A stretch of DNA of 64,000 nucleotides, taken from NCBI RefSeq assembly GCF_022827545.1, contig NZ_CP094669.1:2260001-2324000 (forward strand), in the 5' to 3' direction. The notes beneath the pieces were generated by a model. That model worked only from the letters and a program-made list of their open reading frames with translations, was not told the DNA's origin and did no database searches. Within the stretch, counting starts at the first letter, position 1, and each line of letters starts with the position of its first letter. The position numbers and the translations under genes are program-made. Positions 1 through 64,000 of this stretch are shown here, one piece after another. This DNA is from Hymenobacter tibetensis (lineage in GTDB: Bacteria > Bacteroidota > Bacteroidia > Cytophagales > Hymenobacteraceae).

Positions 1-2831
1 TTGGCGCGCAGAAACTTCAACGCCTCCGTCAGCGCTTCTACATCAAGCAGCTCTAAATTACGCAAGTCGGTTTTCAGATAGGCGTAGGTGTTGTCGAGGT
101 CGGGCAGAAAGGCCTCGTTGAGGTCGGTGTGCAGGTCGGCTTCGCAGCGCATAGTACCCCGGATGTTGTCGGGGCGTAGCACGTCGAAGCGCAACGCTTC
201 CGCCAACCGGAACAAAGCAGGCAGCTCCACCTCTTGAAGGCGTACTTGGGCTCGTAGCGGATGATGCGCAGCGCCTGCATCAGTTTGCATCCGTCCCTGC
301 AAAGAGATGGAGCCGCCAAACGCCCGTAGCGTACAGCTCTCTAGCCGTGCTGCGCCTGGTTCAAGGCGGCTTATCAGGCGAAAATCGTTGCCTCGCAGTA
401 CAGCATACTGCACTCGGTCGGCGGAAACGCGAATCCGGGCTGTAACCGTGCCATCCAGAAAAGGAGAGGAAGACCGAAGGCGAGCGGCACTAGCCAACTG
501 GTTCTGCGGCGCAGGCGGAGTTAGGGCCGCCAAGAGCCGAAGCAGGCGCTGCACATCAAGGGTCCCGTAGCGCAAGTTCACGTCGGCGTGGGCGGCCGCC
601 AGTTGACCGGCATCGAGCCGGGCGTTGGCGCTTACGCGGCCCGCTCCGCCGGCGCTGGTACTGAAATTCAGGTACGGAATCCGGAAGGCAGTGCCCGTTT
701 TGTTTATGCGAAGGTGTAGGTTGGTTAAGTTTTCGCCGGCGGGCAAGCGCAGAGTTCCAATGCTGGCTACTACCTGGCCGTTGGCGCTCAACAACACTTC
801 CCGCAGGCTAGGGTCGGCGGTGAACGACGTGGGGGAGGAAGGACGTTGCGGCGAACGGTCGAGCAGAGCCAACACACGGCGGTATTGCATGGTGTTGAAC
901 CGCAAGGACAGCTGTACAGACACGGGCTGAGTTTGCAGCGTGTCGGTGGGCCAACTGACGGCTCCTTTCACGGAGCCGCCCCACACCCGGGTTTGCAGCT
1001 GTGTAAGTTGCACCTGGCGCCCATTGTGGCGTACGGTGGCCGCCAGGTCGTGCAGCGTATCGGCTCGCAATACCAACCGACCGCACCACAGCTTGATATT
1101 AAGGTGCAAGCCCGGTGGCAGCAGGTTCATGGCTCGGGCTGCTAGCTCCTGGCGCTGCGGCCGACTGCGGCGCTTCTCCCGAGGCAAGCGCGTAGCCCGG
1201 CCAGTCGGCGGGGCCAACAAGCGGCGGAGCTGGTCTAAGCGCAACTCGTCCACTGTAAAGCGCCCCGTGACAGTGGTAACCGGATGCTGGCCATTGAAGT
1301 ACGACAGTAAATATGTGGTGGTGGCATTAGCCCGCACATTCATGCCGTTCAGGCGCCCCGATAGGTTTTCCAGCAGCCAAGAGCTGTCGCGGAGGCCCAG
1401 GCGTACGTTCAGCCCCGATACGGTAGCGTCGCGGCTTGGAACCCGAAAGGAGGCATCTTCCAAGGTAATAGTGCCCCGTACCCGTAAGGGTGGCAAGGCG
1501 CTGGCTGCTGTGCGGGCCACCCGATTGCCGGGAAGAGTGGTGAGCTCTTGTAACGGACCATTGAGGTGCAGATCCAGCGCCGCGTTGCCGTTGCGAGCCT
1601 GCCACAAGCCCGGAGCCACCACCGCCGACAAGGTTTGTAGTTCTGTTCGCCCACGTACTCGCCCCCCAAGAAACGGCCGCGTAAAGTCACGAACCGTAAG
1701 AGCCGCATCCAGCTCGCCAGCCGACGAATACAGGCGGCATTGGCTGAAGGTGAGGGAGGTGGTGCGAGACGAATGGTCGGAGCCATTGTCGAAGATGCCG
1801 CGTGCATCCCACCGCCGGATGCGCCGCAATGAATCGGCCCACCGCAGCTGCGCGTTCTGTAGCTGAAACTGTAGAATGGTGCGCGGCCGGGTCGTAGGGC
1901 CACTGAACCCCTTGATGGTGTACCAGATACGAGCGTGGCTAGGGCTTTTGGCGCCCGCCAAAAACCGGTGCAGGCCGCTCGGCAGAGCCACCCGCAGTAC
2001 TTCCAGCAGTGGCTGCGAGCCTACCATGCGCAAATCGAGGCGGGTACCGCGGGGCTGGCCTGGTGGCGGAGCTTGGTGCGTACCTCTAATAAGAACGGTG
2101 TCGCCGTTGAGCGTGGCTAAGGTGCGCAGGAAGGTGCCTTTGCGTTCCTCGAAGTTGTATTGGTAGCCAACCCACGCGCGCACAGGCTCACGCTCAAACA
2201 AGTTGCCCCGTCCGCTACGCAGATACACCAGTTCGCCGTGCAAAGCGCCTCGTACCTGCGCAACACCTTCCCGGCCTTTGACGTGCAAATGAGCCCGGCG
2301 TACAAACGCTTCAAAACCGCTTTTCTGCAAGTCGTTGCGGTCCGCAACACGAAAGTTGACGAGCAGCAGAGAATCTAAATCAAAATCGGGCGGGATGGTA
2401 GCGCGTTGGCGGCGTGCTCCTTTGCCGTGCAAACCCCAGTCGGTGCCTTGCGAGTCGGTAAACTGACGAAACTCTGTATCGAACAGGGTCAGGTGATGCA
2501 CGTGTACGTTTCCGCGTAGCAACTTGCTGAGTGCAAGCCGGGCTTCGGCTCGGCCAATGCGCAACACCGGTACGGCTCCACGAGCCGTGGTATCGGTAAG
2601 ATGGAAATGATGGACGGAGACAGTGAAATCTGGAAAGTCGCGCAAGGCCGAGAATTCCACCTCGAACGGAGCCAACACCAAATCGGAGTTGCGGGCCATC
2701 CGTTCCCTAACCAATGCTTCCACCTGCCGCCGGCCCCAATTGGAACCCAGCAACCCAGCCACACCCAACACCACTACTACCATTCCCAACAACGAAAAGC
2801 CCAGTAACTGGCGGAAAGTAGGGCGTTTCAT
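1..2831 (-). CDS. AsmA-family protein, 3' end beyond window
   Basis: One uninterrupted reverse frame runs from the ATG at 2831 to the left edge (943 codons, no stop), so the C-terminus lies outside the window. Residues 1-30 contain a single hydrophobic segment (LLGFSLLGMVVVVLGVAGLL), followed by a long beta-rich periplasmic part with repeated short strand patterns such as 'LRVRGTITLEDASFRVPSR'. This architecture, an N-terminal anchor plus a very long repetitive beta-groove, is that of AsmA/TamB-like proteins, thought to act in outer-membrane assembly or lipid transport between membranes. The gene is divergent from the small gene at 3042. Family assignment is by architecture rather than a diagnostic residue; exact subfamily is unknown. 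Confidence 0.75.
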   Translation of the reverse strand, partial: MKRPTFRQLLGFSLLGMVVVVLGVAGLLGSNWGRRQVEALVRERMARNSDLVLAPFEVEFSALRDFPDFTVSVHHFHLTDTTARGAVPVLRIGRAEARLALSKLLRGNVHVHHLTLFDTEFRQFTDSQGTDWGLHGKGARRQRATIPPDFDLDSLLLVNFRVADRNDLQKSGFEAFVRRAHLHVKGREGVAQVRGALHGELVYLRSGRGNLFEREPVRAWVGYQYNFEERKGTFLRTLATLNGDTVLIRGTHQAPPPGQPRGTRLDLRMVGSQPLLEVLRVALPSGLHRFLAGAKSPSHARIWYTIKGFSGPTTRPRTILQFQLQNAQLRWADSLRRIRRWDARGIFDNGSDHSSRTTSLTFSQCRLYSSAGELDAALTVRDFTRPFLGGRVRGRTELQTLSAVVAPGLWQARNGNAALDLHLNGPLQELTTLPGNRVARTAASALPPLRVRGTITLEDASFRVPSRDATVSGLNVRLGLRDSSWLLENLSGRLNGMNVRANATTTYLLSYFNGQHPVTTVTGRFTVDELRLDQLRRLLAPPTGRATRLPREKRRSRPQRQELAARAMNLLPPGLHLNIKLWCGRLVLRADTLHDLAATVRHNGRQVQLTQLQTRVWGGSVKGAVSWPTDTLQTQPVSVQLSLRFNTMQYRRVLALLDRSPQRPSSPTSFTADPSLREVLLSANGQVVASIGTLRLPAGENLTNLHLRINKTGTAFRIPYLNFSTSAGGAGRVSANARLDAGQLAAAHADVNLRYGTLDVQRLLRLLAALTPPAPQNQLASAARLRSSSPFLDGTVTARIRVSADRVQYAVLRGNDFRLISRLEPGAARLESCTLRAFGGSISLQGRMQTDAGAAHHPLRAQVRLQEVELPALFRLAEALRFDVLRPDNIRGTMRCEADLHTDLNEAFLPDLDNTYAYLKTDLRNLELLDVEALTEALKFLRA

Positions 2832-3002
2832 AAAGGAAATGGGCGCAGTAGCAACGGCATGAGAAGGAAGGTGTTGAGGCTTCTACGCAGAAACTACTGT
2901 TGGGGTGAGTTCATCAAGAAAGCACCACCACCAGCATAAGTGCGCAGACCGAGAAGGAGCTATCTTATCAGAAATATTATTTAGACAAATTATAAATAAT
3001 GA

Positions 3003-3010
3003 TACTTTTG
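3003..3010 (+). promoter_or_regulatory. Bacteroidota -7 promoter element
   Basis: TACTTTTG matches the Bacteroidota -7 consensus TAnnTTTG, 31 nt before the ATG of the small gene at 3042. No clear -33 TTTG is present at the expected spacing. Confidence 0.5.
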
Positions 3011-3041
3011 GGGCTAGTTATCATCCGTAACTGAACTATCC

Positions 3042-3365
3042 ATGGCTCAATTCTTTCATCATAACGAGTTCGGCTACTGTGCCCGTTGTCCGCGCACTTG
3101 CCATTTGCATGTTTGTTTCGGCAACGTAGCTCTAGCAGCTACCACCACCGAATTCACGGATTTCCGTCGCGTTGTGGCTGATACGTGGCAACACCACTGC
3201 CTGCGTACCACCGACCCCGAATGCCGCTGTATTGCCTTGCGTACCCCAGCCCCGCACTTGGCGCTGGTGTTTTCCCTCGTGGAGCTAACCCAGCTGCGCG
3301 ACATCCTCGAAAATACAGCCCTCTTGCTGGAAGTAGAGCAGTTGCTTGCTCCCAAAGCAGAGTAG
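3042..3365 (+). CDS. small conserved-type protein with CxxC motif
   Basis: A 107-residue cytoplasmic protein, no signal peptide or membrane segment. Near the N-terminus it has a Cys pair (CARC, then C-H-L-H-V-C) and FGNVAL, followed by two more Cys residues (HHC, ECRC), suggesting a metal site or redox-active protein. The overall pattern resembles a small Bacteroidota-restricted family of unknown function (possibly DUF6686, recalled from memory, uncertain). It has a promoter match upstream and a strong terminator just downstream, so it is probably monocistronic. I cannot assign a function. Confidence 0.6.
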   Translation: MAQFFHHNEFGYCARCPRTCHLHVCFGNVALAATTTEFTDFRRVVADTWQHHCLRTTDPECRCIALRTPAPHLALVFSLVELTQLRDILENTALLLEVEQLLAPKAE

Positions 3366-3421
3366 AGGCCCAACAGAGCCCAAACGGTTTGGGTGATTGT
3401 ATAAGTACCTGGAGTTGTAAG

Positions 3422-3463
3422 CACAAAAAAGGCCGCTACTGGGTGAGTAGCGGCCTTTTTGTG
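3422..3463. terminator. bidirectional terminator
   Basis: Inverted repeat with arms reading AAAAAAGGCCGCTACT and AGTAGCGGCCTTTTT around a short GGGTG loop. It has A/U tracts on both sides and lies between two convergent genes, the small 3042 gene and guaA. Confidence 0.85.
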
Positions 3464-3499
3464 CAGTAAGAATCAAGTGTCAGCAGGCAGCAACGTGGC

Positions 3500-5032
3500 T
3501 TATTCCCACTCGATGGTAGCCGGCGGCTTCGAGCTGATGTCATACACCACGCGGTTGATGCCGCGTACTTGGTTGATGATTTTGTTGCTGATTTCCGCCA
3601 GAAACTCATAGGGTAGGTGAGCCCAGTCGGCAGTCATGCCATCCACGCTAGTGACGGCGCGAAGGGCTACCACCTGCTCATAGGTGCGCTCGTCGCCCAT
3701 TACTCCCACACTTTGGATGGGGAGCAGCATGACACCGGCCTGCCAAGTTTGGTCGTAGAGGTTATGGGCTTTCAGGCCATTAATGAAAATGGCATCGGCC
3801 CGCTGGAGCAGGTCCACTTTCGCGGGCGTAATGTCGCCGAGGATGCGAATGCCCAACCCTGGGCCGGGGAACGGGTGACGATGCAAGATGTTGGTTGGCA
3901 GCCCTAGGGTGTGGCCTACTTCGCGCACTTCATCTTTAAACAACGCCCGCAGCGGCTCCACAATCCGCAGGTTCATCTTCTCAGGCAGTCCGCCCACATT
4001 GTGGTGGCTCTTGATGGTCACAGCTGGTCCTTTCACTGAAACCGACTCAATAACGTCGGGATAGATGGTGCCTTGAGCCAGCCAGCGCGCTCCTTCCACT
4101 TTTTGGGCTTCGCGGTCGAATACCTCGATGAAGGTGCGGCCAATAGCTTTGCGCTTCAGCTCTGGGTCAGTAAGGCCCGCCAAGGCCGCGTAGAACTCGG
4201 CGGAGGCATCCACCCCGCGTACGTTCAACCCCAAGTCTTTGTAGGAGTGAAGCACGTCTTCGTACTCGTCTTTGCGCAGCAGGCCGTTGTTGACGAAAAT
4301 GCCGTGCAGCCGGCTCCCAACGGCGCGGTGCAACAGCAAGGCCGCCACGCTGGAGTCTACCCCGCCGGAAAGGCCCAGGATAACTTGGTCTTGCTCGCCA
4401 ATAGTGCGCTGCAGCGTACCCACCATGGCATCCACAAAGTGCTCTGGTGTCCAGCTTTGGTCGAGGCCACAGATGTTCACTACAAAGTTTTGGAGCAAGG
4501 TCTTGCCGTCGGTGCTGTGCGTAACTTCCGGATGAAACTGAATGCCGTAAGTGGGTTGGCCGTCAATGTGGAAGGCAGCTACCTCCACTTCGGGCGTGCT
4601 GGCAATGCTGGTAAAGCCCGCGGGCAAGTGCTTGATGGTGTCGCCGTGCGACATCCATACCTGCGACTCGGTGGGTACCCCGTGCAGCAATGGGCTTTCG
4701 TGGTTGACGCGGGCTAGGCGGGCTCGGCCGTACTCGCGAATGGTAGCCGGCATCACTTCGCCGCCTTGCTGGTGGGCTAGCAGCTGCGCACCGTAGCAGA
4801 CGCCTAGCACTGGCACCTGGCCCAAGTACCGCGAGAGGTCCGGGTTAGGCGATTCAGCATCGCGTACGGAGCAGGGAGAGCCAGAAAGCACAACGCCCCG
4901 GATATCCTCAGTGAGGTCCGGGGCGTGCGTATACGGGTGGATTTCGCAGTAAACATTCAACTCCCGGATGCGCCGGGCTATGAGCTGTGTGTACTGCGAC
5001 CCAAAGTCGAGAATCAGAATCTGTTGAGGCAT
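3500..5032 (-). CDS. guaA: GMP synthase (glutamine-hydrolysing)
   Basis: Converts XMP to GMP using ATP and glutamine, the last step of guanine nucleotide synthesis in the cytoplasm. The 510-residue length is standard. Residues 1-190 are the class I glutamine amidotransferase domain ([17 protein letters not shown] at the start, nucleophile in GVCYGAQ at Cys79). The middle carries the ATP-pyrophosphatase P-loop SGGVDSS, and the C-terminus ends PPATIEWE as in the family dimerisation domain. The start at 5032 is chosen because family homology begins at MPQQILIL; an upstream in-frame extension of 14 codons has no homology. A consensus promoter sits only 4 nt upstream, so the message may be leaderless. 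Confidence 0.97.
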
Positions 5033-5035
5033 AAG

Positions 5036-5066
5036 CAAAGGTAAGCAGGGACAGGGGGAGCACAAA
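5036..5066 (-). promoter_or_regulatory. consensus promoter of guaA
   Basis: On the minus strand TTTG (5066-5063), 19 nt, then TACCTTTG (5043-5036), a full match to the Bacteroidota sigma-A consensus. The last G of the -7 element is 4 nt from the guaA ATG, so transcription should start at or within the start codon. Confidence 0.7.
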
Positions 5067-5278
5067 ATTCCCACGCCCAGCTATCGTTATTCCCTACTTG
5101 TACAAGGAATAATATAATCAAAGTGCAATGAAATAGTATTAGTTAAAAAATAAATTGTCTTATACATTGATATTATGAATATAGTATATATACTTGCATC
5201 ATCAACCAGCAGACTGCAACCTGCTAGAGTTGAGATGTCGCTCCTCCCTACCGTTCTCTTTTTCCCACACCTGTTTGT

Positions 5279-5806
5279 ATGAAGCCATTTGTACACGTAT
5301 TGTTCGGTATGACAAGCCTTCTCTTGTCAACTGCTGCTGTCGCTCAGAATGCCAGCAACGCAGTAGCTAAAACCCGCGCACTACCTAAGTCGGTAGTTGC
5401 TATGAATGCCCCCATAACGGTTAACCAAGCAGTTGCTGCACCGCTTCCTGCCACTCAAGCAACAGCTTCAGCAGAAGCTGCAGAGCCCGCAGAATCCGCA
5501 GAGGCTAAGTATTTCAAAGGAACGGTTGTCGACGAGTTGGGCGAGCCATTGGCGGGAGTTGTGGTATCGGTTGTGACCGGCAAAGACCACTTCAGCGTTA
5601 CCACTACCACCAACGCCGAAGGCGAGTATCTGCTGCAAACAAATGTTTTGTCGCCTCTCTTGCTAGTAAGCTATGCCGGCTACGAAGAGATTCAGCAGCG
5701 CGCCACCTATGCAAAGCCACTTACCTTCCAGTTGGAGTCCATTGAAAATTACGACCGGCAACTAAAGAAAAGAGTGAAGTCGGCCGAAAAAGCCTGGCAT
5801 AAATAG
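5279..5806 (+). CDS. secreted carboxypeptidase-regulatory-like domain protein
   Basis: A 175-residue exported protein. Residues 1-22 form a signal peptide ending in AVAQ. A low-complexity Ala/Glu/Pro linker follows to about residue 80, then a CarboxypepD_reg-like beta-sandwich (KGTVVDELGEPLAGVVVSV ... TNAEGEYLL ... VSYAGYEE). This is the domain found at the N-terminus of SusC-type TonB receptors, here as a stand-alone protein. The basic C-terminal tail ends KAWHK. The region upstream (5075-5278) is AT-rich, with a near-consensus -7 element TATACTTG at 5189-5196. Role unknown; probably envelope-associated. Confidence 0.8.
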   Translation: MKPFVHVLFGMTSLLLSTAAVAQNASNAVAKTRALPKSVVAMNAPITVNQAVAAPLPATQATASAEAAEPAESAEAKYFKGTVVDELGEPLAGVVVSVVTGKDHFSVTTTTNAEGEYLLQTNVLSPLLLVSYAGYEEIQQRATYAKPLTFQLESIENYDRQLKKRVKSAEKAWHK

Positions 5807-6189
5807 CGGACCCAGCCCCTGCGGACTCTGACGTGAGGCCACGCGTTACGGGGCTGTCATCGAAAGCCTGCTAGTGAAAACTCTGGCTTCCTTTCCCCTG
5901 ATATGACTGTTCAGCTTACAGCTTGTTCATGGTTCCTAAACCGTATTGGTCTTGCTTCAAGCGCCCCTTCACCGGCTAGCACGTAACGTCTCTCCCGGAC
6001 TACAGCGTTAACCGCCGAAGGGGCGCTTCGCGTTTAGCGAGCAGGCAGCCAATCCACGCAGTTTTTCAGGCGCGCTAGAAAAAGTATAGGAAAGGAAGGC
6101 GCTGATTTTCTGACGATAGGCGCTCAGAAAGATAAAAAACACGCGAGGCAAGCACTAATCCGCATAATTCCTTGCTATCTTTGCACCCG
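5807..6189. other. intergenic region with a large hairpin
   Basis: No gene seen. It contains a 12-bp perfect inverted repeat (AAGCGCCCCTTC at 5959-5970, GAAGGGGCGCTT at 6017-6028) separated by 46 nt. This could be a terminator-like structure after the secreted protein or a dispersed palindrome. The end of the stretch holds the SRP RNA promoter. Confidence 0.5.
6176..6183 (+). promoter_or_regulatory. SRP RNA promoter -7 element
   Basis: TATCTTTG matches TAnnTTTG exactly and lies 7 nt before the first paired base of the SRP RNA, which fits a start at 6190. Confidence 0.75.
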
Positions 6190-6277
6190 GCGAGTCAGAA
6201 CGACCAGCTCCTGTTGAACTCCCCCAGGACCGGAAGGTAGCAAGGGTAGACGGTTGAGCGGTGCGATTTTGGCTCGC
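6190..6277 (+). ncRNA. ffs: signal recognition particle RNA, small bacterial type
   Basis: The RNA scaffold of the signal recognition particle, partner of Ffh (encoded at 52367 in this window). It contains the conserved apical hairpin with the GGAA tetraloop (CAGGACCGGAAGGTAGCAAG, 6225-6244), including the asymmetric loop AGCA that binds the Ffh M domain. The terminal stem pairs GCGAGTCAGAA at the 5' end with TTTTGGCTCGC at the 3' end, with G-U pairs. A U-tract (6278-6285) terminates it. Short (4.5S-like) form without Alu domain. Confidence 0.93.
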
Positions 6278-6298
6278 TTTTTTTTGCCCTATACCCAA

Positions 6299-6383
6299 GG
6301 ATTAAGCCGGATTTATCGGACTACACGGATGCTGGCCGCACTAAAGCTCCGCATCTTGCCGTCCAATATATCCGGCTTAATCC
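6299..6383. repeat. long imperfect palindrome (85 nt)
   Basis: GGATTAAGCCGGAT at 6299-6312 pairs with ATCCGGCTTAATCC at 6370-6383, and the pairing extends to 21 of 23 positions. A nested GATGC/GCATC stem lies inside. It sits between the SRP RNA terminator and the transaldolase promoter. It could be a MITE/REP-like dispersed element or a structured RNA. No target duplication is obvious. Confidence 0.6.
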
Positions 6384-6394
6384 ATAATAGGTAG

Positions 6395-6402
6395 TAGCTT
6401 TG
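6395..6402 (+). promoter_or_regulatory. transaldolase promoter -7 element
   Basis: TAGCTTTG matches TAnnTTTG, 34 nt before the ATG at 6437. Confidence 0.55.
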
Positions 6403-6436
6403 AGCCTAGTTGTTTTTAACCGATTTCGCTTACTGC

Positions 6437-7093
6437 ATGAAATTTTTCATTGATACTGCCAACCTGAAGGACATTCAGGAAGCTGTGGAGCTAGGAGTGC
6501 TCGATGGCGTAACAACCAACCCTTCCTTGATGGCCAAAGAAGGCATCAAAGGCACCGACGCCGTAATGGCGCACTACAAGCAGATCTGCGAGCTAGTGGA
6601 TGGCGATGTATCGGCGGAGGTAATTGCCACTGACTATGCCGGTATCGTTCGGGAAGGGGAGGCGCTGGCAGAGTTGCACCCCAACATTGTGGTGAAAGTG
6701 CCCATGATTCGGGACGGTGTGAAAGCCATCCGGTATTTTTCCGACAAAGGCATCAAGACCAACTGCACCTTGATTTTCTCGGCTGGGCAAGCACTGCTGG
6801 CCGCCAAGGCCGGCGCCACGTATGTATCGCCTTTCGTGGGCCGTCTGGATGACATTGGAGCCGATGGCATGCAGCTGATTCAGCAAATCGTGGATATTTT
6901 TTCTAACTACGGCTACCCCACTCAGGTATTGGCCGCTTCAGTGCGTCATATACCGCACCTGATTCAGTGCGCCGAACTGGGTGCCGACGTGGTAACTTGT
7001 CCGCTTAACGTTATCACAGGATTGTTGCAGCATCCCCTCACAGACAAAGGTTTGGCCACGTTCCTTGCCGATCACGCCAAAGTGAACGGGTAA
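6437..7093 (+). CDS. fsa: transaldolase / fructose-6-phosphate aldolase family
   Basis: A 218-residue class I aldolase of the short transaldolase (TalC/FSA) group, transferring dihydroxyacetone units in the non-oxidative pentose phosphate pathway, cytoplasmic. Diagnostic stretches are [10 protein letters not shown] at the N-terminus, GVTTNPSLM, the Schiff-base lysine in VVKVPM (Lys87), [11 protein letters not shown] and SPFVGRLDD. Start at 6437 because homology begins at MKFFIDTA; the nine codons upstream in frame have no family match. TalC-type transaldolases and fructose-6-phosphate aldolases are hard to separate from sequence alone; in Bacteroidota this subgroup usually acts as transaldolase. 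Confidence 0.92.
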
Positions 7094-7222
7094 TTTCAAG
7101 TGAAACCAGGAGCAAGACGCTGCGGGATAGAAGCAACTGAAACAGGTGAGCATAGCACGTGTTATAGTAGCGCTACCTTGCGGCTTCCGGCTCCTGGTTT
7201 CTTAATTACTAACTCCTTCACT

Positions 7223-7426
7223 ATGTACATCATCAAAGTCAAAGGCAAGGCTAAGATTCCAGATTACATTCAGCTGCGCGACGAGGAGTTTGTGCTCATA
7301 GCCTATTTTCGCGCCGACCGTCCGCTCAAGGATTTGCACCGCTACGGCCTAGAAAACAAGGAAACCGCGCTGGCTGCCGTCATAGAAGGATTGGCCTTTG
7401 GTAAGCTGCAAAAGCTGGAAATCTAG
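7223..7426 (+). CDS. small conserved-type protein upstream of ftsE
   Basis: A 67-residue soluble protein beginning MYIIKVKGKAKIPDYIQLRD. Start chosen at the ATG at 7223, where the sequence becomes ordered; upstream codons look random. No membrane segment or motif. It lies 119 nt before ftsE on the same strand. I do not recognise a function. Confidence 0.65.
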   Translation: MYIIKVKGKAKIPDYIQLRDEEFVLIAYFRADRPLKDLHRYGLENKETALAAVIEGLAFGKLQKLEI

Positions 7427-7545
7427 AACCAGGGATTGGCTTAGGTAAGCCGAGAGATCATAGATGATTCTTCCGCAAACAACGTAAGGATTTCAACCTA
7501 GGCCCCATTAACCTGCCCTCAAGCCCAACAACCCAAAATTCACCT

Positions 7546-8244
7546 ATGTCCGTTATCGAGCTGCACGACGCTTACATTATGCAGGACGTGAATACCGTGC
7601 TGCAGAAAGTCACGTTCACGCTGGAAAAGGGGGAGTTTGCGTATCTGGTGGGCCGAACCGGGTCGGGCAAAAGCTCGCTGCTAAAAACCTTGTACGCCGA
7701 CCTGACGCTGGGCGCGGGTACTGGCTCTGTGGCTGGCTTTGCACTACCCAAAATCGAGAGCAGCGGCAAGGTGCCTTATCTGCGCCGGAAGCTGGGCATC
7801 ATCTTCCAGGATTTCCAGTTGCTCTTCGACCGAACCGTGGCCGAGAACTTGCTCTTCGTATTGAATGCTACGGGTTGGAGCGGCAAGGCCCGTAAACAGC
7901 AGCGGATTTCGGAGGTGCTCATGCGGGTCGGCTTAGCCAACGTTGCGAGCAAGATGCCTCATCAACTGTCGGGGGGCGAGCAGCAGCGCGTGGTTATTGC
8001 CCGCGCTTTGCTCAACGAGCCGATGCTGTTACTTGCTGATGAGCCCACCGGCAACCTGGACCCAGACGTAGCCGACAGTATTATGCGGCTGTTCGTGGAA
8101 ATCAACAATGCTGGTACAGCCGTGCTAATGGCCACGCACAACTACCAAATTATTCAGCAGTATCCAAAGCGGGTGCTGAAGTGCGAACAAGGGCAATTAA
8201 TGGATTCCGCAGTGGCAAAATTTGAGTTGAAAAGAGAAAATTAA
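7546..8244 (+). CDS. ftsE: cell division ATP-binding protein FtsE
   Basis: ABC-type ATPase of the FtsEX complex, which controls peptidoglycan hydrolases at the septum. 232 residues, typical length. Walker A GRTGSGKS (36-43), Q-loop in IIFQDFQLL, signature LSGGEQQR, Walker [11 protein letters not shown] with D-loop, and the H-loop His in MATHNY. The divided Q-loop sequence and short length fit FtsE better than LolD. The membrane partner FtsX is not adjacent, as is common in Bacteroidota. A GT2 gene follows after 131 nt. Confidence 0.85.
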
Positions 8245-8375
8245 AGTCTGGCCCACAAAGTTGTTCAAGTAAGCTTAACGGAAGTATAATTGGCAACTGA
8301 TACCTTGTAGAGAGTACAACAGGCAACCGGTGCAGCGATGCGCATAGTTTCAACTTTCAACTCTCGATTCACCAC

Positions 8376-9281
8376 ATGACCGGTCTCTCCATCTTGATTC
8401 CGGTGTTCAACCGCAACGTTACGGCTTTGGTCCAGGCCTTGCTAGCTCAAGTACCGGACTGGGGCGGACCGGTGGAGATTCTTTTGTTTGACGATGCTTC
8501 TGCCAAAGAATTTCGGCAGCTAAACCGCCCGTTGGGCAAGCTAGCAGGGGTGCGTTATCAGCAACTGCCACGCAACGTGGGCCGGGCCGCCATCCGAAAC
8601 CAATTGGCCGCCGCCGCGCAGCATCCTTGGCTGTTACTGCTCGACAACAATATCTCGTTGCCCGACGCATCCTTTCTGGCCCGCTATTCTGACGCTGCTA
8701 GCCAGGACCAAGGGCTTGTGTTGGTAGGTGGCACTATATACACTCCTGCGCCACCTGCAGATCCGGCTTGTTTGCTGCGCTGGCACTACGGAAACCACCG
8801 TGAGGCCCGGCCCGCGCCTGTGCGGCAGCAAAAAGCATACGCGCAGTTTACGCTCAAAAACGTGCTGGTATGGGCCGACATCTTTCGCAAAATCGGGCTG
8901 GACGAAAGCTTGACCCGCTACGGTCACGAGGACACTAAATTTGGCTGGCAACTGCGCGAAGCAGGCATACCCATTCATCACTTGCCTAATCCGGTGCTAC
9001 ATGATGGGCTGGAGCCGGCCGCTGAGTTTTTGGAAAAAACGCACGAGGCTGTGCGCAATTTAGCGCTGCTCTATCGCGCCGAAGGGCTAGGCAGCGACAC
9101 CAAGCTACTGAAAGCGGCATTGCAACTGCACCGCTGGGGCCTGGGTGAAGCAGTTCGGGTGGCATTCCAGCTGCGGCAAGATCAGGTGCGCCGCAATCTG
9201 CTATCCGTCACTCCCAGCTTGCGCCAGCTTGATGCGCTAAAGCTATACTGGATGCTGACAGAGCTGGGCAAGCAGGCGTAA
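8376..9281 (+). CDS. glycosyltransferase family 2
   Basis: A 301-residue GT-A fold transferase, probably acting on cell-surface glycans from the cytoplasm. It begins with SILIPVFNRN, followed by the nucleotide-sugar binding LLFDDAS. The metal-binding site reads LLDNNISLPD (DNN instead of DxD). The C-terminal acceptor motif YGHEDTKFGWQLREAG resembles the chondroitin-polymerase-type ED motif. No membrane segment. It follows ftsE without an obvious terminator, so it may be cotranscribed. Sugar specificity unknown. Confidence 0.85.
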   Translation: MTGLSILIPVFNRNVTALVQALLAQVPDWGGPVEILLFDDASAKEFRQLNRPLGKLAGVRYQQLPRNVGRAAIRNQLAAAAQHPWLLLLDNNISLPDASFLARYSDAASQDQGLVLVGGTIYTPAPPADPACLLRWHYGNHREARPAPVRQQKAYAQFTLKNVLVWADIFRKIGLDESLTRYGHEDTKFGWQLREAGIPIHHLPNPVLHDGLEPAAEFLEKTHEAVRNLALLYRAEGLGSDTKLLKAALQLHRWGLGEAVRVAFQLRQDQVRRNLLSVTPSLRQLDALKLYWMLTELGKQA

Positions 9282-9376
9282 TACGCTGCCACTACTGGGG
9301 GCTACCACAAAAAACCAACTCCTGGCATTGTGCACCAGAATCGGTGTGGAAAGCACGGGCGGGTGCAGATGTTGAG

Positions 9377-10264
9377 TTAGTCTTTTTTTGGTTCTCTGCC
9401 GTCAAACACGTCTTTCACGGCCCCGCCCACTTTCTTCCCCGTCTTCGCGGCGCCTTGGCCTACGTCTTTACCAACTTCTTTTGCATCGGAAGCCGTGTTG
9501 CGAATGGCTTGCCCTACTTTACTGCGTTCGTCGGTGGTTTCTTCCTTGGCGTTTTGAGCTTCAGCGCCTAGAGTTGCGGCGCCCTGTGCTGCCCGCGCTT
9601 CTGCTTTGTCGTACGACTTAAAAGCGGCATACTTCAGTTTTTCCTTTTGGATTTCAGCTAAATCGCGCGCCGGGATATTGCCCTTCACTTGGTCATACGC
9701 TTCGTCTAGCGCGCGCCACTCGGTGTTAATTATGCGCCAGTCGTTTATGTTGTAGCGGTCCTCGTTCTGCTTGATGTTTTGAACGAACGACTCGTAAGTG
9801 GTGCGGGCATTCGCGGCCGTGAGTTGGGTGGCAGGATTAGTTGGTTTGTAGTACGTACCTGTAGCAGTACTGCTATTTGCTCCGGCTTTGCGTTTGGCTC
9901 GTTCATTCCAAGCCGCTTCTCGCTTGTCGAATGCAGCCGTGTAGCGGGTTCGCAGGGCCTCCATTTCCTGGCGTCGCGCATCATCGTACTGGTCTGCATA
10001 CCGATCAACGGCCGCTACTTTGGCGTCGAAATCGTCTCTGAGAGCAGCAGTTTCCAGCTCGTGGTCTGCTTCTCTTGTTTCCACTACGTGGTTGGCTTTG
10101 GCTTCCGCGTCGGAAACGAAGGTCTGAAAGTCTTTGTAGGCCTGCTCGCTCTGTGCAGATATTTCTTTCTTATCAGGCTGCGAGCAACCACTCTGGGTAA
10201 AGGTGAGCCCTCCCAGCAGCAAGGCAGTGGAGAGGGCACTGCTAGTGAAATACTTTCTGGACAT
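9377..10264 (-). CDS. secreted coiled-coil (lipo)protein
   Basis: 295 residues. The N-terminal signal sequence MSRKYFTSSALSTALLLGG ends in FTQSGCSQPD. The Cys is plausibly lipidated, but the -3 residue is Gln rather than Leu, so the lipobox is weak. The mature part is highly charged helix with two similar halves (the second starting near NPATQLTAANARTTYESFV), then an Ala/Lys-rich C-terminus (VGQAIRNTASDAKEVGKDVGQ) recalling late-embryogenesis or apolipoprotein-like amphipathic repeats. Periplasmic role unknown; an envelope stress or structural function is only a guess. Confidence 0.7.
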   Translation of the reverse strand: MSRKYFTSSALSTALLLGGLTFTQSGCSQPDKKEISAQSEQAYKDFQTFVSDAEAKANHVVETREADHELETAALRDDFDAKVAAVDRYADQYDDARRQEMEALRTRYTAAFDKREAAWNERAKRKAGANSSTATGTYYKPTNPATQLTAANARTTYESFVQNIKQNEDRYNINDWRIINTEWRALDEAYDQVKGNIPARDLAEIQKEKLKYAAFKSYDKAEARAAQGAATLGAEAQNAKEETTDERSKVGQAIRNTASDAKEVGKDVGQGAAKTGKKVGGAVKDVFDGREPKKD

Positions 10265-10388
10265 GGCAAGAGGTGTTGGAGCGAGAGCGGGGTGGCGTTT
10301 CCGGCAAGCGGAAGCCTATTTTAGTGTGCTAACGAAGGCCCTTCGCCCCAAGTTGCGCGAATGGTGGTGCCCGTGTCGGGGGTACTTT

Positions 10389-10396
10389 TATCTTTG
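10389..10396 (+). promoter_or_regulatory. -7 promoter element of aminotransferase gene
   Basis: TATCTTTG matches TAnnTTTG and predicts a start near 10403. This places translation of the aminotransferase at the later ATG (10460), not at upstream in-frame codons. Confidence 0.6.
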
Positions 10397-10459
10397 AGGC
10401 TGGCCTTTTTTACGTTTCTACTCGTGCCTGTTCTTCCTATACCTTCCACGCCCATTTCC

Positions 10460-11620
10460 ATGCTGGATTTACGCGCCCAACATGCGCCCATCCAAGAGGA
10501 ATTGAACGCAGCCTGCCAGCAGACGATGGAGGAAGCAGCTTTCATTCAAGGACCCGCCGTCGGGCAATTCACCGAGGAGCTAAGTGCTTATCTAGGCGGT
10601 GCATGCGTGGTGCCTTGCGCCAATGGCACCGATGCGCTGCAACTGGCTTTTATGAGCCTAAAATTGCCAGCAGGAGCAGAAATCATAGTGCCTGCCTTCA
10701 CCTACGTAGCTACGTTGGAGGCTGCCGCCGTACTCGGGCTGGTTCCGGTGCCCGCAGAAGTACGACCCGATACCTTCAACCTGGACCCAGTGGCAGTGGA
10801 AGCTGCCCTCACGCCGCGCACAGGGGCCATTGTGGCGGTGCATCTGTTTGGGCAATGCGCCGACCTGACGGCCCTCCGGCGCATAGCCGATAAACACCGC
10901 GTCGCGCTGATTGAAGACAACGCGCAGGCCATTGGAGCTACTTTTCGGGCGGAATCCGGTGAGCTATGGATGGCGGGCATGGTGGGGGAGGTAGGCACTA
11001 CGTCGTTCTTTCCAAGCAAAAACCTTGGGGCCCTTGGCGATGGTGGGGCTTTGCTTACCCGCGACCCAGCCCGCGCCACGTACCTGCGCCAGCTTGCCAA
11101 CCACGGCCAGACCCGGAAGTACCATCACGAGCACATTGGTCTTAATTCCCGCCTTGATACGCTGCAAGCCGCTTTGCTGCGCGTGAAACTGCGGTACCTA
11201 GCCCAATGGACGGCAGCCCGGCAGCATATTGCCACCCAATACGATGCGGCCCTGGCGGATCTTGCTGGCATCCGTATCCCCGCTCGGGATGCGCGTAGCA
11301 CGCACGTCTTTCACCAGTATACACTTGTAGTAGAGGAAGGCGCAGAAGACCTGAACCGCCGCGACCAGCTACAGGCCTACTTGCAGCAGCACGGTATTCC
11401 TAGCGTTGTGTACTACCCGTTGCCCAACCACTTGCAGCCGGCTTATCAGCACCTTGGCTATCGTGCGGGCCAGTTCCCAGTGGCTGAACGCCTTTGCCGA
11501 ACTGTTTTGTCGCTGCCTATGCATCCTACTCTAACACACGAGCAAGTGGCCTACATTGCAGAACAGGTGCGCACCTGGGCTCTTGGCGAAAATGCGGCTT
11601 TGAAAATAACCCACGGCTGA
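10460..11620 (+). CDS. DegT/DnrJ/EryC1/StrS aminotransferase
   Basis: PLP-dependent sugar aminotransferase, 386 residues, fold type I. It begins MLDLRAQHAPIQEE. PLP contacts are in NGTDALQLAF and LIEDNAQAIGA, and the Schiff-base lysine is in SFFPSKNLGALGDGG near residue 186. The C-terminal part VYYPLPNHLQPAY ... LPMHPTL is typical of the WecE/DesV group that aminates nucleotide-linked keto-sugars. The product would be a nucleotide amino-sugar for surface polysaccharide. Start at 10460 is supported by the promoter element at 10389. It is not next to other amino-sugar genes (the Pse cluster is 30 kb away). Confidence 0.88.
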   Translation: MLDLRAQHAPIQEELNAACQQTMEEAAFIQGPAVGQFTEELSAYLGGACVVPCANGTDALQLAFMSLKLPAGAEIIVPAFTYVATLEAAAVLGLVPVPAEVRPDTFNLDPVAVEAALTPRTGAIVAVHLFGQCADLTALRRIADKHRVALIEDNAQAIGATFRAESGELWMAGMVGEVGTTSFFPSKNLGALGDGGALLTRDPARATYLRQLANHGQTRKYHHEHIGLNSRLDTLQAALLRVKLRYLAQWTAARQHIATQYDAALADLAGIRIPARDARSTHVFHQYTLVVEEGAEDLNRRDQLQAYLQQHGIPSVVYYPLPNHLQPAYQHLGYRAGQFPVAERLCRTVLSLPMHPTLTHEQVAYIAEQVRTWALGENAALKITHG

Positions 11621-11693
11621 GTTGGCATTGTTTTCTCTTTCTGCCGTACAATGCCTCTTTCTAATTTCCAGAACTTCTTTTTCTACGCTTTCT

Positions 11694-12500
11694 ATGCGCC
11701 GTTCTTTTCTTACGCTGTTGCTACCGCTGGCAGGGGTAGCCGCATTTACCACTGCCGCCATCAACAAGCCTAATCAGGGCTTTAATATCTTCTCTGTACA
11801 GCAAGACATTGATTTGGGCGCGAAAGTAGCTCAGCAAACCGATTCGCTGTACCGCGCCAAAGGGCAATTGCTAGCGCGTTCCAGCAATGCTCGTGCGTAC
11901 CAGCTGCTCGATGGGGTAGTGAAGCGGGTGCTCGATAATGGCAACCTCAAGTACCGCACGCAGTTTCCGTGGGACGTACAAATCATCAAGGACGACCAAA
12001 CGCAGAATGCTTTCGCCACTCCCGGCGGACATATCTACGTGTTTTCGGGGCTGATCAAGTTCCTGGACAACGAAAACCAACTAGCGGGTGTGTTGGGCCA
12101 TGAAATAGCGCACGCCGACCGCCGCCATAGCACCCAGTTGATGCAGAAGCAATATGGTATCAGCTTGCTGAGCGGCGTTGTATTAGGAAATAACCCCAAC
12201 CAACTGGTGCAGATTGCAACCGGTCTGGGGCAGCTTAAATTTAGTCGCACTTACGAGACCGAGGCCGATAAGTACTCGACTATCTACTTGAATGGCACCC
12301 GCTACTACGCCTGCGACGGAGCAGCTGGTTTCTTTATCAAAGCGGAGAAGCAAGGCGGTGGCGGTACTCCCGAATTTTTAAGCACGCACCCCAATCCCGG
12401 CGGACGCGTAGCTAACATTCAGAAAAGCGCCCAACAGCTGGGCTGCACTGGTCGCAACGTCAGCAACACCAATTTCGAAGAACTGAAACGGCTTTTATAG
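11694..12500 (+). CDS. M48-family metallopeptidase, exported
   Basis: 268 residues with an N-terminal signal peptide (MRRSFLTLLLPLAGVAAFTTA). Zinc motif HEIAH near residue 136 with the third ligand in ETEADKYS, as in M48 (HtpX/Oma1/BepA-like) proteases. The C-terminus carries LSTHPNPGGRVANIQ, the usual second M48 signature. Likely periplasmic quality control of outer-membrane proteins. Start at 11694 is where the signal peptide begins; earlier in-frame codons overlap the intergenic region. Confidence 0.9.
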   Translation: MRRSFLTLLLPLAGVAAFTTAAINKPNQGFNIFSVQQDIDLGAKVAQQTDSLYRAKGQLLARSSNARAYQLLDGVVKRVLDNGNLKYRTQFPWDVQIIKDDQTQNAFATPGGHIYVFSGLIKFLDNENQLAGVLGHEIAHADRRHSTQLMQKQYGISLLSGVVLGNNPNQLVQIATGLGQLKFSRTYETEADKYSTIYLNGTRYYACDGAAGFFIKAEKQGGGGTPEFLSTHPNPGGRVANIQKSAQQLGCTGRNVSNTNFEELKRLL

Positions 12501-12521
12501 ACCGTCAACAGAGTGAACCTG

Positions 12522-12578
12522 AATACAGCGCGCCAGGATGTCGGGATTAACTGTCTCGACATCCTGGCGCGCTGTATT
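12522..12578. terminator. perfect 22-bp inverted repeat after protease gene
   Basis: Arms at 12522-12543 and 12557-12578 are perfect complements (outer part AATACAGCGCGCCAGG) around a 13-nt loop. It lies 22 nt after the protease stop codon. There is no real U-tract, so it may be a terminator, a protein-binding palindrome or a mobile palindrome. Confidence 0.6.
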
Positions 12579-12665
12579 TGTTGCTGCAATACGCAAAGAG
12601 ATAAAAGAACCCAAGTTTTTTCGCAGCTTGCTGCTCTTTCTCGCTCCTCTGCACTTCAACTTTCC

Positions 12666-13691
12666 TTGGCTAATTCTTTCGCTGCTGTTCGCTTTGTGGT
12701 CTGTGGGATGGGTCATATCGGCCGCCGTCATGCTTCGTTGGTGTCTCGGCATCCGGGGGCACAACTGGTTGCACTCGTTGATATTCAGGCAGGATTATCC
12801 GCAGATTTAGCACTCGAATACCCTGGAGTACCATTCTTCTCTTCATTAGAAGAATATTTAACCACTGGTCCTGAGGCAGATATACTTACTATAGCTACAC
12901 CAAATTACCAGCATGCGCCGCAAGCTATAGCTGGTTTGCGGCGAGGAATGCACGTAGTTATCGAGAAACCGATAGCGCTGCGGAAGACGGATGCCGAGGC
13001 CATTGTGCACACCGCTCTGCAAACGGGCCGACTGGTGTTTGGCGTCATGCAGAACCGGTATTCGCCGCCTGCGGCATGGCTGAAACAGGTATATGAGGAA
13101 GAGCGGTTAGGCGAAATCTATCTGGTACAATTCAATTGCTTCTGGAACCGCGACGCCCGGTACTACAAGGCTGGTGGCTGGAAGGGCACGCAAGCACAAG
13201 ACGGTGGCACGCTTTTCACGCAGTTCAGCCATTTCGTTGATTTGCTGTACTGGGTGTTTGGCGACATCACCAACATTAAGGCTCGCTTCCGCAATTTCAA
13301 CCACGCGGGCCTAACAGAATTCGAAGACAGCGGACTTGTTACCTTCGATTTGGTACGGGGCGGCAGCGGGACGCTTCAATACAGCACGGCCGTATGGGAC
13401 CGGAATCTGGAAAGTAGCCTTACAGTGGTGGCTGAACACGGCAGCTTGCGGCTTGGCGGCCAGTACATGGATAAAGTGGAGTATTGTCATCTTCGCAACT
13501 ACACCCTCCCAGAACTGCCCCCTACCAACCCGGCCAACGATTATGGTCCCTATCAGGGCAGCGCGGCCAACCACGTGCAGGTAATCGAAAACGTAGTAGA
13601 CACCGTCCAGAACCGCAGTTTTGCTACTACTAACGCGTTAGAAGGGTTGAAGGTGGTGGAGATAATTGAGCGGATATATAGCCTGAGGTAG
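12666..13691 (+). CDS. Gfo/Idh/MocA family oxidoreductase
   Basis: NAD(P)-dependent sugar or sugar-nucleotide dehydrogenase, about 341 residues. Rossmann motif GMGHIGRRHASL, then EKPIALRKTDAEA (the family EKP motif with the catalytic-region lysine), and a C-terminal beta-sheet domain. The start is uncertain. The frame is open further upstream through a perfect inverted repeat, but homology begins just before RFVVCGMG, so the TTG at 12666 is proposed (GTG at 12696 is the alternative). WlbA-like enzymes of surface glycan synthesis share this pattern, but substrate cannot be told. Confidence 0.82.
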   Translation: MANSFAAVRFVVCGMGHIGRRHASLVSRHPGAQLVALVDIQAGLSADLALEYPGVPFFSSLEEYLTTGPEADILTIATPNYQHAPQAIAGLRRGMHVVIEKPIALRKTDAEAIVHTALQTGRLVFGVMQNRYSPPAAWLKQVYEEERLGEIYLVQFNCFWNRDARYYKAGGWKGTQAQDGGTLFTQFSHFVDLLYWVFGDITNIKARFRNFNHAGLTEFEDSGLVTFDLVRGGSGTLQYSTAVWDRNLESSLTVVAEHGSLRLGGQYMDKVEYCHLRNYTLPELPPTNPANDYGPYQGSAANHVQVIENVVDTVQNRSFATTNALEGLKVVEIIERIYSLR

Positions 13692-13847
13692 GGGAGAGGG
13701 TCGAGGTGCGAGTTGCAACGCTGGCTTCTACAACCTGGGGTGTAAAAGTGTGCCTTCAGCAAGGCGGCCTTTTCACTTAAGTGCGCATCCTGTAATCACA
13801 AGGACGTTCGATCCGTTGTAGTATCCAGACACCCTTCTCTTTTCCTT

Positions 13848-14672
13848 ATGAAAGCAAGCGCAACTCTCCGTATGACGTTATGGGCCTTGTTGCTGCTGGT
13901 AGTGGCCACAAGCGCTACTGCTGCCAAACCCGGCCCAACAGGTTTTCTGAACCGCAGCCTGACTGTGGCGGGTGCAGTTTATCGGTATCAGGTGTATGTG
14001 CCAGCCGATTTTTACGCCCAGAAAGCAAAGAAATGGCCGATTATCTTGTTTCTGCATGGTGCCGGCGAGCGGGGTTCCGATGGGCTGGCGCACACGCAGG
14101 TAGGCTTACCCGCCAACATTCGGCTGCACGTAGAGCGCTGGCCGGCTGTTGTAGTGATGCCGCAGTGCCCGGCAGAGCGCTACTGGACTGAGCCTGCCAT
14201 GCAAACCATGGCCTTGGCTGCTCTGGCCGAAGAGCAAAAGAACTACAACCCGGACCCAGCGCGAGTGTATCTCACGGGGCTGTCGATGGGCGGTTACGGC
14301 AGCTGGCTGATGGCCTCGCAACACCCAGAACTGTTTGCAGCCGTGGTACCAATCTGTGGCGGCGCTTACTTGCCAGCACATAGAGCCAAACAGTTCCCAG
14401 CTCAACCGCCGGGGCTTTACGAAACCATTGCTCGGGGTATTGCGGGCAGCGCACCCGTCTGGGCCTTCCACGGCGCCAGCGATTCGGTGGTGCCCGTAAC
14501 GGAAACGCAGCAATTAGTAGCCGCTTTAAAAACCGCTGGTGGCTCCGTATAATACACCGAGTACCCAGGCGTAGACCATGACTCTTGGACCAGGGCGTAC
14601 GACGAAACGGCTCTACCCGCCTGGTTGTTCAATCAGCAACGTGCTGATAGGAAGAAAGTTAATTACAAATAG
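13848..14672 (+). pseudogene. secreted alpha/beta-hydrolase interrupted by a stop codon
   Basis: An esterase-like reading frame with signal peptide (ALLLLVVATSATA), oxyanion region LFLHGAGERGSDG and nucleophile GLSMGGYG (Ser146). It is cut by TAA at 14550-14552. The same frame continues for 39 codons to TAG at 14670, and that part reads like the missing family C-terminus: YTEYPGVDHDSW carries the catalytic His and PAWLFNQQR the usual end. The truncated product (234 residues) would lack the His of the triad. This is either a single-base nonsense mutation or a sequencing error; the coding signal on both sides of the stop is intact. Confidence 0.8.
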
Positions 14673-14889
14673 GAGTGGATGGTGAAGATTTATTTCATCG
14701 GCAACACAGTTGTGTAGCTATTAAAAGCTGTATAAAATTGTGATAAGCCTAGGAATAATTAAGCTTTATTAACTTTTTGCAGTAACCAATGAATGAACAG
14801 GATATTGGTAAGATTCGTATATTGCCGAGCTTCGCGTCCGCATCTTCACTTCAAAAGCTGCGAGAACGTAACATGATGTTCTGAGTAGA

Positions 14890-15096
14890 ATGAGCCCAAC
14901 CCAACTGATTATCCAAAAAATCGACTTGCTGCCCCCCACTGAGTTGGAAGTCGTTTATCAAGAAGTAGCCAAGCGCATGAGCCATATCAGCCGGGCTACC
15001 AAGCTTCTAGCCAAGTACCGGGGTAAGGGCCAGGGCATCTGGTCGATGGACGCGCAGGAGTATGTGCAGCAGTTACGGCAGAACACGCGTGGCTAA
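14890..15096 (+). CDS. antitoxin-like protein of a PIN toxin pair
   Basis: 68 residues, helical, rich in charged residues, with a C-terminal tail (GIWSMDAQEYVQQLRQN) resembling toxin-binding tails of VapB-like antitoxins. Its last 8 nt overlap the GTG start of the PIN-domain gene, the usual antitoxin-toxin arrangement. No DNA-binding motif is obvious. The identification rests mainly on context. Confidence 0.65.
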   Translation: MSPTQLIIQKIDLLPPTELEVVYQEVAKRMSHISRATKLLAKYRGKGQGIWSMDAQEYVQQLRQNTRG

Positions 15097-15502
15097 GATA
15101 TTCTTCGACACGGCTCCCTTCATTTACTTAGTTGAGAACCACGCCACTTATTATCAGAAAGTAGCCGATTATCTGACTCAGTCGCTCACGGACAATGCGA
15201 TGCTGGAAACCAGCGTGCTGACCTACACCGAATTCTGCGCGAAGCCAGAGCAGTTGGGCCGACCTGATTTGCTGCTCGATTTCGACGAACTGCTACGGGA
15301 TTTTGATTTTCAGATGCGCGAAATATGTCTGGCCGTTGCCACGCTGGCGTACCAGTTGCAAGCACGATACGCCGGCCTTAAAGGCATCGACGCCATGCAA
15401 ATTGCCACAGCTGTTAATGCGGGCTGTAATATATTCCTGACCAACGACAGGGAATTGAAGAACATTCGCGAAATCCAGGTGGTGGTGGTAGCGGATTTGT
15501 AA
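15089..15502 (+). CDS. PIN-domain toxin, VapC-like ribonuclease
   Basis: 137 residues starting at GTG 15089 (VAKIFFDTAPFIYLVE). PIN acidic residues are visible: Asp in IFFDTAPFIYL, Glu in VLTYTEFCAK, Asp in LKGIDAMQIATA and Asp in IFLTNDREL. These form the Mg-dependent active site of VapC-type toxins that cleave RNA and arrest growth. Overlap with the preceding small gene indicates coupled translation and a type II toxin-antitoxin pair. Confidence 0.85.
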   Translation: MAKIFFDTAPFIYLVENHATYYQKVADYLTQSLTDNAMLETSVLTYTEFCAKPEQLGRPDLLLDFDELLRDFDFQMREICLAVATLAYQLQARYAGLKGIDAMQIATAVNAGCNIFLTNDRELKNIREIQVVVVADL

Positions 15503-15593
15503 GCGAGAGTCCGCTTGCTGTGTGGTAAGGTTGTAAAGGTTGGCGTTGCGGAGGCATGCTACTTTCATAGTGAACCCTCCGTATGCTCCCATC

Positions 15594-16343
15594 ATGACGC
15601 CCGACGAAAAACAAGCTTACACTGAGTTACTGGAATGGCAGAAGCAAATGCAGCAACCGCCGTCCATGCTGAATCGGTTGGCGCGGCGAGTGCAGGCGCG
15701 CCTTAATGCGCTGTTGCCCGAGCGAGTACATAAAGCCATTACAGCTACCATCAAGCAAATGGTGCGGGCCGTATTGTTTGGGTCGACGTACATCTCACCC
15801 CAGCCGCTGACAGGGAAGACACTGGCTGCCCGTGAAACGAGCGTGCGTACTCGGATACGCTATTACCGCAACACCGCGGCCGCCGAAGGAGCCGTGACGG
15901 GTGCCGCCGGCTTTTTCCTCGGCCTTGCCGATTTTCCGTTGCTGCTCGGCATCAAGCTTAAACTACTGTTTGATATAGCGGCACTCTACGGCTACGACGT
16001 GAAGGAGTATCCCGAGCGGCTCTACATCCTGCATATCTTCCAACTAACCTTCAGCAGCCAGCATACGCGCAACGAGGTGTATCGTCGCCTGGCCGATTGG
16101 GAAAACTACCGCCGTACGTTGCCCACCGATGTCAACGTGTTTGACTGGCGCACTTTTCAACAAGAGTACCGCGACTATATTGACCTTGCTAAACTGGCGC
16201 AGCTACTGCCCATTATTGGGGCGGCAGTAGGGGCGGTGGCCAATTACCGCTTACTGGTGCAGCTTGGCGAAACGGCCATGAATTGTTACCGAATGAGGCA
16301 CTTCGCTAAAGAGAACAGCGAAATTGTTCCGCTTTCCTCTTGA
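15594..16343 (+). CDS. EcsC-family protein
   Basis: 249 residues. EcsC-type features are a basic N-terminal helix region (LARRVQARLNALLPERVHKAI), a Gly/Ala-rich hydrophobic hairpin (AAAEGAVTGAAGFFLGLADFPLLLGIKLKLL) and a second hydrophobic Gly/Ala segment (LLPIIGAAVGAVANYRLL) near the C-terminus. EcsC was named after a Bacillus ABC-transporter operon, but its biochemical role is unknown. Start at 15594 (MTPDEKQAY) is where homology begins. A strong terminator follows. Confidence 0.8.
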   Translation: MTPDEKQAYTELLEWQKQMQQPPSMLNRLARRVQARLNALLPERVHKAITATIKQMVRAVLFGSTYISPQPLTGKTLAARETSVRTRIRYYRNTAAAEGAVTGAAGFFLGLADFPLLLGIKLKLLFDIAALYGYDVKEYPERLYILHIFQLTFSSQHTRNEVYRRLADWENYRRTLPTDVNVFDWRTFQQEYRDYIDLAKLAQLLPIIGAAVGAVANYRLLVQLGETAMNCYRMRHFAKENSEIVPLSS

Positions 16344-16368
16344 TGCATTTCCAGCTAACCCACTACAC

Positions 16369-16405
16369 AGAAAAGCCTCAGCGACACCTTCGTTGAGGCT
16401 TTTCT
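16369..16405 (+). terminator. Rho-independent terminator
   Basis: Arms AGAAAAGCCTCA (16369-16380) and TGAGGCTTTTCT (16394-16405) around a 13-nt loop, with a T-rich 3' side, directly after the EcsC gene. Confidence 0.85.
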
Positions 16406-16557
16406 ATAAACGAGTAGTGCTTGGCTTTGGGCTTTATGGTCTTCTAGACGCATAGGTGTCCAGCAATTTGCCGTGACTTCGTCCTGCCTGGAGCGTATGC
16501 CGTTAGTGCAGCTAGCTTCTAGCTGTACTCACTTCACAGGTTGTTTATTCTTTTTGC

Positions 16558-17121
16558 ATGGCGCGCGTTTCTCCCACTGTAGCGACCGAACGTTTATTTC
16601 CTTCTGCTGAACAAACCGATGCTATGCTGCGCAACATTACGCAGCGCTACGCCGGCACCGACCCCGATGGGCTGCACTTCTGCATGGCAATGGGGCGCCT
16701 ATTCAACAGTTTGTTCGCTAGTATGGACAAACATTTCGCTCATTTAGGAATCACCCAAGGACGCTTGATTGTGCTGCTCCACCTCGACGGCGCAGCGGCG
16801 GGCATCAGCCCCTCAACGTTGGCCTTGCACTGTGGTGTGTCGCGAGCCGCCATAACCAAGCTACTGATAGGGCTGGAAAAGCAAGGCTATATCCAGCGGG
16901 TAGTGGCTCCCACCGACCGGCGTGCCCACACCGTGCAGCTAACCCAAGCCGGCCGCACATTTCTAGATGAGACAATGCCCAACGACCAGCGTCGGTTGGC
17001 CGTCATAATGGAGCCGTTCAGTGTATCGGAGCGGCAGGAGCTACTACGCCTGCTCTCCAAATTAGCGCACATGTTTCGGACGGCTATAGATGAAGAGGGC
17101 AGGCAACTGCCAGTGAAGTAA
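16558..17121 (+). CDS. MarR-family transcriptional regulator
   Basis: 187 residues with a winged-helix core. The recognition region STLALHCGVSRAAITKLLIGLEKQGYI and wing VVAPTDRRAHTVQLTQAG are classic MarR. An N-terminal extension of about 40 residues precedes the fold. It is followed on the same strand by TolC, HlyD and EmrB-type efflux genes and probably represses them in response to a small molecule. A perfect palindrome 104 nt after its stop is the candidate operator. Confidence 0.9.
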   Translation: MARVSPTVATERLFPSAEQTDAMLRNITQRYAGTDPDGLHFCMAMGRLFNSLFASMDKHFAHLGITQGRLIVLLHLDGAAAGISPSTLALHCGVSRAAITKLLIGLEKQGYIQRVVAPTDRRAHTVQLTQAGRTFLDETMPNDQRRLAVIMEPFSVSERQELLRLLSKLAHMFRTAIDEEGRQLPVK

Positions 17122-17430
17122 GGAGTTGCTAGTCATTCGTGCAATGCTAGAGCTAGCTTGTTGAAACGAACGTCAAGTGGTCTAGCCGACTATCTGCCCC
17201 CAGTAGCCGACTGGTCAATTGGTTTAGTTAACGGGTTAACTATTTCGGCAGGGGCGCGTAAGGAAGTATACTGAGGTGCTGCTGAGGGTTGAGCTTCACA
17301 TGCTTACAACAGTGCCAATCGGGAAACAAAATAGAAAAGGCCCTCTGATGTCTGTGTTGCCGATGATACGAACAGACAATGAACCGGCTCAAACCTTAAA
17401 AGTTAATTGCCTGTATTCAAGTAGCATGAC
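17122..17430 (+). other. regulatory intergenic region before efflux operon
   Basis: 309 nt without a gene. Apart from the palindrome at 17225-17242 and a weak promoter-like TTGGTTT...TATTTCGG pair around it, I see no further structure. Confidence 0.5.
17225..17242. promoter_or_regulatory. candidate MarR operator
   Basis: Perfect palindrome TAGTTAAC-GG-GTTAACTA, of the size and style bound by MarR dimers. It lies between marR and the efflux genes and overlaps a promoter-like element, so bound repressor could block RNA polymerase. The link to the neighbouring MarR protein is inferred. Confidence 0.6.
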
Positions 17431-19272
17431 GTGAAACAAGTTGGCTTGGGTGGTAAGGAAGTAACCGTGAGTAATGAGTTATCAAGCAATAGCTTACTCG
17501 ATGTGATTGTAGAAAAGATACGTACCCTGATCCATGCAACGCGCGAGGCGGTTCCTGTTGGGCTGGTGTTGCTGCTAACCGCGGCCGCGGATGCCGAAGC
17601 GCAAGGCCGACCAGCTAGTTCACAGCCAGCAGGCGGCGCGCAGCAGCAAAGCAGCGGACAACAAGGCATAGGTGGCCCGCCCGCGGGGCAACAGCAGCAA
17701 CAAGAGTTGCAGCGGCGGCGTCAGCAAATGCAGCAAGCCAACGAGCAGCAGAGTGCGCCACCGACTCCCCTAAATCCAGCCAGCGCACCAGCTTCTATGA
17801 GCCAGGGAAGCGCACCGGGCCAAAGTGGAGGCAGCCAAGGAGCACAACCGAATTCTGGTTCCGGGGGTGCGGGCTCTCCCGGCGAGCCTCGGGGCGCTAC
17901 CACGCCGCGTGCTCCTATAGGCGGGGCCATGCGCAATGCCAATAGCCAAGGCATGCAAACCGGAGCGGCCCGCGTACTGGCCGTGGCCCCGGAGCGCCTG
18001 AGCCTAGCCGACGCCATAACCATAGGGTTAGATAACAACTTGGCCACGTTGCTGGCCACCGAGCGGGCCGAAGAAGCACGAGCCTTGCAACAACAGGTGC
18101 GGTCTTTTCTGTTGCCTAACATCACGGGTACTGCTTATCAGCAAAACCGGACGCTCAACTTGGCCGCGCAAGGCTTGGGTGGCGGTGGGGGAGAAGAAAT
18201 GATGGGAGGAGGTATGGGCGGCGGAGCGTCTATTCCTTCTTTCGTGGGGCCTTTCAATACGTTTGACGCCCGCCTGAATTTCTCCCAAACGATTCTTAAT
18301 CTGGCGGCGCTGCGCGAATACAAAAGCACGAAAGCCGCCGTGCAGGTAGCGGACCTAACCGCCCAACTGGCTCGGGAGCAGGTGGCTACTTTTGTGGCGC
18401 TGGCTTATCTGAGCGCCCAACGCAGCAACCTAGAAGTAAACGCTGCCCGAGCCGATCTTCGGTTGGCGGAAGCCTTACGTGAGCTGGCTGTCAAGCAACG
18501 AAATGCTGGCGTAGCCAACGGTATTGATGTGGTACGGGCCGAGTCGAGAGCGGCGCAAGAACGGCTCCGCGTGGTGCAAGCCGAGGCCAGCGCCGAGCAA
18601 ACCCGCTTAGACTTAGAACGCGCTGTAGGGTTGCCGCAAGGCAGTTCCACTGCCCTCACCGATACGCTAGCTGTGCGCGCCGAGGCGGTGCCGTCCATTG
18701 ACGCTGCGTTGCAGCAAGCGCTGGCTTCGCGGCTAGATACGCGCATTGCCGAGCAAACCATCGAGCAACGTGCCCTCGACCGTAAGGCGCGTGCTGCGGC
18801 CCGCTACCCCACTATTAATGCTGTCGGTGACTATGGACAGTCGGCCAATACGCCTTTCAAAAACGACCGTGCTACACGCACCTACGGCGTGCAGCTGAGC
18901 GTGCCTGTGTTTGATGGAGGCTACACCCGTGGCCGGATAAACGCGGCCCTGAGTCAGCAGCGCCAGGCAGAGTGGGAGCTAGGGAACAGCCGCGGCCAAG
19001 TGGAGCAAGACGTGCGCACTGCTTTGGTAGGCTGGCGCTTAGGGGCCGAACAAGTACGGGCCAGCGAAGAACAGTTTCAACTAGCAACCCGTGAATTGGA
19101 GCTTGCCACCCAACGTTTCCGGGCTGGCGTAGCCGACAACACCGAAGTATTAGAGGCACAGGCCGGCTTAGCCAATGCCCGGGCTCTACGAGTACAGGCG
19201 CTAGCGCAGTACGGTGCGGCGCGGCTCAATTTTGCCGCCGCCACTGGCACCGCGCAGTCTTTTCGCCTGTAA
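17431..19272 (+). CDS. TolC-like outer-membrane efflux protein
   Basis: 613 residues. The N-terminus holds a hydrophobic segment (AVPVGLVLLLTAAADAEAQ) as signal, then about 110 residues of low complexity rich in Gln, Gly, Ser and Pro, absent from standard TolC. The two OEP repeats follow (SLADAITIGLDNNLATLLATERAEEARA... and ALDRKARAAARYPTINAVGDYG...), forming the channel and periplasmic tunnel. A Gly-rich loop (GLGGGGGEEMMGGGMGGG) interrupts the first repeat. It starts at GTG 17431, with another GTG at 17467 possible. First structural gene of the tripartite pump with the HlyD and MFS proteins downstream. Confidence 0.88.
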   Translation: MKQVGLGGKEVTVSNELSSNSLLDVIVEKIRTLIHATREAVPVGLVLLLTAAADAEAQGRPASSQPAGGAQQQSSGQQGIGGPPAGQQQQQELQRRRQQMQQANEQQSAPPTPLNPASAPASMSQGSAPGQSGGSQGAQPNSGSGGAGSPGEPRGATTPRAPIGGAMRNANSQGMQTGAARVLAVAPERLSLADAITIGLDNNLATLLATERAEEARALQQQVRSFLLPNITGTAYQQNRTLNLAAQGLGGGGGEEMMGGGMGGGASIPSFVGPFNTFDARLNFSQTILNLAALREYKSTKAAVQVADLTAQLAREQVATFVALAYLSAQRSNLEVNAARADLRLAEALRELAVKQRNAGVANGIDVVRAESRAAQERLRVVQAEASAEQTRLDLERAVGLPQGSSTALTDTLAVRAEAVPSIDAALQQALASRLDTRIAEQTIEQRALDRKARAAARYPTINAVGDYGQSANTPFKNDRATRTYGVQLSVPVFDGGYTRGRINAALSQQRQAEWELGNSRGQVEQDVRTALVGWRLGAEQVRASEEQFQLATRELELATQRFRAGVADNTEVLEAQAGLANARALRVQALAQYGAARLNFAAATGTAQSFRL

Positions 19273-19299
19273 TCAACCCATCGCCAACGTAGACTTCTA

Positions 19300-20628
19300 A
19301 TGGCACAAGATACCACCCAATCTCCCGCTCGTAGTGCCCCTCGCGACCCCGCCCGGCGGCAAGCAGCCGACCCTTCCGATGCGCCGGACCTCAGCGCCCG
19401 AGGCCGTCGTAAAGTAGAACAGCAAACCGAAGATGCCCCCGACGAAACCACCAAAACGCCCGTTTACAAGCGGCCGTGGTTTGTGATAGGTGCCATCATC
19501 TTGGTACTGGCCGTGCTGTTCTTCGGGATTCGCTACTACCTGCACGCCCGCGCCCACGAATCAACAGACAACGCCTTTATCGAGGGCGACGCTGTACGCG
19601 TGAGCCCAAGGGCAGCTGGTACGGTAAGCAAGGTGTATGTGCGCGACAACCAACTGGTGCAGGCTGGTACGTTGCTCTTGGAGCTAGACCCGCGCGACTA
19701 CCAAGCACGGCTCAATCAAGCCCAGGCTGGCGTAGTGAGTGCGCAGGCGCAGCGAGATGCTTCCGCCCGCGCCGCTACGGCGCGGCGTAGTGTCATTGAT
19801 CAGCAGCGGGCCCAATTGGCGGCCGCAACGGCGTCGTTGGAACAAGCACAAGCGGAAGAGCGCGCCGCCCAAGCCCAAGCGGCCCGCGACGCCCGCGACG
19901 AGCAGCGCTATGCCGAACTCTACAAAACCGATGCCGTGTCGCGCCAGCGCTACGACCAAGCCCAAACAGCCGCCCGTACCACAGCCGCTCAGGCCGATGC
20001 GGCCCGTAAGCGCACCCAAACCGTACGGGCGCAGGTCGGGCAGGCGCGCGCCGCCGTGGCCCAAGCCGAAAACGACTACCGCCAAGCTACCGAGCAAATT
20101 GGCGTGGCGGCCGCGCAAATAGGGGAGGCCCAGGCTGCCGCTGAAGAAGCCAAGCTGCAGCTTTCGTACACGAAAATTTACGCTGCCGAAACCGGGCGCG
20201 TCACGCGTAAGGCAGTAGATGAGGGGCAAACCGTAGCAGTAGGGCAGCAACTCATGGCGCTTACGTATGGTCAGCTGTGGGTAACGGCCAACTTCAAGGA
20301 AACCCAGCTCGAAAAGATGCGGGCCGGTCAGCCAGTTGAATTAGAGGTAGACGCCTATCCGAGTGAGAAATTTCGGGGTAAGGTAGAGAGCTTCCAGCGC
20401 GGCACCGGCGCCCGCTTTAGCTTGCTGCCCGCCGAAAACGCTACCGGTAACTACGTGAAAGTAGTTCAGCGCATCCCCGTCAAAATCGTGTTTGATGGTC
20501 AGCCCAACCTGCACTTGCTAGCCCCTGGCATGTCGGTAGTGCCTGAAGTAGACATCAGCGTCGAGCCGACCGAGAAGCCTACTGCACCTCGTAATGAGAG
20601 TGCCGGTTCACGCGCCGCCGTTCGTTGA
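19300..20628 (+). CDS. HlyD/EmrA-type membrane fusion protein
   Basis: 442 residues. A charged cytoplasmic tail (1-59), one membrane helix (61-80, FVIGAIILVLAVLFFGIRYY), then ESTDNAFIEGDAVRVSPRAAG, the hallmark start of EmrA-type adaptors. A long Ala/Gln/Glu coiled-coil hairpin (about 150-280) and a beta-barrel with TKIYAAETGRVTRKAVDEGQ follow. It bridges the MFS pump and the TolC channel. Starts 27 nt after tolC, same operon. Confidence 0.92.
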   Translation: MAQDTTQSPARSAPRDPARRQAADPSDAPDLSARGRRKVEQQTEDAPDETTKTPVYKRPWFVIGAIILVLAVLFFGIRYYLHARAHESTDNAFIEGDAVRVSPRAAGTVSKVYVRDNQLVQAGTLLLELDPRDYQARLNQAQAGVVSAQAQRDASARAATARRSVIDQQRAQLAAATASLEQAQAEERAAQAQAARDARDEQRYAELYKTDAVSRQRYDQAQTAARTTAAQADAARKRTQTVRAQVGQARAAVAQAENDYRQATEQIGVAAAQIGEAQAAAEEAKLQLSYTKIYAAETGRVTRKAVDEGQTVAVGQQLMALTYGQLWVTANFKETQLEKMRAGQPVELEVDAYPSEKFRGKVESFQRGTGARFSLLPAENATGNYVKVVQRIPVKIVFDGQPNLHLLAPGMSVVPEVDISVEPTEKPTAPRNESAGSRAAVR

Positions 20629-20685
20629 AATAGTAGCGGCTGGATGGCTTCTGCTCACTGGAATCACAATTTAACATAGTACTCA

Positions 20686-21303
20686 ATGGAGCCCCAATCC
20701 ACTTCGCCGGGACGCTGGCAAGCAGATTTGAATAATTTCTTTGCGACTGTAGACCGCGAAAACCAAGCGTTCAGCCACAACCTCACCCGGCAAGGTACTT
20801 TCTATTCGGAAGTGGCACGGCCGGCTCTGGAAGCGGCGGCTGAAGCCTTGCGCCAGCACGGCCGTACCTGCGAAACGGGCCTCGACCAAAGCCGCATCTA
20901 CCTGATTGTGCATCGGCCCGAAGGACCCGTGGAGTTTCAGTATGCCGTAGTGGCCGAAGCCCGCATCGAAACCGTCACGCCCTACATTCACTGCTGGTTC
21001 GAGGAAAACGAGTTAGCCGACAAAGCCACGGAGGCTGCCGGTCAGAAGGAGGAAACCGAAGATGAGGACGATAAGGACGAGTCGGATGCAGACGGCGAAT
21101 CGGAAGGCGAAGACGAGGAAAAGGACGAAAAGAAAGACGACAAAAAGCCCGCTCGCACGAAAACCATCGAGCTGCTTAGCACTTGGACGGAAGGGCGCGA
21201 AATTGAGAGCGTAACGCGCGAGGAAATCCTGGCTGATTTTACCACGCACTACAAGGAAGCCGTGACGCGGCTGCGCACGCATTTGCATACCACGCCGCAG
21301 TAG
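20686..21303 (+). CDS. unknown acidic-linker protein in efflux operon
   Basis: 205 residues, cytoplasmic by lack of signal. Two ordered parts are split by a strongly acidic/basic stretch of about 50 residues made almost only of Glu, Asp and Lys (near residues 115-155). The first part (LNNFFATVDRENQAFSHNL...) and the last (REEILADFTTHYKEAVTRLR) look helical. It lies between the adaptor and the MFS gene with short gaps (57 and 21 nt), so it is almost certainly cotranscribed with the pump. I recognise no family; a role as pump-associated factor is speculative. Confidence 0.75.
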   Translation: MEPQSTSPGRWQADLNNFFATVDRENQAFSHNLTRQGTFYSEVARPALEAAAEALRQHGRTCETGLDQSRIYLIVHRPEGPVEFQYAVVAEARIETVTPYIHCWFEENELADKATEAAGQKEETEDEDDKDESDADGESEGEDEEKDEKKDDKKPARTKTIELLSTWTEGREIESVTREEILADFTTHYKEAVTRLRTHLHTTPQ

Positions 21304-21324
21304 TGGCCGCTCGAAGTAGTAGCT

Positions 21325-22947
21325 ATGAGCTCAACCAAAACCTTGAAAAAACCAGCCAGTGATGCCACTGCTAGCCACGGGGGCAACCTCAAGTGGATTA
21401 TTGCGGTGACGGTGGCCATGGCAACGTTCATGGAAGTGCTGGACGATACCAGCGTGTCGGTAGCGCTGTCGCAGATTGGAGGAAACCTGAGCGCCGCCGA
21501 AGACGAGGTAACATGGGTGGTAACGGCGCAACTGGTATCGAAGGCGGTAGTGCTGCCGGTGGCCGGGTTTCTGGCTACGGTGGTGGGGCGTAAGCGCCTG
21601 TTCTCGATTTGCCTGCTGGCCTACGGTGCTACTTCGCTGCTGTGCGGTTTGTCGCCATCCATTGGGTTTCTGGTGTTCATGCGCGTGATACAAGGGCTGA
21701 GCGGCGGCATGCTTTCGCCCATGGCGCAGGCCATTCTGACCGATACTTTTCCACCGGCGCAACGCGGGCTAGCGTTTGCGGCCTACGGGGTAGCCACGGT
21801 GGTAGCGCCCACTGTCGGGCCCACGCTAGGCGGCTACCTCGTCGATAATGCCAGCTGGAACTGGGTGTTTTTCGTGAACGTGCCGGTAGCCATCGTAACG
21901 GCTTTTCTGGTGTCGATACTAGTGAAAGACCCGCCGGCGATGGTGAAGGAGAAAGCCGCGAAGTGGGCTGGTGGGCTCAAGGTTGACTATATCGGGCTCA
22001 GCTTGCTGGCAGTAGGTCTTAGTGCGCTGCAATATGTACTGAGCCGCGGCGAAAGGGAAGAATGGTTCAGCTCGGGCTCCATTACGGCGCTATCCGTGGT
22101 GGCTGCCATAGCATTGGTAACCGGAGTTATATGGGAGCTGCGCTCCAAAGATCCTGTCATCGACCTGAAACTGCTCCGGCACCGCAACTTCGCGGCGGCA
22201 GTGCTAGTGATGTTTGCGGTGGGTGCGGTGCTGTTTAGTAGCTCCACGCAACTCCCCTTGTTTCTGCAAAACCTGTTGGGCTACACCGCCGTGAAAAGCG
22301 GATTGGCTATTTCGCCGGGCGGGGCGTCGGTACTGCTGCTGATGCCGGTAGTGGGGGTGCTGTCGGGTAAGGTACAAGCGCGCTGGATGATCTTGTTCGG
22401 CTTGATCATCAGCACCCTTGCGCTGTTCAACTACGCCCATGTACTCAGCTCCGACATCGACTTTGCGAGTGTAGCTAAGGCCCGCGTGTATCAAAGTATG
22501 GGCTTGGCTTTCCTGTTTGTGCCCATCAGTGTAGCCGCCTACGTGGGCATTGCCAAAAACAAAACCAACCAGGCGGCTACGCTCATCAACCTGGCGCAGT
22601 CGTTGGGTGGCAGCTTCGGCATTGCCGCTATTACCACCCTGATTGCCCGCCGCGCGCAGTTCCACCAAAGCCGCATCATCGACAGCCTCAACTTCTCGAA
22701 TCCCAATTATGAAGCAGGCGTGCAAAGCTTAGCTTCCACCCAAGCCACCGTTGGTGGTAGCCTAGCCGAAGCAACGGAGCGCGCCCAAGCCACTATATAT
22801 GGTGCCGTGCAGCTGCAGGCCAACATCCTGTCCTATATCGATTCCTTTTATCTGCTGGGATTCGCTTGCTTGCTATCGATACCGCTCGTGTTTATGATGC
22901 GCGCCAACAAACCCGGCCAAGACGGACAGGCCGGCGCCGCGGGGTAG
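21325..22947 (+). CDS. EmrB/QacA-type MFS multidrug transporter (DHA2)
   Basis: 540 residues with about 14 membrane helices, the DHA2 topology. Motifs: DDTSVSVALSQIGG in helix 1 (motif D1-like), motif A region GRKRLFSICLLAYG, and motif C-like VVAPTVGPTLGGYLVD in helix 5. It exports drugs using the proton gradient, and with the TolC and EmrA-like proteins upstream would span both membranes. Last gene of the operon. Confidence 0.92.
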   Translation: MSSTKTLKKPASDATASHGGNLKWIIAVTVAMATFMEVLDDTSVSVALSQIGGNLSAAEDEVTWVVTAQLVSKAVVLPVAGFLATVVGRKRLFSICLLAYGATSLLCGLSPSIGFLVFMRVIQGLSGGMLSPMAQAILTDTFPPAQRGLAFAAYGVATVVAPTVGPTLGGYLVDNASWNWVFFVNVPVAIVTAFLVSILVKDPPAMVKEKAAKWAGGLKVDYIGLSLLAVGLSALQYVLSRGEREEWFSSGSITALSVVAAIALVTGVIWELRSKDPVIDLKLLRHRNFAAAVLVMFAVGAVLFSSSTQLPLFLQNLLGYTAVKSGLAISPGGASVLLLMPVVGVLSGKVQARWMILFGLIISTLALFNYAHVLSSDIDFASVAKARVYQSMGLAFLFVPISVAAYVGIAKNKTNQAATLINLAQSLGGSFGIAAITTLIARRAQFHQSRIIDSLNFSNPNYEAGVQSLASTQATVGGSLAEATERAQATIYGAVQLQANILSYIDSFYLLGFACLLSIPLVFMMRANKPGQDGQAGAAG

Positions 22948-23013
22948 GAGGTAAGCAGGTAGTTATTCTAGATAAGCCTGTAAGGCCACTCCATTTTCAA
23001 CTTCAACTATGTA

Positions 23014-23046
23014 CTTGTGAATGCGCGAAGGCTGGACTTACCTTTG
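23014..23046 (+). promoter_or_regulatory. promoter of the sulfur leader unit 1
   Basis: CTTG (23014-23017), 21 nt, then TACCTTTG (23039-23046). The predicted start, 7 nt later, is 23053, the first base of CAATTCTTTACC, a 12-nt box shared exactly with leader unit 2. Confidence 0.7.
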
Positions 23047-23075
23047 CGGCACCAATTCTTTACCGACGAAGGATT

Positions 23076-23189
23076 GTTTTTATACAGAGGCGCTGAGAGA
23101 CAGGCTCTAAGACGCGCCGGCAACCCCCGCTACCCGCGGAACGGTGCCAACCGAAGGCCAGCGGATTCACTCTCTGGCTATATAAAAAC
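23076..23189 (+). promoter_or_regulatory. SAM-I type riboswitch (unit 1)
   Basis: Closed by a perfect 9-bp P1 stem, GTTTTTATA (23076-23084) with TATAAAAAC (23181-23189). The core has the SAM-I landmarks in order: CAGAGGCGCTGAGAGACAGG, GGCTC, GACGC, CCGGCAACC and, after the P3 hairpin, GGTGCCAACC, then a P4-like hairpin. It binds S-adenosylmethionine in this class and normally shuts off sulfur and methionine genes. It precedes a Cys-rich leader ORF and an amino acid permease. Compare 38625-38718. Confidence 0.88.
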
Positions 23190-23197
23190 AAGTTGCC

Positions 23198-23299
23198 GTG
23201 CCTCATTCACTGAACACCCCGCTTTTTCTACTTGCTACTTCATTCGCTGCGCCTGCGGGCCGCGGGTGGGTTTGTTGTGGCGTGGGTTGTTGTTGCTGA
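23198..23299 (+). CDS. Cys-rich leader peptide (unit 1)
   Basis: A 33-codon ORF starting at GTG 23198, 8 nt after the riboswitch P1 stem, and ending TGT-TGT-TGC-TGA. The C-terminal part reads WVCCGVGCCC, with five Cys in ten residues. The sister leader at 38500-38616 also begins with GTG after the same sequence (AACAAGTTGCC) and also ends GCCC-stop, while the rest differs. Conservation of position, start and terminal Cys run, but not of the remaining sequence, points to a leader peptide that senses Cys-tRNA, not a functional protein. Polycysteine leader ORFs acting as cysteine attenuators are known from mycobacteria; here the role is inferred. Confidence 0.65.
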   Translation: MPHSLNTPLFLLATSFAAPAGRGWVCCGVGCCC

Positions 23300-23528
23300 G
23301 CGATACACAAAAGTTGATTTCTAGGGTTTGCCGTCGCATGGTGCTGCGTCCTGCGCCCATAGGCACCTAATCAGTCCTGCTTCCAATTACTTTTTCCTTA
23401 TCTGGTCTAAGCCTAACGGGCTGCGTATAACGCGGGCATTACGTCCGCACTACCAGCCACTTGGTGCATCCACAACCAGGTTTACTCAACGGGTGAGCGT
23501 GCATTAGCGCGTGCCTACACAACTTTTT
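23300..23528 (+). other. leader downstream of Cys-rich peptide
   Basis: 229 nt between the leader peptide stop and the permease. It contains a GGTGC...GGCACC pairing (23340-23367) and a 6-bp hairpin (23432-23448), but no canonical terminator with U-tract. Any attenuation mechanism here is unresolved. Confidence 0.4.
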
Positions 23529-24989
23529 ATGCTTAAAAAATCATTGGAACTACTGCGGCTCGAAGCTGCCGAAACTGGTTCCCACACGCTTAAACGAAGT
23601 CTGAATGGCTTCAACCTGATTACCATTGGTATCGGGGTAATTATTGGGGCGGGCTTGTTCTCGCTCACCGGTATTGCCGCCGCCAACAACACCGGCCCAG
23701 CCGTGACGCTCTCGTTTGTAGTGGCCGCCGTAGGTTGTGCGTTTTCGGCCCTCTGCTACGCCGAGTTTGCCTCTATGGTACCCGTGTCGGGGTCGGCTTA
23801 CACCTATGCCTATGCTACGATGGGCGAGCTGTTTGCCTGGATAATTGGGTGGGACTTGGTGCTCGAATACTCGGTTGGGGCGGCTACGGTGGCCATTAGC
23901 TGGTCGCAATACCTGGTGAAGTTTCTGGCCAAGTACAACCTGCACATTCCGGCGCAACTAGTCATGTCGCCCTTCGAAACAGCCACGCTGGCCGATGGCA
24001 CGTCGGTGCACGGTTTCGTGAACGTGCCGGCCATGCTGATTGTGCTGGCTATTACAGCTATTATCATTCGCGGAACGTCAGGGTCGGCGTGGTTTAATGC
24101 GTTGGTCGTCACGCTGAAAGTATCGGTGGTGCTGGTGTTCATTGCCCTAGGCTGGCAGTACATCGACCCGGCCAACTATCAACCGTATATCCCCGAGAAT
24201 ACCGGGACGTTTGGAGAGTTTGGACTAAGTGGCATTCTGCGCGGAGCGGGTGTTATCTTCTTCGTGTTTATTGGCTTCGACATCGTGGCGACTATGGCGC
24301 AGGAAACCAAGAACCCGCAGCGCAATATGCCCATCGGCATTATCGGGTCCCTGCTGATTTGCACCGTGCTATTTGTGCTTTTCGGACACGTAATGACCGG
24401 TTTGGCTAACTACACTGAGTTCAAGAACAGCGCCGCACCGGTGGCTATTGCCATCGAGAAAACGCCGTATGCTTGGCTATCGGCCGCCGTTATTCTGGCT
24501 ATCATTATCGGCTACACCTCGGTTATTTTGGTGGATTTGTTGGGGCAGAGCCGGGTGTTTTTCTCGATGGCCAAGGATGGCTTGCTGCCGCCAGTGTTTG
24601 GTAAGATTCACCCCACGTTCCGTACGCCGCTGCAATCCAACCTGCTGCTCGGCTTATTCATTGCCCTGTTTGCGGGCTTCGTGCCGATTTCAGTAGTAGG
24701 CGAAATGACCAGTATTGGTACGCTGCTGGCCTTCGTGATGGTGTGCTTGGGCATCCTGATTATGCGCAAGAAAGAGCCGAACGCGCCGCGTGGTTTCCGC
24801 ACGCCGTGGGTGCCCGTGGTACCTATTCTCGGCATCCTGACTTGCTTGGTAATGATGGTGTCGTTGCCGTGGGAAACGTGGTTGCGGCTAGGGGTATGGC
24901 TGGCTATTGGCCTAGCTATCTACTATGGCTACGGCAAGAAGCACAGCAAACTGCGGCAGCAAAGTGAGCTGCCTGCACAAGAAGTATAG
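23529..24989 (+). CDS. APC-superfamily amino acid permease
   Basis: 486 residues, 12 or so membrane helices. IGIGVIIGAGLFSLTG in helix 1 and GFDIVATMAQETKNPQRNMP in the helix 6 region are typical of cationic amino acid transporter (CAT, YfnA-like) members, which import amino acids with protons. Start taken at ATG 23529 (MLKKSLELLRLEA); GTG 23511 is possible. A SAM riboswitch and Cys-rich leader lie upstream on the same strand, which suggests import of methionine, cysteine or a related sulfur compound rather than Lys/Arg. Followed by a perfect terminator. Confidence 0.87.
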   Translation: MLKKSLELLRLEAAETGSHTLKRSLNGFNLITIGIGVIIGAGLFSLTGIAAANNTGPAVTLSFVVAAVGCAFSALCYAEFASMVPVSGSAYTYAYATMGELFAWIIGWDLVLEYSVGAATVAISWSQYLVKFLAKYNLHIPAQLVMSPFETATLADGTSVHGFVNVPAMLIVLAITAIIIRGTSGSAWFNALVVTLKVSVVLVFIALGWQYIDPANYQPYIPENTGTFGEFGLSGILRGAGVIFFVFIGFDIVATMAQETKNPQRNMPIGIIGSLLICTVLFVLFGHVMTGLANYTEFKNSAAPVAIAIEKTPYAWLSAAVILAIIIGYTSVILVDLLGQSRVFFSMAKDGLLPPVFGKIHPTFRTPLQSNLLLGLFIALFAGFVPISVVGEMTSIGTLLAFVMVCLGILIMRKKEPNAPRGFRTPWVPVVPILGILTCLVMMVSLPWETWLRLGVWLAIGLAIYYGYGKKHSKLRQQSELPAQEV

Positions 24990-25008
24990 CACGTACATTA
25001 TTGAAAAT

Positions 25009-25044
25009 ACAAACGCCCCGACCAGTGCTGGTCGGGGCGTTTGT
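25009..25044. terminator. bidirectional terminator
   Basis: 17-bp perfect inverted repeat (arm core AAACGCCCCGACCAG) between the convergent permease and sulfate operon, with A/T runs on both sides. Confidence 0.88.
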
Positions 25045-25072
25045 GTTTATAGAAGAGCGGCCAAAGGTTGCG

Positions 25073-26584
25073 CTAGAAAAACACCTTGCGCAGTGCCCAC
25101 AAGCTCCAGACAATCACCATCAACCCTACGCCCACAAACATCCACCGAACGGGGATGCGGCCAGCGAGGCGGGCTGCTATGGGCGAAGCGGCAACGCCAC
25201 CCACAATCAAGCCCAGGATAATCTGCCAGTGCGAAATGCCCAGCGTGGCGAAGAACGTAACGGCGCTGGCAAACGTGACGAAGAACTCGGTGACGCTCAC
25301 CGACCCGATGACGTACTGCGGTGTGCGGCCCCCGGCAATGAGGGTGCTCGTCACGAGGGGGCCCCAGCCGCCGCCGCCAAACGAATCGAGGAAGCCGCCA
25401 GCCGCGGCCAGTACACCTAGCTTCTTGTGCTTTTTGCGCGCACTCGGCTTGGAAAAGGCCTTGGAAATAATGCGGATACCTAGCAGCAGCAGATACACCG
25501 CCAAAAACGGCTTCACGTACTTCGCATATTCCTCACCAAACGTAGCCAGCAGGTAGGCCCCCGTGATGGCGCCCAGAACGCCCGGAATCAGCAACACCTT
25601 GAACAGCTTCTTGTTGACGTTGCCGAAGCGGTAGTGATGATAACCGGATGCGCCGCTAGCAAACATTTCGGCGGTATGAATACTCGCGCTGACCGCAGCC
25701 GGCGAGATGTTCAAACTCATCAAACTGATGGCCGTCACCACCCCGTAGCCCATGCCCAATAGCCCATCAACAATCTGCGCCCCAAAGCCGATGGCGACGA
25801 AAATGTAGAACGTATCGGCGTTGCTTGCTACCTCCCACGCCTGCTGCCAGGTGACGTAGTAGGAGATGATGTTGATAATAATAATGGCCATGAACGCCAG
25901 CAGCGACATGGTAGCCCGGCGGCGCCACATAGCCGCCGCCGGCGACTCGTAGGCCGGGCCGCCGGTTAGCTCAGCCGTCACGGCGTTGAGGGAGCGTACT
26001 TTGTGCGCAAAGTCGCCGCCTACCTTCTCCCGAATCGAGGACATGCGTTGTAGCACGTCGTTGAGCTCGTCGGGGAGGGTGGTGGTGAGCATCTCGCGCA
26101 GCCGCTTGGCAATGGTCGGCGACTTGCCGTTGGTACTGATGGCAATTTTCAAGTCGCCTTTTTGCACGATGGAGCCCAAGTAAAAGTCGCAGGCGTCGGG
26201 CGTGTCGGCTACGTTGCAGAGCAGGCGCTGCCGGGTGGCATCGGCCTTGATGGTGAGGTTCAGGGCCTTGTCGTCGGTGGCTACAATCACTAAGTCGTGG
26301 CCTACTAGGTCGGTAATCTGGTAAGGACCTTCGCGGAGCTGCACGGCCGGATGGCGCGCAGCCAGTTCCCGTAGGGCGGGCAGAAAATAAGTGGCTACTA
26401 CGGTTACCGCTGCCGCGGGGCTATTCGCTAGAATAGCAGACAGTTTTTCCAATCCTACATTTCCGCCGCCTACCAGCAGCACGTGCAGCTGTTCCAATTT
26501 CAAGAAGATGGGAAACAGTCGGTTCGCTCCTGTTAGTGGGGGCTCGGAGCGTGGCTGTGACACAGGGTTATTGGAAAGAGACAT
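25073..26584 (-). CDS. siroheme synthase domain fused to TauE/SafE sulfite exporter
   Basis: 503 residues with two unrelated parts. Residues 25-215 are the Met8p/CysG-N type precorrin-2 dehydrogenase/ferrochelatase: FPIFLKLEQLHVLLVGGGNVGLEKL, LVIVATDDKALN, and AISTNGKSPTIAKRLRE. From about 230 to the end there are eight or so membrane helices of the TSUP (TauE/SafE) anion exporter family, including IVDGLLGMGYGVVTAISL and GGFLDSFGGGGWGPLVTSTL. The first part makes siroheme for sulfite reductase; TSUP members export sulfite or related anions. It is the last gene of the sulfate-assimilation run, 132 nt after the hemoprotein gene. Both halves serve sulfite handling, and I see no frameshift at the junction. 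Confidence 0.9.
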   Translation of the reverse strand: MSLSNNPVSQPRSEPPLTGANRLFPIFLKLEQLHVLLVGGGNVGLEKLSAILANSPAAAVTVVATYFLPALRELAARHPAVQLREGPYQITDLVGHDLVIVATDDKALNLTIKADATRQRLLCNVADTPDACDFYLGSIVQKGDLKIAISTNGKSPTIAKRLREMLTTTLPDELNDVLQRMSSIREKVGGDFAHKVRSLNAVTAELTGGPAYESPAAAMWRRRATMSLLAFMAIIIINIISYYVTWQQAWEVASNADTFYIFVAIGFGAQIVDGLLGMGYGVVTAISLMSLNISPAAVSASIHTAEMFASGASGYHHYRFGNVNKKLFKVLLIPGVLGAITGAYLLATFGEEYAKYVKPFLAVYLLLLGIRIISKAFSKPSARKKHKKLGVLAAAGGFLDSFGGGGWGPLVTSTLIAGGRTPQYVIGSVSVTEFFVTFASAVTFFATLGISHWQIILGLIVGGVAASPIAARLAGRIPVRWMFVGVGLMVIVWSLWALRKVFF

Positions 26585-26716
26585 GGATGGTAGGTTGGAA
26601 GGTCAGTTCTGGTAGCGCGGACGTTGGCAACAGTAGCGGCCAAGGGAAAAGGAGCTATATAAAAAGAGCGTCAGGCTTCGACAAATGCAGCCCGACACCA
26701 TTTCTATAGGCACATG

Positions 26717-28432
26717 CTACTCGTGGAAGTTCAGGCCGTGCGTGGAAGCTTGCACGTACCCCCGACGGACGGTGAAATCTCCAAACCGCTCAAGCGGCTC
26801 TCGGTTTTCAGCATAGTCGGCAAAAATCGGCGTCAGCTCCCGCACTATACCATCTTCATCCAGCATTTCTTTATACAGTTTGTTGAGCCGCTCGCCGTTG
26901 AAAGCCGCTCCCAAATACAAATTATAACGCCCGACGGAGCGGCCCACCAACCCAATTTCGCCCAGATAAGGGCGGGCGCAACCGTTGGGGCAGCCCGTCA
27001 TCCGCAGCAAGATATCATCTTGCGTTAAATTATACGCTTTCATGCTTTCCTCCAATCGAGTGAGCAACTGCGGAAGATAACGCTCGGCTTCGGCAAATGC
27101 CAGCGAGCAGGTATTCAGCGCCACGCACGCCAATGCCCCGCGTCGTAGCCCCGACAAGTCGTTGCCGGCTACTTCCACGCCATGTTCGGTGAGCAGAGCT
27201 TGAATAGTGAGGCGGTGCTCGGGCGCTACGTTGGCAATAATCACGTTTTGGTTGCCGGTCAGGCGGAAGTCGCCGGTGTGGAAGGCGGCAATTTCGCGCA
27301 ACGCGGTTTTCAGGGTGTTGCCGGGGCGGTCGGCTACGCGGCCGCCTTCCACCAGCAGCGTGAGGTGATGCGCACCATCGGGGCTGGTTGTCCAGCCGAA
27401 GGCGTCGCCGGTGCTTTCAAACTTGTAGGCGCGGCCGAGTTCCAACTCGTAGCCCAGGCGCTGGTTGAGTTCTTGCCTGAATACATCCAGGCCCACCCGG
27501 TCGAGGGTGTACTTGAGGCGCGAGTACTTGCGGTTTTCGCGGTTGCCCCAATCGCGCTGAATGGTTACCACCTTTTCGCAGAGGTCCACTACCTTGTCGG
27601 CGGGCACGAACCCGATGATATCGGCCAGGCGCGGGTAGGTATCGAGCATGCCGAACGTCATGCCCATGCCGCCGCCAACCGCCACGTTGAAGCCGAGTAG
27701 TTGGCCCTTTTCCTCGATGGCAATTAGGCCTAAGTCGTTGGCAAAGATGTCGGTATCGTTGTGGGGCGGAATGGCTAGCGCAATCTTGAACTTGCGCGGC
27801 AGGTAGGTTTTGCCGTAGATCGGCTCGGCATCCTCTTCGCCTTCGTTGGGCGCACTGATGTGCTGCTGTTCGCCATCGAGCCACAATTCCCAATAGGCCG
27901 ACGTGCGTGGCGTGAGGTGGGCGCTGATCTGGCGCGACACTTCATACACCTGCGCGTGCACCTCGGACTGGTGCGGGTTGGGGTTGCACATCACGTTGCG
28001 GTTCACGTCGCCGCAGCCCGCAATGCTGTCCATAAACACCTGGTTGAAGCCGAGAATCGTCTTCTGGAGGTTGCGCTTGAGCACCCCGTGTAACTGAAAC
28101 GTCTGGCGGGTGGTTATCTTGAGGGTGTTGTTGGCGAACTTCGTCGAGAGTTCATCCATACGCAGCCACTGCGCGGGCGTGGCAATGCCGCCCGGCACGC
28201 GTACCCGAATCATGAGCGAGTACAGGGGCTCCAGCTTCTGGCGTTTCCGCTCGCTGTCCAGGTCCCGGTCGGTTTGTTGGTACGAGCCGTGGAACTTGAT
28301 GAGGTGGGTATCGTCGGGGTTGAGGGCGCCCGTAATCCGATTGACGAGACTGTCGGCCAGCGTGCCACGCAGGTAGTTGCTGGCCGTCTTGACGTGTTCG
28401 ACTTCGGATAATTTTATGATGGTATCGGCCAT
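26717..28432 (-). CDS. sulfite reductase hemoprotein
   Basis: 571 residues. Reduces sulfite to sulfide with siroheme and a 4Fe-4S cluster in the cytoplasm. The cluster ligands are visible as C-x5-C (ACVALNTCSLAFAEAERY) and C-x3-C (TGCPNGCARPYLGEIGLVG). Two ferredoxin-like half-domains precede each sirohaem-binding part (PGGIATPAQWLRMDELS... and GGGMGMTFG). Start at 28432 (MADTIIKLSEVEHVK); the frame is open further upstream, but that part overlaps the DUF2490 gene on the same strand. Its flavoprotein partner is at 32225. CysI-type rather than nitrite reductase is favoured by the sulfate operon context. Confidence 0.93.
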   Translation of the reverse strand: MADTIIKLSEVEHVKTASNYLRGTLADSLVNRITGALNPDDTHLIKFHGSYQQTDRDLDSERKRQKLEPLYSLMIRVRVPGGIATPAQWLRMDELSTKFANNTLKITTRQTFQLHGVLKRNLQKTILGFNQVFMDSIAGCGDVNRNVMCNPNPHQSEVHAQVYEVSRQISAHLTPRTSAYWELWLDGEQQHISAPNEGEEDAEPIYGKTYLPRKFKIALAIPPHNDTDIFANDLGLIAIEEKGQLLGFNVAVGGGMGMTFGMLDTYPRLADIIGFVPADKVVDLCEKVVTIQRDWGNRENRKYSRLKYTLDRVGLDVFRQELNQRLGYELELGRAYKFESTGDAFGWTTSPDGAHHLTLLVEGGRVADRPGNTLKTALREIAAFHTGDFRLTGNQNVIIANVAPEHRLTIQALLTEHGVEVAGNDLSGLRRGALACVALNTCSLAFAEAERYLPQLLTRLEESMKAYNLTQDDILLRMTGCPNGCARPYLGEIGLVGRSVGRYNLYLGAAFNGERLNKLYKEMLDEDGIVRELTPIFADYAENREPLERFGDFTVRRGYVQASTHGLNFHE

Positions 28433-28436
28433 GAGC

Positions 28437-29204
28437 TTATTGAGGAGCGGGAATTGGAGCGGGCGGCGGGGTGGGCCGCAAGTCGAAATTGTGAAAGTAA
28501 AACACCCGAATGGTGTGCTGGTTGCGGTACGTGCTGCCTGCCGGAAGCTGCTGAAACAGATGCATATAGCCGGCGTGCAATTGCCCGTGCTTGTTGGCCT
28601 GATACACGAGGCCAGCAAACAGGCGGTTTTGGTCGAAGTAGTTGTAGCGAATCTCCTTACCGAAATTCATCATCACCTCGTTGTTGAGTAGAAATTGCAG
28701 CCCACCCGGGTCGAACCCGCGTTTGGTGAGCGGCAGGAAAAGGGCCGCGTTGTAGCGGACCCGGTAGTTGAAATCGTAGTCCTCGGTGCGTTCGTTGTCG
28801 CGGATAGTGTTGCGAAACCGTTCTTCCAGCCGCACCCACTGCATCAAGCGGGCCTTCGGGAAGCGCGTAAACCACTGCACCTGCTGCCACGGCCGATGCT
28901 CGGGTTGGCCCACCGTGCGCGCCCCATCCGGAAAGTGGTGCACGTAGGCATAGCCCCCGGTCAGCCGCACGTCATCAGTGAGATAATACGTGAGGCCGAC
29001 CCGCGCCACGCCCTGAAACAAATCCTGCACATACCGGTCGTGCAGGCGCAAGTGCAAGTCCGTCCAAGTGCCCCACCGCTGCGAGAAGCGGGTTTGATTG
29101 AAAACCCCTAGCCACGTCTGTTGTTCCCGCACATACTGCTTCTGCGCCCGCACTGGCAGCGCCGCCACGAGTAAGCAAGAGAGTAAAAACAGGCGGAAGC
29201 TCAT
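28437..29204 (-). CDS. DUF2490-family outer-membrane protein
   Basis: 255 residues. Signal peptide MSFRLFLLSCLLVAALPVRAQ, then amphipathic beta strands alternating in the DUF2490 style (QQTWLGVFNQTRFSQRWGTWTD, RLEERF, YRVRYNAALFLPL, NEVMMNFGK). Probably a small beta-barrel in the outer membrane. It is 8 nt from the TonB receptor and 4 nt from the hemoprotein, so translated as part of the sulfate operon. Function unknown; the company suggests uptake of a sulfur source. Confidence 0.8.
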   Translation of the reverse strand: MSFRLFLLSCLLVAALPVRAQKQYVREQQTWLGVFNQTRFSQRWGTWTDLHLRLHDRYVQDLFQGVARVGLTYYLTDDVRLTGGYAYVHHFPDGARTVGQPEHRPWQQVQWFTRFPKARLMQWVRLEERFRNTIRDNERTEDYDFNYRVRYNAALFLPLTKRGFDPGGLQFLLNNEVMMNFGKEIRYNYFDQNRLFAGLVYQANKHGQLHAGYMHLFQQLPAGSTYRNQHTIRVFYFHNFDLRPTPPPAPIPAPQ

Positions 29205-29212
29205 AGCGAGTG

Positions 29213-32092
29213 TTAGCGAAGGATGGTGTTGTCGAAGGTCACAGCCACGTAGTAGAGCCCGCCAATGGTTGGGCCGGCCGCATACTGGATATAGCGGTTG
29301 TTGAACAGGTTGGTGCCGCCTAGCTTGATGGTTGATTTCAGGTTCGGGATACGCACGTTCACTTGCGCGTCTACGGTTTGGTAGGCCGGTATCTGACCGT
29401 TAGCAAGTTGGCTTTCCCACAAGAACGAATCTTGGTAGCGCCACACCACGTTGAAGCCCACGTTGCGAACCACTTCGCGGTTGCCGAAGCTTAGGTTGGT
29501 GGTCCACTTGGGCGTGTTGAAGCCGGTAATAAACACGTCCTGCGTGCTGTTAGTGGCAATGTTGTTGTAGTTGACGTTGCCGGCCAGCGTGTATTTCTGG
29601 TAGAAGTTGTAGGTGACGCCCAGCGCCGAGCCGTAGCTGCGGTATTGGTTGCGGGCATTGGCATATACTCGGTACCGGTCTTGCTGTCCGCGGGTCAGCA
29701 TGTCCAGCACCGACGCATCCGTGCCCACTGCCCCCGACTTCGGCACGGCCACTTCCACCTGTCCCAAGAAGCCCGAATACACGTTGTAGTACGCATCCAG
29801 GTCGAGGGCCAAACGGTTGTCGAAGAGCACACTGCGGTAGCCTACTTCAAACGCGTTGATGCGCTCCGGTTCCATAGTCGGCAGGTTGGCTACTTGCAGC
29901 ACGTCGCGGTTGTTGAGGGCGGCCCGCTGCTGCTTTTGCGCAGTGGTACCAGTTCCATTGTCGGCGGCTACGTCGCGGCTAACCGCGGCCGTGAAGTTGT
30001 CGAGGGAGGTGAGGGTGTAGGAGTTGTCGAGGAAGCCAAGGCCTTCGTTTACGCGGGCCAGGCCGCCCACGCGGCGCACGTTGCCGTTATTCACGAACGA
30101 CAGGGCTTCAAACAGCGCCGGGAAGCGCCAGCCGTTCTGGAATGACGCCCGGAAGTTGTGGTTTTTGGCCGCCGTGTACACCGCCGCAATCCGGGGGTTC
30201 AGCTTGGGGTTGAACTCGGGGTTGTAGTCGAGGCGGAGCGAGGCGTTCAGCTTCAGGCGGTCTTGCAGTAGCAGCTTGGTGCCTTGCGCAAAGCCCCCGA
30301 ACTTCTTGTAGTACACGTTGTTGCCGCCCGGCGTGGTGCGGTCGGCAAGGGGTTTCGAGAAGTCCACGAAGTTGTTGCCATCGGGTATCACCTCGTACAC
30401 CCGGGCATCGGCGCCGAGCACCACATCGGCAAACTTGATGCGCCGGCCTACATTCCATTGCGCCTCGTTGTGGTAGGTGCGGCTGCGCTGCCAGAGGGCA
30501 GCCCCGCCCGTGGCCGGAGCGCCCGGCACGTTCACGCCACTGTCCCAATTGTTGATGCCGGTGATGGTGTTTTTGAGCTGGTTGAACGCCTCGGTGCCCG
30601 GCTCAGCGCGGCCGGCATCGGCTACGGCGCGGGCTTGCTGCATGGCCGTAGCCAGGTCGGTGCCGCGGTTCACTTGGTTCTGCAACTCGGTCCGGAACTT
30701 GTTGCCCCACACCGTGTTCGAGCCGTTGTTGAGGTCGAGGTTGAGGGCCAGCGGGTTCAGGTTGTAGGAGTCGCCGGTGTTTTCTACCAGCACGTAGCTG
30801 CGCACGTAGTAGTCGGCGCCGCGCAGTTCCAGCTTGTGGTTTTGCACGGTCACGTCCTTGAGCTGAATCTTGTTGCCGCGCTGGAAAATACCGTCCATCA
30901 GGCCGTAGCGGTAGCCGTAGGAGAGTTCCAGCTTATCGGTGAGCTTGTAGAACAAGCCGCCATCGAACTTGAGGTTGCGGACAGTGGGCGAAATCAAGTC
31001 CTTCTCGTAGTAGCCGGTGCGGCGCACGTTGAAGGTCTCGGTGCGGCCGCCGTACTGGATTGCCACCGGCACGTTGCCACTCCGGTCGTCGCCGTAGCGG
31101 TTCCAGAGGTCGGCGGCCGGGTTATTGGCGCCCGACAGTTCAGAAAAGCGTGGGTTGGCCGAGTTCAGGTTCTGCGGGTTCTGGTCGGTTTGGGTGTCGG
31201 CCAGCCAGTCGGTGCCGCGCAAGTAGCTGAAGTTCACCTTGAAGGCAAACTTGTTGTTGAACGCCTGCGCGTAGCGCACCGCCGTTTCGGTCAGCACGCT
31301 CGGGTCCCGGTCTTTGCCATCCACATGGTTAACGCCCACCTTCTGGTACACGCTCAGCCCCTGATAAGTAAAAGGGCTTTTGGTGGTTAGGTTGGCCATG
31401 CCGTTGATGGCGTTCATGCCGTACAGCGCCGACGCCGCACCGGGCGTGATTTCCACGCTGGCAATATCTAGCTCCGTTGGCCCGATAGCGTTGCCGAGCG
31501 GCACACCGAGCGTGGCCGCCTGCATGTCCACACCATCCACGAGCTGCATGAAACGGAAGTTGTTCGGGATGTTGAAGCCGCGCGTGTTTGGCACCTTGAA
31601 CGTGATGCTCGACGTGGTCATCTGCACGCCCTTCACGTTTTCCAACGCGTCATAGAAGCTCGGCGCCGGCGTTTCCTTGATAGCCCGAATATCCAGCTTC
31701 TCGATAGCCACCGGCGACTTCAGCCGGCTTTCCTCCACCCGCGACGCCGACACCACCACCTCGTTCACGGCAATGGCCCTCGATTCGAGTTGCACCGCAA
31801 TCGGCTGGCTGCCGCTGGCTACTTCCAGCTCCCGGGCTTCGTACCCCACGGTGTTGAATACCAGCGTAAACGGAAACCGCAGCCGCGCCTTTAGCTCGAA
31901 CTTGCCGCTCATATCGCTCTGCGTGCCCACCGAAGCGCCCTTCACACTCACACTTACGCCCGGCAGCGGCTGCTTTGTGCCTTTCTCATACACTGTGCCG
32001 CTGATGGCTATCAGCGCATCCTGCGCCTGCGCAGGCACAGCGGCCAACGCCACGGCCGGAACAAGCAATAAAGAAGCGTAGTGTGCTTTCAT
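29213..32092 (-). CDS. TonB-dependent receptor in sulfate operon
   Basis: 959 residues. Signal peptide to about residue 23, a CarboxypepD_reg-like domain (SGTVYEKGTKQPLPGVSVSVKG), a plug domain (SPVAIEKLDIRAIKETPAPSF ... VEITPGAASALYGMNAINGM) and a long 22-strand barrel ending in DNTILR, with a C-terminal aromatic-poor tail. It imports a ligand across the outer membrane using TonB energy. No SusD partner follows, so it is not a typical glycan system. Position between sulfite reductase subunits suggests a sulfur-containing ligand (sulfonate, sulfate ester or thiol complex), which is inference. Confidence 0.9.
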   Translation of the reverse strand: MKAHYASLLLVPAVALAAVPAQAQDALIAISGTVYEKGTKQPLPGVSVSVKGASVGTQSDMSGKFELKARLRFPFTLVFNTVGYEARELEVASGSQPIAVQLESRAIAVNEVVVSASRVEESRLKSPVAIEKLDIRAIKETPAPSFYDALENVKGVQMTTSSITFKVPNTRGFNIPNNFRFMQLVDGVDMQAATLGVPLGNAIGPTELDIASVEITPGAASALYGMNAINGMANLTTKSPFTYQGLSVYQKVGVNHVDGKDRDPSVLTETAVRYAQAFNNKFAFKVNFSYLRGTDWLADTQTDQNPQNLNSANPRFSELSGANNPAADLWNRYGDDRSGNVPVAIQYGGRTETFNVRRTGYYEKDLISPTVRNLKFDGGLFYKLTDKLELSYGYRYGLMDGIFQRGNKIQLKDVTVQNHKLELRGADYYVRSYVLVENTGDSYNLNPLALNLDLNNGSNTVWGNKFRTELQNQVNRGTDLATAMQQARAVADAGRAEPGTEAFNQLKNTITGINNWDSGVNVPGAPATGGAALWQRSRTYHNEAQWNVGRRIKFADVVLGADARVYEVIPDGNNFVDFSKPLADRTTPGGNNVYYKKFGGFAQGTKLLLQDRLKLNASLRLDYNPEFNPKLNPRIAAVYTAAKNHNFRASFQNGWRFPALFEALSFVNNGNVRRVGGLARVNEGLGFLDNSYTLTSLDNFTAAVSRDVAADNGTGTTAQKQQRAALNNRDVLQVANLPTMEPERINAFEVGYRSVLFDNRLALDLDAYYNVYSGFLGQVEVAVPKSGAVGTDASVLDMLTRGQQDRYRVYANARNQYRSYGSALGVTYNFYQKYTLAGNVNYNNIATNSTQDVFITGFNTPKWTTNLSFGNREVVRNVGFNVVWRYQDSFLWESQLANGQIPAYQTVDAQVNVRIPNLKSTIKLGGTNLFNNRYIQYAAGPTIGGLYYVAVTFDNTILR

Positions 32093-32147
32093 TTGGTTTG
32101 TATGGTGGATTGGAAGGGGTTTTATCTGTCACTCCAACATTCCGCGC

Positions 32148-32208
32148 AGCAGGCGGCGAGAGGAATCTGAGTAGTCGATTGGCCTTATTCAGATTCCTTT
32201 CGCCTGCT
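32148..32208. repeat. REP-like inverted repeat
   Basis: Arms around GCAGGCG..AGAGGAATCTGA (32149-32170) and TCAGATTCCTTTCGCCTGC (32189-32207) pair over about 19 bp, flanked by AGAATGACG. It has the look of the short dispersed palindromes common in Bacteroidota genomes. It lies between the TonB receptor and the sulfite reductase flavoprotein genes. Confidence 0.6.
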
Positions 32209-32224
32209 TCAGAATGACGGTCTG

Positions 32225-34144
32225 TTAATACACGTCCTCTAAGTAGCGGCGCGACTTTTTCAACTGCTTCAAGTAGTCGGCGGCGTAGTCGGCATCCTGG
32301 CCGCTTTGCTGCTCGATGATGGTGAGGAGTGCTTTGCGTACATCGGCGGCCATCCGGTTTTTGTCGCCGCAGACGTAGAAGTAGGCGCCATCTTCCAGCC
32401 ATTTGAATACTTGCGGTGCTTGCTCCAACAGGCGGTGCTGCACGTAGATTTTCTCGGCTTGGTCACGAGAAAATGCCAAGTCGAGGCGAGCCAGCGAGCC
32501 TTGCTTGAGGTGTTGCTGCCACTCGGTTTGGTACAGGAAATCGGTGGTGAATTCCGGGTTGCCAAAGAACAACCAGTTGCGCCCCGGCGCGCCCGACTCG
32601 GCCCGCTCCGCCACAAATGAGCGGAACGGCGCCACACCCGTTCCCGGCCCTACCATGATAATGTCGGTAGCCGGGTTCTGCGGCAGCTTGAAGTATTCGT
32701 TGCGGTCCACCCACACGCGGGCCGTATCGCCAATAGCCAGATGGTCGGCTTGATACACCGAGCAAGCGCCGTGCTTTTGGCGGCCGTGGGCTTCGTAGCG
32801 CACCGCGCCTACCGTCAGGTGCACTTCATCGGGGTGAGCCAGTGGGCTGCTGGCAATGGAATACGCCCGGGCCGGCAGCGGCCGTAGCACCGCCGCCAAA
32901 TGCTGCGCCGACAAATCGATGGGGAAGTGGGTGAGCAAATCCACAATGTCGCGGCCGTAGAGGAAGGCTTGCAGCTGCGTAGTCCCGAGCAACGCCTCGC
33001 GCAATTCCGAGTACTGCGGCGCCAGAGCGGCGTAGCGCTCCAGCACATCACGCGTCAGCACCGATAGTTCCAAGTGCTCGGTTAGCGCAGTGGTCAAATC
33101 TAGTTCCACACCTTTCAGTTGCACCGGTGCGGTAGCATCGAGGCGGGCTGCCTTCACTACATCCGCCACCAATTCGGGGCGGTTCGTGGGCTGCACCATT
33201 AGCGCGTCACCGGGCTCATACTGAAGGCCGGAGCCTTCCAAAGAAAACTCTAAATGGTAGGTTTCCTTCGCGGAGCCGCGGCCATTGAGTTGAATCTTCT
33301 CTAGCAACGGCGCATCGAACTGTACGTCTTCGTGCTGCACCGCGGGCTTGGGCGCTGGCACCGGACTGCTGGCCACCCGGAATGCCGATAAATCTGCCTG
33401 GCTGCCACCGTTCAAAGAAACCGCTGCCGCTTGAGCCAAAGCCGCTCCCGTGCTCGGGCCAACTTCAGGTGCGGCCGTAGCTACTTCCTGCGCTAGCACG
33501 TCCAGCACCCGGTCGGCCCACTGCGCCGCCGACTCCTGAAATTCCACGTCGCACTCCACCCGGTCAGCGAGGCGCTGCGCACCCAAGGCCGCTAACCGCT
33601 CATCGAACTCGATACCGGTCTGGCAGAATTGCAGGTAACTTTTGTCGCCGAGGGCCAGCACCGAATAGCGCAACGCCGGGAGCTTGGGTGCACGCGGGCC
33701 CAACAGGAACTGGTGCAAATCTTCGGCGGCAATTGGCGGTTCTCCTTCCCCTTGCGTGCTGGTAATCACAAGCAATTGTTGCTCCGATGCCAAGGCGCGC
33801 GTAGGGTAATCGTTCATGTCGCGCACGGTGGGCTCTAGCCCGCGTTGGCGCGCTGCTTCAGCGGTTTGCAATGCCACTTTCTTGCTGTTGCCAGTCTGCG
33901 AGCCATACAATATGGTAAGGCGCGAAGGAGCAGCTGCCGTTGGTGCCGGTTGCGCCGCGGCTGGTGCTGCAATAGTAGCGGCCGGCGAGTTAGCGGCCAC
34001 CGGTTGCTGTGCAGGTTCGGCGGCGCGGCCGTATAGGTAGCCGCTCAGCCACAGCAATTGCTGGTTGGTGAGATTAGCTGTTAACTCGTTGAGTGCCTTA
34101 TCGTCGAGGCCGATTGGCAGCGAGGAAGAAGAGGGAGTAGGCAT
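32225..34144 (-). CDS. sulfite reductase flavoprotein (diflavin reductase)
   Basis: 639 residues. Flavodoxin domain with FMN loop ILYGSQTGNSKKVALQTAEAA (about 75-215), a variable linker rich in Ala, then an FAD/NADPH oxidoreductase module: RAYSIASSP (FAD), KHGACSVYQAD, VGPGTGVAPFRSFVAER and CGDKNRMAADV, ending EDVY with a C-terminal aromatic residue over the flavin as in CysJ. It passes electrons from NADPH to the hemoprotein encoded at 26717. The N-terminal 70 residues form a short helical extension. Partner and substrate are assigned from context; P450 reductase-like use is unlikely here. Confidence 0.9.
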   Translation of the reverse strand: MPTPSSSSLPIGLDDKALNELTANLTNQQLLWLSGYLYGRAAEPAQQPVAANSPAATIAAPAAAQPAPTAAAPSRLTILYGSQTGNSKKVALQTAEAARQRGLEPTVRDMNDYPTRALASEQQLLVITSTQGEGEPPIAAEDLHQFLLGPRAPKLPALRYSVLALGDKSYLQFCQTGIEFDERLAALGAQRLADRVECDVEFQESAAQWADRVLDVLAQEVATAAPEVGPSTGAALAQAAAVSLNGGSQADLSAFRVASSPVPAPKPAVQHEDVQFDAPLLEKIQLNGRGSAKETYHLEFSLEGSGLQYEPGDALMVQPTNRPELVADVVKAARLDATAPVQLKGVELDLTTALTEHLELSVLTRDVLERYAALAPQYSELREALLGTTQLQAFLYGRDIVDLLTHFPIDLSAQHLAAVLRPLPARAYSIASSPLAHPDEVHLTVGAVRYEAHGRQKHGACSVYQADHLAIGDTARVWVDRNEYFKLPQNPATDIIMVGPGTGVAPFRSFVAERAESGAPGRNWLFFGNPEFTTDFLYQTEWQQHLKQGSLARLDLAFSRDQAEKIYVQHRLLEQAPQVFKWLEDGAYFYVCGDKNRMAADVRKALLTIIEQQSGQDADYAADYLKQLKKSRRYLEDVY

Positions 34145-34231
34145 TGAAATTCAGGTTGAGACGGTGGGCTGAAAAGGAGGGAAAGGAGCCAGACGATGGT
34201 TGCAGCCTTCCAGAAACCAGGCGGCGTTTTA

Positions 34232-35035
34232 TTAAGCTACTTCGGCGTAGGCCGCGGGGAAAGCCGGGAAGGTTAAGCTTGGCAGTAGCGTGGCAGCCTC
34301 GGCATGCGTTGTCGCCAAACGAGTGACTTCGCCGATAACAATGATGGCCGGGGCCCCAATACCGGCCGCTGCCGCACGGCTTGGTAGCTCAGCTACCGTG
34401 CCCGTTACCAATTGAGCATTCGGTAAAGTGCCGTTCTGGATGATGGCCGCCGGCGTATTGGCCTGCCCGTGTTGGCAGTACAACGCCGCAATCCGCTCCA
34501 ATTCGCCCAAGCCCATCAGAATAACCGTAGTAGTGCGGGTGCTAGCCGCCTCCCGCACGCTCCCCGACAACTCGCCAGTAGCCGTGGTGGCCGTAATCAC
34601 CCGGAACCCTTCGCTGGCCCCACGGTGCGTTACCGGTATGCCCACGCTGCCGGCCGCTGCAACGGCGCTGCTAATGCCTGGTACATAGTCGGTAAGCAAG
34701 CCGTGTTGCTCAGCATAAAGCATTTCTTCGCGTCCGCGCCCAAACACAAACGGGTCGCCACCTTTCAGCCGCACCACGTGGCCGTGTAGGCGGGCCTGCT
34801 CCACAATCAGCGCGTTTATTTCGTCTTGGCTATAGCTGCGCATGCCGCGCCGTTTGCCCACAAAGATTGTCACTGCATCGGGCCGGGCGTGGCTAAGCAA
34901 GTCGTTGTTAGCCAGCGCATCATACAGAATTACATCGGCTTCGCCCAACACCCGCGCCCCCTTCAGGGTCAGCAGCTCCGGGTCGCCGGGGCCAGCACCT
35001 AGCACGGTAAGGCGAGGGATTTTAGTGAGTGACAT
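34232..35035 (-). CDS. cobA: uroporphyrinogen-III C-methyltransferase
   Basis: 267 residues, SAM-dependent. Makes precorrin-2, the siroheme precursor. Family landmarks: LTVLGAGPGDPELLTLKG, DVILYDALA, VVRLKGGDPFVFGRG and YVPGISSAVAAAG. Start at ATG 35035 (MSLTKIPRL); 11 upstream codons are not needed. In E. coli this activity is fused to the dehydrogenase in CysG; here it is separate and the dehydrogenase is fused to a transporter at 25073. Confidence 0.94.
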   Translation of the reverse strand: MSLTKIPRLTVLGAGPGDPELLTLKGARVLGEADVILYDALANNDLLSHARPDAVTIFVGKRRGMRSYSQDEINALIVEQARLHGHVVRLKGGDPFVFGRGREEMLYAEQHGLLTDYVPGISSAVAAAGSVGIPVTHRGASEGFRVITATTATGELSGSVREAASTRTTTVILMGLGELERIAALYCQHGQANTPAAIIQNGTLPNAQLVTGTVAELPSRAAAAGIGAPAIIVIGEVTRLATTHAEAATLLPSLTFPAFPAAYAEVA

Positions 35036-35104
35036 AAGCAATGAGTGGTGATAGAGGACCTGCTGCAACTTCGCTTAGCAGGACCGTTCTCGAATAGATG
35101 CTAA

Positions 35105-36394
35105 CTAGATGGAAAAGGCTACCGGAGGCGCCACCGGGGCCGTGAAGTAGTCGGCGTTGGCGGCGCCAATCAGGCCGGCGGCTACGGTGTCGCCGCTTTG
35201 CTCGTCAACTAAGATGAAAGCGCCGGTTACGCGGTTTTCGTGGTAGTTGTCAACGGCCAGGGGCACGGCGGTTTTGATGCGTACCCGCACGATGTCGTTG
35301 AGCTGCGCTGAATCGGCGGCGGCGCGGGCGAAAGTTTGCACGTTCACCTTATGCAGAATAGCCGGTATTGCCGCTTTTACCACGGCGGAATGGTGCTGCA
35401 ACAGCAGTTTGCGACCCGGCCACAATGGCTGCTCGCTCATCCAGCACACGGTAGCTTCCAGTTCCCGCGTCAGAGTAGGCACGTGCTCCACCGGAATGAT
35501 GGCGTCGCCCCGGCTAATATCCACGTCATCGGTGAGGCGCAGCACCACGGCTTGCGGCGCCGTAGCAGTTTCCACCTCTTGCTGATTGACTTCAATAGCC
35601 TCAATCGTCGATTCCAGGCCCGAAGGCAGCACCTTCACCCGGTCGCCGCGGCGGTATTGACCGCTTTGGATCTGGCCGGCGTAACCGCGGTAGTCGGGTA
35701 GGTCGGCGGTTTGGGGGCGGATAACATATTGCACCTGAAAGCGTGGGGCGGCATTGGCTGCTTCCACAGCGGCGGGCACGCTTTCCAAATGTTCCAGCAA
35801 GCTAGGGCCCGTGTACCAAGACAAGCGGTTGGAGCGTTTTACCACGTTGTCGCCGTGCAAAGCGCTGAGCGGAATAGCGGTAGCAGCGGGCAGTTGGAAA
35901 TGGTCAGTGAGGGCGGCGTAATCAGCGGCAATCTGCTCGAAAATATTTTGATCGAAGCCCACCAGATCCAGCTTGTTCACGGCCAGCACAAAGTTGCGAA
36001 TCCCGAGCAAAGCCGCTACCAGCGTATGGCGGCGCGTTTGCTCTACTACACCTTGGCGGGCGTCCACTAGCACAATGGCCAAGTCGGCGTTGCTGGCACC
36101 CGTCACCATGTTGCGGGTGTACTGCACGTGGCCCGGCGCATCCGTGATGATGAATTTGCGCCGCGGCGTAGTAAAGTATTTATAGGCGACATCAATGGTG
36201 ATGCCCTGTTCCCGCTCGGCTCGTAAGCCGTCGGTTAGCAAGGCCAAATCCACGGTGCCTTGCACAGTAGGCCGGTTTTCCAGCGCCGCCAGCACATCCA
36301 ACGACACCGAATCGGAGTCGTAGAGCAGGCGGCCAATGAGCGTGCTTTTGCCGTCGTCGACGCTGCCGCAGGTGATGAATCGGAGAAGGTCCAT
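35105..36394 (-). CDS. cysN: sulfate adenylyltransferase subunit 1 (GTPase)
   Basis: 429 residues. EF-Tu-like GTPase that powers APS formation with CysD. G1 GSVDDGKSTLIGRLL, G2/G3 region EREQGITIDVAYKYF and DAPGHVQYTRNM, G4 NKLD, then two beta-barrels. No fused APS kinase domain. Start at 36394 (MDLLRFITCG) by homology; the frame continues upstream through tandem repeats without homology. 92 nt after cysD. Confidence 0.95.
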   Translation of the reverse strand: MDLLRFITCGSVDDGKSTLIGRLLYDSDSVSLDVLAALENRPTVQGTVDLALLTDGLRAEREQGITIDVAYKYFTTPRRKFIITDAPGHVQYTRNMVTGASNADLAIVLVDARQGVVEQTRRHTLVAALLGIRNFVLAVNKLDLVGFDQNIFEQIAADYAALTDHFQLPAATAIPLSALHGDNVVKRSNRLSWYTGPSLLEHLESVPAAVEAANAAPRFQVQYVIRPQTADLPDYRGYAGQIQSGQYRRGDRVKVLPSGLESTIEAIEVNQQEVETATAPQAVVLRLTDDVDISRGDAIIPVEHVPTLTRELEATVCWMSEQPLWPGRKLLLQHHSAVVKAAIPAILHKVNVQTFARAAADSAQLNDIVRVRIKTAVPLAVDNYHENRVTGAFILVDEQSGDTVAAGLIGAANADYFTAPVAPPVAFSI

Positions 36395-36397
36395 GAG

Positions 36398-36484
36398 GTG
36401 AAATTGTGAGTTTGTGAAATTGTGAGTTCGTCGTGCTGGCGAGGCGTGAAAGCAATTCACAACCTCACCCTTCACAACTTCACC
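36398..36484. repeat. tandem and inverted repeat between cysD and cysN
   Basis: Two adjacent 16-nt copies of GTGAAATTGTGAGTTY (36398-36413, 36414-36429) face inverted copies of the same theme (36456-36484, TTCACAACCTCACCC and TTCACAACTTCACC). The segment can fold into an imperfect long hairpin within the operon. Confidence 0.65.
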
Positions 36485-36486
36485 AC

Positions 36487-37398
36487 TTAGAAATAGCCGT
36501 TGCGTTTGCGGTCTTCCATGCCGGCTTCCGAAATGTTATCGTCGAGACGGGTAGCGCCTCGTTCGCTCACTTTGGCCAGCAACAAATCCTGAATGATGTC
36601 TTCCACGGTGCTAGCGTCGCTTTCCACGGCGGCCGTGCAGGTAGAGTCGCCCACAGTGCGGAATCGCACTTGCCGGGTCACGATTTCGTCTTCCTCGTCG
36701 AGCTGCAAGTGCTCGGATAAGCCCAATAGTTGGCCGCTCGGCAGCACCACGCAAGTCCGCTCGTGGCCGAAGTAGATGTCGGGAAGGCTGATGTTTTCGC
36801 GCTGGATGTAGCGCCACACGTCGAGCTCGGTCCAGTTGGAAATCGGGAAAACCCGCACGTTTTCGCCTTTCTGGATACGGCCGTTGTACACGTTCCACAG
36901 CTCCGGGCGCTGGCGCTTGGGGTCCCACTGCCCGAACTCGTCGCGGACCGAGAAGATGCGCTCTTTGGCACGGGCTTTCTCTTCGTCGCGCCGGGCCCCG
37001 CCGATGCAGGCGTCAAACTCAAATTCCTCGATTACCTCCAGCAGCGTGTAAGTCTGGAGCGGGTTGCGGCTCGGAAACTTGCCACCTGGCTCGCGTAGGC
37101 GCTGCCGCTTGATGGTGTCTTCCACGCTGCGCACAATTAGCTTCTCGCCTAGTTCTGCAGCCAGTTGGTCGCGGTAGGCGAGCACCTCCGGGAAGTTGTG
37201 GCCGGTATCCACGTGCACCAGCGGGAAAGGGAAGCGGCCCGGGCGGAACGCTTTTTCGGCAAGCCGCGTGAGAACGATGGAGTCTTTACCGCCCGAGAAA
37301 AGCAGCGCCGGCCGCTCAAATTGGCCAGCTACTTCCCGCAGGATGTGAATGGCTTCGGCTTCCAGCCGGTCGAGGTAATCGAAGGAGTGCGCACTCAT
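36487..37398 (-). CDS. cysD: sulfate adenylyltransferase subunit 2
   Basis: 303 residues. PP-loop ATPase activating sulfate to APS. PP-loop in ALLFSGGKDSIVLTRLA, then HVDTGHNFPEV, the CysD-specific GGARRDEEKARAKER and FPISNWTELDVWRYI, ending DRKRNGYF as in the family. Start at 37398 (MSAHSFDYLDRLEAEAIHILREV). Confidence 0.96.
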   Translation of the reverse strand: MSAHSFDYLDRLEAEAIHILREVAGQFERPALLFSGGKDSIVLTRLAEKAFRPGRFPFPLVHVDTGHNFPEVLAYRDQLAAELGEKLIVRSVEDTIKRQRLREPGGKFPSRNPLQTYTLLEVIEEFEFDACIGGARRDEEKARAKERIFSVRDEFGQWDPKRQRPELWNVYNGRIQKGENVRVFPISNWTELDVWRYIQRENISLPDIYFGHERTCVVLPSGQLLGLSEHLQLDEEDEIVTRQVRFRTVGDSTCTAAVESDASTVEDIIQDLLLAKVSERGATRLDDNISEAGMEDRKRNGYF

Positions 37399-37514
37399 GG
37401 TTTCTAGGATTTGCTGATGCGGCACCGGAAGGTCAAGTAGCATGGCTTTTGATGATTTCGGTGCCGGATAGAAGGGTCTGGAGCAAGCGCTCCAGAATAG
37501 TTATGAGAGGAGAA

Positions 37515-38294
37515 TTAGTGCTGCTTTTCAACCGGCTCTACCACCGGGTCGGGCCCGTCGTGGTGGGCGGTGGTGGAGTGTAGGCCGCATTCCTTGGCAG
37601 AAAGGTCTTCCCACCACCAGCGGCCGGCCCGAAAATCTTCGCCAGGCTTGATGGCGCGGGTGCAGGGTGCACACCCAATGCTCACGAAGCCTTGCTTGTG
37701 CAGCGGATTCACCGGAATGCCGTTCGCTTGGGCGAAATCCACCGCTTGCTCCCACGTCCAGTCGAAAAGTGGGTGAATCTTGGTGAGGTTGTGGGCAGCG
37801 TCCCATTCCACCGGGTCCATGGTTTGCCGGTTCTGCGACTGCTCAGCCCGGATACCCGTTACCCACGCGGCTTGGCCCGCCAGCGCCCGGTTTAGGGGCT
37901 CTACCTTGCGGATGTAGCAGCACTCCTTGCGGTTTTCAACGCTTTCGTAAAAGCTGTTGGGACCTTTGGTGCGCATCAATTCTTCCACGCTTTCCTGGCG
38001 CGGGTGAAAGACCTCAATCGGCTGCTGATACTTGAGCAGCGTCTTGTTCCAGGTGGAGTAAGTTTCCTGAAAGTTGCGCCCCGTATCTAATGTGAACACC
38101 TTGATGGGTAGCTCGTTTTCAAAGATTAGATGGCTGATAATCTGGTCTTCCAAGCCGAAGGAAGTAGAGAAGACCGCCTTTTCGGGGAAGTGCTTGGCTA
38201 CGAGGCGTAGCCGCTCCAAGGCAGAAGCTGACGGTAGCTGAAGGCGAAGGTCGTCCAGCACGGGAACGGCCAACACGGCAGAGGCTGTGGGCAT
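37515..38294 (-). CDS. cysH: APS/PAPS reductase
   Basis: 259 residues. Reduces adenylylsulfate to sulfite with thioredoxin. Substrate loop STSFGLEDQIISHL, LDTGRNFQETY, then the double Cys pair of iron-sulfur APS reductases: KECCYIRK and SIGCAPCTRAIK. These four Cys ligate a 4Fe-4S cluster, so the substrate is APS rather than PAPS. No APS kinase is present nearby, which agrees. First gene of the operon, behind the SAM riboswitch and the Cys-rich leader. Start at 38294 (MPTASAV). Confidence 0.95.
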   Translation of the reverse strand: MPTASAVLAVPVLDDLRLQLPSASALERLRLVAKHFPEKAVFSTSFGLEDQIISHLIFENELPIKVFTLDTGRNFQETYSTWNKTLLKYQQPIEVFHPRQESVEELMRTKGPNSFYESVENRKECCYIRKVEPLNRALAGQAAWVTGIRAEQSQNRQTMDPVEWDAAHNLTKIHPLFDWTWEQAVDFAQANGIPVNPLHKQGFVSIGCAPCTRAIKPGEDFRAGRWWWEDLSAKECGLHSTTAHHDGPDPVVEPVEKQH

Positions 38295-38499
38295 GAAAAG
38301 AAATGAGAGAGGAATTTGCCGCGGCGGCAAGGGTCCAGCCGGAGGATAGCTTTGGAAGTGCCAGGATGCTCATGCACCGCTGAAACCAACCGAAAGCGAA
38401 AAGCGGAGTGTACGGATACGGGGTAGAGCTACGCGTAAAAGCGTATCAGCTCACCACATTCAGCGCACAAACCAAGAAAAAGAGAGGGGTGCGCTACTC
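38295..38499 (-). other. leader between Cys-rich peptide and cysH
   Basis: 205 nt, minus strand. It contains pairings AGCGCAC/GTGCGCT just after the leader stop and a hairpin GAGCT...AGCTC (38432-38458), neither followed by a U-tract. Candidate attenuator structures, not resolved. Confidence 0.4.
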
Positions 38500-38616
38500 C
38501 TAACAACAGCAACCAAAAGCCACGGTCATACAGACGGGGCTTGCCATGCCACAACACCCATGCTGTACAGCAGAGAAGGTGGCAGAAATGGCGGCAGTGT
38601 TGATGAAGCGTTTCAC
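38500..38616 (-). CDS. Cys-rich leader peptide (unit 2)
   Basis: 38 codons starting at GTG 38616, 8 nt after the riboswitch P1 stem, and ending TGC-TGT-TGT-TAG. The sequence has HGCCGM, a single Cys (PVCM) and the tail AFGCCC, six Cys in all. Start context AACAAGTTGCC-GTG and the terminal GCCC-stop are the same as in unit 1 (23198-23299); the bodies do not align. Its placement ahead of cysH, in cysteine biosynthesis, fits ribosome stalling or slow passage at Cys codons when Cys-tRNA is scarce. Translation itself is not proven by sequence. Confidence 0.68.
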   Translation of the reverse strand: MKRFINTAAISATFSAVQHGCCGMASPVCMTVAFGCCC

Positions 38617-38624
38617 GGCAACTT

Positions 38625-38718
38625 GTTTTTATATGGTCAGGACTTGGCACCGTTTCGGATCATCCGATGGTTGCCGGCGCTTCGTCGAGCCTGTCTCTCC
38701 ACGCCTCTGTATAAAAAC
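38625..38718 (-). promoter_or_regulatory. SAM-I type riboswitch (unit 2)
   Basis: Minus strand. P1 is the same 9-bp stem as in unit 1 (GTTTTTATA with TATAAAAAC). Inside are CAGAGGCGTGGAGAGACAGG, GCGCCGGCAACC, and AACGGTGCCAAGTCC, the SAM-I core. It lies ahead of the Cys-rich leader and cysH, so the whole sulfate operon should respond to SAM. Confidence 0.88.
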
Positions 38719-38748
38719 AATCCTTTTGGGGGTAAAGAATTGATACTG

Positions 38749-38781
38749 CAAAGGTAGTGGCGGAAATTTTATACTTCCAAA
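38749..38781 (-). promoter_or_regulatory. promoter of the sulfate operon leader
   Basis: Minus strand TTTG (38781-38778), 21 nt, TACCTTTG (38756-38749). The predicted start at 38742 is the first base of CAATTCTTTACC (38742-38731), identical to the transcript start of unit 1. The stretch 38782-39012 upstream holds nothing recognisable. Confidence 0.72.
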
Positions 38782-39012
38782 TTTATTTATTATTGCCTAC
38801 TACAAGGAAGTGCCGCCTTCTGTTTTGGTGGCAGCATCTTGGTGGCCTTTTGTACCGGTAAATCTTGCTGTCAGACACAGGAAGCCCAATTATTAGTTCC
38901 TCCAGGGAATATGTACTTCGTTATAAGGCACTACTAGCTAATAGCGGATTAGCAGCTAAATGTGGTATTTCAATAACTTAAAACAACTAGGTCAGAGGGT
39001 AGAATCAATGCA

Positions 39013-40497
39013 TCAAGCATTAGGACGCACCCGGCGAAGTGCCGTTTGCAGGATTTCTCGTACCTGTGGCTCTGCGTTAGTAGCTAGTAGTAGCCCACCG
39101 TAAAGCACCGTCAGCACCACTGAGCGTAGCAGCATCGTAACCAGCAACGAATGCATGAACGGCACCAACCACGCCACAACGCCCGCAGTAGCAGCCAGTA
39201 GCAGAATCAGCGGCACGCGCTTGTCGAAGGGCTGTAGCCCGAAATTGTGCCAGACAAACCAGGTACGTGCGATGTTGATGACCACCAACGAAACCGCAGC
39301 GGCCACTGCTGCCCCCGTTAGGCCCATACGCGGAATCAACAGCAAGTTCATAAGCACCGTAGCCAAAGCCAGCGACACGTTGAAAATCAAATCGTAACGG
39401 TAGCGCGGCGACGTAACGACAATGAGCCCATTGAGGCCGGTTATGCCGTCGAAGAGCCGGCCCGCCAACAGGATAAACACGGCGGTGGTGCCGGCAGCGT
39501 AGGCTGGTTTCATTTGACCAAATATGAAATCCAAATTCAGCGCGATGCCGAGTGCTAGATAGCAGCCAAGCACAGTGTTTAGGCGGGTGGTGCGCTGGTA
39601 GAAGTCGGCCATGCGAGGGAGGTCGTTGTTTTTCCAATACTCGGCTAGCAGCGGAAACGCAATCTTGTAGAGGGCACGAAACGGCAAAACCAGCGCCGTA
39701 CTAATGAAAAAAGCGGTGCTGTAAATGCCCACCGCTTGCAAATCCAGCTTGGCACCTACCATCAGCGAGTCGATACTGGATATTACTACGCCCGACACGT
39801 TGCCTAACAGCGCAAACGCCCCGAAGCCAAGCATCTCGCGCAGCGGGCGCACCCGCAATACCGCCGATGTAGGTTGCAAGTGCAACTCGCCAATGGAAGC
39901 CGTGTAGACTGTCAGCAGCAAAGCAATGCCCCCAAGTGCGCCCACGTACCAGAGCACATAGCCGTGGAAATCAAGGTAACTACCAGCAAACAAGAGTGCC
40001 CCGGCCGTAACGAGCAGCCGCAAAACGATTTCCTGCGTGAAGGAAGAGAAAGCCGTGTGATACAGGGCTTTGAGGTAGGCGTCCTGTAGATTGATCAGCA
40101 AGACAAACAGGGTCAAAACCAGTCCCCAGGTGTAGTAGCGGCCTAGTAGCGTTGCGTCATCAAGGTACCAGTGCAGAACCAGGGGCCGGCCTAGCAGATA
40201 TAATACCGTGATTAAAACAAAACCTAGCAGCGGCACTCCTAACAGAAACGGCAGGAACCCATGGTGCCCACTTTCTGGCTTGCGGAAATACGGGAAAAAC
40301 CGCACGCCCATGTTGCCAAATCCAAACGCCGACACCTGCGCAAACATGGTAGCCAGCGCCATTAGCACGCTGGTTAAGCCTATCTGTTTCGGCTCTAGCA
40401 CCTTCGGCAGCACCAACACCGTGTTCACAAAGCCTAGGCCCAAGCCCGCGTAAGAAATAATGGTATTGCGCAGCCCCTGCCGCTGAACTATGCCCAA
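39013..40497 (-). CDS. Wzx-type polysaccharide flippase
   Basis: 494 residues, about 14 membrane helices, MOP (MATE/PST) superfamily. The N-terminus GIVQRQGLRNTIISYAGLGLGFVNTVLVLPKVL is typical of the PST branch that flips lipid-linked sugars across the inner membrane. Downstream end of the surface glycan cluster transcribed leftward. A pseudaminic acid-containing glycan is the plausible cargo given the neighbours. Confidence 0.87.
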   Translation of the reverse strand: MGIVQRQGLRNTIISYAGLGLGFVNTVLVLPKVLEPKQIGLTSVLMALATMFAQVSAFGFGNMGVRFFPYFRKPESGHHGFLPFLLGVPLLGFVLITVLYLLGRPLVLHWYLDDATLLGRYYTWGLVLTLFVLLINLQDAYLKALYHTAFSSFTQEIVLRLLVTAGALLFAGSYLDFHGYVLWYVGALGGIALLLTVYTASIGELHLQPTSAVLRVRPLREMLGFGAFALLGNVSGVVISSIDSLMVGAKLDLQAVGIYSTAFFISTALVLPFRALYKIAFPLLAEYWKNNDLPRMADFYQRTTRLNTVLGCYLALGIALNLDFIFGQMKPAYAAGTTAVFILLAGRLFDGITGLNGLIVVTSPRYRYDLIFNVSLALATVLMNLLLIPRMGLTGAAVAAAVSLVVINIARTWFVWHNFGLQPFDKRVPLILLLAATAGVVAWLVPFMHSLLVTMLLRSVVLTVLYGGLLLATNAEPQVREILQTALRRVRPNA

Positions 40498-40551
40498 AAC
40501 AATAAGAAGCTAGAAGTTGGGAGACAGAAGACAGAAAGAAGAAAATGACTC

Positions 40552-41919
40552 CTAGCTTCTGTTTCCTAGCTCCTGTAAAATGTCCCGGCCGTTGACGAAG
40601 GCGGTATTGCGGCTGCGAAGGTACTGCATCAACTCGGCGAACTGGCGCGGACCGGTCGTTTCGTTAGCTGGGTCGAAGTGGTCGTTGTGCCAAAGCAGGG
40701 TGCAGACGCCGCCAAACCGCTCGATTTCCTGAAACATGGGCAGTAGAGCCGGCAGAATTTCGTGGGGAGCTAACTGCAAGTAGTTGGGGTGATGCAGCGT
40801 AGCGTCCATCACGTTGAGCGGAATTTCAAGGAAAGTACAAGCCCTGCCCTGCGTAAAATCGAAAGGACGGAAGGGCAGGCAATAAGAATTGCGAAAGCCG
40901 AAGTGTTCGGCAAAGCCCAAGGTAGAATCGTAGGCGAAACCAGCTTCTACTACTACTGCCGGCGTGCGGCGCGGTTCCCAACTTAGGTAGTGGAATCGGT
41001 TGCCGGATGCAGAAGCGGGCATTTGTGCTTGCTCGCGCACCAAGTGCTGCTGGTCAACGGAAGTGCCAATGCTTCCGTGAACTGCCACTTCCCCCCCGTG
41101 TTTTACAAGCGCCTTGAAACGCCACTGCAGCGCTGTTGCCGCTAATTTATAATCCGCATTGGGTGTGCCATTGCTCGCACGGCGGTGCTCGGGCAGCAAA
41201 AAGAACGTGCTCTTAGCATCATACCCCGCTACGGTTTTCTGCACTAACTCCAAGTTGTCCCAAGTATCCGACTTGAGAAAACGCTGCCATAGAAGTTTCC
41301 CAAATCTTAGCAAGTTGCCACGGTGTAAAGCAGCTTTGGCAGGCGCTTTCCAGGCGCTGTGTAACGCGTCTATGTCGTGGGTGATGAACGTTGCAAAGGG
41401 CGCCTCATTAATCCAGCGGCGCGGTTGCAATGATTGACCTGCTACGTGCTCAATGGCCGTCTTCAGGATATCAAAATAGTAATTCACTACCGGTACTGCC
41501 ACAAAGCCATAGCGGTGCTGCACGCTGGCGGTGTAAGGAAAACGACCGTGCTGGTCTCGCTCGTTCGAGAAATATTCCTGCCAACCGCTGAGCAAGTAAA
41601 AAGCTGCCGAAATCAGGTCGGCATTGATTCGGGCGCGGTTAGCTGGTAAGAGCTCAAGTAACGGCTGCTCCGGATTTAAGTCGAAAAAAACTGGCAGCAC
41701 CTGGTCTTGCCATTCGCGTGAAGTAGGAGTGGGGGGGTACGGGTTCTGGCGAGAGAAAAAGTCGCCGGCACCATCAACTATTTCTACCTGCGGCTGTTGG
41801 TGGGCATACCCAATAGAAACTTCGGGTACCTCTGCATATGCCTGCCGAAAATGACGCAGCACATACGCTAGCCGGGCTTCGGTAGAAATAGGGGCACTAG
41901 TTGGTAGAGGTGGAAGCAT
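40552..41919 (-). CDS. polysaccharide deacetylase-family protein
   Basis: 455 residues, no signal peptide seen. An N-terminal domain of about 180 residues is followed by a carbohydrate esterase 4-like domain: metal Asp pair in FITHDIDALHS, then AKSTFFLLPEHR, HGGEVAVHGSIGT and FRPFDFTQGRACTFLEIPLNVMD, ending TLLWHNDHFDP. The bacterial group with this layout (DUF7033-like N-terminus, recalled from memory) occurs in exopolysaccharide loci. Catalytic status is uncertain because not all CE4 motifs are clear. Confidence 0.75.
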   Translation of the reverse strand: MLPPLPTSAPISTEARLAYVLRHFRQAYAEVPEVSIGYAHQQPQVEIVDGAGDFFSRQNPYPPTPTSREWQDQVLPVFFDLNPEQPLLELLPANRARINADLISAAFYLLSGWQEYFSNERDQHGRFPYTASVQHRYGFVAVPVVNYYFDILKTAIEHVAGQSLQPRRWINEAPFATFITHDIDALHSAWKAPAKAALHRGNLLRFGKLLWQRFLKSDTWDNLELVQKTVAGYDAKSTFFLLPEHRRASNGTPNADYKLAATALQWRFKALVKHGGEVAVHGSIGTSVDQQHLVREQAQMPASASGNRFHYLSWEPRRTPAVVVEAGFAYDSTLGFAEHFGFRNSYCLPFRPFDFTQGRACTFLEIPLNVMDATLHHPNYLQLAPHEILPALLPMFQEIERFGGVCTLLWHNDHFDPANETTGPRQFAELMQYLRSRNTAFVNGRDILQELGNRS

Positions 41920-41973
41920 AAGGAAATCGTCGCTAACGCACCTGTTTGACTGGCAGGTAGCACAAGCTACAGC

Positions 41974-43272
41974 TTACGCCATAGTTTTCAGCCACTCCTC
42001 CAACAGCCGTGCCGCCCGTTCACGGCTATGCCCCTCGTCGGGAGTGCCCAGAGTGGCGTTGTAATAAATGGCGCGGCGGTAAATGTCAATGGGTTTGTGA
42101 AGTGTATATTTTGCGAGCAATGCAGCTAGCTCGGGCAACGTATTCGCTCTTTCTATCAGGTTGTGCGCCACATAGCCATAATAGTCATCGGTGTGAGTGT
42201 GGGTATTGAACCGATAATAAAAGCTGACCACGTTCAGCAAGGTGGCTTCGAGGTGGGTACTGGTGTCGGCGGCAATAAGAGCATCTTGTTTGGTTAGAAA
42301 CTCGAATACGCTTTCCTGTTTGGCGTTGGAAAACAGCAACTGTGGATGCTGCGCCTGCAGAAAATTAAAGTCTCGCGTATCGCTAGGGTGGGCCCGGAAG
42401 GTAAAGGCGAGGTCTGGGAACTTCGATACCAGATAGGTGAGAGTTGTCGTCAGGGCCTCGGTTTCGTCGTGCACGTTGCAAGCCAGCCCTACGCGCTGCA
42501 CATTGGGGCGCTGGTTCTTGGTCTGTAGAAACTGATCAGCTTTCGGCATCCCCACTAATTCTACCCAACCTTCTATAGGGCCGCACTGCCGGTATTTGTC
42601 TAGCGCATCCTGGCCTTCAAGCAAGCTTAAATCAAAACCAAGTGGCGGAAAGTTGGTGCTCACACTAGCGTGCTGTACGTAAGCAGTAGGTACGCCTTCG
42701 GCACGACAAGCTAAAAGCAGCGCACGAGTATCATCATTGTGGTCATTAGCAAACACAACGGCCCGTGGCTGGTAGTACCGAAGCGCCCGGCGGTACACTT
42801 CGTAGTAGCCAACAGCACTGAAAACCAAATCAAAAAACCGCCAGGCACGTCGTCCTTCTGTACGCATCAGGCCTACCAGTGCCAACGGGAATTGCCAGTA
42901 ATACAAGATTTTCCGACGGAGAGAAAGTCGGTTTACCGCCGCGTTGTAACGCCCAATTTGTTTGCTTTGGCCTGCCACCACTACCGCGCTAGGTAGCGTT
43001 TGACGCAGGAAATCCAGCGCCTCATAGTTGTTCTGACTGACTACATATAGCCACACCTTGCCATTGAGCGCATCAGGGTTGCGGATGGGCTGAAATACGT
43101 TCCCTACTAAGCGCACCGTCAAGTACCCTAGTGCTTTCAGTAGGCGCTTGGCGGGGTTAGCTGGAGATATATTACGTAAAACCCGTGTTGAAAGAGAAGC
43201 AAATAGGTCTGTGAAGCGCAGTTGCAGGATGTCGCGCAGGCGGGCGGTGAACGTAGGAGGAACAGTGGGCAT
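41974..43272 (-). CDS. GT-B-like surface polymer biosynthesis protein
   Basis: 432 residues, cytoplasmic. Two Rossmann-like halves; the second (RVGLACNVHDETEALTTTL, FTFRAHPSDTRDFNF, DALIAADTSTHLEATLLNV) resembles CDP-glycerol glycerophosphotransferase or capsule glycosyltransferases, where the STHLEA stretch binds the donor. Start at 43272 (MPTVPPTFTARLRDIL) leaves 10 nt after pseI; the longer frame would overlap it. Its placement next to PseI makes it a candidate pseudaminic acid transferase, by inference only. Confidence 0.6.
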   Translation of the reverse strand: MPTVPPTFTARLRDILQLRFTDLFASLSTRVLRNISPANPAKRLLKALGYLTVRLVGNVFQPIRNPDALNGKVWLYVVSQNNYEALDFLRQTLPSAVVVAGQSKQIGRYNAAVNRLSLRRKILYYWQFPLALVGLMRTEGRRAWRFFDLVFSAVGYYEVYRRALRYYQPRAVVFANDHNDDTRALLLACRAEGVPTAYVQHASVSTNFPPLGFDLSLLEGQDALDKYRQCGPIEGWVELVGMPKADQFLQTKNQRPNVQRVGLACNVHDETEALTTTLTYLVSKFPDLAFTFRAHPSDTRDFNFLQAQHPQLLFSNAKQESVFEFLTKQDALIAADTSTHLEATLLNVVSFYYRFNTHTHTDDYYGYVAHNLIERANTLPELAALLAKYTLHKPIDIYRRAIYYNATLGTPDEGHSRERAARLLEEWLKTMA

Positions 43273-43282
43273 GCGCGGCTGC

Positions 43283-44317
43283 TTAAAGCGCGTCCCAGGT
43301 AAGCGGGGTACCCGCAGACAACGTTTGCCGGGCGGGTTTGCCAAGCAACTGATCATAGTAGCGCGGCGGCAGTCCGTCGCCGGGCCGCACTACTCGGAGG
43401 TTGTCTTTGGTAAAGACCTCACCCGCTTGAATATCTTGAGCCACATAGAGGGAGCGTTTGTAAAGGCGGCTTTTTTCTTCGGCACGCTGTACGCCGTACT
43501 GAATCTGCCCTAGTGCCTGCCAGGCTCGTTCCGTTTCGGTAACCAAGCTAGCTACCTCCTCTGGCTCCAAGGAAAAAGCGGAGTCTACGCCGCCGTCGGC
43601 CCGGCGTAGCGTCACGTGCTTTTCTACTACGCAAGCGCCAAGCGCTACGGCTGCTACCGCGGCTCCAACGCCCGCCGTATGATCTGAAAGGCCCACGAGG
43701 CAGTCGGAAAAGAGCTGTTGGAAGTGCGGAATAGTGCGCAGATTAGTGTTTTGGGGAGTGGCCGGGTACGTGCTGGTGCACTTCAAAAGCACTACATCAC
43801 GGCATCCTGCTTCACGCAATACTTGTACTGCCTCCGCTACCTCCGCTAATGTGCTGGCTCCCGTGCTCATAATAACGGGTTTGCCGGTGGCAGCTACTTT
43901 GCGCAACAAGGGCCAATCGGTGTTTTCGAAGGAAGCTATTTTGTACGCCGGCACGTCCAGCGTTTCCAGAAAATCGACGGCCGTTTCATCGAAAGGGGAA
44001 CTAAATGCCAGCATGCCGTGCTGGCGTGCTCGCTCAAACAATGGTTGGTGCCACTCCCAGGGCGTGTGCGCTTCCTGATATAGTTCGTGTAACTCCCGGC
44101 CATACCACAACGAATTAGGGTCGTCGATACGGTAGGCGCCGGGAAGCGTCATGGTATCGGCGGTATACGTTTGGAGCTTAATAGCATGGGCTCCGGCCGC
44201 GGCCATGGCATCTACGATGGCTAAGCCCCGGTTCAGATCTTGATTGTGGTTGCCGCTAAGTTCGGCAATGATGAGCGGCGGCTGGTTGGGGCCAATAAGA
44301 CGAGAGCCAAGTTGCAT
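43283..44317 (-). CDS. pseI: pseudaminic acid synthase
   Basis: 344 residues. NeuB-family TIM barrel that condenses the 6-deoxy-AltdiNAc sugar with PEP. LIIAELSGNHNQDLNRGL (the PseI-type SGNHN), IKLQTYTADTMTLPG, MLAFSSPFDETAVDFLE, MSTGASTLAEV, KCTSTYPA, GLSDHTAG and VVEKHVTLRR, followed by a C-terminal SAF domain (SLYVAQDIQAGEVFTKDNLRVV). SGNHN and LPG favour Pse over sialic acid synthases, and the other pse genes agree. Confidence 0.92.
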   Translation of the reverse strand: MQLGSRLIGPNQPPLIIAELSGNHNQDLNRGLAIVDAMAAAGAHAIKLQTYTADTMTLPGAYRIDDPNSLWYGRELHELYQEAHTPWEWHQPLFERARQHGMLAFSSPFDETAVDFLETLDVPAYKIASFENTDWPLLRKVAATGKPVIMSTGASTLAEVAEAVQVLREAGCRDVVLLKCTSTYPATPQNTNLRTIPHFQQLFSDCLVGLSDHTAGVGAAVAAVALGACVVEKHVTLRRADGGVDSAFSLEPEEVASLVTETERAWQALGQIQYGVQRAEEKSRLYKRSLYVAQDIQAGEVFTKDNLRVVRPGDGLPPRYYDQLLGKPARQTLSAGTPLTWDAL

Positions 44318-44347
44318 AGCAAAGAGAAAAAACGCACGGAACGAGTT

Positions 44348-45046
44348 CTAAAAGTACTGCTCATTAGTGAAATCAGATGGCATGTACTCAACAGGCTCAG
44401 GAGCGGGACTTCCTAAACTTTGCACTTGAGCTTGCAACTGCAGATCTTCCTCGAAACGCGAAATGCGTTGAATTACCTGTGCTGTCAGCACAGCAGAAGC
44501 TATACCTAGTAGGTTGGCAAAAAAACTAAACCATGTACTACTCTGTAATTCGACGATTGTCTCGGCACTAAATGCTCTGCGACCTGAAATGTTACCAACC
44601 ACACTATCAAATACATGCACGAACCACCATATCCGCAGTAGGGTGTGGGGCTGCACACTACCCACTGATTGCAATTGCGTGCTGCGCCACACTTCGCGCG
44701 TAATGGTGTAAGGTCGAAGCAAGTTGATAAAGGGTACAAACCACGCTCCGGCTGCCCAGCCATCAGAATACTCTGTATCAAGACCCGCTAACTTAAGATT
44801 AACGTAAGCCCGCCGTAGCCAGCGAATAAGTACTACAAAACCCGCTGTCAGGAGAACCAGCGTTACAAATCCCATAGCACCTTGACCAAAGTCCAATAGG
44901 CTGTCAAGTGTAGAAGGCTCTTCGGCGCCGTGACTCAACCGGTTGACATAGAGTAGATCTAGAATGGCGGCACCTAGGGCGCCACTGGCAATAACATAAT
45001 GAATAACAATAGCCTGCTGGGCCCGTTGGGCATTGTCGCGTAACAT
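44348..45046 (-). CDS. DUF4328-family membrane protein
   Basis: 232 residues with about five membrane segments. Family landmarks are LIRWLRRAYVNLKLAG, SDGWAAGAWFVPFINLLRPY and REVWRST, the DUF4328 pattern. Function unknown. It sits between pseI and the PseG-PseH fusion without any obvious link to sugar synthesis, on the same strand, with gaps of 30 and 63 nt. Confidence 0.85.
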   Translation of the reverse strand: MLRDNAQRAQQAIVIHYVIASGALGAAILDLLYVNRLSHGAEEPSTLDSLLDFGQGAMGFVTLVLLTAGFVVLIRWLRRAYVNLKLAGLDTEYSDGWAAGAWFVPFINLLRPYTITREVWRSTQLQSVGSVQPHTLLRIWWFVHVFDSVVGNISGRRAFSAETIVELQSSTWFSFFANLLGIASAVLTAQVIQRISRFEEDLQLQAQVQSLGSPAPEPVEYMPSDFTNEQYF

Positions 45047-45109
45047 GGAAAAAAGGAAAATAACGGATTAAAAAAGTGAAGCTAGATTCGAAAATTACTA
45101 TAAATAGAA

Positions 45110-46603
45110 CTAATAAGATGCCGCTTCCCAAGAAAAAGTAACAGAGTTGGGTGAGGTAGTAAGAGGCGCCAATAGCTGATGAAACCCGGCCCGTTCAAAT
45201 GCTTTGATAGAAGCCGTATTGTGCTGCTGCACATGCCCAAGTACTTGCCGTACTGCTGGGAACGTTTGTGCCAAATAGCGTGTGCCAGCCAGCAATAGCA
45301 CTGGCGCCAAGCGCCGACCACGGTACGCCGGATCAAGCAGGTAGCTGAGCGTGGCCTTTTCCTCGGCTATTTGAAAACGGATAAGTCCTATTGGGCTATT
45401 ATGAACTGGATCTTCTGCTAGCAGTACCAAACTGTGTGGATCTGTGAGCCGGGCTGCAAACCACTGTTCGTGTTCGGTCCGTGCTACGGGCGCAGGACTG
45501 AAGGAATATTGCCGGACGGTTGGGTCGTTGGTCCAGCTAAAGAGCTGGCCGGAATCTGCGGCGGTTGCTGGGCGCAGGTAAAACGGTGGTGGTGGTAGCT
45601 GAAGTGCTCGGAACTCTTGTCGCAGCCGCACGGGGGCAAGACCATCAAATACGCGTCGTTGCTGTTGCCGAAACTGTGCAGCTAACTTGCCGGCGTCGAG
45701 TGCGGTCAGGGCATTAGAAGTGCTAGAATAGGGTATCCCAAGTCCAGCAGACAGCAGAAACAGATTGATATCGTGCTGATTATCGGCTATTGGCAACAAC
45801 AGCAACAGGCCACCGCCGGCTGCACAATATTCGTAGCTGACCGTGCTTGGGGAGCATACGGCCGCTCCACAGCAGCGCATCAGCTCCACCAATTCATCGG
45901 CCGAAAGATTACGATGCAATGTTAGGCGAGGCTGTTGGCTAGCCCAGATATGCAGCTCTTCCCAACCGCTGTAAGCGCTGCCCACCACCGCGTGTACCTG
46001 CTGTACTGCTGGCAACGCGAACAAAGTTGTCGCTACGTGTCGTGTCTGATGAGTCGGGTCGGCACCTCCTAGGCATACTAGTACCGTGGCGGGAGTAGCA
46101 TTGGAAGCTGGGAGGAAAGCCGCTTCGCGGAAAGCAGCTCGCAAGGGTGCGTAAGCAGGGCCAGCCAATAAGCGTGCACCTGGCTGACGCAATTCATACT
46201 GGCTGGCTTTTACGCCGCCCGCTGGATTCAGCACCAAGTCGGCGGCTAATGGAAAGCTATGCAAGTCATCCACGAAAATCAGATGCGATGCTGCGCCGCG
46301 TAGGGTATGCTGATACGAATACGTGAAGCTATATCCATCCAGCACCAACACGTCGGTGGAGTGTACTATGTGGCGCACCAGCCAGGCCGCTTCCTCGGCT
46401 AGTGGCTGAGCAGGCAAGGCCAGTACCCGACAGCCAATAGCAGCAAGTTGATGCTGTAGCTCTTGGTCTGGTTCCCGTATCAGAAACAGGCATTCTGCCA
46501 CTTCTTCGCGCAGAATCTCTGCTAAGGCCAGTAGCCGCATCACGTGGCCTAACCCAATGCGAGAGTTACCATCGGCACGCAGCAGTAGGCGGGGAAGCGG
46601 CAT
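45110..46603 (-). CDS. PseG hydrolase fused to PseH-type acetyltransferase
   Basis: 497 residues. Residues 1-330 match PseG, which removes UDP from UDP-2,4-diacetamido-trideoxy-altrose (LLRADGNSRIGLGHVMRLLALAE, VLVLDGYSF, LVCLGGADP, SPSTVSYEYCAAGGGLLLL). From about 345 a GNAT domain follows (FYLRPATAADSGQLFSWTNDP, EHEQWFAARL, YLLDPAYRGRRLAPVLL), as in PseH, which N-acetylates C4. The two act in consecutive steps, so the fusion would channel intermediates. GCN5-fused PseG is known from other bacteria. 2 nt separate it from the cytidylyltransferase gene. Confidence 0.9.
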   Translation of the reverse strand: MPLPRLLLRADGNSRIGLGHVMRLLALAEILREEVAECLFLIREPDQELQHQLAAIGCRVLALPAQPLAEEAAWLVRHIVHSTDVLVLDGYSFTYSYQHTLRGAASHLIFVDDLHSFPLAADLVLNPAGGVKASQYELRQPGARLLAGPAYAPLRAAFREAAFLPASNATPATVLVCLGGADPTHQTRHVATTLFALPAVQQVHAVVGSAYSGWEELHIWASQQPRLTLHRNLSADELVELMRCCGAAVCSPSTVSYEYCAAGGGLLLLLPIADNQHDINLFLLSAGLGIPYSSTSNALTALDAGKLAAQFRQQQRRVFDGLAPVRLRQEFRALQLPPPPFYLRPATAADSGQLFSWTNDPTVRQYSFSPAPVARTEHEQWFAARLTDPHSLVLLAEDPVHNSPIGLIRFQIAEEKATLSYLLDPAYRGRRLAPVLLLAGTRYLAQTFPAVRQVLGHVQQHNTASIKAFERAGFHQLLAPLTTSPNSVTFSWEAASY

Positions 46604-46604
46604 C

Positions 46605-47333
46605 TTATACCTTTTTTTGTTCGATGTGGGCGTTCAATGCCACTAATTCGGGATGCTGTTCCAGCAAGGCTATTAAGGCATCAGTTGGCAAATCAGACGC
46701 TCGATACTCTTCAATCAACGTCTTGATCAGTTGAAAATCTTCAACTGTGTCAACTGTAAGCCGGTAAGCACTGCAATTTTCAGCCCGGATGACGTGCTGA
46801 AACCGTACCCGGCCAGAACGATTCTGGTGGATATACGGCGTTACATGCTCTCGGTCGGTGGGCAAGGTGGCCTGCTGAAAAGCCTCTTCCAGCAATTCTC
46901 GGGAGAATATTTCAAAATCGAGGCCCCGCGGAAAAGTGCGCTCCAGCACATTAGACAGGTAAAGCCGCGAATCATTGACGCGCAAATATTCCTGCACGCT
47001 ATCAGCAATCAGTTTCCCGTCCAGTAGCGGACAGTCTGATGTCACGCGTACAATAACGTCAAGATTGTGTGTAGCGGCGCAGTACTGGTAGCGGGCCAAT
47101 ACATCATGTTCATCACCACGGGTGTAGGGCAGGTGCTGTGCGGTAGCAAAGTCAGCTAGCGGGTCGTCGGTGGCATTAACTGTAATAGCCAAATACAGGG
47201 GCAACATACTTTGCTGGGCTCGCGCCACGTGATAGTGCAGCAGAGGCAAGCCGTCAACAGGTAATAGAACCTTACCTGGCAGCCGAGTGCTTGTCATGCG
47301 GGCCTGCGAGATGATGCCAACTTTCTTCACCAC
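46605..47333 (-). CDS. pseF: pseudaminic acid cytidylyltransferase (SpsF/PseF-like)
   Basis: 242 residues. Nucleotidyltransferase fold beginning KVGIISQARMTSTRLPGKVLL, with CDCPLLD-like VRVTSDCPLLDGKLI and RGLDFEIFSRELLEEA, the SpsF subgroup found in Pse loci. Would activate the sugar as CMP-Pse. Starts at GTG (47333 or 47330). Assigned as PseF by context; a related SpsF-type role is possible. Confidence 0.8.
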   Translation of the reverse strand: MVKKVGIISQARMTSTRLPGKVLLPVDGLPLLHYHVARAQQSMLPLYLAITVNATDDPLADFATAQHLPYTRGDEHDVLARYQYCAATHNLDVIVRVTSDCPLLDGKLIADSVQEYLRVNDSRLYLSNVLERTFPRGLDFEIFSRELLEEAFQQATLPTDREHVTPYIHQNRSGRVRFQHVIRAENCSAYRLTVDTVEDFQLIKTLIEEYRASDLPTDALIALLEQHPELVALNAHIEQKKV

Positions 47334-47371
47334 GTCAAGTAAGGATTAATGGATGAGCTGCTATCGTACAG

Positions 47372-48556
47372 TTAATCTTGCTGCTGCTCAACAAACTCCT
47401 GAATGCACGCTACTACATAGTCCTGCTCCTGGTCGGTAAGACTAGGAAAGAGCGGAATGCTCAGGCAATGCGCATAGTAGTTTTCGGCCAGTGGGAAGGT
47501 GCCTGGCATCCAGCCCAGCTGCTGATAATACGGCATGGTATGGACCGGAATGTAATGCACTTGAGCAAAAATCTGATGTTGCCGCAGAAAGTTGTAAAGC
47601 TTTTTGCGGTCCTCTACTTGGATCACATATAGATGGTAGGCATGGCCTATAGCACCCGCTAGCGGTCTTACTCCGGGCATTTCAGCGAAAGCAGCATCAT
47701 ATTGCCTGGCTAATTGACGACGGCGGGTTAGACCCACGTCGGCGCGGCTCAACTGGCTGATACCAAGAGCGCAAAGCATGTCGGGCATTCGATAATTGTA
47801 ACCCAGTTCTTGCATTTCCATGTACCAGCCGCCGTCGTGGCGCTCCATCTGAGCGGGGTCCTTCGTGATGCCGTGCGTGCGAAGTTTCAAAAGCTCTTGG
47901 TAGAGGTCTTCACGGTTGGTGGTAATCATTCCGCCTTCGCCGGTAGCAATATGCTTAACTGGATGGAAGCTGAAAATGGCTAAGTCCGCATATCGGCCGT
48001 TGCCGCAGCGTTGGTTTTGCCCTTCTGAATCAATGAAAAAACCGCCCGGAGCGTGACAAGAGTCTTCGATAATCCAGAGCCCAAACTCATTAGCCAGCGC
48101 CCGTGCTTCTTCCATATCAACGGGCAGCCCAGCGAAGTCCACTGGAATCAGACCATGAAAGTATCCCTTCGGATGGCTTTCCAACAGCTGCCGCACAGCC
48201 TTTAGGTCAATGAGGGCAGTAGTAGGATCAATGTCAGCAAAATGAACTTCACCACCGCAGTAGCGGACGCAATTGGCTGAGGCGGCGAAGGTGATAGGTG
48301 TCGTAATAACACGCTGGCCAGGCTGCACGTTTAAAGCCAGCGCGCACAGATGCAGGGCGGCCGTTCCGTTGCTGACGGCCACGGCGTAACGAGCACCTAC
48401 ATAACTAGCAAACTGCTGCTCAAACTCCGCTACTTTGGGCCCCTGCGTCAGATAGTCAGACCGCAGCGTATCGGTTACGGCCTCCACGTCAGCATCGGTG
48501 ATAAACTGTCGGCCGTAAGGCAGGGGGCGAGTAGGCTGGAAAGAAGAAGTACTCAT
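47372..48556 (-). CDS. pseC: UDP-4-amino-4,6-dideoxy-AltNAc transaminase
   Basis: 394 residues. PLP sugar aminotransferase of the DegT group, second step of Pse synthesis. PLP site residues in VSNGTAALHLCALAL and IIEDSCHAPGG, Schiff-base Lys in FSFHPVKHIATGEGGM, and the PseC-type N-terminus LPYGRQFITDADVEAVTDTLRS. C-terminal part ends in PLFPSLTDQEQDYV. Neighbours pseB, F, G and I give the pathway. Confidence 0.92.
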   Translation of the reverse strand: MSTSSFQPTRPLPYGRQFITDADVEAVTDTLRSDYLTQGPKVAEFEQQFASYVGARYAVAVSNGTAALHLCALALNVQPGQRVITTPITFAASANCVRYCGGEVHFADIDPTTALIDLKAVRQLLESHPKGYFHGLIPVDFAGLPVDMEEARALANEFGLWIIEDSCHAPGGFFIDSEGQNQRCGNGRYADLAIFSFHPVKHIATGEGGMITTNREDLYQELLKLRTHGITKDPAQMERHDGGWYMEMQELGYNYRMPDMLCALGISQLSRADVGLTRRRQLARQYDAAFAEMPGVRPLAGAIGHAYHLYVIQVEDRKKLYNFLRQHQIFAQVHYIPVHTMPYYQQLGWMPGTFPLAENYYAHCLSIPLFPSLTDQEQDYVVACIQEFVEQQQD

Positions 48557-48708
48557 AGGGAATACCGGAGGTGCGTGGCGGGGCAGAGTGCTTGATATAT
48601 ACTGTAAACTGTCGAGTGAAGGTTTTTGCCTCTTGGTTTACACATGATGCAGCTTTTCTATTCGAAAATTTAATTTATTGCTGCTTGTACTAAACTTAGC
48701 AAGCAACC

Positions 48709-49347
48709 TTAATACGTGAATTGACTTTGCTGCTTCTCCAACAAAAACCAGGTTATATCATCTTGTGGAAAAGCCTGGTCGCGCTTATAACAGAATCCAT
48801 AATCAACCAACTTCAAGTCGGTATATTTATCAAGCATTTCTCCCGCAAAATCTCGCTTAAATAAACGGTCATTGTGGCCTCTATAGGTAATAGTTACTGG
48901 ACTGGGATTATAATACTCGCAAATTAAAATATACTTACTACTGGACTGGTATAGCTTCTCATAGACTTCGGGAAGAATATCCGGGTTTATGTGGATCAAG
49001 ACCCCTTTTATTAAAGAAACGTTGAATTTGCTTTTGGTCTCGTAATCAAGTATGGAGCCATTATATACGTTGTTTTCTCCAATAACGCTTGTTAATTCTG
49101 TTGCTGCTTGCTGATTTATTTCAATACCAAATAAATTGATAGAAGGAAATAAAAGTTTTATAGCTTTTAAATTCATTCCAATATTAGCTCCAAATTCAAT
49201 CAAAGAACTTGGCTTTTCAATTTGACTGAAGCACTTCGAAAAGAAGTTTAGGTTCGATGCCAAATATTCTTCGCTTTTATTTCTACCAATATAGTCGTTG
49301 CCAAAATCTCCGGCCCAAAATTTCTCTTGCTCAGTTTTGAATGTCAT
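48709..49347 (-). CDS. pseudaminic acid biosynthesis-associated methylase
   Basis: 212 residues, SAM-dependent methyltransferase fold (LIEFGANIGMNLKAIK for SAM binding, then LFGIEINQQA). N-terminus KTEQEKFWAGDFGNDYIGRN matches the methylase family often found beside Pse synthesis genes; the substrate is not established. It is clearly richer in A/T than its neighbours and is flanked by AT-rich gaps (48557-48708 and 49348-49579), suggesting separate acquisition. Confidence 0.85.
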   Translation of the reverse strand: MTFKTEQEKFWAGDFGNDYIGRNKSEEYLASNLNFFSKCFSQIEKPSSLIEFGANIGMNLKAIKLLFPSINLFGIEINQQAATELTSVIGENNVYNGSILDYETKSKFNVSLIKGVLIHINPDILPEVYEKLYQSSSKYILICEYYNPSPVTITYRGHNDRLFKRDFAGEMLDKYTDLKLVDYGFCYKRDQAFPQDDITWFLLEKQQSQFTY

Positions 49348-49579
49348 TGTTAAAAGCTTTTGATATTCGACTTAGATGATTAAATGTGCGCATCTATAGT
49401 CATGGTATTTACAAGAGAACGTGCATAAGCAGAGAAGAATTAGCGCGAAACGAGAAGCTGTTTTATTGTTATTAATGAATAACAAAATCACGCTTTAGAA
49501 AAAAGCATGAAACGGGGAACGCTGTACTGCGCTAAAGTGCAAGTGAGTAAGCACCCAAGAGAAACGTGGTTCGGCGGAG

Positions 49580-50599
49580 CTACACGGCAAAATTAGCATC
49601 AACGTGCAGCCGGATTTCCTCTCGAATCTCCTCGGCTGATAGCCAATGGTCGTTGTTGGCTGAATCATAGTGGAAGCCTAACGGCACCCGCTGGCCACCA
49701 AAATGGGCAATGAAATTGTCGATGCTCCAGTTGGGAGTGGAAGGCAGAATAACGTAATACTTATCGAGCTCCACTGTACTCAGGGCGTCGGTTGAGGTAA
49801 TCATTTCCTCGTGTAGTTTTTCGCCAGGGCGTATGCCTACGATTTCCTGTTGGCAGTTCGGGCCAATGGCTTGCGCTACTTCGGTGATTTTGTAGCTCGG
49901 AATTTTGGGCACGAAAATCTCGCCACCCCAGGCGTGTTCCAGTGCATAAAGCACTAAATCAACGCCTTCCTCCAGCGAAATGTTGAAGCGCGTCATGTCA
50001 GGGTGAGTAATGGGGAGCACGCCGGTTTGACGTCGTTGTAAGAAGAACGGAACCACCGATCCGCGCGAGCCAATTACGTTGCCGTAGCGTACCACCGAAA
50101 AGCGTAGGTCGCGGGCACCCTTCATGTTGTTGGCTGCCACAAACAGCTTGTCGGAGCAAAGCTTGGTGGCGCCGTAAAGGTTGATGGGTGCAGCTGCCTT
50201 ATCAGTGCTCAACGCTACCACTTCCTTCACGCCGCAATCAAGGGCGGCATTAATTACGTTTTCGGCCCCAAAAATATTGGTTTTGATGCATTCCATGGGG
50301 TTGTACTCAGCCGCTGGCACCTGCTTGAGCGCTGCGGCATGCACGATAACATCCACGCCTTCGCAGGCCCGTTTCAACCGCTCGCCATCCCGCACATCGC
50401 CAATGAAATAACGGATAGCGGGGTATTGCGCTTGTGGGAACGTCTGAGACATTTCGTATTGCTTCAGTTCATCACGCGAGTACACTACCAACCGCCGGAC
50501 CTGCGGGAATTTGTCGAAGACGGTTTGTACGAACTGCTTGCCGAATGAACCGGTGCCGCCAGTTACCAGAATAGACTTATGATTGAGGTCGAGGGCCAT
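49580..50599 (-). CDS. pseB: UDP-GlcNAc 4,6-dehydratase (inverting)
   Basis: 339 residues. First step of Pse synthesis. SDR fold with SILVTGGTGSFGKQF, YSRDELKQYEM, RYFIGDVRD, AAALKQVPAAEYNP, the catalytic Met/Tyr region and NLYGATK, then RYGNVIGSRGSVVPFF. PseB/FlaA1-type. Start at 50599 (MALDLNHK); the 35 codons upstream lack homology. Leads the pse genes transcribed leftward. Confidence 0.94.
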   Translation of the reverse strand: MALDLNHKSILVTGGTGSFGKQFVQTVFDKFPQVRRLVVYSRDELKQYEMSQTFPQAQYPAIRYFIGDVRDGERLKRACEGVDVIVHAAALKQVPAAEYNPMECIKTNIFGAENVINAALDCGVKEVVALSTDKAAAPINLYGATKLCSDKLFVAANNMKGARDLRFSVVRYGNVIGSRGSVVPFFLQRRQTGVLPITHPDMTRFNISLEEGVDLVLYALEHAWGGEIFVPKIPSYKITEVAQAIGPNCQQEIVGIRPGEKLHEEMITSTDALSTVELDKYYVILPSTPNWSIDNFIAHFGGQRVPLGFHYDSANNDHWLSAEEIREEIRLHVDANFAV

Positions 50600-50755
50600 T
50601 GAAGGAAAGAGAGGGGTAAGGAAGGTAGATGCGCCGGAACCGTGGGCAATGCGGTTTGCAAAGGTAAGGGTACTTGGGTTGTGCGGAAAGCATCCAGCAA
50701 ACAAGCACTACAGCCCTGTAGAGCTTGCACATACTTGCTGCTTGGCCCTAGTACG

Positions 50756-52072
50756 TCACTTTAGAAGGCTTACCAACTGTTCTGTGAGGGCGCGGCGGGA
50801 ATAGCGGGTATGACTGAGGGCCGGCAGATCGAGGTTGGGGTTGACGCGCCACTGTGCCACAAGGGATTCTAGGTACTCAAGCATAGCCTCGTAAGCGTCA
50901 TAGGGCCAAGCGCGCCCGGCGCCGCATTCCTGAAGCAGGTTATCGGCGTCGGAGCCGGTGGGACCCACGCAAATAATAGGCTTGTTGGCAGCTAAGTACT
51001 CGAACACCTTGCCAGGCAAAATGCCAAAGTTGTGCGGTACATCCGGAATGGCCATGAGTAATACTGTGGACCGCAGCAAGTAGCCCACCGATTCGTCGTG
51101 TGGCACAAAGGGCAATAGCTCTGTCACTTCCAGCAGACCATTGTCAGTCAACTGTTGGCGCACACCGTCCGCTACTTTGCCCACAAAACGTAAGCGCAAC
51201 GGCACTTCGGGGTGGCGGCGGATGCACTCCGCCACGGCGCCCAACAACAGCTCGATGTGGTACGTCTCGGATATGGTGCCCGTATGCGTGATAAGCAACG
51301 CTTCCGCGGAAGGAGAGGAGGGGAGTCGGAAGTCACTTTCATCGTAGCCATTCGGCAGAACGTGGAATTTGCTGTCTTTCAACTTCGCCGATTTGCCGAG
51401 AAACAACCGTTTGGTATCGGCACTGGTGGTTAGCACAATGTCGGCCTGTTCCAGCACTTGTCGTTCATATCGGGCATTCAGCCAGCGAGCCAGGGCGGTT
51501 TGGTTGAGTTCAGCGCGGTAATAGATGTCGGTCCAAGGATCGCGCAAATCGGCCAGCCAGTGCAAGCCGTAGCGGCGCTTCAGTTCCAGCCCAATGAGCT
51601 GTGAGGAATGCGGTGGCGAACTGGTAAGTACAGCGTCGAATTCCTCCCCTTGAGCAAATAAGTCGGCCACGGCTTGTAGCACATGGGCGTTCCAGCCGCG
51701 CCGCGCATCCGGGATAAACAGGTTGCCCCGTACGAACTTAAAAAGCTGCTGGGTGAAGCTGGTTTTGCTTTCGTTGGCGAATCCGCCATAAGGAATTTGT
51801 TGTCTTCCGGTTAGCTTTTTATAGCTCCCAAAAGGCTCGGAAGTGCTGGTCCTAATAACGCGGACGCCGGCCGGTATCTCGGCGGCCAGCGAATGGTCGA
51901 GCACCGGGTACGCTCCTTGTGCAGGGTCTACGGTAAGTACCGTCGGCTCAACCCCAAGGGCTGGCAGGTGCTTTACAAACTTCAGGCTTCGTTGGACACC
52001 CGCACCACCAGAAGGAGGCCAGTAGTAGGTGACAACGAGCAAACGGAGCGGACGAGCAGCAGACACAAGCAA
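50756..52072 (-). CDS. glycosyltransferase family 4-like
   Basis: 438 residues, GT-B fold. N-terminal LLVVTYYWPPSGGAGVQRSLKFVKHL (Gly-rich donor-side loop), then AADLRDPWTDIYYR-type LADLRDPWTDI and, in the second half, HTGTISETYHIELLLGAV, RFVGKVADGVRQQL and PGKVFEYLAANKPIICVGPTG (the E-x7-E area). Cytoplasmic, transfers a sugar in surface glycan assembly. Start is TTG 52072 or GTG 52066. Substrate unknown. Confidence 0.87.
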   Translation of the reverse strand: MLVSAARPLRLLVVTYYWPPSGGAGVQRSLKFVKHLPALGVEPTVLTVDPAQGAYPVLDHSLAAEIPAGVRVIRTSTSEPFGSYKKLTGRQQIPYGGFANESKTSFTQQLFKFVRGNLFIPDARRGWNAHVLQAVADLFAQGEEFDAVLTSSPPHSSQLIGLELKRRYGLHWLADLRDPWTDIYYRAELNQTALARWLNARYERQVLEQADIVLTTSADTKRLFLGKSAKLKDSKFHVLPNGYDESDFRLPSSPSAEALLITHTGTISETYHIELLLGAVAECIRRHPEVPLRLRFVGKVADGVRQQLTDNGLLEVTELLPFVPHDESVGYLLRSTVLLMAIPDVPHNFGILPGKVFEYLAANKPIICVGPTGSDADNLLQECGAGRAWPYDAYEAMLEYLESLVAQWRVNPNLDLPALSHTRYSRRALTEQLVSLLK

Positions 52073-52366
52073 ACAAATAACGAGAAGAAGCGCGAAGGTA
52101 CACAGACGCGGCCTTTTGGGGTTTTCTGGTTACTTTTGAAGGCTAGACTCGTTTCCTTTTAGGTAAGGACGGCTATAGCTGCGGAAAAGCCCTTCGAACA
52201 AGCGGCTGTTCTGAATTTTGAAGGATCCAAAGGCCCTAGAACCAGAGATAGTTCAAGTCGTAATGATAACTGCTTCGGTCACTTCAAAAACGCTGGGAGC
52301 ATCATAAGCATACCAGGCAGCAAAAGCCGGAAATCAGTCAGTGACATAAAGTAAACTCAGTGATTC

Positions 52367-53728
52367 ATGTTTGATAACCTCAGTACCAAGCTCGATAAAG
52401 CCTTTAAGACGCTTAAAGGCCAGGGCAGCATCACCGAAATCAACGTGGCGGCCACCATTAAGGAAATCCGCCGCGCCCTCGTTGATGCCGACGTAAATTA
52501 CAAGGTGGCGAAAGAAGTCACCGACAAAATCAAGGACGAGGCCATGGGCCGCGACGTGCTGACGGCGGTTTCTCCGGGCCAGCTCATGACCAAAATCGTT
52601 TATGATGAGCTAACGCTGCTCATGGGCGGCGACAAAAAGGATATTGTTATTAAGGGCGACCCGGCCGTTGTGCTGCTTTCGGGTCTGCAGGGTTCTGGCA
52701 AAACCACCTTCGCGGGTAAGCTGGCCTCGTTCATCAAAAAGCAGAACCGTACGGTGTTGTTGGTTGCCTGCGACGTGTATCGTCCGGCGGCTATCAATCA
52801 GCTGCAGGTGCTGGGCGAGCAAATTGGGGTGGAAGTATATGCCGAGGTGGAAAACAAAAACCCGGTGGAAATTTCACGCAATGCCATCGAGTACGCCCGC
52901 AAAAACAACAAGAAAGTAGTGATCATCGATACCGCTGGCCGCTTGGCCGTGGACGAGCAGATGATGACGGAAATAGAAGCGGTAAAGCGCGCCATCACCC
53001 CCTCGGAAACGCTGTTCGTGGTGGATTCGATGACGGGCCAAGACGCCGTAAATACGGCCAAGACCTTCAACGACCGGCTGAACTTCGATGGTGTGGTGCT
53101 TACCAAACTGGACGGTGACGCCCGTGGTGGTGCGGCCCTCAGCATCCGGGCCGTGGTGGAAAAGCCCATCAAGTTTATCTCAACGGGTGAAAAGATGGAG
53201 GCGCTGGATATGTTCTATCCAGACCGGATGGCCCAGCGCATCTTGGGCATGGGCGACGTTATCTCGCTGGTAGAGCGCGCGCAGCAACAGTTCGACGAGG
53301 ACGAAGCCAAGCGCATCAACCAGAAGATTCGCAAAAATCAGTTCAACTTCGACGACTTTCTCTCGCAGCTAGAGCAAATCAAGAAGATGGGTAACCTGAA
53401 AGACCTGGTGGGCATGATACCCGGCATGAGCAAGGCTATCAAGGACGTGGAAATCGACGACGATGCCTTTAAGCCCATCGAGAGCATCATCAAGAGCATG
53501 ACCCCCCACGAGCGGGCCAACCCAGATGTGCTCAACGGCTCACGCCGTAAGCGCCTTGCAAAAGGCTCGGGTACCGATATTCAGCAGGTTAACAACTTGA
53601 TGAAGCAGTTCGAGGATATGCGCAAGATGATGCGCACCATGAACAAAATGAGCCAAACCAAAGGCGGTATGCAGCAAATGGCCCGCATGATGGGCGGTAT
53701 GGGCAAAGCAGGAGGGGGAAAGTTCTAA
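52367..53728 (+). CDS. ffh: signal recognition particle protein Ffh
   Basis: 453 residues. GTPase that binds SRP RNA (6190 in this window) and signal sequences at the ribosome. N-domain helices, then G1 LSGLQGSGKTTFAGKLA, G3 DTAGRLA, TKLDGDARGG, and the Met-rich M domain (MMRTMNKMSQ..., MARMMGGMGKAGGG). Canonical length and order. Followed by a perfect terminator. Confidence 0.97.
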   Translation: MFDNLSTKLDKAFKTLKGQGSITEINVAATIKEIRRALVDADVNYKVAKEVTDKIKDEAMGRDVLTAVSPGQLMTKIVYDELTLLMGGDKKDIVIKGDPAVVLLSGLQGSGKTTFAGKLASFIKKQNRTVLLVACDVYRPAAINQLQVLGEQIGVEVYAEVENKNPVEISRNAIEYARKNNKKVVIIDTAGRLAVDEQMMTEIEAVKRAITPSETLFVVDSMTGQDAVNTAKTFNDRLNFDGVVLTKLDGDARGGAALSIRAVVEKPIKFISTGEKMEALDMFYPDRMAQRILGMGDVISLVERAQQQFDEDEAKRINQKIRKNQFNFDDFLSQLEQIKKMGNLKDLVGMIPGMSKAIKDVEIDDDAFKPIESIIKSMTPHERANPDVLNGSRRKRLAKGSGTDIQQVNNLMKQFEDMRKMMRTMNKMSQTKGGMQQMARMMGGMGKAGGGKF

Positions 53729-53734
53729 TACCTA

Positions 53735-53801
53735 GCATCGAGCGCAAACAAGAAGGCCCGGCCGTATGATACGGCTGGGCCTTCTTGTTTGCGCTCGATG
53801 C
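53735..53801 (+). terminator. terminator after ffh
   Basis: Long near-perfect stem (arms of about 31 nt, with one G-U-like mismatch), core AACAAGAAGGCCC and GGGCCTTCTTGTT, only 6 nt after the ffh stop codon. Confidence 0.85.
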
Positions 53802-53824
53802 AGGTTTGCTAAACCTTATAAAGC

Positions 53825-53858
53825 AAACTGGCCGCCGCAGAAGTGCGGCGGCCAGTTT
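53825..53858 (-). terminator. terminator of the surface protein gene
   Basis: Perfect 14-bp stem AAACTGGCCGCCGC / GCGGCGGCCAGTTT with 6-nt loop, downstream of the minus-strand gene at 53880. Confidence 0.8.
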
Positions 53859-53879
53859 CACTGATGAACGATTGGAATA

Positions 53880-56800
53880 CTAGTTACGAATCATTGGTAG
53901 GGTAACAACCGTTTCTGCGTTGCGCACCCGAACTAGGTAAGAACCAAGGGGAAGAGCATGTAAGTCGAGCGGATGCTGAAGCCCGCCAAGTAGCTGAAAC
54001 TTGCCCACTAATCGACCTGATATATCCATCACTTCAACCTGAGAATCAAGCGTAGGTAAAGCAGTAAGATCGAGGGTAGCAGTTCCTTGGTGCGGATTAG
54101 GATAGAGGGCAATAGCTGCCTTCGTTCCGCGTTCAAACTTCACAATACGTACCGGAGAGTAGCTGCTGTTACCGTCGAGGTCTACTTGCTGCAGACGGTA
54201 ATATATTGGCTTCAACGACAAACGACCAGCGCCAGCATCGGTATAGCGGTAAGCCACTTCTTTAGGAGAGGTTCCTTGGCCTTTCACAACATGAATACGC
54301 TCGAAGTTCTTGCCATCGAGGCTACGCTCAATGTTGAAGTGGTCATTTTGCAACTCGCTGGCCGTGGCCCAAGTCAACTCAGCGTTCAAGCCACTGGCAG
54401 CTACATCAAACCGCTTCAACTCCACTGGTAGCGGACGGGTGATGGTTACGTCTTCCGCGGTGCTAGTGCCAGTATAATTATTACCACCTGCTGTACCTAA
54501 TGCAGTACTGGTGCTAGCTGAACCTGTGTAGTTGTTGCCTGGTGAAATGGTTGTAGTAGTAGCCTCAACAGTGCGAAGCGGATTTGTATAGTTAACACGG
54601 CCGCTAGCTTGATACGCGAAGTTATTCACAGCTGAAGTTGCTATAGTAGCACGGAAAGTAATACGAAGCGAAGCACCAGCCGGAATAGACAATCCACTGA
54701 ACGTAGGGGTAGATACTCCGTTGCTAGGTAACGTGCCACCGATAGTAACAGGTGAAGTAGTGCCATCAGCGGTAGTTTGAACAGCCACTGGAGCAAACGT
54801 ATTATCGTAGCCAAAAAGCGCATTCATGGAAACTTGAGCACTTACATCTGTTGCGGCACCACCTGTGTTAGAAACAGTTAGCGTATAAACAGCTGGATTT
54901 ACAGTAGTGCCATTCGGACGAACTACATTGGGCGTGGAAGTAGCTAGTGCCATAGACAGCACTGGTAAGCAAGAACTAGCACCAGCAATAGTGGCGGTGC
55001 TGGTTGGTGCCGTATCAGTTGAGGCAACCCCAGCAGTACCAGGTCCAGCACCATATGCAATAGAATTGCTTCTGCTTCCATCGTTAGTTACCCCATTTGC
55101 ACCACCATCCACATTTGAGCCAGCAAGAGCGCTATTGGTATAGATATAGCCACCACCACCACCACCACCTGGACCATAGGAATTATCATTATTGCCATTA
55201 TTTACTGAGCCACCTGCACCTCCTATTGCTGAAACTGTAAGACCATTCAAGCCAGATGCTTCGTTACCAGGGGGCGAAGCCAGTACTATGATTGTCCCAC
55301 CTGCGCCGCCACCGCCACCACCTTGCGTAGTGTTTGTCGATGCGGCAGTGCCACCATTAGCTGCTATCGTGCCGGTCCCAGAAACTAAGCCTGTACGGAA
55401 GATAATGATACCCCCTCCGACAGCACCACTAGCAAGTGTGGCGTTATCACCGGTATTCACGGAGCCAGAACCGCCACCGCCGCCCATAAAAATGCGTGAC
55501 GCTGTAGCTACATCCGATACATTGCGGCCGCCTATAGCTCTAAGCCCACCCGCAGAGTTGTTACCGGTAGAGCCGTAACCACCAGTACCACCATTGCCAC
55601 CATTGCTACCACCGCCACCGCCAGCATTACCTGAGTTAGTTGTTGAGCGGTCTGTTGCACCACCGCCTGCATTGCCGGGGGCACCTGCCGCGTGGCTACC
55701 TATTGGGTAGCCTGTAGTGGGGGTCGCTTGTGCGATGGCTGTGCCATTAAAAATTCGGAATGGAGTACCTGCAGTGCCTTCTCCTTTCGAGCCGTGGCCT
55801 TGGTCAGAAGCACTTGCGTAGGCTGATGTTGAGGCAACAGTTCCTGCGATAGATGCACCACCACCACGAAATCCTCTTGCAGACATTGATAAGGAAGAAC
55901 CTGTAGCAAATGTGGTTCTACCTGCTACATCTAGTGCTAAAACACCACCCGTATTTCCGTCCCAGTTGGCTCCAGTTACTCCGCTGGAAATAGAGAGGGA
56001 TGAATATTGCGGAATGCGAATCACCTGAAAACGGCGTTGGCCTGCAGTAGTAGTGTTTGCGAGAGTAGAGTAAGTGTTGGTCAGCGTTTTTGCTAATGTT
56101 AGTACTCGCTCGTTACCTGTTCCTGCTGCAACACCTCGCACAATGGCGTACTCATACTTGCCTGCCGTGTAGTTATTATTAGCGGTAACGGTACCGTATG
56201 TATCGCTAGTAGCAGTAGTTGTAATATCAGCGCCCTGCATCTGCATGATGAGCACCAAATCGTTTACTGCTACAGCGGTAGCTGCAGTGCCAGCGCCAGT
56301 TCTAGCCACTCCTACTGTAATGGTAGATGTACCGTTGGCCGTACCTACTGAAACGCCAGGATAATAAGTATTAGGGCTGGTAGAGGCATTCAAGGCACCA
56401 GGACCATCTTTACCTGGTGTAGCACAAGCCGTGGCTATGTCAGCAACTCCTGTTACAACTGTAGTAATAGTGGCTGCGTTGTTGCTAGCAACTGGGTCAG
56501 GAATAGCAGGTGGCGTCTGGAAGGTAGCAGTGCTTGTGATGGGGCCAGAAACAGGAACCGTGAAAGTAACCGTATTGAAGACAGGCGCATCAGTAGGCGT
56601 AAGGGTAGCTATGGTGCCGAATGTTACTATGCCTGAAGTTGAATCGTAAGAGCCATTAGGTACAACTACGTTGCTCAAGCCGGTAGGTAGTCGGATGATA
56701 GGCACCACGTTCGTGGCCACTTGGGTACCTAGGTTGGACGTATTAACCGTATAGGTAATACGCGAGCCAGGATTGGCTGAAGCTGGTCCGCTTACGCTAG

Positions 56801-58052
56801 TAGCCAAGTCGGCTCCCTCCACAATAATGGTGATATTGGCCGGATTAGAGAAATATTGCGGATTCGGTGCAGTAGGAGTAGATCCTGCTACATCCTGCAT
56901 GAGATAGGGGATGGTCACCACGCCTGCGAAAGTGCCGCTGGGCGTGAACGTAACTGTGCCGTTGCGATTTGCTTTGAATGTACCGGCTGTTACTGTGCGA
57001 ATACTGTCAACGGTAGGAGTGGTAATGTCCAAGTCAACTGAGCCTAACTTGAAGTTACTGCCGAAGAACTGGTCGTTGTTGAGCGCATTAAACGTAACAG
57101 GCTGATTATAGATCGTGCCGGCTAAGTCATCATTGGCAATCGGGGACTGCACAACTGATAGGTTGCGGATTTCATGGACGTTGGTGTTGCCACCCGTAGA
57201 ACCAGCAAATCCAATGCGAAGGTTTTGAGGTGGCGTTGTAACCGTCACGTTATCGATGGCTGTTGTCACCGCATTACCGTGCTGTATGCGCACAGTAATT
57301 TTATAAGTTATATTCGGAGCGGTTCCTTGCGGTATTACGTCAATATAAGCCCGACGATAGTTGGGGTTACTCGGATTCGTGACCCGGCCGGCAGCACCTA
57401 CGTCCAGACTAAAAGGCAAAGTGCCACTCCCCGCTATATAAGCATATCCAGTGCTACCGTTGCCGCTGCCACGAATAGAGACAGCATCAGCTCTGACGCC
57501 TGGACCACCGATGCGTCCTTCTCCAGGATTTGCAAAATTGCCAAACTCATCAATGCCAATCCCTATATAGCCGTTTGGAACACCGTTACTAACTGGGCCG
57601 GCGTCTCTCTGAGTGTAACCTAGTGCCCCGCCTGGGGCGCCAGGGGTAAAGGATGCTCCGGTAGTTTTATCCGCATCAACTAGAAACACCGAAAACCCAT
57701 CTGCCCCAGTACCGCTGTGCGAGAAAAACTCGAACGAGATGCTAAATCCTTGGGGTGCCGGAAAAGAGCGTTGGTCAATAATGAAGCCCGATTGAAAGGT
57801 GCTTGCATCAGTAAGCCGCAAGAACCCATTCGTGTCTGTCGAACTAGTCCCTGTTAGTGTAGCTGGGTTAGGAGAGCCCCCTAATCGGAAGTCGGTTACA
57901 GTATTCGATGTAAATGCTTCGAACCTAGGAAACGTAGATTGCGCCTGTGCATGTTGCGCTAAGCCTAACGCTAAAGCTGCCGGCAATAAAGCCCTACTGG
58001 ATGAGTTCAACCAGCTTCGTATTCGGCTAAGTGGGAGGAAAAGTGTTTTCAT
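53880..58052 (-). CDS. giant T9SS-secreted lectin-domain surface protein
   Basis: 1390 residues. Signal peptide ends AQHAQAQ. Residues about 40-280 resemble bacterial legume-type lectin domains (ISFEFFSHSGTGADGFSVFLVD ... GIGIDEFGNFANPGEGRIGG). Then Ig/DUF11-like repeats (ADLATSVSGPASANPGSRITYTV...), a Gly-rich region with many Gly-Gly runs (about 770-1060), another DUF11-like segment, and a type A C-terminal sorting domain (LYPNPHQGTATLDL ... GSYLVRVRNAETVVTLPMI) for export by the type IX system. Likely an adhesin binding a carbohydrate or gliding surface. Start at 58052 (MKTLFLPLSR). A promoter matches at 58159. Confidence 0.88.
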   Translation of the reverse strand: MKTLFLPLSRIRSWLNSSSRALLPAALALGLAQHAQAQSTFPRFEAFTSNTVTDFRLGGSPNPATLTGTSSTDTNGFLRLTDASTFQSGFIIDQRSFPAPQGFSISFEFFSHSGTGADGFSVFLVDADKTTGASFTPGAPGGALGYTQRDAGPVSNGVPNGYIGIGIDEFGNFANPGEGRIGGPGVRADAVSIRGSGNGSTGYAYIAGSGTLPFSLDVGAAGRVTNPSNPNYRRAYIDVIPQGTAPNITYKITVRIQHGNAVTTAIDNVTVTTPPQNLRIGFAGSTGGNTNVHEIRNLSVVQSPIANDDLAGTIYNQPVTFNALNNDQFFGSNFKLGSVDLDITTPTVDSIRTVTAGTFKANRNGTVTFTPSGTFAGVVTIPYLMQDVAGSTPTAPNPQYFSNPANITIIVEGADLATSVSGPASANPGSRITYTVNTSNLGTQVATNVVPIIRLPTGLSNVVVPNGSYDSTSGIVTFGTIATLTPTDAPVFNTVTFTVPVSGPITSTATFQTPPAIPDPVASNNAATITTVVTGVADIATACATPGKDGPGALNASTSPNTYYPGVSVGTANGTSTITVGVARTGAGTAATAVAVNDLVLIMQMQGADITTTATSDTYGTVTANNNYTAGKYEYAIVRGVAAGTGNERVLTLAKTLTNTYSTLANTTTAGQRRFQVIRIPQYSSLSISSGVTGANWDGNTGGVLALDVAGRTTFATGSSLSMSARGFRGGGASIAGTVASTSAYASASDQGHGSKGEGTAGTPFRIFNGTAIAQATPTTGYPIGSHAAGAPGNAGGGATDRSTTNSGNAGGGGGSNGGNGGTGGYGSTGNNSAGGLRAIGGRNVSDVATASRIFMGGGGGSGSVNTGDNATLASGAVGGGIIIFRTGLVSGTGTIAANGGTAASTNTTQGGGGGGAGGTIIVLASPPGNEASGLNGLTVSAIGGAGGSVNNGNNDNSYGPGGGGGGGYIYTNSALAGSNVDGGANGVTNDGSRSNSIAYGAGPGTAGVASTDTAPTSTATIAGASSCLPVLSMALATSTPNVVRPNGTTVNPAVYTLTVSNTGGAATDVSAQVSMNALFGYDNTFAPVAVQTTADGTTSPVTIGGTLPSNGVSTPTFSGLSIPAGASLRITFRATIATSAVNNFAYQASGRVNYTNPLRTVEATTTTISPGNNYTGSASTSTALGTAGGNNYTGTSTAEDVTITRPLPVELKRFDVAASGLNAELTWATASELQNDHFNIERSLDGKNFERIHVVKGQGTSPKEVAYRYTDAGAGRLSLKPIYYRLQQVDLDGNSSYSPVRIVKFERGTKAAIALYPNPHQGTATLDLTALPTLDSQVEVMDISGRLVGKFQLLGGLQHPLDLHALPLGSYLVRVRNAETVVTLPMIRN

Positions 58053-58157
58053 GTAGTATAGATTGTGGTAGCTGCTTAAGGGGTAATTCAGGACATTTTC
58101 AACATCATTAATCAACTTCAGCCCGATCACAGACCTGTACATGTTTAGGTCTTCCAA

Positions 58158-58523
58158 ACAAATATAGGAGCCTTATTGAGCTTGATCAATTGCACTTTAT
58201 ATTTTGTCTGTAAATAATATTCAATCATCTGATAAAAGTTGATAAAGTAAAAAAATACAATCTATTTGTGCTATTATAAATGAATAATATACGATAATCC
58301 AACTTCGGAAATAAGTTTATGCAATAAAATATACATTGATATTACTCTTGTCTTATCAATGTAGAACATTGTATATTTGTATAATTTAAAGTATTTGTTT
58401 TCGTCTTCTTATACCTCTCAACTCTCAGCTAAAAGCTCTGGCTTTGAGGACAGGGTAACGGATGTGTTTGTAATCTTTAAATAAAAATAGAACTGGCTGT
58501 CGTTGATAGCCGCTTCTTTCGTC
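58158..58523. other. AT-rich promoter region, no gene
   Basis: 366 nt of AT-rich sequence. It contains the promoter of the surface protein on the minus strand; otherwise nothing identifiable. Confidence 0.5.
58159..58189 (-). promoter_or_regulatory. promoter of the surface protein gene
   Basis: Minus strand TTG (58189-58187), 20 nt, TATATTTG (58166-58159). About 100 nt of 5' leader before the ATG at 58052. Confidence 0.65.
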
Positions 58524-58653
58524 TTAGGCCGAGTTGTCGGGGTAGTTGAACTCCTTGCACAAGAGGTCAGTAAACTGCCGCAGCGTCGCGGGGCCGAGGA
58601 CTGTGTGCCCGCGGATGATGATGCCAGCAGTAGGGGCGGTCAAGCCAGCCCGC
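58524..58653 (-). pseudogene. gene remnant (C-terminal fragment)
   Basis: A reverse frame ending at TAA 58524-58526 reads GHTVLGPATLRQFTDLLCKEF just before the stop, which looks like coding sequence. It has no start and merges upstream into a palindromic segment. Probably the 3' end of a destroyed gene at the border of the mobile region. Family not recognised. Confidence 0.35.
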
Positions 58654-58774
58654 AAGGGTGAAAAGCAGGCTTTATGAGTATGCTATCCGTGCGGGCTGGC
58701 TTGGTGCTAATGATTCTTGCTGGATCGATACATCTATTTTCACTATCCTTCAGCGGAGGATAGTGAAAATAGAT
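58641..58774. repeat. cluster of perfect palindromes
   Basis: CAAGCCAGCCCGCA (58641-58654) pairs with TGCGGGCTGGCTTG (58690-58703), and an 18-bp perfect arm (58732-58749) pairs with 58757-58774 around a 7-nt loop. Two strong hairpins within 135 nt, of the kind seen at ends or remnants of mobile elements. Confidence 0.7.
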
Positions 58775-58912
58775 ATTCCCGAAAATGATGCCCTTCATAA
58801 AAGGGTATTGAAAACCCATCTCACCAACTGGATCTTCTGGGAGTATAAAAATGAAAGGACTACCCATGGCTTAAGGGCAAGCCTGAAATCCGGACCTGAA
58901 ACTACGTTGTAA
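58658..58912 (+). CDS. doubtful small ORF across the palindromes
   Basis: 84 codons from GTG 58658. The second half (HKRVLKTHLTNWIFWEYKNERTTHG) looks protein-like. It is followed at once by a terminator-like hairpin with T-tract (CCCGATGGCGAGGTCGGGCTTTT, read as two arms CCCGA/TCGGG, 58913-58935). Its first part encodes the palindromes, so it may be a remnant fusion. No family recognised. Confidence 0.3.
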   Translation: MKSRLYEYAIRAGWLGANDSCWIDTSIFTILQRRIVKIDIPENDALHKRVLKTHLTNWIFWEYKNERTTHGLRASLKSGPETTL

Positions 58913-59150
58913 CCCGATGGCGAGGTCGGGCTTTTCTTTGCTCAGCCAATATTTTATCCTGCTTGGGCCAACCGCTGTCCGGACCAATGTATCTGAGCCT
59001 ATAACCGAGGCCGCCAACAAATTGCATAGCGTACTACTTGATTATCATAAACAAAGAAGGACCAGCCAGCGGCCAGTCCCTCTTCCACAACCAAAACAGG
59101 TAACACCAATTATATAGCTCTATTAACTGGAAACGAATTTTGTTTTCCAG

Positions 59151-59190
59151 AGTGGTACAGAGTTACCCGGAATAGTGGTACAGAGTCAGT
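59151..59190. mobile_element. possible IS21-type terminal repeats (solo end)
   Basis: AGTGGTACAGAGT occurs twice, 25 nt apart (around 59151 and 59176), with a CCGGAATA spacer motif. Multiple short terminal repeats of the TGGTACAG kind are typical of IS21-family ends in Bacteroidota. No istA/istB gene is present, so this would be a leftover end. A hairpin CTGGAAAC...GTTTTCCAG lies just upstream. Confidence 0.4.
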
Positions 59191-59285
59191 AGCTCAGGAG
59201 AGCCCCGCGAACAGTCAACGTTCGTCGGGTGGTTAAGGTGATTGCCTGCCTAGAGGCTGAAAGTGTCACCAAGAGCTTTAAAATG

Positions 59286-59322
59286 CGAAAGACCAGCCTT
59301 GGGATGCGCTGGTCCTTCTATG
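59286..59322 (-). terminator. terminator-like hairpin
   Basis: GACCAGC/GCTGGTC stem with flanking AAAG and CTTT, downstream of the minus-strand small gene at 59339. Confidence 0.5.
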
Positions 59323-59338
59323 TGTACGGGTACCAACC

Positions 59339-59794
59339 TCACTTCTTTTTCACCACCGGTTTTGGCTTGGGCATTGCAATAGTCACAATGTCCACCTTGT
59401 TCAAAGAAGGTTGGATATCCATCGTAAAGAGGAACTGGTTATCAACCGTTTTCCAATGGCTGGTATCAATACGCGTGAAATGGCTGTTCATGTATTCAAG
59501 CATTTGCTTGAGGTCATCGTAGGAGCATGTGTTGGTTGCTGCTATGCAAATGTCCTTTTTGTTAAATTCAAGAGATAAATTCTTATCCTTAAAGCTACCG
59601 GTTGCATCCCAGTAATGGCAGTAAGCATTATCCGTCACAACAAATCCTTGACGATAATCCTTGGTTACAACCTCGTAATCGCTCAGGTGGTTGGATTCCA
59701 ACATGTCTTTTGACCCACCAATAAGCGAGGCTTGCTGAGCCAACATGGTTTCAGACCCTAGGGAGAGGGTAGCAGCGATAATTAATGACTTCAC
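59339..59794 (-). CDS. small secreted protein, unknown
   Basis: 151 residues from GTG 59794 (signal-like KSLIIAATLSLGSETMLAQQ); a TTG at 59848 would add 18 residues. The mature part has CHYWDATGSFKDK and a Lys/Pro end (PKPKPVVKKK). It forms a run with the two small genes upstream (gaps 2 nt and about 43 nt). No family recognised. Confidence 0.6.
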   Translation of the reverse strand: MKSLIIAATLSLGSETMLAQQASLIGGSKDMLESNHLSDYEVVTKDYRQGFVVTDNAYCHYWDATGSFKDKNLSLEFNKKDICIAATNTCSYDDLKQMLEYMNSHFTRIDTSHWKTVDNQFLFTMDIQPSLNKVDIVTIAMPKPKPVVKKK

Positions 59795-59837
59795 AAAAAT
59801 GTTGTTTGAGTATGCATACAAGGTATCGATGCCTATA

Positions 59838-60050
59838 CTACGTGTCAAGTAGATTAACTACGAGACACCCAGCGACGCTCAGATAGATGCAGAATTCGTT
59901 TGCGTGGTCACAGAAAAACTTGACTTTAGTAAATCCCCCGATCTGCTCATAGAAGGTATCAAGCATTTCGCTCAAATTCTGTGCAGCATAATGCACGTAC
60001 TGAATGCTGCCATGTAATTCACATGGAACATAATTGGTAGCCCGTTCCAT
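59838..60050 (-). CDS. small protein, unknown
   Basis: 70 residues (MERATNYVPCELHGSIQYVHY...), with a hydrophobic C-terminal stretch (FCIYLSVAGCLVVNLL). Starts 2 nt after the stop of the gene before it, so the three small genes are one operon. Function unknown. Confidence 0.5.
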   Translation of the reverse strand: MERATNYVPCELHGSIQYVHYAAQNLSEMLDTFYEQIGGFTKVKFFCDHANEFCIYLSVAGCLVVNLLDT

Positions 60051-60052
60051 AG

Positions 60053-60277
60053 CTACGCATATCTGATGCTCAAAAAACCGTCTCTGTCGCGCACCACAAT
60101 ATCACAGTAGGTTGCACCACACGCGCTAAGCTCATTGTTATCAGCTAGCTCCTTTAAAGCCTGCTTGGACATTTTCTCTGCCTCTCTGCGAGAGTTAGCA
60201 AAACCAATTGTTTTGAAGTTTTGTGCAGGACAACCTACCAGCGATTCCCATTTTGCGTTTTTTTTGGAGTTTCTCAT
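60053..60277 (-). CDS. small basic protein, unknown
   Basis: 74 residues from ATG 60277 (MRNSKKNAKWESLVG). The sequence FANSRREAEKMSKQALKEL is a charged helix. First gene of the three-gene run; a promoter match lies at 60488-60495, and the transcript leader contains a T-rich hairpin (AGGTCGGA/TCCGACCT, 60312-60353). Function unknown. Confidence 0.55.
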   Translation of the reverse strand: MRNSKKNAKWESLVGCPAQNFKTIGFANSRREAEKMSKQALKELADNNELSACGATYCDIVVRDRDGFLSIRYA

Positions 60278-60632
60278 TTGTGTGAATGTTAAAAATTTGG
60301 ACAACAAAAAAGGTCGGAGAAACCAGACCTGACACGTCCGATTAATCCGACCTCACACCCTTTGGAAAGGGCGTAGTTCAGCTATTTATTTTACCTCGGT
60401 GTCAGCGGCGTTATCAGCATGTTATCTGAATTCCTCACAGGAACGATTAAGTTTCGTTGATATCGGTGTTATTCAAAACCAACGATGCAAATATATTATG
60501 GTCAATATCAGTTGTCGAGTGAAAAGAAATTTCACCTCGAATATTGAAAACTACGGCGGCTGCGCCTAAAAACGCATATTGTTTTATAAAAACCGCGTTT
60601 TCTGAGTTTATTGCCGTGAGTTATTTGTTACT
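60278..60632. other. regulatory gap in mobile region
   Basis: 355 nt without a gene. It holds the AGGTCGGA/TCCGACCT pairing, a TGATATCGG motif at 60458-60466 shared with two other sites in this module, a promoter and a small hairpin (TCGAGTGAAA...TTTCACCTCGA, about 60517-60541). Confidence 0.5.
60488..60495 (-). promoter_or_regulatory. promoter -7 element
   Basis: Minus-strand TATATTTG matches TAnnTTTG, about 210 nt before the three-gene run at 60277. The TGATATCGG motif lies just downstream of the predicted start. Confidence 0.5.
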
Positions 60633-60815
60633 TTATGAGAGGTGACAAATAGTTCTTCGGGAAGTTTGTGCCTCGATTATGAGAGCATTTATATTAAATT
60701 TTTTATCGGGCGATTCCCCAGTATTAGGAGACGTGAGCAACGCTTTTATTTGTTGCAATAACTCCTCAACTTTCCTGATATTGTTGCGTGTACTTTCCAT
60801 TTCTTGACTGTCCAT
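60633..60815 (-). CDS. small helical protein, unknown
   Basis: 60 residues (MDSQEMESTRNNIRKVEELLQQIKA...), an amphipathic helix with possible coiled coil. It is 85 nt from the antirepressor gene on the same strand. No family recognised; it may be a module-specific regulator or partner. Confidence 0.5.
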   Translation of the reverse strand: MDSQEMESTRNNIRKVEELLQQIKALLTSPNTGESPDKKFNINALIIEAQTSRRTICHLS

Positions 60816-60900
60816 GTTATTTGTTTTAAGGTGAAACATACTAAGGTAAGCTTGGGACCCCCAGTTTGTTACCAGCTATTTTTATTTATTTAAAGCAGCT

Positions 60901-61752
60901 TTATTTGCGTTTATCGGCTCTGAAAAAGCTCCAGTTGGCGTCAAGCTTTTTCTCGATAAACTTGAGACCTCGTGCTGTTACCATAGTCTGCTTTCCAACT
61001 CCCTTTTTGCCGGTGAGGGTGTTATCAAATGGGGTATACTTGATGAAGAAATAACCGCAGCTCACGTAATGCTGGTATGGTAGCGGTGCGGTTTCAGACC
61101 TGCTCTTGGACTGGATAACTGATTCTTTCCGTAGGAAATCCACCAGAAGGTTGCGACCCAAGCCTGGGTACTTGCTGGCTAAGTTCTGAGCTACTTCAGC
61201 CAATGTATCTTGGCTATTGCTAGCTGTTATCGCATCGCAGAATTGAACCTTTGGCTTGTCCTCTAGCACCTTGGTTTCGAGGACCTCACTCTTCTCCTCC
61301 AACTGCTTATTTGTCGCCTCACTGGCTAGCAACGCAAGCTCAACCCGTTCTTTGTCCTCAATGGCACTTGCTGCGAGGCGCAAGGCTTCAGCGAAAGTGG
61401 CTGGTAACTGTGGCTGTGTCGAGTAGCTACCAGTCTTGCGAATCTGGGGTAGCACCACACTCGTTATCCATTTCTTGAATGCTTTTGCTTCGGGCTTGCG
61501 TGAACCCAGGACAAGTGAGTATAGGCCACTTTCAGTTATAACATACTGAGCCTGGGGGCGTCCAGTGACATCATTTAAAATGATGTCGGTCTTCTCATCC
61601 TCATCCAGCCGGGATAACGCTTGCCCAACATTTGCAAGCTCAAGCACTGAGCAGACGTCGGAAGCAACGAATAAAGGGTCACCGTTTGGTTGGATGATAA
61701 TCCGCACGTCGGCGTTGTCAAAATTGTAAATCTGTGGTACTGTGTTGTTCAC
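60901..61752 (-). CDS. BRO-N / KilAC phage antirepressor-like protein
   Basis: 283 residues. N-terminal BRO domain (DVRIIIQPNGDPLFVASDVCSVLELANVGQALSRL, then VITESGLYSLVLGSRKPEAKAFKKWITSVVLPQIRKTGSY), typical of phage antirepressors. A coiled segment follows, then a C-terminal KilAC/ANT-like domain (AQNLASKYPGLGRNLLVDFLRKESVI ... MVTARGLKFIEKKL). Such proteins relieve repressors during phage induction or control plasmid/phage genes. Start is GTG 61752. A conserved 21-nt motif lies 9 nt upstream of its start (61761-61781). Confidence 0.85.
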   Translation of the reverse strand: MNNTVPQIYNFDNADVRIIIQPNGDPLFVASDVCSVLELANVGQALSRLDEDEKTDIILNDVTGRPQAQYVITESGLYSLVLGSRKPEAKAFKKWITSVVLPQIRKTGSYSTQPQLPATFAEALRLAASAIEDKERVELALLASEATNKQLEEKSEVLETKVLEDKPKVQFCDAITASNSQDTLAEVAQNLASKYPGLGRNLLVDFLRKESVIQSKSRSETAPLPYQHYVSCGYFFIKYTPFDNTLTGKKGVGKQTMVTARGLKFIEKKLDANWSFFRADKRK

Positions 61753-61760
61753 TGTGGGTA

Positions 61761-61781
61761 CTGATATCGGACATCACCCAG
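61761..61781 (-). promoter_or_regulatory. shared 21-nt motif, copy upstream of the antirepressor
   Basis: On the minus strand it matches the copy at 62555-62575 in 19 of 21 positions; core CCGATATCAG. A shorter version (TGATATCGG) is at 60458-60466. Candidate operator of this module. Confidence 0.6.
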
Positions 61782-61824
61782 AGGGTTTTTAGGATGTCAG
61801 AAGGGGTTATTGGTGCTCGGTACT

Positions 61825-62070
61825 CTATTTGTTGCCTGCTAGAGCTAGCAGTCTGTCAACACTGGTTTTCAGGTAGTAGTATTTGTTGCCTACTGCGTAA
61901 AATCGGGGTTGATTTTGCTCCATCCAATATTGGTAGGTGCTGGTTTTTAATTGTTCGGGATAATTAACCAGTAATTCATCCCTGGTGAAAACTCGTTCTT
62001 TATTGATATAGAACTCGGTTTCTAGTTTTTCGCCCGGAACGTTTTCCGGGCCGCGTTTCATTTTGTTCAT
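61825..62070 (-). CDS. small putative DNA-binding protein
   Basis: 81 residues. FTRDELLVNYPEQLKTSTYQYWMEQNQPRFYAVGNKYYYLKTSVDRLLA resembles a short excisionase or helix-turn-helix protein (helix, turn, then wing-like YAVGNKYYYL). It precedes the antirepressor gene by 72 nt on the same strand. Family not secure. Confidence 0.55.
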   Translation of the reverse strand: MNKMKRGPENVPGEKLETEFYINKERVFTRDELLVNYPEQLKTSTYQYWMEQNQPRFYAVGNKYYYLKTSVDRLLALAGNK

Positions 62071-62111
62071 GTCATTTTCTTTTCCTTCAGAGTTAAATAG
62101 TGCGGGTGAAG

Positions 62112-62132
62112 AAAAAAGCAGGAGCTTCCTGC
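62112..62132 (-). terminator. minus-strand terminator
   Basis: Stem GCAGGA/TCCTGC with a 3-nt loop and a six-T tract on the minus strand. Confidence 0.75.
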
Positions 62133-62336
62133 CTGTTTCGAAAAATATATTATTAGTGGCTTAGAGCCTGAACATTTATCTGCACCAAACATACAAGCAG
62201 GTAACAATACAGGGAAAATGAAAATGTAGCCCCGAGACGAAAAAAGATTTATTTTCTTGGTGACATGGCTGGATGTATATCGTGCGCCCAGGGTTCCTAT
62301 TTGTTGCCTGCTCATATCGGGGTTCCGTTAGGGCAT

Positions 62337-62367
62337 AAAAAAAGCCTGCTGACTAGAGCAGACCTTT
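62337..62367 (-). terminator. minus-strand terminator
   Basis: Stem CTGCT/AGCAG followed on the minus strand by GCTTTTTTT. Moderate stem, long T-run. Confidence 0.6.
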
Positions 62368-62554
62368 TCCAGAGAATCGAGCACCGATAACTCCTTTGAA
62401 ATACATTATGGCTGTGGGTTTCCAATCCCGTAACCCAAACATACACCCAGCACATGATACAGGGAAAGTCTACTTCATGGGTTCCGGTGAAATAAATGTG
62501 TACCCACAAATAATGTACATACATGGTTCGCCCCAGTGGTTTGGCTTCTTAGCC

Positions 62555-62575
62555 CTGGGTAATGACCGATATCAG
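62555..62575 (+). promoter_or_regulatory. shared 21-nt motif, copy near the origin
   Basis: Begins CTGGGTAATGACC and ends GATATCAG. 19 of 21 positions match the copy upstream of the antirepressor. CCTGGGTAAT is repeated again immediately after it. Confidence 0.6.
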
Positions 62576-62705
62576 CCTGGGTAATCACCTAACTCTGAAA
62601 TCAAGAAAAAGAAAAACACCTTCTTTTTATTCTTTTTAGTTAGAACTCTTCTTTCTTCCTTCTTTAAGGGGGTGCAACTGGCTGTAATTGAGATTGATAT
62701 AAGGT

Positions 62706-62862
62706 CAACTGTGGAAGAACCATCGTTCAACTGTGGAAGATGCATCGTTGAACTATGGAAGACCCATCGTCGGTATCGGCGCAACTATGGAAGACTCATC
62801 GGGCAAACATGGAAGACCCATCGTTGAAACATGGAAAATGAATTCCATGTTTTCCATAGTTA
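62706..62862. other. iteron-type replication origin
   Basis: Five 22-nt direct repeats with core ACTATGGAAGA/ACTGTGGAAGA and CATCG: 62706-62727, 62728-62749, 62750-62771, 62782-62803 and 62804-62825. The first three and the last two are head-to-tail. They are followed by a degenerate copy at 62826 and an inverted copy (TTTTCCATAGTT, 62850-62861). Iterons bound by the initiator and an inverted operator near the rep promoter are the classic layout of theta plasmids. Confidence 0.88.
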
Positions 62863-62865
62863 GAT

Positions 62866-62873
62866 TATCTTTG
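62866..62873 (+). promoter_or_regulatory. rep promoter -7 element
   Basis: TATCTTTG matches TAnnTTTG, about 30 nt before the rep ATG. The inverted iteron half-copy (62850-62861) lies just upstream, where a bound Rep would block the promoter, giving autorepression. Confidence 0.65.
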
Positions 62874-62903
62874 TGATATCGATACACCAACGGCTACACT
62901 CAT

Positions 62904-64000
62904 ATGGTCACCACGTCGCTTGCGCTGAACAAAACAATGTCTCGGGAACAAGTACTCGCACGAGCGTCCGTTATCTTAGCGACCACAAAAGGCAATACGT
63001 TGGCGTATCAACACAATCTTCTGGTCAGACACCCACTCCGGCTCAGCAGCCTGGAAGCACGTCTTTTCGTGCTGGCGTTGCGCTGTGTCCACCAGTCGGA
63101 TGCCGAATTCCAAGGGGGCTTCGTGGTGAGCCTGGAGGAGCTGTTCCCGCATGGCAGCTCCGGTGAACGCTACGAGGCGCTAGAAGAAGCATTTAAGGTC
63201 CTTTTGGGCAAGCATTTTAAACTGGAGAGACCTGATGCTGGTGATGGTAGCTATATCTACACCCAGCTTATCAGCCATATTGGGTTGGAGACTGGAGCAG
63301 GCCGTGTGGTGGGTGCGTTCGCTCCACTCGTGGGTCCATACCTATCACAACTTCAGTCTGGCAACTTCACCAAGGCTAAGATTGAGACGCTGCTGACGTT
63401 CAAGAATCCGACTGCGTTGAAGCTGTACTGGTACTTCAGGTCTTGGTCAAATGTTCGCAAGGTGTCCATTAGGGTTGATGAGCTGAAGACCTTGCTGTTT
63501 GAAGAGGAGGAGACCTACACCACCTACGCTGACTTCAAACGCTACGTGCTGCGTCCTTGCCTGCTGGAGGTTCAGAAGTTCGGGGAATGGAACATCACCT
63601 ACAAGGAAATCAAGGATGGGCGCAAGGTGGTGGCGCTGGAGTTCCACATCCCCAAGATTGAGGATACTGAGCCCACTACCCCAGCTATCGATACCGGCAC
63701 AAAGACAACAGCCCTGTTACCACCTACTTCGCTCGTAGAAGTTACCCCAGCGACACCCCAGGCTCAGACTGGCACTGGTGTACTCTCCATACAGGATAAG
63801 GTCACTAACAGGCTGCAAAAGCTCCTCCTGAAAGATAATCAGATTCAGGATGTCGTGGTTTTCGTCGGCAACGATGAGAGCATGTTCATGCGGTTCCTCA
63901 AGGCTACCAACAACCTCTTGAGGGACTACGAGGCAAAGAACCCTGGCTATGTACCGACTGACAAGCTAGCTGCTGCGACAATCAATGCCTTGAAGAACGA
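62904..64000 (+). CDS. Rep_3-type plasmid replication initiator, 3' end beyond window
   Basis: At least 365 codons, cut by the window end. Start ATG 62904, the first after an in-frame TGA at 62874. Residues about 35-240 look like the double winged-helix Rep_3 (RepB/RepA) domain: HNLLVRHPLRLSSLEARLFVLALRCVH, FVVSLEELFPHGSSGERYEALEEA, then FKNPTALKLYWYFRSWSN, KVSIRVDELKTLL, DFKRYVLRPCLLEV and GRKVVALEFHIPK. This initiator binds iterons and recruits helicase; the repeats are immediately upstream. The tail after a Thr/Pro linker is an extra helical domain. Confidence 0.85.
   Translation, partial: MVTTSLALNKTMSREQVLARASVILATTKGNTLAYQHNLLVRHPLRLSSLEARLFVLALRCVHQSDAEFQGGFVVSLEELFPHGSSGERYEALEEAFKVLLGKHFKLERPDAGDGSYIYTQLISHIGLETGAGRVVGAFAPLVGPYLSQLQSGNFTKAKIETLLTFKNPTALKLYWYFRSWSNVRKVSIRVDELKTLLFEEEETYTTYADFKRYVLRPCLLEVQKFGEWNITYKEIKDGRKVVALEFHIPKIEDTEPTTPAIDTGTKTTALLPPTSLVEVTPATPQAQTGTGVLSIQDKVTNRLQKLLLKDNQIQDVVVFVGNDESMFMRFLKATNNLLRDYEAKNPGYVPTDKLAAATINALKN

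Follow-up and report, generated by a model that had tools for sequence, protein, structure and literature searches.

The sulfate assimilation locus

The window, by which we mean the whole 64,000-nucleotide stretch of Hymenobacter tibetensis DNA analysed here, contains a sulfate assimilation operon whose genes all lie on the minus strand, in the order cysH, cysD, cysN, siroheme methyltransferase, cysJ, TonB receptor, DUF2490 protein, cysI, and a CysG-N/TauE fusion. The first gene, cysH (37515..38330), encodes an APS/PAPS reductase, in agreement with the name cysH given in the first-pass annotation; its frame opens at a TTG, and its first ATG lies at 38294. The other operon genes assigned to the pathway are cysD (36487..37443), cysN (35105..36475), the uroporphyrinogen-III C-methyltransferase gene for siroheme (34232..35068), cysJ (32225..34144) and cysI (26717..28618). 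The genes for the TonB-dependent receptor and the DUF2490 protein (28437-32092, minus strand) intervene between cysJ and cysI, and the ORF at 25073-26584 (minus strand) fuses a siroheme-synthase N-terminal domain to a TauE/SafE sulfite exporter domain. Elsewhere, the window encodes a small SRP RNA of the Bacteroidales type (6181-6283, plus strand; RF04183, 71.3 bits).

Upstream of cysH and on the same strand is a SAM-I riboswitch aptamer (38626..38717), which matches the whole RF00162 model in sequence and structure with 75.7 bits against a curated cut-off of 44.4. It is followed by a leader ORF (38500..38616, minus strand) with a GTG start, 38 codons and six Cys, translating as VKRFINTAAISATFSAVQHGCCGMASPVCMTVAFGCCC-stop; its C-terminus reads Gly-Cys-Cys-Cys-stop, with the three Cys codons TGC TGT TGT (38503..38511) directly 5' of a TAG. 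The first-pass annotation had described this aptamer and this Cys-ended ORF in front of the sulfate assimilation genes, and the Rfam match and ORF reading bear out both. It had also placed the GTG just after the P1 stem, which stands, at a distance of 8 nt, which becomes 9 nt when the last base of the aptamer is set by the Rfam boundary. The 205 nt that it gave from the leader stop to cysH are correct when counted to the first ATG, the cysH frame itself opening earlier, at the TTG. In form it agrees with a leader-peptide attenuator, in which a short ORF containing consecutive regulatory codons precedes the genes for the amino acid concerned.

The elements on either side of the leader ORF were read from the sequence. 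Upstream of the aptamer stands a promoter-like box, TACCTTTG (38749..38756, minus strand), of the type TANNTTTG, which we take to be the Bacteroidota -7 type promoter consensus; 48 of the 70 non-redundant leaders described below have TANNTTTG in the 90 nt before the aptamer, compared with 3.2 expected from mononucleotide shuffles. With this box and the 92-nt aptamer 5' of it, the ORF is not leaderless. Beyond the leader stop there is a pyrimidine tract (38474..38489, minus strand), a possible Rho-binding site, and then a hairpin zone (38418..38459, minus strand) whose best local hairpin reaches -16.3, versus -13.2 in shuffles, and which is part of the pairing predicted from an alignment of cysH leaders. 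The structure of the window leader as a whole is not unusual relative to shuffles (z -1.21).

Further copies in the genome

The genome contains seven RF00162 matches, five of which are followed, 7-10 nt past the aptamer, by the start of an ORF with a Cys-rich end. The five ends are ..VQHGCCGCCC, ..VAFGCCC (the window cysH leader), ..CCGVGCCC, ..RMRMRCCCSACCCCC and ..GCCGLMRPFVCMQMTGMSC. One of these copies, absent from the first-pass annotation, also lies in the window: a second SAM-I aptamer (23077..23188, plus strand; RF00162, 70.9 bits) is followed by a GTG-initiated leader ORF ending VCCGVGCCC-stop (23198..23299, plus strand), 3' of which is an amino-acid permease gene (23511..24989, plus strand). 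The remaining two SAM-I leaders of the genome are L004, which precedes metH, and L001, which has a terminator-like hairpin and seven T.

Conservation of start, frame and Cys run

The RF00162 search covered genomes of the genus (61), the family (60) and the phylum (158), and 209 leaders were read, mainly those with high-scoring aptamers; the sample is uneven, with 140 (two thirds) coming from the family. Among them were 86 candidate Cys leaders. Four (L015, L036, L178 and L194) were excluded as terminator-type or as having no terminal Cys run, although L178 may be a true member; of the 82 kept, 79 come from the family, and 70 are non-redundant. L032 and L105, in which the Cys codons are in mid-ORF, were left out of the counts.

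A strict rule, by which the start lies at +5 to +13 and the ORF has 15-80 codons with at least three Cys among the last eight, is satisfied by 71 of the 209 leaders. It is satisfied by 59 of the 70 non-redundant leaders, which had been pre-chosen for Cys content, versus 4 of 7000 dinucleotide shuffles. When all 209 leaders are taken, with no selection for Cys, their first 220 nt hold 77 runs of three TGY codons, every one of which shares the frame of the first ATG or GTG at +5 to +13. The position of the start is likewise narrow (+9 in 45 of the 70 leaders, +7 to +10 in 64), and in the non-redundant leaders Cys accounts for 40.2% and Met for 8.2% of the final 12 residues, compared with 3.1% and 1.6% in the ORF body; the Cys run reaches the stop or comes close to it. 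Chance does not explain a Cys run beside the aptamer. The first-pass annotation had asked whether relatives might keep the aptamer and lose the start, the frame or the Cys run; tested in this way, family leaders retain all three, whether or not they are orthologous.

At most of the invariant Cys positions the codon, too, is unchanged. The peptide body gives pN/pS values of 0.67 in Pedobacter, 0.76 in the genus labelled g4 and 0.25-0.58 in the other three groups tested, suggesting a weak constraint on the body in some groups. The value of 0.30 in four Hymenobacter cysH leaders could be taken to mean that the ORF yields a small Cys-rich protein with a trans function such as metal or redox binding. 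We regard this as very improbable: paralogous leaders within one genome differ in their bodies while the Cys end and the place next to P1 stay constant, and the leader ORF belongs to no Pfam family.

We also scanned public genomes with a pattern built from the end of the aptamer, its P1 strand and an adjoining start codon; Cys codons play no part in it. The scan yielded at least 120 stretches, of which 80 loci were listed and 73 used (seven without an aptamer core were dropped). Among the matches listed, 42 of the 73 aptamer loci have at least three Cys in the last ten codons, compared with 121 of 16,182 control ORFs; this fraction should not be read as the share among all SAM-I leaders, because the pattern demands a start beside P1 and the counts come from the matches listed. 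The rest comprise 15 loci with two Cys, seven with a Cys/Met mixture and nine with neither, two of these nine being incomplete sequences. Here too, 37 of 38 runs of three TGY codons among the matches listed are in frame. Conservation therefore extends beyond the family, with start, frame and Cys run retained in other lineages: 36 of the 42 Cys-tailed loci among the matches listed are from outside Hymenobacter, with members in Pedobacter, Mucilaginibacter, Sphingobacterium, Psychroflexus, Haliscomenobacter, Saprospiraceae, Cyclobacteriaceae, Pontibacter and others. The Cys ORF is not universal to SAM-I leaders. Among leaders from outside the family that were fetched by score, it occurs in three of 69 (five before two were dropped), namely in none of the 30 from L061 to L090 and in three of the 39 from L171 to L209.

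Aptamer-free and serial forms

In a set of 30 cysD loci from the phylum, a convincing Cys-ended ORF stands upstream at the window's locus and at two others. The Cys-ended ORF at L349 (549-651, plus strand) ends ..LIKCCCSCLE, its stop is 48 nt from cysH, the tract TTTCCCCCACCTTTTTC lies between the two, and the locus has no Rfam match at E 0.01. This aptamer-free form shows the Cys ORF to be a separate module. At L355 (3216-3582, minus strand) the elements are arranged serially: a SAM-I aptamer (68.8 bits), a hairpin, a Cys-ended ORF and cysH. The hairpin has a six-T run and a fold z of -2.94, and a stricter terminator scan of it gave no matches. The ORF, which ends ..ACCCCQKFAACCCKC, starts 112 nt past the aptamer, and P1 therefore cannot gate it there.

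These separate forms are what one would expect if the leaders combined two independent devices, with the Cys ORF attenuating, the aptamer acting elsewhere, and their closeness reflecting economy of space. L349 has the ORF and no aptamer, and L355 has an aptamer with its own terminator-like hairpin ahead of the ORF. For the joined leaders we think such independence unlikely. Their start spacing stays within narrow limits, although the ORFs differ widely in length and in how far they lie from the gene, and neither the terminator scan of the window leader nor the P1-complement test of 70 leaders found another platform for the aptamer.

A leader ORF in the place of the expression platform

The classical SAM-I antiterminator, in which the 3' strand of P1 pairs with downstream RNA, was sought in the 70 leaders and rejected, since no such partner exceeded shuffles. 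There thus appears to be no usual antiterminator, and the leader ORF itself appears to be the expression platform. A repeat, TTTATACTT, which by eye looks like a copy of the P1 5' strand in some g3 leaders, found no support in the complement test.

The P1 3' strand, which is A/U-rich, spans roughly positions -20 to -10 relative to the start codon of the leader. In a folding model of 68 of the 70 leaders (two with starts outside +5 to +13 were omitted), the mean unpairedness of the region -21 to +6 is 0.63 without the P1 5' strand and 0.47 with P1, compared with 0.44 elsewhere in the leader; the drop from 0.63 to 0.47 is partly built in, because P1 was imposed in the model. From this geometry we infer that SAM may gate the leader ORF. 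SAM would stabilize P1, the 3' strand of which would be the A/U-rich upstream part of the initiation region, so that with ample SAM the leader ORF would go untranslated. With low SAM the leader would be translated, and ribosomes would slow on its Cys and Met codons when the charged tRNAs are scarce. A ribosome held just 5' of the stop would let transcription proceed into the operon; with no ribosome near the stop, either because SAM is high or because of normal release, transcription would end early.

We think it likely, on the strength of arrangement and conservation, that these leaders are cis-acting attenuators that read the supply of both SAM and Cys/Met, whatever the output step. The more specific reading, to which the evidence inclines us, is that in several Bacteroidota lineages the closing helix of the aptamer switches an amino-acid-sensing leader ORF, the leader peptide serving as the expression platform, so that sulfur genes would be on only when both SAM and charged Cys-tRNA (in some leaders, Met-tRNA) are low. 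The first-pass annotation had proposed a joint signal of SAM and cysteine; arrangement and conservation fit that proposal, and the enrichment of Met in the tails suggests widening its second input. The architecture (aptamer, spaced start, Cys run, pyrimidine tract, sulfur genes) is itself a matter of observation.

The output step

For the output step we prefer Rho, which would load on the pyrimidine tract, over an intrinsic terminator. A pyrimidine tract is enriched at +4 to +45 after the stop (mean z 0.97, p 1e-7) in 114 leaders, comprising the 70 non-redundant leaders and 44 named loci chosen for at least two Cys near the end, and at +61 to +102 the same 114 leaders have none. A pyrimidine-rich, G-poor tract by the leader stop, as in Rho-dependent leaders, is therefore present and specific in position, and a rho gene was found in the window's genome. 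The C and G shares after the stop are ordinary overall and resemble those of metH leaders, so that the Rho step would depend on the local tract; for the same reason an overall bias of C over G after the stop was discarded as proof of Rho. After the stop the RNA is also more stably folded than in shuffles (mean z -0.90), a property that an open Rho site would not require. Taken on its own, Rho loading is a tentative assignment, for which the case falls somewhat short of even.

That excess of folding is instead what classical ribosome-mediated attenuation would predict, in which alternative hairpins lead to an intrinsic terminator and SAM gates translation of the leader. In the same direction, pairing between the Cys codons and the RNA after the stop is slightly above shuffles in the 70 leaders (mean z -0.41, p 0.003), an RNAalifold model pairs the Cys codons with a segment near +45, mutually exclusive segments are apparent by eye in Mucilaginibacter leaders, and L131, with a long stem followed by ATCTTTTTT, is a convincing single case of a terminator. 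Against this, terminator-like sites were found in 30 of the 70 leaders where 21.5 were expected, compared with 50 of 75 in a positive control, and the terminator energy test gave p 0.05, compared with p 2e-6 for the positive control of 30 terminator-type SAM leaders. The terminator scan gave no site in the window's own leader, in which the Cys codons pair with the RNA after the stop worse than in shuffles (z +1.45), and the 48 nt from stop to gene at L349 leave little for classical hairpins. We therefore consider the classical scheme doubtful, and we set aside an intrinsic terminator common to the leaders, for which both scores gave weak signals.

Shared structure differs among groups. In the g3 O-acetylhomoserine-sulfhydrylase leaders RNAalifold returned no pairs, and several of these leaders taken singly fold well below shuffles. 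Seven Pedobacter-type leaders have hairpins in common, and for four of the 28 pairs both partners are altered in some sequence; in seven Hymenobacter cysH leaders 34 pairs were predicted, of which 12 have changes on both sides and several are broken in some sequences. There is room for different output steps in different lineages.

Control could also be translational, the leader ribosome opening a structure over the cysH start or reinitiating there, and translational outputs are known for other leaders (PMC11260477). In nearly all leaders listed, however, the gap from stop to gene is 97 to more than 300 nt, and the final 25 nt ahead of the gene are unpaired more often than the RNA further up (0.60 versus 0.47, in 67 of the 70 leaders), which makes this quite unlikely. 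A Rho-dependent step at the pyrimidine tract remains, with modest confidence, the output that we prefer.

Relation to known systems

Like other SAM-I riboswitches (RF00162), the aptamer before cysH lies upstream of sulfur genes, and its score clears the family cut-off by a wide margin; in contrast to them, neither an antiterminator partner for P1 nor a terminator was found in its leader, and a Cys-ended ORF occupies the position of the platform. In E. coli tnaC, a ribosome detained at the leader's end blocks the access of Rho to the neighbouring RNA. The proposed likeness is that a ribosome held at the end of the Cys ORF would shield RNA from Rho in the same way, whereas the signal here would be a shortage of charged tRNA and translation of the leader would be gated by the aptamer. 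Leaderless polycysteine ORFs have reportedly been described in mycobacteria (by Canestrari, in 2020); here the start codon is not the 5' end of the transcript, and the ORF follows an aptamer.

Leader ORFs with Cys codons also precede cys operons in Actinobacteria, with no conserved terminator and with polyY motifs suggested as Rho sites, and tnaC was cited as a model (PMC1262725). They resemble the present leaders in that consecutive Cys codons lie close to the stop, upstream of cys genes, and in the absence of a conserved terminator; the available text of that paper describes no aptamer, while here the ORF begins 9 nt past a SAM-I aptamer (PMC1262725). The cysS uORF motif uORFC-8-2 carries a tandem pair of Cys (positions 14-15) together with an intrinsic terminator; as here, the Cys codons of a short ORF are the presumed sensor, but the available part of the source describes no aptamer (PMC8632094). 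In Mycobacterium tuberculosis, B12 riboswitches act together with uORFs, which is similar in that a translated ORF, either governed by a riboswitch or lying within one, determines how the following gene is expressed. In the part of that report available, nothing presents the uORF as a sensor of amino acids, and ppe2, a case of termination-reinitiation, has a stop/start overlap, unlike the 205-nt gap seen here (PMC11260477).

Riboswitches and leader-peptide attenuators are usually regarded as substitutes, one taking the place of the other from group to group (PMC2965389). Here the two occur together, with little variation in the distance between them; one genome has five copies, and several lineages of the phylum share the arrangement. 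The first-pass annotation knew of no SAM riboswitch with a polycysteine leader in Bacteroidota, and our search of open-licence PMC papers likewise yielded no description of a SAM riboswitch coupled to a leader peptide. Each half is already known, and their fusion was not found in the open literature. If the proposed reading is true, these leaders would be a natural two-input gate in one RNA and would account for SAM-I leaders without a terminator.

Genes downstream of the Cys leaders

We counted gene types downstream of the 209 leaders, with clusters named from one member each. The Cys ORF is present before the APS/PAPS reductase in 15 of 15 leaders and before the amino-acid permease in 9 of 9, and it was not found in any of the 37 metH leaders or before homoserine dehydrogenase (0/9) or MetX (0/7). 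Between these extremes are the O-acetylhomoserine sulfhydrylase (27 of 89 leaders) and a cluster of the TonB-receptor type (7 of 11). None of the six SAM-I leaders before cysteine synthase (L001, L009, L013, L015, L017 and L020) has a Cys ORF, which counts against a simple rule that cysteine genes carry it. A RimK-like ATP-grasp gene (the cluster includes L002:2010-3011) has the Cys ORF in all 11 of its leaders, hinting at a sulfur function for the gene. If our reading of the leader is correct, it would mark candidate sulfur-function genes more widely, including this ATP-grasp enzyme, TonB receptors and a carboxypeptidase.

The Met share of the tails is 13% in sulfhydrylase leaders, 11% in cysH leaders and 1% in permease leaders. 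A few individual leaders have Met or Cys-Met endings, as if tuned to methionine: SATRMR at L285, PMCMCMQ at L241, CCMRMPILGN at L214 and CCITRMR at L178.
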